Source of the DNA: Candidatus Gerdarchaeota archaeon
Lineage (GTDB): Archaea > Asgardarchaeota > Heimdallarchaeia > JABLTI01
Length of the DNA: 30,217 bases
Direction of reading: 5' to 3'
Assembly: GCA_016840945.1 (NCBI GenBank)
Contig: JAEORJ010000040.1
Coordinates: 1-30,217, forward strand
The notes beneath the pieces were generated by a model. That model saw only the letters and a program-made list of their open reading frames with translations, was not told the origin of the DNA and did no database searches. This document shows positions 1 to 30,217 of the stretch, piece by piece. Position numbers and translations under genes: made by a program. The first letter of the stretch is position 1. Each line of letters opens with the position of its first letter.

Positions 1-96
1 CTTATAATAGAAATAAATTCTAGAATTAATATACTTATCATCTTAACAAAACATAATTCTAAGGTAGATTAGTGTAGTGTATAATAAACAATAACA

Positions 97-1080
97 ATGC
101 TGGTCAAGATTGTGAGCTATAAAATAGATTTTCAGCAATTTAAAAATAGAAAAATACTAATCACAGGGGGATTAGGTTTTGTTGGTGTAAATTTCTATCT
201 ATTGTTGAAAGAACATTCTATTGAACCTATAATTATTGATTATCACGATACAATAGAAAATAGCATTCAAGATTATATTCCTTTTAATCTGGATGATATT
301 AATTATTACAATGTTAATCTTGTTAACCGTAAAGATGTTCTAAATAAAATCTCTGAAATTAATCCTGATTTTATTATCCATCTTGCTTCAAATACTAGTT
401 TACAAAAAGATTATGAGATGGCACTAGCAGCAATTGATTCAAACATTAAAGGCACAATACATCTATTAGAAGCAATAAAAAGAACTCCTGTTGAAGGTTT
501 TGTGTTTCTAAGCACAAGTGATGTCTATGGTGGATGTGAGCCACCATTTAAAGAAGATCAAAAAATTTTACCAGCATCACCTTATTCGATAACTAAAGCA
601 TCTGCAGAATATTTCTGCCAATTGTTTCATAAAATAGATGAATTACCTATTACTATCTTAAGAAGCTTTAATGTTTTTGGCCCTTATCAGAAAACTAACC
701 GTTTTATTCCTTTTATAATCACTAAATTATTGAAAGGTGAAGAGATAGAGTTAACAATAGGAGAACAAAAAAGAGAGTTCAATTATATAGATAATTTACT
801 TGATGCTATTATGATAGCATTAACAAATGAAACTGGTCGAGGGAAAGTTATCAATATTGGTTCAGGGAAATCTATTAGTATTAAAGAATTAGCTCTTCAA
901 ATAGCTGATCTTTTTAATTCAAGGTCTAAATTGAAATTTGGTGCAATACCTTATCGACCAAATGAAATTTTCGATATGTATTCAGACAATTCTTTAGCAA
1001 AGGAAATACTTAATTGGAGTCCTAAGATTGATTTCAATGATGGGTTGAGAAAAACAATTGATTGGTATGAAAAATTCTGA
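97..1080 (+). CDS. NAD-dependent nucleotide-sugar epimerase/dehydratase (extended SDR)
   Basis: This is an extended short-chain dehydrogenase of the GalE/RmlB type, expected to epimerise or dehydrate an NDP-sugar in the cytoplasm to supply the glycosyltransferases downstream. The Rossmann nucleotide-binding motif GGLGFVG is at residues 24-30. The conserved STSDVYGG strand is near 139-146, and the catalytic YxxxK pair is Tyr163/Lys167 in PYSITKASAE. Length (327 aa) is typical for the family. The ATG at 97 has no obvious SD; an in-frame GTG at 112 is also possible, since the conserved part starts only at about residue 17. It is the first gene of a same-strand run of glycan genes. The substrate cannot be told from sequence alone. 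Confidence 0.85.
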   Translation: MLVKIVSYKIDFQQFKNRKILITGGLGFVGVNFYLLLKEHSIEPIIIDYHDTIENSIQDYIPFNLDDINYYNVNLVNRKDVLNKISEINPDFIIHLASNTSLQKDYEMALAAIDSNIKGTIHLLEAIKRTPVEGFVFLSTSDVYGGCEPPFKEDQKILPASPYSITKASAEYFCQLFHKIDELPITILRSFNVFGPYQKTNRFIPFIITKLLKGEEIELTIGEQKREFNYIDNLLDAIMIALTNETGRGKVINIGSGKSISIKELALQIADLFNSRSKLKFGAIPYRPNEIFDMYSDNSLAKEILNWSPKIDFNDGLRKTIDWYEKF

Positions 1081-1113
1081 ATAAGATTAATAACCAATAA
1101 TCCGGTGACAAGA

Positions 1114-2298
1114 ATGAATCTAAGCGATAAAAATCTATTAGTTATTTCCAATGCTTACCCAAATATCGATGGAAGTTTTACACAAGGAATATTCATTAAA
1201 GATCAAGTTAATTCGATAAAAAATAATTTCAATAAATTATATGTTATCTCTCCTTTACCTAGAGATTTAGGATTACTAGAGAAAGGGAAAAAATGCAAGG
1301 ATTATTCTTATGATAATGTATTTGTTTATTACCCAAAAGCAATCTATTTGCCTAAACAATATGTGAAAACTGCGAGCTTAGATTTTAGATTAAATAAAAT
1401 TGGTAAACTAATATCAGATTTACCTACTTTAAATCTCATACATGCACATTTTGGTACTGTAGGTAAATTAGTTTCGCCATTAAAATCCCAATTAAAAGTA
1501 CCTCTAGTTACTTCATTTTATGGTTATGATGCTTATCAACATATTTACGATGAGAATTATTACAAATCATTATTTGATGATTTGGACATAGCAATTGTTC
1601 TTAGTGATCATATGGCTCAAAGGTTGATGGATTTAGGATTACAAAAAGAACAAGTGAAAAAAGTGCATATCGGTATTGATCTTGACGTGTTTAATGCTGA
1701 TAAAAATATGCAAAAAGAACCAGATACAATTGAGATTTTAATTGTAGCAAATTTTGTAGAGAAAAAAGGAATTTTGAATGCTATTTATGCTTTCGCAAAA
1801 TTAACGGATAATAATAATAACACTCATTTAACTATTTTAGGGCGAGGACCATTAAAAGAAAAAATTCATGATTTAATCTATGAATTAAAAATCGAAAATT
1901 CTGTTTCTGTTATAGATAATTATGCTACTGCGAATCCAAGAAAGACAGTCCAAGAGCATATGCAAAAGTGTGATATTTTTCTGCTACCTAGTATAAGAGA
2001 TAAAACAGGAGATTGTGAAGGCACACCAGTTGTACTCATGGAAGCTTCTGCTTGTGAAAAACCTTGCATAACAACAAATCATTCAGGAAATCCTGAAGTA
2101 ATTATTCATAATGAAACTGGTCTTGTAGTGCCTGAAAATAACATCCTTGAATTAGCTAAAGCTCTTGATATTTTAGTGAATAATCATGATTTGAGATTGA
2201 AGTTTGGTAAAAAAGGACGAGAGCATATTACATTAGAGTTTAATAAAAATGAACAATCAAAGAAAATGATCGAGATTTATGAGCAGTTACTAAAGTAA
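1114..2298 (+). CDS. Glycosyltransferase family 4 (GT-B fold)
   Basis: This is a cytoplasmic retaining glycosyltransferase of the GT4 type, likely adding a sugar to a lipid-linked glycan. The N-terminal half has the acceptor-side HAHFG and YGYDAY motifs. The C-terminal half has the donor-binding region EGTPVVLMEASA, with the two glutamates spaced as in the family's E-x7-E motif, then a conserved GNPEVI turn. An in-frame GTG at 1105 would add three residues. I prefer ATG 1114 because GGTGA at 1104-1108 is then a well-placed SD with a five-base spacer, and the GTG itself lies inside that SD. It follows the epimerase gene by about 30 bases, so the two are probably cotranscribed. Confidence 0.88.
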   Translation: MNLSDKNLLVISNAYPNIDGSFTQGIFIKDQVNSIKNNFNKLYVISPLPRDLGLLEKGKKCKDYSYDNVFVYYPKAIYLPKQYVKTASLDFRLNKIGKLISDLPTLNLIHAHFGTVGKLVSPLKSQLKVPLVTSFYGYDAYQHIYDENYYKSLFDDLDIAIVLSDHMAQRLMDLGLQKEQVKKVHIGIDLDVFNADKNMQKEPDTIEILIVANFVEKKGILNAIYAFAKLTDNNNNTHLTILGRGPLKEKIHDLIYELKIENSVSVIDNYATANPRKTVQEHMQKCDIFLLPSIRDKTGDCEGTPVVLMEASACEKPCITTNHSGNPEVIIHNETGLVVPENNILELAKALDILVNNHDLRLKFGKKGREHITLEFNKNEQSKKMIEIYEQLLK

Positions 2299-2391
2299 TT
2301 TATAGAACATATTCCTTTTCAGAAACAATTTATTTGATTAGTTGAAAGACTCCCTCTACTAAAACCTAAAACACAATGGTGTTAAACTAAG

Positions 2392-3921
2392 ATGGAAATC
2401 ACTGACAGTAAACCAAAATCAATTGGTAGCAATTTCATTTATTCATTATTCATTACAATAATCGTAGGTTTAGTAAATATTGTCTATCCTTTAATTATTG
2501 GTTTAGTTTATGGTCCAGAAACTATGGGGAATTTTTCTGTACTTTTCTATTGGGCGACTTTATTGACAATACCAATTTCCAATGGAATAGCTCCAGCTAT
2601 TTCTAGATATTTAGCTGCTAGTTCAACAAATGAGCTAAGAGTAATTGAAAATACAGGTATTAAATTATCGTTTTATTATGGCATAGGTATGATTGTTATC
2701 TACCCTTTTATTGGTATTTTTGGTTTTAAATTGAATGCAATCGAAGTACTTTTGGTGATGGCTATTACTTTAGGTTTAATGATTCACTATTTTTATCGAA
2801 ATGCCTTACAAGGGCTTGAAAAATTTAAAAACCTTCTAATTATGGAAATAATCTCATTTGCATTTTTCACAATTACTATGATAATATTTGGGATTTTGCC
2901 TTATGTTTTAGAATGGACTTATATTCTTGATAATTATTATTTCCTTTTCATCCCAATGCTAGTTTTTCATATTTCATTCTTGGTTTGTATAATTGTTACA
3001 AAACGAGTTGTTAAGTTTAATATCAAATCATTATTTAAATTTCCGAGTGTAACAAAGAAATTGCTACTTTATGCTTTGTTTGTTGGATTGGGTGGGTTGT
3101 TTGCTTTTGGAACCTCTAAAATTCAAGTAATAATTTCTGATCTTTACTTAAATGAGCTTGAATTAGGAGTATTAAGCTTCTGGGATTCAGCTATAGCTGC
3201 AATAACCCTGTTGACTGTTGCATTAGGCGGTTTACTAGTACCTAGAATTACCAACCTACAGAAATTTCATAGAGAACAAGAATTTCTAGCAGAGGAATTC
3301 ACTAATCGCATTCTTTGGGCAATAACTTTAGTAGTTATACCTATTGCGGGTTTGCTGTTCTTGTTATTTGGTTCTTATCCAAATATCCTGGATGTTTTAA
3401 CATTGCATAAATATAATATGCAATCCTACTGGTTAGTTGTTATTCTTTTATGTTTCAAAGAAGTGAATTTCCTAATACTAACTCCAATAATATCTTATGT
3501 ATTATCTTCTGAAAAATATGTTAAGTTCAATCCTATTGCATCTTTTGTTTATTCATTATCTGTAATCATCTCATGGATAATTATGGTCCCAAGATTTGGC
3601 ATTTTTGGTTTTCCAGCAGGTATTGCTATTGGCGGTTTCATTCATAGTATTATAACAATCATTTTTGTGTTAATTATTAGTAAAAAGAAAATCGGTTTAC
3701 ACATTATTTCAATTGCTATTTTATATTCACTAAATTTAGTTTCAATTATACTATTGTTCTATATTAACAATATAGCAATTATTTCTGTTTGGAGTGTTAT
3801 TTGTCTAGTGACCATAGCTTTTGGTCTTTACAAATTAGTGATCTTACTGAAGGATAAAAGATATTCACAAAAAATGATTGAAAATGAATTAATAGAAAAA
3901 TCAACAGTAATTTCAGACTAA
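2392..3921 (+). CDS. Polysaccharide flippase, Wzx/MVF-type multi-pass membrane protein
   Basis: This 509-residue protein is almost wholly hydrophobic, with about 12-14 predicted membrane segments separated by short charged loops. That is the size and topology of the MATE/MVF flippases (Wzx, RfbX) that turn polyprenyl-linked oligosaccharides across the membrane. The N-terminus (IGSNFIYSLFITIIVGLVNIVYPLIIG) and the loop with GPETMGNFSV and an ISRYLA motif fit that family. It sits between two glycosyltransferases, the classic setting of an O-antigen-type or archaeal surface-glycan cluster. A weak GGTG lies upstream of the ATG. Assignment rests on topology, family-like motifs and context, not on catalytic residues. 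Confidence 0.82.
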   Translation: MEITDSKPKSIGSNFIYSLFITIIVGLVNIVYPLIIGLVYGPETMGNFSVLFYWATLLTIPISNGIAPAISRYLAASSTNELRVIENTGIKLSFYYGIGMIVIYPFIGIFGFKLNAIEVLLVMAITLGLMIHYFYRNALQGLEKFKNLLIMEIISFAFFTITMIIFGILPYVLEWTYILDNYYFLFIPMLVFHISFLVCIIVTKRVVKFNIKSLFKFPSVTKKLLLYALFVGLGGLFAFGTSKIQVIISDLYLNELELGVLSFWDSAIAAITLLTVALGGLLVPRITNLQKFHREQEFLAEEFTNRILWAITLVVIPIAGLLFLLFGSYPNILDVLTLHKYNMQSYWLVVILLCFKEVNFLILTPIISYVLSSEKYVKFNPIASFVYSLSVIISWIIMVPRFGIFGFPAGIAIGGFIHSIITIIFVLIISKKKIGLHIISIAILYSLNLVSIILLFYINNIAIISVWSVICLVTIAFGLYKLVILLKDKRYSQKMIENELIEKSTVISD

Positions 3922-4021
3922 ATTTCATCATAGAACTTTTTAAGATGTGTTCAGTAAGTAAAATTATTTAAATAACTAACATTCTTTTATGAGTGGTTTA
4001 ATTCAGAAATGAGGAAATAAG

Positions 4022-5218
4022 ATGCAGAAAACTAAACCATTAGTATACATGGTCTTAACAAATTCATTCTTTAAAGATCCTAGAGTTTTTCAGGAAGCTG
4101 CATCTCTTAGAAAATATGATTATCCAGTTTATGTTCTTACTTGGGACCGTAATGGTGTGAACTCAGTTTATAATGAAGACTACTTAACAGTAAAGAATAA
4201 ACAACTTTTAAGATCAAAATCATTTAGCAAAATAATCTATATGCTATCCGCTGTATTATTTCAATTATCTATTTTTGTTACAGGTTTAAACTTGTTAAAG
4301 AAAAATCAACATATAATTTTGCACATTAATGATTTTAATACAATATTAGGTTCAGTCTTATTGAAATTCATCTTTCCAAATAGAATTAAAGCGGTGTATG
4401 ACTCACATGAATTAACACCTGCTGTCTATGGAGAATGGTATGGTCAAATATTTGCTTCTATAACAAGTAAAGTAGAAAAAATTTGTATGCATTTTATGGA
4501 TCAAATAATAACAGTGAGTCCACCTATAGAGCAATATTTTAGAACAATTACTAAAAAAGATATCAAAATTATTTGGAATTATCCAGCAAAAGATCTTATT
4601 CCAAAGCAATCAAAAGAAGAAGCTAGAAAAGAACTTGGCTTAGATCAATCTGCTTTTATATTAACATATATCGGTACTTTACGAAATGATATTGCTTTGT
4701 TTGATCTCTTTCATGCATTAGCTCTTCTAAGAGAAAAAATAACCGATAATGAGTTATTAAAAAAAATTAGCGTTGTTATAATAGGTGATGGACCACTATA
4801 TTCAGATATTGTTTCTCTTAGAGAGGAATTACAACTTGAAGAATTAATTACTATAATAGGACGAGTGAATCGTGATAAATCATTGCTTTATATGAAGGCT
4901 GCTGATCTATCATACATTTTGTTTACTGTTAAAGGGTTAAACACAAAAATTGGCATGCCTTGGAAATTATTTGAAAGCTTAGCAACTAATACTCCTGTTC
5001 TAGTTCTTGATCAAACATATGCTTCGAAATTTATAAAAAAGTTTAATGCTGGTTTTATTGTCAATAAAAAAGAACCCATGGAAATTGCTGATTTACTTTT
5101 AGCTATTTTAAAGCAAGAATATTTAATGACTATTGAAACAAATAATAAATTGCTATGGGAAAATCAAGAGGAAAAATTTATTTCTATTTATAATATGCTC
5201 TATCATAATATTTATTAA
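4022..5218 (+). CDS. Glycosyltransferase, GT4-like (GT-B fold)
   Basis: This 398-residue enzyme is a second GT-B glycosyltransferase of the cluster. The N-terminal region (VYMVLTNSFFKDPRVFQEAASL) is the form seen in group 1 transferases. HINDFN and YDSHEL mark the acceptor-side domain. The donor-side domain shows YIGTLRND, IGDGP, a KLFESLATNTPVL segment with the conserved Glu, and a C-terminal helix. A GAGGAA SD lies just upstream of ATG 4022. The 100-base gap before it is AT-rich with no strong hairpin, so it may belong to the same transcript as the flippase. Donor and acceptor sugars are unknown. Confidence 0.85.
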   Translation: MQKTKPLVYMVLTNSFFKDPRVFQEAASLRKYDYPVYVLTWDRNGVNSVYNEDYLTVKNKQLLRSKSFSKIIYMLSAVLFQLSIFVTGLNLLKKNQHIILHINDFNTILGSVLLKFIFPNRIKAVYDSHELTPAVYGEWYGQIFASITSKVEKICMHFMDQIITVSPPIEQYFRTITKKDIKIIWNYPAKDLIPKQSKEEARKELGLDQSAFILTYIGTLRNDIALFDLFHALALLREKITDNELLKKISVVIIGDGPLYSDIVSLREELQLEELITIIGRVNRDKSLLYMKAADLSYILFTVKGLNTKIGMPWKLFESLATNTPVLVLDQTYASKFIKKFNAGFIVNKKEPMEIADLLLAILKQEYLMTIETNNKLLWENQEEKFISIYNMLYHNIY

Positions 5219-5286
5219 TTTTTTACAAAAATTCAAACTTATATTACTTTAATGGGCATCAAATCAAATAAAGGAGATTTAAAACA

Positions 5287-6186
5287 ATGTACAATAATAA
5301 GAAAATTGGTGTAGTTGTACCTTGCTTTAATGAAGAACTCCTTATTAAAGACACTCTAATGGGTATGCCTGATTTTGTTGATCATATTTACGTTATTGAT
5401 GATTATTCGACAGATAATTCTGTTAAAATCGTTTTATTTATGATTAACCAAGATACTAGAATACAATTAATTCAACTTAACGAGAATCAAGGTGTTGGTG
5501 GTGCAATAATCGCAGGTTATAAACAAGCTTTAGATGATGGTATGGATGTTATTGCCATCATGGCTGGTGATAACCAAATGAATCCTTATTATTTACCTAA
5601 TTTACTTGACCCTATAATTAATGATCAGACTGATATAACCAAAGGCAACCGTCTTAAACGTGGGTATTGGAAAGGTATGCCCACATTTCGAAGATTTGGA
5701 AATATAATACTTTCATTTGTAAATAAAATAGTTACAGGTTATCATCATATCAGCGATCCTCAAAATGGTTACGTAGCAATTAACGCTGAATCATTAAGAA
5801 ATATCAATTTAAGCTCATTGTATAAAGGGTATGCTTTTGAAAACGATTTAATGCTTAAAGCTAATGTTGCTAATTTACGCATGAAAAATGTCCTTATTCC
5901 TGCTGTTTATGGTGAAGAGAAATCTAAAATAAAATATGGTAATTTTATTGTTAAAACTAGCTTATATTTAGCTAAAGGATTTTTCTGGCGACTTTGGAAT
6001 AAATATATTAGAAAACTACACCCTATTGGCTTGTTGCTATTCCTTGGTTTAGGTTTAATTATAACAGGATTAGTTGTAGGATTTGTTTTTACCTTTAAAA
6101 TCAATTGGATTATTTTAGTCACTGGTGTATTGGTTTGGTTTGTCTCTTTAATACTTGATGGATTGCAATCATTATTGGTTAAATAA
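5287..6186 (+). CDS. Polyprenyl-phosphate glycosyltransferase, GT2 (Dpm1/DPMS-like) with C-terminal membrane anchor
   Basis: This GT2 enzyme probably moves a sugar from a nucleotide donor to a dolichyl/polyprenyl phosphate at the cytoplasmic membrane face. Residues 8-20 (VVVPCFNEELLIK) begin the GT-A fold. VIDDYSTD (37-44) and AGDNQMNP (93-100) hold the metal/nucleotide-binding acidic residues, and GNRL plus DPQNGY are the acceptor-side motifs of the DPMS subfamily. Two membrane helices at about 244-298 anchor the C-terminus. A strong AAAGGAGATT SD supports ATG 5287. Its stop lies two bases from the end of the convergent GT-C gene. That pairing is suggestive because GT-C enzymes use lipid-phosphate sugars as donors. 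Confidence 0.88.
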   Translation: MYNNKKIGVVVPCFNEELLIKDTLMGMPDFVDHIYVIDDYSTDNSVKIVLFMINQDTRIQLIQLNENQGVGGAIIAGYKQALDDGMDVIAIMAGDNQMNPYYLPNLLDPIINDQTDITKGNRLKRGYWKGMPTFRRFGNIILSFVNKIVTGYHHISDPQNGYVAINAESLRNINLSSLYKGYAFENDLMLKANVANLRMKNVLIPAVYGEEKSKIKYGNFIVKTSLYLAKGFFWRLWNKYIRKLHPIGLLLFLGLGLIITGLVVGFVFTFKINWIILVTGVLVWFVSLILDGLQSLLVK

Positions 6187-6188
6187 AC

Positions 6189-8030
6189 TTATCTGGGCAC
6201 AAGAATAAAAGCAATCCCATTGTCATAAATTCGATTTATGTTTAAATTCAATGAAAGTATTGATCTTATATCAGGAAATATAGTAATCCAATTATCATTA
6301 TCTTCTCCATAAGAAATCCAACCTGTATGGTAACCTGTATCAAATATTACATCATTCAATATTACATAACCAATTTTTGGATTGATTGATTCTATAGTCG
6401 AATTTACTGCAAAATCATCTATGTCAGTTTCATTTAATCTGATGAATCGTGCCAGCCAACTACCACCACCACTGTGCAGAGGTGTATCAAAACCTCCTAT
6501 GCCTTGAACGATAACACTTATTCTGAAATCAGAGTCAACTTGCATAGGATAATATGGTTGCCAAATGGTATTATTAGGTGGATTTCCAAATGCTACTAGA
6601 TAATATACTGAATCAAATTCAGCTGACCAAAAGACTTCTTGAGATCCCCAATTATTCTCAGGTTTGGGGTGCGAATATGCTAAGGTTAAAGCCATGCAGC
6701 CTGTCAAACCAATTAAAGCAAGAGCTTTGAATTTTCGCATGTTAATTCTTTTAACTATATAAAAAATCGCTAATCCAGCAAGAATTACACCAATGGGAAT
6801 TAGGTATAAGATCAATCGTGCAAGGAAACTAGACATTAATGGGAAAATAGCTGTTACACAAATAATTGAAAATATTGATAGTAACCAACCACGTATAATT
6901 TTCCCGCGATTAGTAGATGTATCAGCTATTTTTGTAACCCCTAGTACTCCTAAAGGTGCTAGAACAAAAACATGTGTTCCCATAGCTAAACCTGAAAGTA
7001 AGGTCTGATCAGGACTAGAAGCGCCATAAAAGAGCGCTACAAAAAATGCTGCTATGACTGAAACTGAAATAGCTATGATCAAAGTGTTATTTATTTTCTT
7101 GTTTTGGAAATTATAAAATAATAATAATCCAACTATCGTGATAATAACTAACATTGATAATAATAACATTATATTTGGTAAATTGAAATAATCTTTAGTA
7201 AACAATCCTTTAATTGAATCACCAATAAAATTGATTGGATAACCTTTTAACATTAACTCCCAAATTAATAATACAAAACCATCAATCACCAATAATATTG
7301 ATATGTTCAGTATAAGAAATCGAATTTCTTCCTTGCTTTTAATTTTATTTTTATAAAATACCGTATAGAGGATAGCAACATGCCAAATAAGTAAAAGTAT
7401 TAGCGTTGTCAGATGATGGGTAAAAGTGATTACGATAGTTATTATTAGACCTAAAATTATAAATCTAAAATCTCTAGTTTCATAATACCTTAAGAGGTAA
7501 AAAATAACATAAGGGACCAATCCTAAAATCATAGTTTCTGGAGCAACATTTTGATTTCTATAAACATAAACACCCATAATTGACATATAAAACATTGATA
7601 AAATACCCACAATCCTTGATCGTGTTAATCTTTTAGCTAAAATATAAAAAACGATTAATTGAATCGTGCAAACAATTTGAGGGAAAATATAGATTGCCCA
7701 GGATAATGGTTCAATTTCTAGTCCTAACAGATGTGTTGCAATAATAATCATAAAGGTAAAAAATGGCGGGTCTCGAGTAATAGTTGTTAAATCGATAAAT
7801 CCTTGAAAGAAATCTCGTTTGATGTGAATTAAATAGAAATAACCATCAAAAGTTATAGGTGTGCCTTCTCTTATCAATCTCCAAGTTCGAACCATAAAAC
7901 CAAAAACAGTAATTAGAAAAGTAAGAAGTATTATTGTACGTTCTTTTTTTGTATAACTGGTATTATGTTTTATTCTTGGTTGGACTATTTCATCTATTAT
8001 AGTCTTTTCATGATGGTTCTGTTCTATCAT
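6189..8030 (-). CDS. GT-C membrane glycosyltransferase (PMT/ArnT-like)
   Basis: This 613-residue protein has a first membrane helix at about 31-48, an outward loop with acidic residues (FDGYFYLIHIK, Asp62; RDPPF, Asp87), at least ten more hydrophobic helices to about residue 445, and then a soluble C-terminal domain of about 160 residues outside the membrane. That is the layout of GT-C enzymes, which use a polyprenyl-phosphate sugar to glycosylate an acceptor outside the cell. The WWDYG motif of STT3/AglB is absent, so I do not call it an oligosaccharyltransferase. It is the last gene of a four-gene minus-strand operon, starting 32 bases after the preceding gene, with a weak SD. The acceptor is unknown. 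Confidence 0.78.
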   Translation of the reverse strand: MIEQNHHEKTIIDEIVQPRIKHNTSYTKKERTIILLTFLITVFGFMVRTWRLIREGTPITFDGYFYLIHIKRDFFQGFIDLTTITRDPPFFTFMIIIATHLLGLEIEPLSWAIYIFPQIVCTIQLIVFYILAKRLTRSRIVGILSMFYMSIMGVYVYRNQNVAPETMILGLVPYVIFYLLRYYETRDFRFIILGLIITIVITFTHHLTTLILLLIWHVAILYTVFYKNKIKSKEEIRFLILNISILLVIDGFVLLIWELMLKGYPINFIGDSIKGLFTKDYFNLPNIMLLLSMLVIITIVGLLLFYNFQNKKINNTLIIAISVSVIAAFFVALFYGASSPDQTLLSGLAMGTHVFVLAPLGVLGVTKIADTSTNRGKIIRGWLLSIFSIICVTAIFPLMSSFLARLILYLIPIGVILAGLAIFYIVKRINMRKFKALALIGLTGCMALTLAYSHPKPENNWGSQEVFWSAEFDSVYYLVAFGNPPNNTIWQPYYPMQVDSDFRISVIVQGIGGFDTPLHSGGGSWLARFIRLNETDIDDFAVNSTIESINPKIGYVILNDVIFDTGYHTGWISYGEDNDNWITIFPDIRSILSLNLNINRIYDNGIAFILVPR

Positions 8031-8062
8031 CTTAATTTCTCGATTTATTTTTTATTTTCAGT

Positions 8063-8668
8063 TTAAATTAGTATTAGCATGAATGATGTAAGATAGATAT
8101 ATACTCCACTGTATTGGAAATCAGCTAATTGACTATTCCATTCCCATAACTCGAAAATTATTTTGTAACCTGTTGGGTTCATCCCCAATTTATCTATAAT
8201 CTCTTCATTGAATTGAAATGTGAATTGTGTTTCTGATGAAGGACCCAATTGTTGATCAATATCAAGGACAGCACTTATCCAATGATCAACACACCAATAT
8301 GTTGATTCATTAGATCCAAATGTTTCTTCATCAATTAGCAATGAGCTCAATCCTATTTTTAAACGAACTTCATAAAACATTGCTTTGTGATTATGGTTTC
8401 CTAGCAAAACAAATAGTGTAATAGTTTCAGATAAATTAGTTACTTGATTATATTCTACGCTTTCAGGATACTCATCTGCTTTATAAATTCCTTCACTTTC
8501 ATTATAAGTCAATAAACCTAATTCAGAAGTTTGGTCTCCACCAATAGGTGGTGTGAAAACTAAAACAGTTGAAATTACAATACCTATTAGAGTTAAAACA
8601 AGAGTAATTCTTATTACAAGTTCTAAATCAAATTTGATGTTTGATTTTTTCTTTTCTTTATCTTTCAT
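8063..8668 (-). CDS. Single-pass exported protein resembling the C-terminal domain of DUF1616 proteins
   Basis: This 201-residue protein has a basic N-terminus, one membrane helix at about 18-38 and a beta-rich outer domain ending in a hydrophobic strand. The segment around VTNLSETITLFVLLGNHNHKAMFYEVRLKIG resembles the extracellular part of archaeal DUF1616 proteins, where a 'N-x-E/H ... Y-x-V' strand follows the membrane section. The match is from memory of the family. The start at 8668 is backed by a strong SD (AGGAGGTTAC on the minus strand). It lies 15 bases after the preceding operon gene, which puts it in one transcript with the DUF1616-like membrane protein and the GT-C enzyme. Function unknown; a glycan-assembly accessory is a reasonable guess. 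Confidence 0.6.
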   Translation of the reverse strand: MKDKEKKKSNIKFDLELVIRITLVLTLIGIVISTVLVFTPPIGGDQTSELGLLTYNESEGIYKADEYPESVEYNQVTNLSETITLFVLLGNHNHKAMFYEVRLKIGLSSLLIDEETFGSNESTYWCVDHWISAVLDIDQQLGPSSETQFTFQFNEEIIDKLGMNPTGYKIIFELWEWNSQLADFQYSGVYIYLTSFMLILI

Positions 8669-8683
8669 CTTGTAACCTCCTTT

Positions 8684-9190
8684 TTATTCTTCCAACTCTG
8701 ATAGATTATCTTCATTTGAATAAACAATTTCTAAATCCAAGTATTCTTCTTTGCTCTGTTTTTTATACCATTTGAGTATATTAAGCCCAAAAACAAGTAT
8801 CATAGCAATTACAATGAATGAATTTACTGGAATAAGTACATAATTGAACAGTTGATTTCGCTCATAAATTTGCAATTCATTATTTACATCTTCAATTATT
8901 GCCATTGCTTCATCATAAGCATCTTCATAATTTTCTGAATAATAATCATCTAATGCACCATTTAAACGATTAACGAAAACTTGTACATCCATTCCTTCTT
9001 CACTTGCTTGTTGAATATCTTCAAAAGCATTAGTGATAGCAGTAAATGCTTCCTGCTCTGTTGTAGCTTTTACCATTAAAATATGAGTTTGTGAGTTGAA
9101 TTGTATACTTAGGAAAATGATGAGTAATACTATTGATAATAGAAGTGTTTTTTTGACTGTACTTTTACCTTTCAAATTATTCCTAATCAT
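8684..9190 (-). CDS. Small exported membrane-anchored protein of unknown function
   Basis: I do not recognise this 168-residue protein. It has an N-terminal signal or anchor helix (about 13-32), an acidic, mostly helical outer segment of about 75 residues (TTEQEAFTAI through VNNELQIYERN), a second membrane helix at about 117-138, and a short acidic cytoplasmic tail. Its start overlaps the stop of the upstream gene by four bases (ATGA), so translation is probably coupled. The topology suggests a small helical hairpin or spacer protein outside the membrane, held by two helices. Context puts it with the DUF1616-like and GT-C proteins in surface assembly, but nothing in the sequence names a reaction. 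Confidence 0.7.
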   Translation of the reverse strand: MIRNNLKGKSTVKKTLLLSIVLLIIFLSIQFNSQTHILMVKATTEQEAFTAITNAFEDIQQASEEGMDVQVFVNRLNGALDDYYSENYEDAYDEAMAIIEDVNNELQIYERNQLFNYVLIPVNSFIVIAMILVFGLNILKWYKKQSKEEYLDLEIVYSNEDNLSELEE

Positions 9191-9888
9191 TTCTCAATCA
9201 CTTCTTTCTCATCATTTTTTTTCTTTAGAATAAAGCCATCTTTTGCTAGTTTTACTCTTAAACCAATTGAAATAATCATAAAGATTAGCACAAAAACAAT
9301 CAAACTGATTACAATAGATTCTGGCGAAAATCTAAATGTGTAATTTAGAAATAACGCATCTAGAAGCATTACAAACAAACTGAGACCAATCGCAGTAGTA
9401 ACTCTTTCTAAAAAGGTTAATTTTTCATCTAATTCTGGATAGATCACTGAAGTCAAAGCCCAACCTGTTATAAATAACATAAAAATACAAACAACAACAT
9501 ATCGCAGATAAAATAGAAAACCTGTTCGAACATCAATTAATATTAATGTCAATGCTAAGCTCATAAAAGCTATTGTTAACCAAAACTCATACGCGTAAAA
9601 ATTCCTAGCAAAAAAATAATCACGTATTTTTTTAGGTGGTTTAACAGGATCTATTGGAGGTTCTCTTAAAATAAGTTCATTATTCCGCTCTAAATCTTTA
9701 ACAACTTGAATAATATTTTCCTGTGGATGTCCTTTTTTTTCTGAAATAATTTTAACAAGGCTTCTAACATCAAATGGTTTTTGTGTTTTCAAGACAGCAA
9801 TAATTTCTTCTTTTATTGCTGAAGCTTCTAGATCTTGGGAGTGTTTCTCCTTAAATCTTTGTTTTTTCACCTCATTCTTATTGGACAT
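9187..9888 (-). CDS. Winged-helix-like domain fused to DUF1616-type membrane domain
   Basis: This is the first gene of the minus-strand operon, 233 residues. Residues 20-75 look like a cytoplasmic winged-helix fold (EIIAVLKTQKPFDVRSLVKIISEKKG ... ERNNELILREPP). Then come four membrane helices at about 95-220. The stretch LRYVVVCIFMLFITGWALTSVIYPELDEKLTFLERVTTAIGLSL matches the pattern I know from the N-terminal membrane half of archaeal DUF1616 proteins (LR, FLPGY, LFP, ERIALSFGLSL). The usual outer domain is missing here, and a candidate for it is the gene at 8063-8668. GAGGTG upstream of ATG 9888 is a good SD. No biochemical role is established for the family. Confidence 0.68.
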   Translation of the reverse strand: MSNKNEVKKQRFKEKHSQDLEASAIKEEIIAVLKTQKPFDVRSLVKIISEKKGHPQENIIQVVKDLERNNELILREPPIDPVKPPKKIRDYFFARNFYAYEFWLTIAFMSLALTLILIDVRTGFLFYLRYVVVCIFMLFITGWALTSVIYPELDEKLTFLERVTTAIGLSLFVMLLDALFLNYTFRFSPESIVISLIVFVLIFMIISIGLRVKLAKDGFILKKKNDEKEVIEK

Positions 9889-10178
9889 TTAACACACCTC
9901 TTTCATTCAGTGATATCAATTTAACAAATAATCAACTTTTTCTATATTATTGCTAGTTATGAGCAATTGAAGTTTTTTAATTTTTTTTGGTTTGCTTATT
10001 AATATATATATAGTATTCGCTGTTAAATAACCAATTATGCAATTCCATTCTTGACAAAATTTCATCCTATACATTAAATTTCTTAATTTTACCGTAAAAA
10101 CAAGATACCCTTTTGTAAAATCGGTTTTGTTTCTAAAATGCACTTGAGTTAATCAGTGTTAAAACAGGAGATACTACA
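9889..10178. promoter_or_regulatory. Divergent intergenic region with central TATA-like tract
   Basis: This gap separates the minus-strand DUF1616 operon from the plus-strand carboxyltransferase/synthase operon, so it should hold promoters for both. An AT tract at 9998-10012 (ATTAATATATATATA) is close to an archaeal TATA box on either strand. A start 25 bases downstream would give leaders of roughly 140 bases (plus) and 85 bases (minus). A 75-codon minus-strand reading frame crosses the gap but starts with GTG without an SD and looks non-coding. I see no strong operator palindrome. Confidence 0.4.
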
Positions 10179-11780
10179 ATGAATATGAAGTCTGAGTTAT
10201 CAGAGAAATCTGAGATTTTAGAGAGGAAAGATTCTACTAATAAGAAAATTACTAAATTAATTGAGAAAAAAGAAGAAGCCCTTCAAGCTGGTGGCGAAGT
10301 AGCTATTACTAAACAGATTGAGAAAGGGAAATTAACTGCTCGTCAAAGGATTGATCTTTTACTTGATCCTGGAACCTTCGTCGAAACAAATATGTTCGTA
10401 AGGCATAATTGTAATAATTTTGATTTGGACGAAAAGAAATATTTCACAGATGGTGTTATAACAGGTTTTGGACAAGTTAATGGGCGACTAGTTTACGTTT
10501 ATAGCCAGGATTTTACAATTTTAGGTGGTAGTTTGGGAGAAGCTCATGCTAAAAAGGTCACTCAAATAATGGATCAAGCTGTTCAAAATGGTGCTCCAGT
10601 AATAGGATTTAATGATTCTGGTGGGGCACGAATTCAAGAAGGTGCAAATTCATTAGCAGGTTATGGTGACATCTTTATTCGAAACGTTCGCGCTTCAGGT
10701 ATAATACCTCAGATTTCATGTATAGTCGGCCCTTCCGCTGGTGGGGCTGTCTATTCCCCGGCTCTAACAGATTTTATTGTCATGACCGAAGACACATCCT
10801 ATATGTTTGTAACCGGTCCGGCAGTAGTGAAGGCAGTCACAGGAGAAGAAGCAACTTTTGAGGAGTTGGGTGGAGCATCTACCCATAGCTCTAATTCGGG
10901 AATCGCCCACTTGGTTGGTTCAGACGAACTTGAATCAATTGAGTTGATAAAGTCTCTTCTCTCCTTTTTGCCTTCAAATAATCTTGAAGATCCACCAATG
11001 AAAGAGGTTTCAACTGTCACAGGATTTAATATAGAGGAGTTAAATGAAATAATCCCAGATGATCCCCAAGAACCTTATGATATGCGAGAAATCATTCTAA
11101 GAATCATCGATAAAGGTAATTTTCTTGAAATTCAAAAGAAATGGGCTCAGAATATCATAATTGGATTTGGTCGGTTAAATGGCTACCCAGTAGGTATTGT
11201 TGCCAATCAACCAAGCATTTTGGCTGGAGCATTAGATATTAATGCTTCTACAAAAGCTGCTAGATTCATACGATTCTGTGATGCATTCAATATTCCAATA
11301 ATTACCTTTGTAGATGTTCCTGGATTTTTACCTGGTTTAACACAAGAACATAATGGTATAATTAAGCATGGTGCTAAGTTAATTTACGCTTATGCAGAAG
11401 CTTCAGTACCTAAATTGACTGTTATTACTAGAAAAGCTTATGGGGGAGCTTACATAGTTATGGGTTCAAAACACTTAGCAAATGATATTAATTTTGCTTG
11501 GCCAACAGCTGAGATAGCTGTCATGGGATCAGAAGGAGCAGTACAAATTCTATACAGACGAGAATTGGATAAAGCAGAAGATAAAGAAGAATTATTGGAA
11601 GAACTCAAATTACAATATGCTGAAGAATTCAATAATCCATATTTGGCTGCTGAGAAAGGTTACATTGATGATGTTATTTTACCCAGTGAAACTCGCCAAA
11701 AACTCATTGCTTCTTTATGGCCTCTTTTAAGAAAGAGAGAAAGGCGTTTAAATAAAAAACATGGAAATGTTCCACTTTAG
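10179..11780 (+). CDS. Acyl-CoA carboxylase carboxyltransferase subunit (biotin-dependent; acetyl-CoA type predicted)
   Basis: This 533-residue protein is the PccB/MmdA/AccB-type carboxyltransferase, which moves CO2 from carboxybiotin to an acyl-CoA. The N-terminal crotonase half has GFNDSGGARIQEG (143-155) and GPSAGGAVYSPAL (184-196), whose glycines form an oxyanion hole. The C-terminal half has DVPGFLPGLTQEHNGII (379-395) and RKAYGGAYIVMGSKHL (418-433). The position that is Asp422 in Streptomyces PccB and Ile in acetyl-CoA-preferring AccB is Ile426 here, which predicts malonyl-CoA as product. Start ATG 10179 has the SD AGGAG at 10166-10170. The giant synthase starts 25 bases downstream, so it likely receives the malonyl-CoA. 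Alternative: methylmalonyl-CoA decarboxylase alpha or propionyl-CoA carboxylase. No biotin carboxylase or biotin carrier is nearby. Confidence 0.92.
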   Translation: MNMKSELSEKSEILERKDSTNKKITKLIEKKEEALQAGGEVAITKQIEKGKLTARQRIDLLLDPGTFVETNMFVRHNCNNFDLDEKKYFTDGVITGFGQVNGRLVYVYSQDFTILGGSLGEAHAKKVTQIMDQAVQNGAPVIGFNDSGGARIQEGANSLAGYGDIFIRNVRASGIIPQISCIVGPSAGGAVYSPALTDFIVMTEDTSYMFVTGPAVVKAVTGEEATFEELGGASTHSSNSGIAHLVGSDELESIELIKSLLSFLPSNNLEDPPMKEVSTVTGFNIEELNEIIPDDPQEPYDMREIILRIIDKGNFLEIQKKWAQNIIIGFGRLNGYPVGIVANQPSILAGALDINASTKAARFIRFCDAFNIPIITFVDVPGFLPGLTQEHNGIIKHGAKLIYAYAEASVPKLTVITRKAYGGAYIVMGSKHLANDINFAWPTAEIAVMGSEGAVQILYRRELDKAEDKEELLEELKLQYAEEFNNPYLAAEKGYIDDVILPSETRQKLIASLWPLLRKRERRLNKKHGNVPL

Positions 11781-11805
11781 CTTCTTTTATAGCAGGTGAT
11801 AGTAA

Positions 11806-14800
11806 ATGAAAAGAGAATACACTTTTGACAATATCCTAAAAACGAAAAAACCAATTTTCGCTTATAATCCTCCAGGGTTATTAAAAGTCGATTTAATTCA
11901 AGCAGTAATAGCAGCTGGTGGTGTTGGTTTAATTGATTTAGAGAGATTAAGTTTACCTGAATCTGAGCAGCTAATAAGAAAATGCTACCAAGATTTACTA
12001 GGATTATGGGGAGTTAGAATTGCTTCGGAAGATCAATTAAAGCTACTAATGGAATTACATAATTATAATTTTCCAGTTTTAGTAATTCTTTCGGATGTTC
12101 AATTAAGCAAAAAGACAATTAATCAATTGAAAGAAAGACCTTTCATTGTATTAGCTGAAGTGACAACCTTAGAGGAAGCTTACAATCAAAAATGGGTGGA
12201 TGTTTATCTAGTAAAAGGAAATGAAGCAGCAGGGAGAGTTGGTGATGAAACATCTTTTATTTTAAGCCAACAATTTGCTGATGCTGGATTACCTTTTATT
12301 GTCCAAGGAGGTATTGGATTATATACTGCTCCTGCAGTATTTGGTGTTGGAGCTAAAGGTGTAGTTCTTGATTCACAATTATATCTAACAAAAGAGTCAC
12401 CATTACCTCAGAAATGGAAAGAATGGTTGTCAAAATTAGATGCTACAGATTCAAAAATCCTAGGTACTTCAACTAAGTGGAATTATCGCGTTTATGCAAA
12501 ATTAGGTACTAAAATTGTTAAAAGAATTATCGAGGAAGAAAAGGAGCTTTTACCTCTTTCAATAGAAGAGAGAAGCTCAACATTTAAAGATAAAATTTTA
12601 TCACACAGAGAAATGTTTGATAGCAAAGATTTAACTGAATCATTATTACCATTAGGACAAGATATTGCCTTTGCGAAAACTCTAACTGAAAAATTTCCCA
12701 CTGTAAAAGAAATAATTGACGGAATTATTAATCAGATAAAACAACAAATCATTTTTGCAAAAACTCACTATCCTTTTAGTGAAAAATCTGAGTTCGCTAA
12801 TGAATTAGGTATTAAATATCCTATTGCTCAAGGCCCAATGGCTAATGTTTCAGAAAATCCATTATTTGCAAAAGAAATAGCTAAAAATGGTGCCTTACCA
12901 TTTCTAGCATTAGGATCATTATTTGAAAATCAAACCCTAAAATTGATTAGAGAAACCCAAAAAGAATTAACAAGTAAACCTTTTGGTTGTGGAATCATAG
13001 GTTTAGAGGCAAATAAAAAAGCACGTGATGTGCATCTAAAACTATTACAAGAGTTAAAACCACCTTTTGTAGTTGTTGCTGCTGGAACAATTGAACAAGC
13101 TAAAGAAGTGATGAATTATAATATTAAGACATTTTTACACACTCCTTCAGCAGCAATTTTCAAAGAAGCAATTGAAACCAAGGTTGATTATTTAGTTTTA
13201 GAAGGGATGGAATGTGGAGGCCATATCGGTGTTTTAACAAGTTTCGTTCTCTGGGAACTTTCATTATATGAAATAGCTAAATTACGTGCAGTTCTACAAA
13301 AAGAAAAACGAAAAGTAAAGATTGCTTTTGCTGGTGGGATTGGTGATCGTTATTCAGCAGCAATGGTAGGAGTGATAGCTTCTGCTATACCTGATTTAAC
13401 TATGAGTTTAATGTGGGTAGGATCTGCTTATATAACAGTCAAAGAAATCGTTGAAACTCAAGCAATTAAACCTCTTTATCAACAATTAGCTCTAGATGCT
13501 AAAGAAACACGTGTTTTAGGCGAGACCGTTAACACAAGAGCACGATCGATTCCGACACCATTTACTGAAATAATAGTGCAACATGAATTGGATCGATTAA
13601 AAGAAGGTATGGGGTTATCTGAACGAAAACATCTTTTCGAGCGAGATAACTTAGGCGCAACACGAATAGCTGCATTAGGTCAAATATGGAATCCTAATGG
13701 GGAGGATGATAAACCAAATCGATTCATGTCTATTGATGAGAAAGGCCAATTTGAAAAAGGGAATTATCTTATAGGCCAAATTGTAGCTAGTTTGAGAAGT
13801 GTAAGAACTATTGAAAATCTTCATCAAGAATTAGTAGCATTATCACAAGGTGTTATTGAAAAGAAAAGTCATGAAATTATTAGCAATTTAGATGAAATAA
13901 ATGATTTAATGACAAATGAACAGAGAAATGAACAACCAACTTTAGAGATTACTAATCCACTTCGTGTAAATCAACATTTTGAAATTGAAGGAGAAGGAGT
14001 TGCAATAGTTGGCTTAGGTGGAGTGTTTCCTGATGCTCTAAATATATCAGATTTTTGGAGAAATATCATCAACAAAGTATATTCAATAAAAGAAATATCT
14101 CAAGAGCGTTGGGGAAGTGATATCAAAATTTTCTATAGCGAAGATAAAAATATCCCTGATAAAACTTATTGTAAGATTGCTGCTACAATTGATAATTTTA
14201 AATTTAATTCTCTCGAGTTTAAAATACCACCACAAATGGCAATCTCAATTGATAGAGTACAAAAAATCGCTTTAGTTGCTGCTAAGGAAGCTCTAGCTGA
14301 TGCTGGGTTATTAGGTGATGAAGTTGATAATACTCGTACCGCTGTTATCGTAGGTAATAGCATGGGTGGTGAAAGTAGGATTGAACATACTCGAAAAGTC
14401 TATATCCCAGAATTTATCGCTACAGTTGAAAGCAGCCAAGAATTTGCTAAAATTGATCGCAATATCTGGTCAAGAATAAAAGAGCAAATAATCACTGATT
14501 ATGATAAACGGTTGTTGCCAATTAATGAGGATTCTATGCCAGGAGAATTATCCAATGTTATCTCTGGTAGGATAGCTAATATTTTCAATCTTAGAGGTAA
14601 AAATATGACAACTGATGCTGCTTGTGCATCAAGCTTAGCAGCATTAAATGTAGCAGTTAAAGGATTACTTGATAACGAATGTGATGTAGCTTTATGTGGT
14701 GGAGCTGATTGTTCACTAGATCCTACTACTTTTGTTAAATTTTCAAAAATAGGTGCATTATCAGCAGATGGTTCTTTCCCCTTTGATAAACGAGCAGGTG

Positions 14801-17800
14801 GTTTTGTTATGGGTGAAGGAGCAGGTTTCATTGTTTTAAAACGATTATCCGATGCAATAAAGACCGGCGAAAAAATATACGCTGTTATTCGAGGTTTAGG
14901 AGCATCTTCTGATGGGAAAGGAAAAGGAATAACAGCACCAAATCCATTAGGACAAAAATTAGCAGTTGAACGAGCATTAGAACAGGCAAAATTAACACTT
15001 AAAGATATACAATTAATTGAAGCTCATGGGACAAGCACAAAAGTTGGTGATGTTGTTGAATTAGAGGTATTAAATTCATTGGGAAAAGATATACCAAAAC
15101 ATTCAATCGCAATAGGTTCTATAAAAAGCCAAATTGGTCACTTGAAAAGTGCTGCTGGAATAGCATCAATAATAAAAGCTGCTTTAGCATTACATCATAA
15201 AATACTTCCACCATCAATTAATTTTGACACTCCTAATCCTAATATAGAGTGGCAGAATTCACCCTATTACGTTAATACTGAACTTAAAGATTGGCAAAAA
15301 TCAACCAAACAACCACGTTTTGTTGGTGTTTCATCCTTTGGTTTCGGAGGTACAAATTACCATACAATATTAGAGGAGTATGTTCCAAATCAAACTAAGG
15401 GGCATTTACCTCGAGTAATGACACCAGAAGAAATCAGTGAAATAATGAATAACTTAGGATCATTATCTATTGTACCAACCACTAAAGAAATGATATTTGA
15501 TTCAGAAGCATGGAAAAACTACATTGCAACCAACCTTTCTCTTGAAACAGAACCAATTTTCTTTGGAGCTGATACAAAAGAAAAATTGCAAACACAAATG
15601 TTGGAGTTTGTTAAAGCTATTCCAAGTAATAATTTTGAAGTGCAAGGAACAGGTAAGCGCATAAGAGAATTATGTTATGAATCACTTTCAGAAATTAAAA
15701 AAGATAACAAAATTGGTATTGTGTGCAAATCCTTCGCTGAATTAGATCAATTAATAAAAGGAGCATTGGATGGATTAGAGAACAAATCAAAAAGATTGCT
15801 TCTTAGGAATAAGGGTATTTTTTATAGTGATGATTTTAAAGTCAATAAGATAGCTTTTCTTTTTCCAGGACAAGGAAGTCAATATGTTAGAATGGGGAAG
15901 GAATTATATGATAAGTATCAGATTGTTAGGGATACTTTCCATGAAGCTGATATTATTACCATGGAACTGATGAACTTCAAAATAACTGAAGCAATTTTTG
16001 CTTTAGGTAAAAGTGATGAAGAAGCAAATGAAGCTCTCAGACAAACCGAGATTACTCAACCAGCTATTTTTGTTGTTAATATTGCTATATTTCGATTGCT
16101 TCAATCATATGGCATCAAACCAGATTTCGTTGCTGGTCATAGTTTAGGAGAATATTCTGCTCTTGTTGCATCAGGTATTTTAAGTTTTAGAGATGGTTTA
16201 CGAGCAGTTATCCCACGTGGACAAGCAATGGCTAAATTTGACACTAAAGACAAAGGTATCATGGCTTCAGTAGCAGCAGGTTTTGATGAAGTAGATAAGA
16301 TATTAGCTCAGGTAGATGGTTATGTAATTGCTGCTAATAAAAACTCCCACAGCCAAACAGTTATTTCAGGTGCAACAATAGCTGTGAAAAAAGCAATGGA
16401 ATTGTTCACCGCGAAGGGAATAAACGTTGTACCAATTCCTGTTTCAGCTGCATTTCATTCTCAGATCGTTGCTCCAGCAGTATCCGATTTACGTGTATCC
16501 TTGGAAAAATTAACATATAATAAAATGGAAATTCCCATTTCTAGTAATGTTACAGGTGATATATATCCTGAAACTAGAGAAGAAATCATTGCATTATTGT
16601 GTGAGCAAATTGCTTCTCCAGTAGAATGGGTAAAACAAATAGAAAACATGTATGAAAATTATGGCGTTAGAACATTCATAGAAGTAGGGCCAAAATATGT
16701 GCTAACGAGTTTTGCTAAAGGCATTCTAGAAAATAAAGATGATATCCTCACTTTAGCATCTAACCATCCAAAAAGAGGTGAATTACAACACTTCTCAGAG
16801 GTTCTAACAGCATTGAGTGTTTTTAGTTATGCAGTTCAATATCCTAAATTAGATGATAATATCTTTGCTGACACGTTCTTATCACCAACTAAGCAATTCT
16901 ATAAAGAAAGAATAGTTGCTATTGAAATACCTACACCAATTAGCGAACAAATAAGAATTGATTCAAATTCACCATTTAGTTCACTTATTGATGGCGAGTT
17001 AGGGAGCATAATTACTGATCCTAATTTTAATGATTATCTTGAGCTACAAAAACCAGCTATTAGTGCATTTCTAAAGGCTGGTTTTGAAACCTATCGAGAT
17101 AAAATTGCTACTGCGATGAAAACTCATGATAGATTCGAAAAATTAGGATTAACAACAGAATCAATAGGTGTAAGTGGTATATCATTAGGGTTACCTGGAA
17201 AGAAACGGTCTGTTTTTGATCCAAACAATTTTGATGATATCTTAGCTGGTGAGAACTTTATCGAAGAGATACCAGAAACCATTCGAGATAAAATGGTTGA
17301 CAAGAATATTGTTAGATTGGTTAAAGATGCAATTAAAGGAGCTCAATTCCAAACAATAACTGATGCTGCAGAAGTGATTAAATTAGCAGCACAAAAAGGA
17401 AAATTCAATCTAGCAGAAGAATATGGTGTAGATGCAGATTTTGTTGAAATATTGGATATCACATTTCAATTAGCATTTGCAGCTGGTATTGAAGCATTGC
17501 GAGATGCGGGTATACCCTTAATGCCTTTAAAGGTGCAAACCTCTGTAGGAAAAGAAATAACAAAAGGATGGGCTTTGCCAGAACCTTTGAGAGATGAAAC
17601 TGGAATTGTTTTTGCCTCAGCTTTTCCAGCATATAGTAATTTAATTTCTACAATTTCTCAATACTTGACTGATAAATTTGAGAATAAACATCAACAAGAA
17701 ATAATGAGTATTTTCAATGATTTGATTTCACAAATTAAAGATCCTTCAGCAAAGCAAAAAATCGAACAATGGTTAGAGCACAATAAAGCAGATCTGGAAT

Positions 17801-20800
17801 CAAACAAAGACTCACAATTTGAATTCAGTCGTAAGTTCCTATTCGAGGTTCTATCAATGGGTCATTCACAATTTGCTCAATTCATTCGAGCAAGAGGACC
17901 CAATACGCAAGTTAATGCTGCTTGTTCATCCACAACACAAGCAATTTCAATTGCAGAAGATTGGATTCGAACAGGTAGATGTAAACGAGTAATAGTAGTA
18001 GCTGCTGATGATGTTACTAATGAGCAAATGCTTGAATGGATTGGCTCAGGATTTCTTGCTGTAGGTGCAGCAACAACAAAAGCTGATGTGAAAGAAGCTG
18101 CTTTACCATTTGATAAAAGACGACATGGCATGATTATCGGAATGGGTGCAGTAGGGATTGTACTTGAATCTGAACAAGCAATCAAAGAACGTGGTGTCAA
18201 ACCAATAGTCGATCTGCTTGGCACTCATATAGTAAATTCTGCTTTTCATGGTACAAGATTAGATAGAGATCATATATCATCACAAATGAACGAGTTCATA
18301 ACCACTATTGAGAAACGATTTGGCTTAAATAGAAATGAAATTGCTAAGCAATTAGTTTTTGTTAGTCATGAAACTTATACTCCTGCAAGAGGTGGTAGTG
18401 CTTCAGCAGAAATAGATGCTTTACGTAAAACATTTGGAACCGGTATTGATAATATAATTATTGCCAATACCAAAGGATTTACAGGCCATGCGATGGGAGC
18501 GGGAATTGAGGACGCTGTAGCAATTAAGATTTTAGAAAAAGGAATTGTTCCACCAGTTGCCAATTGGAAAGAAGAGGACCCTGAATTAGGGCATCTAAAC
18601 CTCTCTAAAGGTGGACCAGCAAATGTGAAATATGCTTTACGTTTTGCTGCTGGATTTGGTTCGCAATTAACTTTAGCACTTTTCAGATTGAATACCAAAG
18701 ATAATAGGTTTACTTCACAAGCTTATGAGGATTGGTTACATTCACTTGGCGGTTCAAGAGGTACTTTAGAAGTTGTCAATAAAACACTACGTTTGAATGA
18801 GGACACCTCAATAATTAGTAAAGCTAAAACAAGTAGTTCAATCAGTCAACCTAGTGCTATTACTGCTGATACTCAGATAGTAAAAGTCATTGTTGATTTA
18901 ATCTCAGAAAAAACAGGTTATCCTGTTGATATGATTGAACCTAATATGCGCTTGGAAGAAGATTTAGGTATTGATACTGTGAAGCAAGCTGAGCTTTTTG
19001 GTTTACTTCGTAATAAATACAATCTCCCTCGAGAAGAAGGAGTTAGGATTCAAGATTATTATTCAGTAAACAAAATAGCTGAATATCTTTCATCCAAGAT
19101 GGGTAATGCTGGGGTTAAAAGTGTTGAACAACAAGTAAGTGCTTCGTTAACTACTGATTCTGATAAAGCTTTAATTATCAAACAGATTACTTCTTTGATC
19201 TCCGAAAAGACAGGTTATCCCGAAGAAATGGTTGAACCTGATATGGAATTAGAGGAAGACTTGGGTATTGATACCGTAAAGCAAGCTGAAATGTTTGGCA
19301 TCATTCGTTCAAAATGGGACTTACCTCGAGAGGAAGGAATTAGGATTCAAGATTATTCAACAGTAAATAAAATAGCAGATTATATCCAAAATAGAATTAG
19401 TACTTCAAAACCTACTTCTCAAGCAAAGACTGATTTGGGAGCTATTGATGAATCAATAAAAATCGTTCCAGCTCAAAGATCAATAGTAAAGATTATTGAT
19501 GCTCCACAGTTCCCGTCAGAAAAATTATCATTAGCAAATAAACATTTTATCATTGCTGGTGAGATATCTGATTTTACTAATGAGCTTATTCAGCTTCTAG
19601 AGAAAAAGAAAGTCATAATTAATTCAATAATTGATGTTAGAAAATTAAAAACAATTGATGCTCTAACAAAAGCAATCCCTCATGAAGCTATTGATGGATT
19701 ATTATTCATCGCACCTAAAACATCAAAGAATACTATACATGATTATTCACCTAAAGCATTCTTTGCACTCTGCAAAAATTGTAATTTCAACCAAAATCCT
19801 ACTATCTTTACTATAATTCCAGATCAACTATTATTTGGTTGGAATGATAAGAAAAGTAAACCCATTGTTGGTTCATTAACCGGTTTAACAAAAACAGTTG
19901 CCAGAGAATTTTCAGGTAGTAATATCAAAACAATCTCCTGTATAAAACCTGACCAAACAATGGGTGAATTACTTTTCAATGATGGCTTTATTGAAATAGC
20001 TTATGATGAAAAAGATCTGAGAAAAGCATTTATTGTACAACCAATGCCAATTGATAATACACCTTCTGAGAAATTTACACCTACAAAAGATGACTTAATC
20101 TTAATCACTGGCGGTGCACAAGGAATCACTCTCGAGATAACAAAAGAAATTGCGAATAATTATCATTCCAATCTTGCGCTAGTCGGAAGAACAATTTTGC
20201 CCAAAAACATTGATGAATTAATGTCTTATGATGATACACAATTAGCTTCACTTAAAGAAGAGCTAATCGAGAAGCTAAAATCTACAGATGAAAAAGTTAC
20301 CCCTGTTAAAATTGAAAAGGAATGGTCTAAGACTACCAAAGCTATAACAATTAAAAGAAATCTCTTGGAATTAGAGCAATTAGGTTCAAAAGTGAATTAC
20401 TATTCAGGTGATGTAGTTAACTCAGATAGAATGCAAGAAATCTTATCAAAGATTAGAAGCGATTTCAAGAGCGATATTACGGGATTTGTTCATGGCGCTG
20501 GATTAGAAATCTCCAAATTAATTGCTGATAAAAGTCAGGATGATTTCAATCTCATTTACGATGTAAAAGCAATTGGTTTTGATAATATTATCGAAAATGT
20601 TGATTTATCAAAACTTAATTTTGTAATTTGTTTTGGTTCAGTTGCAGGAAGATTTGGTAATGCTGGACAAACCGACTATTCTGCAGCTAATGATTATCTC
20701 GCAAAATACTGTTGGTATTTACGTTCTAAAGGTATTCGGGCAACAACAATTTGTTGGACTGCTTGGGCAGATATCGGTATGGCAACTCGAGGTTCGGTGT

Positions 20801-22560
20801 TAAAAATACTTCAATATGCAGGTGTTACTCCAATATCTACTTCTGATGGAGTCAAAGCCTTCATTTCCGAATTAGAATTTGGGCAGGAACCAGAAGTAGT
20901 TATAGCTGGTAATTTAGGATTGTTATTAAATTCACCTAATGGCTTTGCAGTTGTTGATAAAAGAAAACATCCATTATTAGATAAAGTAAAACGAAACTAT
21001 GATGGTTCAATTATAATGGAACGTGAATTCTCTCTAGATACTGATCTCTATCTTGACCATCATCGCTTTGAAAATATTCCTTACCTTCCAGGAGTCATCG
21101 GTTTGGAATTGTTCTATGAATTAGCCAACATCGTTTATCCAAAGAATAACATTTTTAGCTTTAATGATGTGGAGTTTAGCTCTGCTGTTAAATTCAAAAA
21201 TGAAGAATCACGAAAATTACGTCTTGTAATGGATTATAGTTCAAATCCAGCTGTGATATTAGAATCAGATATTATTAAGGATAACAAAGTCATCGGTTTG
21301 CCAACTAAACACTTCAAAGCAACTATAGAATTTGGAAAACCTCTCTCTAAATTAGAATCAATACCGAAGATAAATTCTAAGTCAGCAATTAAAGATAAAG
21401 CAATTTATTCTATCCTACCACATGGTTCAAGATTTCAAGTGTTAAATGAAATTGACTCAAATGAAGATGAAATATACGGCAAGATAGCTCAAATAGCTGA
21501 AAATCAGTTATCATATAATAGTAAATCATTCTATGCCAATCCCCTAGCAATAGAATCAGCTTTTCAAGCAGCAGGATTATTAGATATTCTAAAGGATGAG
21601 AAATTAGGTTTACCTTTAGGTATAGAGTCATTAAAATATTATAAGACAAGTAATTTGCCACTATTTGTAATAAGCACCAAAAAAGGAGAAGGAGAATTTG
21701 GTAGCATTTACGATTTTGAAATCATCACTGATAAAGGTGAATTAGTATTAGAAGCTAAGAATTACAAAACAGCTCAAGTAAATTTTGGCATTAATCTTGA
21801 TCCTGTTAAAGAAATCAAAAAAGAGCAATTAAAACAATTATTCCATTTACCGAAAACTACTATTATTGAAATTACATCCACTCACGAACTTGAAGGTCAA
21901 CTTTCCACAGCTCAAATAAAATTAGATGAATTGCTTTGTTCTGAGGAATTATCTAAATGGCAATCTTTCAAAGTTGAAAAAAGAAAAATTGAATGGTTAG
22001 CAGGAGTTCTAACTGCTAAAAAAGCAGTTCAACAATTATATCCAAAGATTGACTATAAAGACATACTAATAGAAAAAACTGAGTTTGGAAAACCAATTGC
22101 AATGATACCAAATAGAAAAACACCTCTAAAAGTATCAATAACTCACAGCAATGGATTTGCAGTTGCAATAGCTGATTCAAAAATAAACACTGGAATTGAT
22201 TTAGAGAAAATAGAATCAAGATCAAAATCAATTGTTGATGAGATGCTCAGTAATGAAGAAAAAGAAACAATAGAGCAGCATTCACCCGGAGAAATAACTG
22301 ATGAGTTGATAACAAAAATTTGGACTGCTAAAGAAGCTGCAACAAAAGTGTTGGGCACAGGATTGAACATTGATTTACGTGATTTGATACTTAAGAAGAT
22401 TAAGAAAGAAGAAATGACATTTGAAATAGATGTAGATAAACTTCCTAAAAGCAGTTTTGAAGTTACGAAAAAGGCCATTAATGGTGATTCACAGTTGATT
22501 TTAATTGCAAAGCTAGCAAAAAATGGTGATTTTGTTGCTGCAGTATGCCAATTATCCTGA
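11806..22560 (+). CDS. Giant single-chain type I fatty acid/polyketide synthase: NPD-NPD-KS-AT-KS-ACP-ACP-KR-DH-PPTase
   Basis: This 3584-residue multienzyme should build and reduce an acyl chain from malonyl units. Domains in order: degenerate nitropropane-dioxygenase/PfaD-like barrel (about 1-260; Arg144 where FabK/PfaD have His); a second such barrel (about 330-590; ECGGH with His473), the likely flavin enoyl reductase; KS1 (about 732-1195; Cys940, His1074, His1112); AT (about 1348-1650; GHSLGEYSA Ser1446, Arg1471, AAFH His1551, malonyl type); KS2 of a different subfamily with a long N-terminal insertion (about 1787-2300; Cys2040, His2188, His2228); two ACPs with Thr2391 and Thr2490; KR (about 2758-3040; GGAQGIT, Ser2945, Tyr2958, Asn2962); double-hotdog DH (about 3055-3340; His3086, ESAFQ at 3250-3254); Sfp-type PPTase (about 3365-3584; GIDLE, WTAKEAATK). 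No thioesterase or methyltransferase is visible. SD AGGTGAT precedes ATG 11806. Its composition matches its neighbours. Chain length and product are unknown. Confidence 0.93.
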   Translation: MKREYTFDNILKTKKPIFAYNPPGLLKVDLIQAVIAAGGVGLIDLERLSLPESEQLIRKCYQDLLGLWGVRIASEDQLKLLMELHNYNFPVLVILSDVQLSKKTINQLKERPFIVLAEVTTLEEAYNQKWVDVYLVKGNEAAGRVGDETSFILSQQFADAGLPFIVQGGIGLYTAPAVFGVGAKGVVLDSQLYLTKESPLPQKWKEWLSKLDATDSKILGTSTKWNYRVYAKLGTKIVKRIIEEEKELLPLSIEERSSTFKDKILSHREMFDSKDLTESLLPLGQDIAFAKTLTEKFPTVKEIIDGIINQIKQQIIFAKTHYPFSEKSEFANELGIKYPIAQGPMANVSENPLFAKEIAKNGALPFLALGSLFENQTLKLIRETQKELTSKPFGCGIIGLEANKKARDVHLKLLQELKPPFVVVAAGTIEQAKEVMNYNIKTFLHTPSAAIFKEAIETKVDYLVLEGMECGGHIGVLTSFVLWELSLYEIAKLRAVLQKEKRKVKIAFAGGIGDRYSAAMVGVIASAIPDLTMSLMWVGSAYITVKEIVETQAIKPLYQQLALDAKETRVLGETVNTRARSIPTPFTEIIVQHELDRLKEGMGLSERKHLFERDNLGATRIAALGQIWNPNGEDDKPNRFMSIDEKGQFEKGNYLIGQIVASLRSVRTIENLHQELVALSQGVIEKKSHEIISNLDEINDLMTNEQRNEQPTLEITNPLRVNQHFEIEGEGVAIVGLGGVFPDALNISDFWRNIINKVYSIKEISQERWGSDIKIFYSEDKNIPDKTYCKIAATIDNFKFNSLEFKIPPQMAISIDRVQKIALVAAKEALADAGLLGDEVDNTRTAVIVGNSMGGESRIEHTRKVYIPEFIATVESSQEFAKIDRNIWSRIKEQIITDYDKRLLPINEDSMPGELSNVISGRIANIFNLRGKNMTTDAACASSLAALNVAVKGLLDNECDVALCGGADCSLDPTTFVKFSKIGALSADGSFPFDKRAGGFVMGEGAGFIVLKRLSDAIKTGEKIYAVIRGLGASSDGKGKGITAPNPLGQKLAVERALEQAKLTLKDIQLIEAHGTSTKVGDVVELEVLNSLGKDIPKHSIAIGSIKSQIGHLKSAAGIASIIKAALALHHKILPPSINFDTPNPNIEWQNSPYYVNTELKDWQKSTKQPRFVGVSSFGFGGTNYHTILEEYVPNQTKGHLPRVMTPEEISEIMNNLGSLSIVPTTKEMIFDSEAWKNYIATNLSLETEPIFFGADTKEKLQTQMLEFVKAIPSNNFEVQGTGKRIRELCYESLSEIKKDNKIGIVCKSFAELDQLIKGALDGLENKSKRLLLRNKGIFYSDDFKVNKIAFLFPGQGSQYVRMGKELYDKYQIVRDTFHEADIITMELMNFKITEAIFALGKSDEEANEALRQTEITQPAIFVVNIAIFRLLQSYGIKPDFVAGHSLGEYSALVASGILSFRDGLRAVIPRGQAMAKFDTKDKGIMASVAAGFDEVDKILAQVDGYVIAANKNSHSQTVISGATIAVKKAMELFTAKGINVVPIPVSAAFHSQIVAPAVSDLRVSLEKLTYNKMEIPISSNVTGDIYPETREEIIALLCEQIASPVEWVKQIENMYENYGVRTFIEVGPKYVLTSFAKGILENKDDILTLASNHPKRGELQHFSEVLTALSVFSYAVQYPKLDDNIFADTFLSPTKQFYKERIVAIEIPTPISEQIRIDSNSPFSSLIDGELGSIITDPNFNDYLELQKPAISAFLKAGFETYRDKIATAMKTHDRFEKLGLTTESIGVSGISLGLPGKKRSVFDPNNFDDILAGENFIEEIPETIRDKMVDKNIVRLVKDAIKGAQFQTITDAAEVIKLAAQKGKFNLAEEYGVDADFVEILDITFQLAFAAGIEALRDAGIPLMPLKVQTSVGKEITKGWALPEPLRDETGIVFASAFPAYSNLISTISQYLTDKFENKHQQEIMSIFNDLISQIKDPSAKQKIEQWLEHNKADLESNKDSQFEFSRKFLFEVLSMGHSQFAQFIRARGPNTQVNAACSSTTQAISIAEDWIRTGRCKRVIVVAADDVTNEQMLEWIGSGFLAVGAATTKADVKEAALPFDKRRHGMIIGMGAVGIVLESEQAIKERGVKPIVDLLGTHIVNSAFHGTRLDRDHISSQMNEFITTIEKRFGLNRNEIAKQLVFVSHETYTPARGGSASAEIDALRKTFGTGIDNIIIANTKGFTGHAMGAGIEDAVAIKILEKGIVPPVANWKEEDPELGHLNLSKGGPANVKYALRFAAGFGSQLTLALFRLNTKDNRFTSQAYEDWLHSLGGSRGTLEVVNKTLRLNEDTSIISKAKTSSSISQPSAITADTQIVKVIVDLISEKTGYPVDMIEPNMRLEEDLGIDTVKQAELFGLLRNKYNLPREEGVRIQDYYSVNKIAEYLSSKMGNAGVKSVEQQVSASLTTDSDKALIIKQITSLISEKTGYPEEMVEPDMELEEDLGIDTVKQAEMFGIIRSKWDLPREEGIRIQDYSTVNKIADYIQNRISTSKPTSQAKTDLGAIDESIKIVPAQRSIVKIIDAPQFPSEKLSLANKHFIIAGEISDFTNELIQLLEKKKVIINSIIDVRKLKTIDALTKAIPHEAIDGLLFIAPKTSKNTIHDYSPKAFFALCKNCNFNQNPTIFTIIPDQLLFGWNDKKSKPIVGSLTGLTKTVAREFSGSNIKTISCIKPDQTMGELLFNDGFIEIAYDEKDLRKAFIVQPMPIDNTPSEKFTPTKDDLILITGGAQGITLEITKEIANNYHSNLALVGRTILPKNIDELMSYDDTQLASLKEELIEKLKSTDEKVTPVKIEKEWSKTTKAITIKRNLLELEQLGSKVNYYSGDVVNSDRMQEILSKIRSDFKSDITGFVHGAGLEISKLIADKSQDDFNLIYDVKAIGFDNIIENVDLSKLNFVICFGSVAGRFGNAGQTDYSAANDYLAKYCWYLRSKGIRATTICWTAWADIGMATRGSVLKILQYAGVTPISTSDGVKAFISELEFGQEPEVVIAGNLGLLLNSPNGFAVVDKRKHPLLDKVKRNYDGSIIMEREFSLDTDLYLDHHRFENIPYLPGVIGLELFYELANIVYPKNNIFSFNDVEFSSAVKFKNEESRKLRLVMDYSSNPAVILESDIIKDNKVIGLPTKHFKATIEFGKPLSKLESIPKINSKSAIKDKAIYSILPHGSRFQVLNEIDSNEDEIYGKIAQIAENQLSYNSKSFYANPLAIESAFQAAGLLDILKDEKLGLPLGIESLKYYKTSNLPLFVISTKKGEGEFGSIYDFEIITDKGELVLEAKNYKTAQVNFGINLDPVKEIKKEQLKQLFHLPKTTIIEITSTHELEGQLSTAQIKLDELLCSEELSKWQSFKVEKRKIEWLAGVLTAKKAVQQLYPKIDYKDILIEKTEFGKPIAMIPNRKTPLKVSITHSNGFAVAIADSKINTGIDLEKIESRSKSIVDEMLSNEEKETIEQHSPGEITDELITKIWTAKEAATKVLGTGLNIDLRDLILKKIKKEEMTFEIDVDKLPKSSFEVTKKAINGDSQLILIAKLAKNGDFVAAVCQLS
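18862..19401 (+). repeat. Tandem duplicated acyl-carrier-protein modules inside the giant synthase
   Basis: Two ACP copies of about 80 residues, offset by 99 residues (about 2353-2433 and 2452-2532), share the core EEDLGIDTVKQAE, the preceding SEKTGYP, and the following REEG-RIQDY and VNKIA-Y motifs. The DNA of the two copies has diverged at synonymous sites, so the duplication is not recent. In both, the residue at the phosphopantetheine attachment position is Thr (codons ACT at 18976-18978 and ACC at 19273-19275) rather than the usual Ser. Tandem ACPs are a hallmark of PfaA-type PUFA synthases and generally raise flux. Confidence 0.9.
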
Positions 22561-22590
22561 TTTATAACCAATTTCACGTCTATACTAAAA

Positions 22591-22600
22591 TTATATTAAG
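22591..22600 (+). promoter_or_regulatory. Possible TATA box before the HTH/TPR gene
   Basis: The sequence TTATATTAAG fits an archaeal TATA element. Transcription starting about 25 bases downstream would begin near 22620, just before an AGGAG (22626-22630), leaving a leader of about 80 bases that contains the palindrome at 22643-22674. This is a sequence-only guess in an AT-rich background. Confidence 0.3.
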
Positions 22601-22642
22601 TAGTTAATTAAAATCAAGTTCAAACAGGAGAATAGATATGGA

Positions 22643-22674
22643 ATGATAGCATATTGACCTCAATATGCTGTCAT
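22643..22674. promoter_or_regulatory. 32-base near-perfect palindrome between the synthase and the HTH/TPR gene
   Basis: The arms ATGATAGCATATTGA and TCAATATGCTGTCAT are complementary at 14 of 15 positions (the odd pair is T/G, a wobble in RNA) and are separated only by CC. The inner 10-base arms match perfectly. No T-run follows, so it is not a typical terminator. It could be a dimeric regulator's operator or a leader hairpin. A well-placed AGGAG lies ahead of an ATG-GAA-TGA mini-frame (22638-22646) that runs into the left arm. Confidence 0.6.
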
Positions 22675-22699
22675 CTAATTCGTTCAAGAAGGGATAAAA

Positions 22700-24553
22700 A
22701 TGGCATTTGCTACTAGATCTAAATTCTTCTGGTCAAGATTCATTGCCACCTGTGTAAAGTATCTAGGCGTAGCAAATACCCAACAAATTCGTTATTTAGC
22801 TGAAAGAATTCTCCCAACTGAAATGAGCCGGCAAAATATTCTTTATCATGTTAGAATTGCAGAAGAAAAAGGTTGGATAGCTACCTTTGCTTCAGCTTTA
22901 GAAATGACTGATGAAAATGAAATTCTTTTTCGTAAAAATTTCCTCAAAAAAATTAATGAAAAAGTTTCTGCTCAAAGGTTTGTTATTATAGGCACAGAAA
23001 CTTTTGATCCTGAATGTGAAGATAAAATAATTCAAATTTGCAAGGAAGTGAATCTGAATTCAATTTCTATACTCGATCCTCAAATTTTACAATTTATAAC
23101 AGATGATTGTATCAAACGCTTATCTTCTACAAAAGAGAAAGCAATAGGTAATCAATCTTTATTTATGGTTCTTCTAAGATTCGGTTGGTTCTGGCTCAAT
23201 ATTAATCCTGAAGTCTCTTTACGAATAATTAATGTCCTGAAAAGCAATAATTCCAAGCATAAATACAATCATTACTATAAAATTGATGTTGATTTATTAG
23301 AAATTGTTTGTATGATTGAGTTAGAAACTTTACCTGAACTTGATACTGATGATCTAAAGAGTTTCTTAACTAAGTGTGTAAAATTATCCTCAGCTAAAGA
23401 TCGAACTGATATTATGAATCTCATGAGTATGACTCTGTTGATTTCAGGGCGATTCTTGGTTACACATAACAAATTGACATTAGCTGAAGAATACCTTAAT
23501 CGTGGTATAAAATATCTTAGGATTTCACGTAGAAAATCAATATTAATGAGAAAATTACATGTAGATGGTTTGTTTGATTTAGGATATATCTATTCTCAAC
23601 AAGGTTGGTTTTACAAAGCATTAAGCATGTATGAAAATATTGAACTGATATTAAAGGAAGAATTTCATGAGACTGATCCTACTTTAAATTTACAAGGCCG
23701 ATTAGCTCTAGCTAGAACTGAATTGTATCTAATGATGGCTTATCCAGCTTATACATTTCAAGATGAAGATTACCGATCATCTCTTGATAAAGCTCTTAAT
23801 TATGCCGATAAAGCAATTCATTATTATCAAGAGACAAAGAATACTTTACTTGTAACAGAAGTAACATTACTAAGTGCATGGATCAATGCCTTGTTAGGTC
23901 GTCTAAAAAGAGCTGAACACCTATTCAAGAAAGGCACAAAAGAATTAGCTGCTCCTGTTCCAGCCAAATTGAATGCCTTTTATTATAATGCTCAAGCTGA
24001 AATTCATCGAAAAATGAACAATTATAGCGCTGCTATTAAGAGCATCTCTTTAGCATTTGATTATTTGAAAATACTGGGGCAAGATATCGGTAAACTCTTT
24101 TGTATGACTCGTTTAGCTGAATTACATGTCAGTTTATCATTAACGGAAAATCAAATATCATATATTTCTTTTGGTAATATGTCTCATCTCTTCAAAAAAG
24201 AAATATCCGATATGGTAAGCCATGTCTTTTTGGAATATGTTAAATCATTAGTGAATTCCTCAGCAATAGTTTCTTTCTATTTAAGTAGTGAAGTGTTACA
24301 AAATCACCCTGAAGTAGACAATTACGCTGATTACTTAAAAATAACCAATATCTCAACAGAATTGTTAGGCGAATCTTTTACTATACTACCATCTAGTTTC
24401 GTTAATAATGAATCATTAAATCGCGCAAAAGCAGTTTGCATTACTGCTCCTGAAAACAAAAGTGATATAGTTAATGATTTTATTTTTGATAATTTTAAAG
24501 ATGAATTAATGGAATTTGATGATACATTTCAAAAATTAATGGCTCAAAAATAG
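22700..24553 (+). CDS. HTH-like N-terminus with TPR-repeat helical body; putative regulator
   Basis: This 617-residue protein is soluble and almost all helical. Residues 10-65 (FIATCVKYLGVANTQQIRYL ... NILYHVRIAEEKGWI) look like a winged-helix DNA-binding segment. Residues from about 255 to 470 contain TPR-like helix pairs, such as AEEYLNRGIKYLRIS, LGYIYSQQGWFYKALSMYENI, ALNYADKAIHYYQETKN and YNAQAEIHRKMNNYSAAIKSISLAFDYL. No ATPase or catalytic motif is seen. The layout resembles the sensor ends of large TPR regulators but without a nucleotide-binding domain. Start ATG 22700 follows an AAGGG-type SD. It lies 139 bases downstream of the giant synthase on the same strand, with a large palindrome between, so it may regulate that operon or itself. 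The function is inferred from architecture only. Confidence 0.6.
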   Translation: MAFATRSKFFWSRFIATCVKYLGVANTQQIRYLAERILPTEMSRQNILYHVRIAEEKGWIATFASALEMTDENEILFRKNFLKKINEKVSAQRFVIIGTETFDPECEDKIIQICKEVNLNSISILDPQILQFITDDCIKRLSSTKEKAIGNQSLFMVLLRFGWFWLNINPEVSLRIINVLKSNNSKHKYNHYYKIDVDLLEIVCMIELETLPELDTDDLKSFLTKCVKLSSAKDRTDIMNLMSMTLLISGRFLVTHNKLTLAEEYLNRGIKYLRISRRKSILMRKLHVDGLFDLGYIYSQQGWFYKALSMYENIELILKEEFHETDPTLNLQGRLALARTELYLMMAYPAYTFQDEDYRSSLDKALNYADKAIHYYQETKNTLLVTEVTLLSAWINALLGRLKRAEHLFKKGTKELAAPVPAKLNAFYYNAQAEIHRKMNNYSAAIKSISLAFDYLKILGQDIGKLFCMTRLAELHVSLSLTENQISYISFGNMSHLFKKEISDMVSHVFLEYVKSLVNSSAIVSFYLSSEVLQNHPEVDNYADYLKITNISTELLGESFTILPSSFVNNESLNRAKAVCITAPENKSDIVNDFIFDNFKDELMEFDDTFQKLMAQK

Positions 24554-24654
24554 AACTTTTATCCATTTTACATAAGATTAACAAAAAATTTTTAATAAAA
24601 TAACAATTATTTTTGGTTAATTATTACTAGGAGTAAAAATTAAAATGAGGAATC

Positions 24655-24891
24655 ATGTTTGCTCACATTCTTAGAACATTACCTCCTAGTGCAAACTTTG
24701 TTTTTTACGTTTTAGACAGATCTGGTCCATTGCCAAGACACGAATTATTAGCTGAAACTAATCTACCAGATAGAACACTAGGTTTTGCACTTGAAGTATT
24801 ATTGAAGAAAGGTCTTGTTGTAAGAATATTAGATAAAAAAGATGCTAGATTAAGAATTTATCACATACCTTCTCCAATAATGCTAACCTAG
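24655..24891 (+). CDS. Small MarR-like winged-helix DNA-binding protein
   Basis: This 78-residue protein is little more than one winged helix-turn-helix. The helix HELLAETNLPDRTLGFALEVLLKKGLV is the HTH, and VVRILDKKDARLRIYHI is a beta-hairpin wing with the basic and acidic residues usual in MarR/ArsR relatives. Stand-alone short winged helices are common archaeal regulators. AGGA lies four to five bases before ATG 24655. An upstream ATG at 24645, in another frame, opens a nine-codon reading frame with its own TAGGAG SD and could couple to this start. The stop codon overlaps that of the convergent gene (see findings). Target unknown. Confidence 0.72.
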   Translation: MFAHILRTLPPSANFVFYVLDRSGPLPRHELLAETNLPDRTLGFALEVLLKKGLVVRILDKKDARLRIYHIPSPIMLT

Positions 24892-26063
24892 ATTTTATTG
24901 GATTTGACTAATGTGAAATTAGTATTGGTCACTATCTTAGAAATCTCTTCTTTAGATAGTGGCTCAATCTCTTTCTTTTTTAGATTTGTTAAACCTGGAC
25001 AATTTTGCAAACAAAAGCCACTTACAAATCCATTTATAAAAGGATGTTCAATTTGCTCTTTATCCAAGCTGATTAATGGATAATAGACAGGAATCTCTTC
25101 GCTATAAAATGATACCTCAATATCCCGATCAAGAATTGTTGTAGTATCATTTCCTAAAGTAATTCCTCGTTTACCTCTATTTTCAATTATTTTCTCAGAT
25201 ATACCAATACAAATCCTATCACATATTGAGCAGTTTATTCTATCATAACCAATTTGATCCATAATTGTTTTGAAATTGATGCTAAAATATTTACTAACTT
25301 TTTTTGGTTGAAATCTATTAATTTTACTCAATTGCATATTTATTTGCTCGATGTTTGAATTGTTATTTTCTAAATCTTCAAGTTGAAATACTATAGGTAT
25401 AGTTATTGCCCCTCTTTTACATAATAGAAAGGCTGCTATAGCATCTTCCAAACTTCCTCTTAATATTGAAACAATCATTCCTTGGGTACCTTGAGGTAAG
25501 CCACCGTATGCTTTGATTTTATTGTCAAATATAAATGCAAATTCATCCTTTACTTCAATCTGTAATCTATAATCGGGATGGGTCAAATTAACAGATAAAT
25601 TCATTTTTTCACTTAAGTTTTCATAAATTTCCTCGCCAATCAATCGTTCTAATTCTATTGAAGTATAATCATGTTTTCCTACTCGTTTGGCTCTGACAAC
25701 AAAAGAGAAATTGGGTTCAATATTTCTTTCTGCTAACATTAATGCTATTCGCTTAATATCTTCTATTCTAGAGCTTGTTCTAATTACAGGGCTTACTGAA
25801 GTTATACCAAAAATATTCTTAGAAATAAGTGAAGAAATTTCCATCGCTTGATCAGAGATTATTTCATCAGGAGTGTCGTCATCAATATTGATTATAATCC
25901 TACCCCAATGCCTATTGATACTTACTTTAAAATTTGAATAATCCATTTTTTTTAGGAAAATTTGAATATTAGAAGCAAGACGTGATTCCATATATCTTCG
26001 AACAGTTGGACTCTTTAGGCTTAGCTCACCAAATCTCACGAAAATTTCAGTCAATTGCTTCAC
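24888..26063 (-). CDS. ThiI-like THUMP-domain protein lacking a functional PP-loop
   Basis: The 391-residue protein follows the ThiI layout: an N-terminal ferredoxin-like and THUMP RNA-binding region (FVRFGELSLKS at 8-18; FVVRAKRVGKH near 121-131), then GGLPQGTQGM at 187-196, which in ThiI leads directly into the ATP-binding PP-loop SGGIDSPVA. Here that loop reads RGSLEDAIA (202-210), so the Ser, second Gly and Ser of SGGxDS are lost. CSIC (278-281) keeps the archaeal C-x2-C, and FCLQNCPG ends the domain. ThiI makes 4-thiouridine at tRNA position 8. This copy probably binds tRNA but cannot adenylate it in the usual way. The start is GTG 26063, placing the conserved FGE at the usual distance; its SD is weak. 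It lies 105 bases after the TFS-like gene, same strand. Confidence 0.75.
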   Translation of the reverse strand: MKQLTEIFVRFGELSLKSPTVRRYMESRLASNIQIFLKKMDYSNFKVSINRHWGRIIINIDDDTPDEIISDQAMEISSLISKNIFGITSVSPVIRTSSRIEDIKRIALMLAERNIEPNFSFVVRAKRVGKHDYTSIELERLIGEEIYENLSEKMNLSVNLTHPDYRLQIEVKDEFAFIFDNKIKAYGGLPQGTQGMIVSILRGSLEDAIAAFLLCKRGAITIPIVFQLEDLENNNSNIEQINMQLSKINRFQPKKVSKYFSINFKTIMDQIGYDRINCSICDRICIGISEKIIENRGKRGITLGNDTTTILDRDIEVSFYSEEIPVYYPLISLDKEQIEHPFINGFVSGFCLQNCPGLTNLKKKEIEPLSKEEISKIVTNTNFTLVKSNKI

Positions 26064-26168
26064 TTCTTGTTAAAAAAATAAACCAAGGTACATAAAGTTA
26101 CTGAAATATTGGTTTAAAATAAGCATTATAAAAATAAAATGGAAAATGAGACAAGAACAGGGAAATGA

Positions 26169-26435
26169 TTAATCATATTCCATTTGTTCTAACATATCAC
26201 CATATGAATCTTCTAGTTCTTCTCTCTCTTCATCAGTTAATGCACGTTGTTTTTTAACTTCAGTTACTTCTAACTTTTCTTTTTCGCTGTGTTCAATTTT
26301 ACGTGTTAAAGTGTAATCTTGAGATTTAGTTTTAGTTAATTTAACCTTTTTGCCACAGCTCGAACAAACTAAATAACTGCCTTTATCTTCTCTAACGGGT
26401 TTCATAAGACTTCCGCATTTATCGCAAAATTCCAT
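26169..26435 (-). CDS. TFS/RpoM-like N-terminal zinc-ribbon protein without the C-terminal ribbon
   Basis: This 88-residue protein begins with a zinc ribbon of the archaeal TFS / RNA polymerase subunit M (Rpb9, TFIIS-like) type: Cys4-x2-Cys7 and Cys24-x2-Cys27 around a [12 protein letters not shown] turn. A charged linker and an acidic tail ([20 protein letters not shown]) follow. Full TFS is about 105-115 residues and ends in a second ribbon carrying the DE cleavage-stimulating pair. That ribbon is absent here and there is no frameshift to explain it. So it may dock on RNA polymerase without stimulating cleavage, or be a paralogue with another role. GAGGTGAAG upstream of ATG 26435 is a good SD. 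Confidence 0.75.
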
Positions 26436-26461
26436 TTTGCTTCACCTCATGCTGTGAGATT

Positions 26462-26552
26462 TCGATTTGACAATCGATTTACTCTTTAAATGTTATGATT
26501 TCTCCTAACAATGTAAGTGTTCGTTAAAACTTATTAAACAACCACACTTACA
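26462..26552 (-). promoter_or_regulatory. Structured leader of the TFS-like gene: three consecutive stem-loops
   Basis: In transcript order (minus strand), the leader holds a 9-bp stem with arms at 26544-26552 and 26512-26520 (ACACTTACA/TGTAAGTGT on plus) around a 23-base loop. Next is a 5-bp stem at 26491-26510 whose loop contains GGAGA on the RNA strand, then a 6-bp stem at 26462-26477 (TCGATT/AATCGA, four-base loop). Together they fill most of the gap between the likely TATA box and the SD. Confidence 0.45.
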
Positions 26553-26590
26553 CTTAAAGTTATCGGAATAACAAATTGTTGGATTTTTAC

Positions 26591-26600
26591 TATATAAAAT
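26591..26600 (-). promoter_or_regulatory. Probable TATA box of the TFS-like gene
   Basis: On the minus strand this reads ATTTTATATA, a near-consensus archaeal TATA element. A start about 25 bases downstream (near 26565) would give a leader of about 130 bases that includes the three stem-loops listed separately. Confidence 0.5.
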
Positions 26601-26648
26601 ATTCTATATTAAATTGAAACAAGTAATATGAAAAAGAGTAAAAATAAA

Positions 26649-26816
26649 TTAGGAAGCTAAAATGGTTAAAGGATTCAGATTGTTAACAGAAACTTCCTCA
26701 TCATCATCTGCAATTGTCCACCAACCACAAGTACATCGTAACATTTTATCGATTTTAATTAATGGTTGTTTGTGACAGTTTGGACATTGGAAGTCAACTT
26801 TTACTATGGTGGCCAT
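26649..26816 (-). CDS. 55-residue zinc-ribbon protein
   Basis: A short minus-strand gene sits in an otherwise empty 516-base stretch. The protein begins MATIVKVDFQCPNCHKQ and has Cys11-x2-Cys14 and Cys28-x-Cys30 (RCTCGWW), a compact zinc ribbon or knuckle, followed by an acidic run (ADDDEE) and a hydrophobic end. ATG 26816 has GGTGA seven bases ahead, a good SD. The spaced cysteine pairs, SD and stop at 26649-26651 make it far likelier to be a gene than chance. I do not recognise a named family; small zinc ribbons of this kind often accompany transcription or translation factors. It is transcribed in the same direction as the TFS-like gene about 210 bases downstream, and divergently from the hydrolase gene. 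Confidence 0.72.
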   Translation of the reverse strand: MATIVKVDFQCPNCHKQPLIKIDKMLRCTCGWWTIADDDEEVSVNNLNPLTILAS

Positions 26817-26960
26817 GATAATCACCAATAATATTAGTGACAGTTTAAAGATAAGTACTCTATGTAGGGAGAGATAGGCGAAAGTATTCTCATTTTTTCA
26901 AGACTAGTAAGACTTATACTAACTACTAATTAATAAGGATGAGAATAAAACGTGATAAAA

Positions 26961-27815
26961 ATGGGTTTTGAACAAGTAAATGATAATATCTATGTTGAAA
27001 TTGATGAAGATTTTTATGATGCAGTTGTAGGCGCAATTGTACTTCCAAATAAACTTGTTATGATTGATACTGGGACAAATATTCCTAAAATAAAAGCATT
27101 CAAAGAGAAAGTAGAAAAGAAAACAGGAAAAAAATTCGAGATTTTATTTATTACACATCGTCACGGTGATCATTATCTAGCAAATCACTTATTCTCTGAT
27201 TGTCGTATCATTGCTCATCAAAATGTCTATAATGAGATAAAAGCTGATAAGGAAGCATTAACACCTGAATTGTATGAACGTTTGAAAAGTCGATTTAGTG
27301 ACCCTCATGCTCTAGACGGCTTAGATTTTACTTTACCAAATGAAATTGTTAATGATGAAATTACAATAAGAGATGATGATGTGAGTATAACATTCAAAGT
27401 GACAGGTGGACATTCTGCATGCTCTGCATACATCTACTCACCAGAGCTAAAAGTTCTTTTTGCTGGTGATAATTTATTTGCAGGATATTACCCTTATGGG
27501 GGAGATGATTCTAGTAATGGCGATATGTGGATTGATGCTTTAGAGGAATATTTAGCTTTGGATGTCGGATTTATAATGCCAGGACATGGCCTGCCTTGTG
27601 ATAAGGAAGAGGTCAAAAAGAATCTAGAATTCTATAAAAATATGAAGAAAACAATGATTGATTTACATAACAAATGCTTATCAAAGGATGAAATTTTGAA
27701 ACAATGCTACAATTTTGACTATATTGCTATTGACGAAACAATTGATCATGATGTTATGTTAAAGAATTCCACTCTCAAGAGATTTTATGCTGTTTGGATT
27801 GAAGGTGAGAAATAA
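26961..27815 (+). CDS. Metallo-beta-lactamase-fold hydrolase, copy 1
   Basis: This is a cytoplasmic MBL-fold hydrolase with a two-metal site. HRHGDH (66-71) is the signature motif. GGHSA in the middle supplies the next His, FAGDNLF the bridging Asp, and MPGHG the last His. No signal peptide is visible. The fold covers glyoxalase II, lactonases, quinone-type hydrolases and others, so the substrate is open. A GTG at 26952 would add three residues. I chose ATG 26961 because it aligns exactly with the start of the paralogue downstream (MGFEQVNDNIY vs MSYEKVTEHVY). GTGA at 26952-26955 can act as SD for it, though AAGGATGAG further up would suit the GTG. Confidence 0.87.
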   Translation: MGFEQVNDNIYVEIDEDFYDAVVGAIVLPNKLVMIDTGTNIPKIKAFKEKVEKKTGKKFEILFITHRHGDHYLANHLFSDCRIIAHQNVYNEIKADKEALTPELYERLKSRFSDPHALDGLDFTLPNEIVNDEITIRDDDVSITFKVTGGHSACSAYIYSPELKVLFAGDNLFAGYYPYGGDDSSNGDMWIDALEEYLALDVGFIMPGHGLPCDKEEVKKNLEFYKNMKKTMIDLHNKCLSKDEILKQCYNFDYIAIDETIDHDVMLKNSTLKRFYAVWIEGEK

Positions 27816-27913
27816 TTCTTCTTTCAAATTTTCAACAATAACAATTATATAATTCAAAAGATACTCTTAGATAGAATTCTAAACTTACCGACTAAATTCT
27901 GAGGAATAGAGAT

Positions 27914-28747
27914 ATGTCTTATGAAAAAGTAACTGAACATGTATATGCAATAACTGATGGAAGCACTCGAGGGAATGTTTGTGCTTTTGAATTACCATCT
28001 CAAATAATATTCATTGACTCAGGAATGAATATTCCAAAAGTCAAGAAATTTAGAGAGAAATTAGAAAAAGAAACGGGTAAAAAAACCACTAAACTCCTAA
28101 TCACCCACGTACACGGTGATCATATTTATGGTAATATGGTCTTCAAAGATTGCGAAATCATTTCCCACAAAGATACTAGAAATCGTATGGTAAATAGCCT
28201 AAAAACTCAATGGACTCCTGAGAAATTAGCTGAAATGATTAAGAACGTTGAAGATCCTTCTTCTTTGGAAGGCTTAGAGATCATTTTACCCACTAAAACT
28301 TTTGAGTTTAAGAATGAATTAGAAGATTATGACACGAAAATCATCCACAAAAACACTGGTGGGCATACAGCTGGATCATCCTATGTTTATTTTCCTGCAG
28401 CAAAGGCATTAGCTGCTGGTGATAATCTATTTGTTAATATGTTCCCCTGGGCTGGCGATGAATCTGCTAATCCGCAAAAATGGATTGATGCCTTAAGGGA
28501 GTATCTCACATTGGATGTTGAGTATTTCATTCCTGGTCATGGTCCTGTTTGTACGAAAGTAGAAGTTAAGGAATGGTTAGATTATCTCGAGAAAGCTGTT
28601 GTATTAATACGTAAATTAATCACCCAGGGATTTTCTGAAGCAAATATCATCGAAAAAGTGAATCAATTGGAATATTATGAGCCACGTAGACAAGAATGGA
28701 AAGATAACTCAATTAAAAAATGGTATCAAGTATTAGCTATGAAATAG
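27914..28747 (+). CDS. Metallo-beta-lactamase-fold hydrolase, copy 2
   Basis: This 277-residue MBL hydrolase is a paralogue of the gene 98 bases upstream; the two align end to end without large gaps. The metal ligands are all present: HVHGDH (65-70), GGHTAGSS, AAGDNLF with the bridging Asp, and IPGHGPVC with the final His. The conserved WAGDESANPQKWIDALREYL loop matches YGGDDSSNGDMWIDALEEYL in copy 1, suggesting a shared or related substrate pocket. GAGGAA precedes ATG 27914. Tandem duplication followed by divergence is the simplest history. Reaction not determinable from sequence. Confidence 0.88.
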   Translation: MSYEKVTEHVYAITDGSTRGNVCAFELPSQIIFIDSGMNIPKVKKFREKLEKETGKKTTKLLITHVHGDHIYGNMVFKDCEIISHKDTRNRMVNSLKTQWTPEKLAEMIKNVEDPSSLEGLEIILPTKTFEFKNELEDYDTKIIHKNTGGHTAGSSYVYFPAAKALAAGDNLFVNMFPWAGDESANPQKWIDALREYLTLDVEYFIPGHGPVCTKVEVKEWLDYLEKAVVLIRKLITQGFSEANIIEKVNQLEYYEPRRQEWKDNSIKKWYQVLAMK

Positions 28748-28844
28748 GTATGAAACTATCCCATATTGGGTATTTCATTCTTTTATTGTAGATTCGAACT
28801 TTTTATAAGAAATAAAGAGTATAGAAACTCGGAGGGTAAGTTAT

Positions 28845-29642
28845 TTGAGACTTACATTTAAAAAAATGCGATTTATTATTGTTTTAAGTATTATTTGTTT
28901 TTTACCAGCTCAAATGGCTAAGGGTGTTTCTTACATACCTTATTATTCAAAAGAAAGTGATACACCAGTAATTGATGGTAATATTGATGATTCTCCTTGG
29001 ACTAGTACCCCCAAGAATCTTAGACTTTATAATATGTCGAATCAACTTGACTATATTGATGTAATTTTCAAATCAATCTATAATGATACTGATGAAACCA
29101 TCTCTATTGGCTTGAAAATCCCTACAACTGCAAGTGATGATATTTTATATATAACATTCAAAAATGGTCAAACAACATATTTGATGGAAGTAGGTCTGCC
29201 TTGGCGATTTACAACAGGCAATGATCAGAAAGTTATCAATCTACAATCTAACGCATTAATTGATAGATCCACTAATGGTGTGGATTTATATGGTGCTGAT
29301 GACATTTCAAATAGTGGTACACTTGATTTTTCATGTTATTCAGTTCATGATGGAACTTATTACAACGTTGAATTCAGAGCACCTCAAAATTCAGGTGATA
29401 CTAATGGTCATGATTTCGATTTGAAAAGTGATAATTCAACAGAATTTTTCGTTATGTTCTATGACGATACCTCACAAACCTATTACAGTCAAATACTTGA
29501 ATCAGATGAATCAAGGGATTATTGTTACATTAACTTAACAAGAACCACTTATACACTAAATACACTTCTAATCATTGGATCATTTATTAGCTCAATACTA
29601 CTATTTAGCTCAATTCGAGCCTGGAAAAAGAGAAAACAATAA
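28845..29642 (+). CDS. Exported membrane-anchored protein with CBM9/DOMON-like domain
   Basis: This 265-residue protein has an N-terminal signal peptide (KKMRFIIVLSIICFLPAQMAKG, about 6-27), a beta-rich outer domain and a C-terminal membrane helix at about 238-258 followed by a basic tail (RAWKKRKQ). The stretch TPVIDGNIDDSPWTSTPKNLRL and the following strands match the start of the carbohydrate-binding module 9-like fold, where 'IDG-x-x-D-x-x-W' is typical. It should face outward and bind a carbohydrate or other ligand. The TTG start is well supported: GGAGGG at 28831-28836 is eight bases upstream, while the next ATG (28866) has no SD. It is same-strand with the hydrolases, but the 97-base gap leaves cotranscription open. 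Confidence 0.75.
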   Translation: MRLTFKKMRFIIVLSIICFLPAQMAKGVSYIPYYSKESDTPVIDGNIDDSPWTSTPKNLRLYNMSNQLDYIDVIFKSIYNDTDETISIGLKIPTTASDDILYITFKNGQTTYLMEVGLPWRFTTGNDQKVINLQSNALIDRSTNGVDLYGADDISNSGTLDFSCYSVHDGTYYNVEFRAPQNSGDTNGHDFDLKSDNSTEFFVMFYDDTSQTYYSQILESDESRDYCYINLTRTTYTLNTLLIIGSFISSILLFSSIRAWKKRKQ

Positions 29643-29657
29643 ACTAATGCTTCAACT

Positions 29658-29688
29658 AAATACTCTTATGAGTATTTTATTCCTTTTT
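29658..29688 (+). terminator. Stem-loop and T-rich tail after the CBM9-like gene
   Basis: Arms AAATACTC (29658-29665) and GAGTATTT (29670-29677) pair perfectly around a TTAT loop. A T-rich stretch containing TTCCTTTTTTT follows. T-tracts are the main archaeal termination signal, and the hairpin strengthens the case. It lies 16 bases past the stop codon. Confidence 0.6.
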
Positions 29689-29771
29689 TTATAACCCTAT
29701 TTAAGAGATTAAAGAGATGCAATAATAATTCTACGATACTTTTTGACAATTAATTAAGAGTAGATATAATC

Positions 29772-29782
29772 CTTTTATAAAT
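29772..29782 (+). promoter_or_regulatory. TATA box for the alpha/beta hydrolase gene
   Basis: CTTTTATAAAT is close to the archaeal TATA consensus. Its centre is about 30 bases before ATG 29808, which would put the transcription start within a few bases of the start codon, so the mRNA is probably leaderless. That fits the lack of an SD here. Confidence 0.5.
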
Positions 29783-29807
29783 TGTTCAAATCTTTATTTT
29801 GATTGAA

Positions 29808-30217
29808 ATGGAAACCAAAAAAATCAAGGTTAATGGAATAACTATTCGATATTTAGATATAAAGAATGATGATAAAGATACAATAGTTTTTCTTCACTAC
29901 GGTGGATCTACACTAGCTGTGTGGAATGGTGTCATCCCTTATTTTCAAAACGACTATCGAATTATTGCTGCTGATTTAAGAGGGCATGGTCATTCAGAGA
30001 AACCTGAAACAAATTATCACATTGATGATATGGCTAAGGATATTTTTGAATTAATGAATGCTTTAGACGTTAAACAAGCTCATATCATTGGGAGTTCATT
30101 AGGTGCTGATGTAGCTATTAGTATTACCGCTAATTATCCTGAAAAAGTATTATCTATGATTCTAGATGGCGGTTTTTATGATTTAGTTGGTCCTGACAGT
30201 AAGGCACAAACTATTTC
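29808..30217 (+). CDS. Alpha/beta hydrolase, N-terminal part (cut by window end)
   Basis: The reading frame is open from ATG 29808 to the end of the window (136 codons) with no stop. FLHYGGST is the oxyanion-hole strand of the alpha/beta-hydrolase fold (HxGG type). AADLRGHGHSEKP is the conserved second strand and turn, and IGSSLGADVA is the nucleophile elbow with the GxSxG serine. The catalytic Asp and His should lie beyond the window. It probably acts as an esterase, lipase or related hydrolase; the substrate is unknown. It has its own TATA box, no SD, and follows a terminator, so it is a separate transcript from the genes before it. Confidence 0.85.
   Translation, partial: METKKIKVNGITIRYLDIKNDDKDTIVFLHYGGSTLAVWNGVIPYFQNDYRIIAADLRGHGHSEKPETNYHIDDMAKDIFELMNALDVKQAHIIGSSLGADVAISITANYPEKVLSMILDGGFYDLVGPDSKAQTI

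Follow-up and report, generated by a model that had tools for sequence, protein, structure and literature searches.

In the Pfa layout of PUFA synthases, an NPD-type enoyl reductase (ER) is provided by PfaD and a phosphopantetheinyl transferase (PPTase) by PfaE, the ACPs stand in tandem, and PfaC carries a KS-CLF pair, the second Pfa KS being a chain-length factor that lacks the Cys. Fungal and CMNR-bacterial type I fatty-acid synthases (FAS) are very large chains that produce fatty acids de novo and use a flavin ER, to which fungi add a fused PPTase; their FAS-type ER and domain order are their own and differ from those of the synthase described here. Animal FAS shares a serine ACP with SwfA of sponge symbionts and is likewise mono-modular, presumably iterative and capable of full reduction, with one KS, a dehydratase (DH) before the ketoreductase (KR), and the ER within the chain. 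The domain order of SwfA is given as KS-AT-DH-ER-KR-ACP in the accessible part of the source (PMC3908369). With respect to the use of fatty acids, the text available for Enterococcus describes a fatty acid that is freed by a thioesterase and used via FakB-FakA-PlsY (PMC12288450).

The window, i.e., the whole stretch of 30,217 nt that was analyzed, contained a type I synthase encoded in one frame of 3584 aa with zero internal stops (11806..22560, + strand, as for all of its domains). The chain began with an NPD-like barrel (residues 7-268; 11824..12609) and an ER of the NPD/FabK type at approximately residues 330-640 (12793..13725; PF03060; FabK 7l00, E 3.3e-17). In a self blastp, the first barrel aligned with that of the ER over 298 aa at 25% identity (E 3.5e-7), indicating homology; of the 21 Asgard loci in the comparison, 19 encode it. 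The AlphaFold model of residues 1-640 had a mean pLDDT of 44.1, too low for use. KS1 (13987..15405; Pfam; C940, H1074, H1112) was followed by an acyltransferase (AT; 15838..16755; PF00698) with S1446 in GHSLGE and H1551 in AFHS, where AFH corresponds to a malonyl-type motif as described in the part of PMC3908369 available, and by a FabF-like KS2 (17143..18675; C2040, H2188, H2228; KS II structures, best E 8.4e-24). Two ACPs came next, ACP1 (18868..19095; Thr2391) being assigned by Pfam, the alignment of relatives and the motif count, and ACP2 (19153..19395; Thr2490) by the latter two. A probable structural, non-catalytic KR half, assigned by position (19423..20085), was matched in 16 of 21 relatives with 24-47% identity and preceded the KR (20089..20790; PF08659; S2945, Y2958), a DH of the PKS double hot-dog type (20923..21795; PF21089, PF14765; H3086) and a 4'-phosphopantetheinyl transferase (21913..22545; PF01648; D3465, E3510).

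Pfam matches to the chain included ketoacyl-synt (E 2.8e-75, two stretches), Ketoacyl-synt_C (1.9e-42), Acyl_transf_1 (5.3e-45), KR (8.1e-33), NMO (1.1e-22), ACPS (4.6e-12) and PP-binding (2.8e-8), in addition to PS-DH and PKS_DH_N. The checked Cys/His residues of KS1 and KS2 and the AT, KR and DH residues showed no variation in any of the 112 aligned relatives; those of the PPTase were kept in 109 (D3465) and 108 (E3510). One chain thus held the full set of catalytic domains for a complete reducing cycle with intact active-site residues, as in type I FAS. The open reading frame and Pfam agreed with the original prediction of a single-frame synthase with an NPD-type ER, two KS, AT, two ACP, KR, DH and PPTase, and the catalytic residues that it named in KS1, KS2, AT, KR, DH and PPTase were present; its NPD-type ER was also found, but the N-terminal region proved to be a tandem of two NPD-like barrels.

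The phosphopantetheine position was Thr in both ACPs, instead of the serine of the FAS class. Among 338 ACP motifs from 120 proteins, 326 had Thr and 12 had Ser, and Thr was present in all 85 motifs of a bacterial clade of 33 members. Thr at both sites could cause poor or unusual loading. No earlier report of threonine carrier sites was found in the literature searched with narrow terms, and a whole synthase family with such sites would represent new enzymology.

A gene for an acyl-CoA carboxylase carboxyltransferase (CT; 533 aa; 10179..11780, + strand; PF01039, E 2.5e-196) was located upstream of the synthase with a gap of 25 nt; its match to TIGR01117 (780.5 bits) was below the cut-off of 998.8. 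It was the sole synthase-adjacent pathway gene seen in the window. Neighborhoods were compared in 21 of the 39 synthase genomes, with neighbors assigned by blastp to reference neighbors, representatives confirmed by Pfam, and a part of the neighboring ORFs annotated. CT was directly upstream of the synthase in all 21 loci, biotin carboxylase and BCCP were found in 19 (the two misses sit at contig ends), an alpha/beta hydrolase in 17, and biotin ligase in 11. The ER domain was missing in 2 of the 21 loci, and in both a FabI-type reductase (PF13561, 233-234 bits) was encoded directly downstream. Downstream in the window was a TPR-like protein of 617 aa (22700..24553, + strand), which showed 64-69% identity in relatives and a weak, sub-cut-off TPR match, and which was kept 3' of the synthase in six close loci of the window's clade (L001, L033-L037); its AlphaFold model was too low in mean pLDDT (42.8) for use. 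The ThiI-like and RPB9/TFS zinc-ribbon genes beyond it (24888..26435, - strand; Pfam, synteny) lie outside the pathway and served as synteny anchors for assigning the contig to archaea. When three flanking proteins were compared with PHROGs, one weak match with no function attached was obtained.

On the basis of these sequence features, this protein of Heimdall-group Asgard archaea is probably a type I fatty-acid synthase that activates itself, works iteratively and reduces fully, and whose products would feed acyl-glycerol lipids. Malonyl-CoA would be made by a carboxyltransferase of the CT type encoded directly upstream, the AT would load malonyl units onto the ACPs, KS1 and/or KS2 would perform condensation, and KR, DH and the flavin-type ER would carry out the reduction in each round. 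The neighboring alpha/beta hydrolase known from relatives may release the fatty acid. Going by relatives in the window's clade, the fatty acid would then be bound by FakB and phosphorylated by FakA, PlsY would transfer the acyl group from acyl-phosphate to glycerol-phosphate, and the route would end in acyl-glycerol lipids carrying the synthase product.

In the window's clade, four of the seven genomes with a synthase (G056, G057, G060, G062) had FakA, FakB and PlsY genes together, and so did G061 and G063, two close genomes in which the synthase had no match. Adjacent genes exceeded Pfam cut-offs for FakA (G057, G060), DegV (G057, G056) and PlsY (G057, G060), the last also passing TIGR00023 in G057 and G060; homologues were identified by blastp in G056, G060, G061, G062 and G063. 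FakA and FakB1 of G057 missed their NCBIfam equivalog cut-offs (NF038248, 250.4/975 bits; TIGR03599, 343.2/396.1; NF038249, 132.6/350), the archaeal FakA, about 310 aa long, spanning positions 1-316 of a 549-position model, and the generic DegV model TIGR00762 was passed (266.9 bits, cut-off 99.7). The other three synthase genomes (G001, G058, G059) had PlsY matches only below the cut-off, with no Fak genes at the single weak PlsY locus inspected in each. Of 9 PlsY loci in the other Heimdall block, 4 had a DegV/FakB-like gene at a distance of 2-3 genes (one Pfam-checked); within the stretches covered, DegV was missing from the other 5 and FakA from all. Across 227 genomes, both the synthase and an over-cut-off PlsY were present in 31, the synthase only in 8, PlsY only in 5 and neither in 183, counts in which kinship is ignored.

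The presence of plsY and plsC in Asgard bins had been noted earlier, and in the accessible text an archaeal membrane role for them was deemed unlikely in view of their patchy occurrence, confined to bins (Coleman 2019, PMC6431249). PlsX was found in none of 45 genomes (controls matched in 8/14) and was dropped as the source of acyl-phosphate. PlsC was not found in the window's clade, and therefore the second acyl step there has no enzyme to account for it. GpsA was likewise not found in the clade (G061 and G063 lie outside this count) and occurred in 2 of 45 genomes overall, G087 and G088; matches of the G1PDH type were also weak in the clade, and these gaps in the second acyl step and in glycerol-phosphate supply count against the proposed route. 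A literature search listed no paper on archaeal FakA.

GGGPS, the first ether-lipid enzyme, was matched by PF01884 at E 1e-20 in one synthase genome out of 39 (G013, where the contig measures 7.6 kb) and weakly, at E 1e-3 to 1e-5, in G011, G016 and G040; TIGR01768 exceeded its cut-off in one of the 39. Divergent forms were detected in G007, G035, G036, G039, G041 and weakly in G040. They came to light in G007 and some members of the Kari-like group only with widened profiles, so that further divergence is possible. CarS (CDP-archaeol synthase, PF01864) was found in 38 of 39 synthase genomes, the exception being G028, and Fe-ADH_2/G1PDH-type matches were strong in one block (G008-G030). Because CarS, these G1PDH-type matches and some divergent GGGPS persist, the idea that the archaeal lipid pathway was simply lost is weakened.

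The same data bear on the best-surviving alternative, according to which fatty acids serve minor uses (protein acylation, storage, cofactors) and the membrane is isoprenoid via an unrecognised GGGPS replacement. The retained CarS, the strong G1PDH-type block and the late-found divergent GGGPS forms all favor it, as do the isoprenoid lipids of a cultured Lokiarchaeote, so far as they are cited in PMC13400652 and PMC9385802. However, a profile of canonical and divergent GGGPS found G050, G064 and G093 at 1e-44 to 1e-46 yet nothing significant in the window's clade (0/9) or in 22 of the 23 genomes reported for the G007-G030 block, and we regard minor use as rather unlikely. As it overlaps with the acyl-glycerol lipid reading on the product and differs on the destination, the chances that we assign need not add to one. 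Somewhat less than even, in our estimate, is the chance that some Heimdall-group Asgard archaea crossed the lipid divide, with a Thr-ACP synthase, Fak and PlsY, GGGPS lost and membranes largely fatty-acyl. The backbone may then vary by lineage, being G1P in the block that retains strong G1PDH-type matches (G008-G030) and G3P in G087 and G088, a lineage that combines GpsA and PlsC with the synthase and in which GGGPS was undetected (in G087 these genes share a single 4.36 Mb contig).

It is unlikely, more so than minor use, that the protein is a specialised-metabolite or PUFA-like synthase producing a secondary lipid or polyketide instead of bulk fatty acids. PfaA (TIGR02813) was its top NCBIfam match, although its 938.8 bits fall under the cut-off of 1010.1; two KS and tandem ACPs are Pfa-like, an affinity that fits a specialised lipid, and the accessible text of a 2020 mat study (PMC7472256) labeled KS domains of Heimdall a 'potentially novel PKS cluster', to which PUFA came nearest. 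In contrast, the conservation of ACC genes at the loci, one full reducing cycle in the chain, the replacement of the ER by FabI in both loci that lost it, and the breadth of occurrence in 39 of 227 Asgard genomes argue against this reading. Tailoring genes may nevertheless lie among the neighboring ORFs, a part of which was annotated.

The contig belongs to a Heimdall-group Asgard archaeon; the archaeal setting originally predicted was borne out by synteny with Heimdallarchaeota MAG contigs. The 39 genomes, identified by matches to the KS2-ACP part of the synthase, belong to several Asgard groups, so that the synthase is not a lone acquisition. The matching base composition from which the original prediction took an old acquisition from bacteria to be probable was not close, GC being 0.31-0.37 in synthase windows and 0.28-0.33 in flanking windows. 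A homologue search gave 3549 matches, of which the best 120 were listed. In the tree, 67 proteins formed an Asgard clade (support 1.0) apart from bacterial homologues; among the matches listed, its only bacterium-named member was a TPA record, "Zixibacteria", and 42 of the 67 had no name. The bacterial clade of 33 members (support 0.944) contained 7 with a bacterial name, the rest having none. The tree splits archaeal from bacterial members and, being unrooted, is silent on the direction and date of transfer. That the gene is a contaminant, or that one MAG recently received it from bacteria, is very improbable and ruled out for practical purposes: relatives do come mostly from bins or nameless records, and the nearest full-length named non-archaeal ones among the best 120 of 3549 matches are Thermodesulfobacteriota with 35-36% identity, but the order CT-synthase-TPR-ThiI-TFS is common to 6 of 6 close loci, two synthase matches lie on single genome-sized contigs (3,326,783 and 4,361,485 bases), and the Asgard clade is fully supported.

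The original prediction was to count as refuted if near archaeal relatives had the same architecture and it had been characterised before; this is half the case, as the architecture was present there, but no characterisation was found in searchable papers. No description of the synthase was found in the papers searched (preprints were outside the search), and the words lipid, fatty acid, GGGP and polyketide are all absent from the main text of Eme 2023. The host group comprises the archaea nearest to complex cells, and its one-protein factory seems capable of de novo fatty-acid synthesis; together with acylation enzymes and a GGGPS seemingly missing in some relatives, it bears on the origin of complex-cell membranes. 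A dedicated synthase with a malonyl-CoA supply, in lineages with a Fak-PlsY cluster and undetected GGGPS, would constitute an acyl source, and the archaeal membrane question therefore becomes one of direct lipid measurement.

Compared with known systems, the putative acylation route uses the same FakA, FakB and PlsY families and logic as the TesE/FakB-FakA-PlsY route of Enterococcus, as described in the available part of PMC12288450, but it is archaeal, encoded in a gene cluster, and without PlsX and, in the window's clade, PlsC. SwfA resembles the synthase in being mono-modular, thought iterative and capable of full reduction (PMC3908369, accessible text), whereas it has one KS, DH before KR and an internal ER. 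In contrast to fungal and CMNR FAS I, the ER is NPD-type and N-terminal, and no FAS-type ER was present among the 13 Pfam families of the chain. Synthases of Desulfomonilaceae/Thermodesulfobacteriota aligned over 98% of the query with 35-36% identity (best 120 of 3549 matches) and share the Thr ACP motifs (85/85), yet form the separate bacterial clade (support 0.944); to our knowledge, no function has been assigned to them. The likeness to PfaA-E lies in the KS-AT-ACPn-KR-DH series (TIGR02813, 938.8 bits) and in the combination of tandem ACPs with an NPD-type ER, as in PUFA synthases, to which a PPTase is added (PfaE there). Thus, the condensed Pfa-like machine originally proposed stands in part, given the PfaA top match, and fails in part, as the match is sub-cut-off and KS2 is not a Pfa chain-length factor, a role excluded because its Cys-His-His is kept in 112 of 112 relatives. 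Where PfaC has KS-CLF, the synthase has a further KS, also intact, after the AT and before the ACPs, and unlike PfaA-E it is all in one chain with Thr-ACPs, its domains, residues and synteny supporting the original view of a complete reducing synthase in a single chain in an Asgard archaeon.

The original prediction of a complete reducing synthase within one chain was upheld, and the enzyme proved richer than first described. The gene (11806-22560, forward strand) was a single uninterrupted frame of 3,584 amino acids with an ATG start and zero internal stops, in which Pfam identified NMO, two ketoacyl synthase stretches, acyltransferase, PP-binding, KR, both PKS dehydratase halves, and ACPS. 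Residues 1-330 aligned to the downstream enoyl reductase (ER) barrel (25% identity over 298 aa, E 3.5e-7), a homology that makes the ER part a tandem. The ER matched FabK of known structure, and KS2 matched FabF-type KS of known structure. Residues were aligned in 112 of the best 120 relatives (of 3,549 hits), eight proteins below 2,900 aa being left out. The catalytic residues of KS1 (C940, H1074, H1112), AT (S1446, H1551), KS2 (C2040, H2188, H2228), KR (S2945, Y2958), and DH (H3086) were invariant in all 112. KS2 K2223 was conserved in 111 sequences, and the PPTase residues D3465 and E3510 were retained in 109 and 108, respectively. The barrel residues G168 and H473 were conserved in 90 and 86, the remaining sequences being gapped.

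The serine at the attachment site of ACPs carries phosphopantetheine. In ACP1 and ACP2 alike, the motif LGIDTVKQAE was present, and its threonine aligned with this serine in ACPs of known structure (2ehs; PigH, 5y08). Among the 112 aligned relatives, the attachment column of ACP1 contained T in 108, S in three, and a gap in one, and that of ACP2 contained T in 109, S in two, and a gap in one. One regular expression run over the best 120 of 3,549 relatives identified ACP-like motifs with T (326) or S (12), at one to eight motifs per protein. By clade (112 tree proteins), T/S counts were 85/0 in bacterial, 50/2 in Thermoplasmatota/Euryarchaeota, and 172/10 in Asgard proteins, and every motif of the 21 Asgard loci carried T, save two of three in genome G009. 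A search of the open-access literature with narrow terms found no report of Thr carrier sites. The threonine may serve as the attachment residue, and the fused PPTase may be adapted to it.

The KS2-ACP piece (residues 1700-2500; E 1e-20) matched 39 of the 227 genomes of the phylum, and in G009 and G087 it lay on genome-sized single contigs (3,326,783 and 4,361,485 bases, respectively). Across 21 loci from 21 of these 39 genomes, the order KS1, AT, KS2, KR, DH, PPTase was constant, and the tandem ER was present in all except L041 and L042 (19/21). Among the best 120 of 3,549 hits, non-Asgard relatives included full-length proteins with Desulfomonilaceae/Thermodesulfobacteriota names and proteins with Thermoplasmatota names, the latter without the NMO domain. 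A FastTree phylogeny of 112 proteins contained an Asgard clade (67 proteins, support 1.0), a Thermoplasmatota/Euryarchaeota clade (12, 0.987), and a bacterial clade (33, 0.944); a minority of the members bear names. Since the tree was unrooted and drew only on the best 120 of 3,549 hits, neither the timing of transfer nor its direction can be read from it. Three Asgard-clade synthases (P0002, P0009, P0061), labelled Bathyarchaeia, Zixibacteria, and Methanobacteriota in their source records, were probably from mislabelled bins.

Genomes G001 and G056-G060 (loci L001 and L033-L037), G062 (71% KS2-ACP match), and G061 and G063 (Fak-PlsY genes) are referred to as the window's clade, our own grouping from gene matches rather than kinship data. 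The single locus retrieved by a related-locus search for the window was L001, from a Candidatus Heimdallarchaeota archaeon MAG. The gene order carboxyltransferase (CT), synthase, TPR-like protein, ThiI, TFS was common to the window, L001, and L033-L037, with identities to the window of 58-61% for the synthase and 80-86% for CT. The TPR-like protein (617 aa; 22700-24553) was encoded 3' of the synthase in all six close loci (64-69% identity), and its AlphaFold model was too poor for use. The window also contained tandem genes for metallo-beta-lactamase-fold hydrolases (26952-27815, 27914-28747), the second of which had a homologue in L001 and, cut, in L037.

CT was located immediately 5' of the synthase on the same strand in the window (25-nt gap) and in all 21 relatives' loci. 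Blastp comparison with reference neighbours placed biotin carboxylase and BCCP in the fetched stretch of 19 of these loci (the misses, L034 and L049, both stopped at contig ends), biotin ligase in 11, and an alpha/beta hydrolase in 17 (not in L034, L041, L042, or L049). Representatives of these assignments were checked with Pfam, and annotation covered part of the neighbouring ORFs in the relatives. In the window, CT was the sole one of these carboxylase and hydrolase genes adjoining the synthase; thus, biotin carboxylase, BCCP, and the hydrolase lie elsewhere, if present. The 10 kb 5' of the window's synthase contained DUF1616 and glycosyltransferase genes, and this glycosyltransferase/Wzx-like and DUF1616 stretch (97-6186, 8063-9888), at the position of biotin carboxylase, BCCP, and hydrolase in close loci, is a local rearrangement. 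Immediately 3' of both ER-less synthases, a FabI-type enoyl reductase (PF13561) was encoded (L041, 2125-2961; L042, 16373-17185). The reducing step is thus retained through a separate enzyme, an argument in favour of full reduction of the products.

PlsY (TIGR00023) was over cut-off in 36 of the 227 genomes and sub-cut-off in 53 more; eight of 14 control genomes were positive, all bacteria. Synthase and over-cut-off PlsY co-occurred in 31 genomes, eight had the synthase only (G001, G013, G014, G023, G058, G059, G087, G088), five PlsY only (G021, G033, G034, G061, G063), and 183 neither (Fisher p 1e-25, ignoring kinship; about four lineages may underlie the pattern). Genes for FakA (DAK2 and FakA-like_M), FakB (DegV), and then PlsY were found in four of the seven synthase genomes of the window's clade (G056, G057, G060, G062), the DegV frame of G060 being in two pieces. 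The same genes occurred in G061 and G063, which had no synthase match, with FakA of G063 truncated by a contig end. Only weaker PlsY paralogues were present in G001, G058, and G059, and Fak genes were absent at the one such locus inspected in each. An unusual expansion of PlsY-like matches was observed in G056 (10), G060 (13), and G061 (10). In the other Heimdall block, DegV was two to three genes from PlsY in four of nine loci (G011, checked with Pfam, G012, G018, G026) and was not found near PlsY in G008, G009, G015, G016, and G024. Neither of two loci from Kari-like genomes (G039, G041) had DegV near PlsY. G009 encoded another PlsY, scoring 124.5 bits against a cut-off of 137.2, 5' of the CT-synthase pair.

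PlsX was not found in any of 45 genomes, an absence noted by Coleman too (PMC6431249). In Enterococcus, FakB-FakA is described as turning thioesterase-freed fatty acids into acyl-phosphate for PlsY (PMC12288450), and bacterial PlsY is stated to accept both G1P and G3P (PMC13400652), so the route could still operate without PlsX. PlsC, not detected in any genome of the window's clade, was present in nine of the 39 synthase genomes, and GpsA was found in two of 45 genomes (G087, G088).

GGGPS (PF01884, E 1e-20 or better) was detected in 151 of 227 genomes. One of the 39 synthase genomes had it (G013, where its contig measured 7,628 bases), as did none of the 36 genomes with over-cut-off PlsY. 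Weak PF01884 matches (E 1e-3 to 1e-5) occurred in G011, G016, G033, and G040. TIGR01768 was over cut-off in one of 39 synthase genomes versus four of six comparison genomes. Through weak matches in G036 and G039-G042, a divergent GGGPS-like family was recognised (YLEAGSG, YGGGI; Kari-like genomes and G007; L063 966-1775, L067 582-1382, L068 268-1152, L074 312-1298, L075 281-1120, L076 264-1160). It was far under the GGGPS equivalog cut-offs; PcrB was above the Pfam cut-off in G039 and G042, and the motifs YLEAGSG and GGGI were found in G036 and G041 too. The family may represent an ether-lipid prenyltransferase that lacks annotation. Profiles widened in two rounds (45, then 47 genomes given) detected divergent GGGPS in G007, G034, G035, G038, G039, and G041 and recovered G050, G064, and G093. 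No significant match to these profiles was obtained in G031-G033, G037, G044, G087-G092 (0/6), 22 of the 23 genomes included from the G007-G030 block, or the nine genomes of the window's clade, where an 18-bit partial match in G056 in the first round was gone in the second.

CarS was detected in every synthase genome but one (38 of 39). Strong Fe-ADH_2 matches, which we read as putative G1PDH, occurred across the G007-G041 block, G035 excepted (13 of 14 controls positive, bacteria included), and together with CarS retention they count against a full switch of lipid type. Fe-ADH_2 matches in the window's clade were weak (E 5e-6 to 5e-10). In G087, GpsA and PlsC genes (L078 1427-2491, L079 1137-2195) were on one 4.36 Mb contig with the synthase and were checked with Pfam, and GGGPS was not detected by PF01884 or the wider profiles; G088 likewise had PlsC and GpsA together. 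The bolder possibility, that some Asgard archaea may have fatty-acyl membranes, fits the gene pattern; in the window's clade, neither a second acyltransferase nor a source of glycerol-phosphate was found for it.

The enzyme is most probably a type I fatty-acid synthase; that it feeds acyl-lipid use is probable, and that it makes reduced acyl chains more probable still. Searches of the open-access literature, preprints being outside their scope, turned up no description of the synthase or of the carboxylase genes beside it, and none of the Fak-PlsY cluster or of missing GGGPS in these lineages. PlsY and PlsC are already known from Asgard (PMC6737245, PMC6431249, PMC9385802), a source cited in PMC6737245 proposed fatty-acid genes in Lokiarchaeota, and mixed membranes were proposed earlier (PMC11052028, PMC9723677). 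Archaeol bilayers were predicted for Heimdall/Hodarchaeia, since most are without tes (PMC12042123), the second acyltransferase was reported missing in Heimdallarchaeum (PMC8813620), and a membrane-evolution review urges Asgard lipid studies (PMC12136173). For MGII archaea, PlsC and a putative pathway for fatty acids have been reported (PMC6962369). As for the enzyme itself, a 2020 mat study placed Heimdallarchaeota KS domains nearest PUFA and described a 'potentially novel PKS cluster' (PMC7472256).
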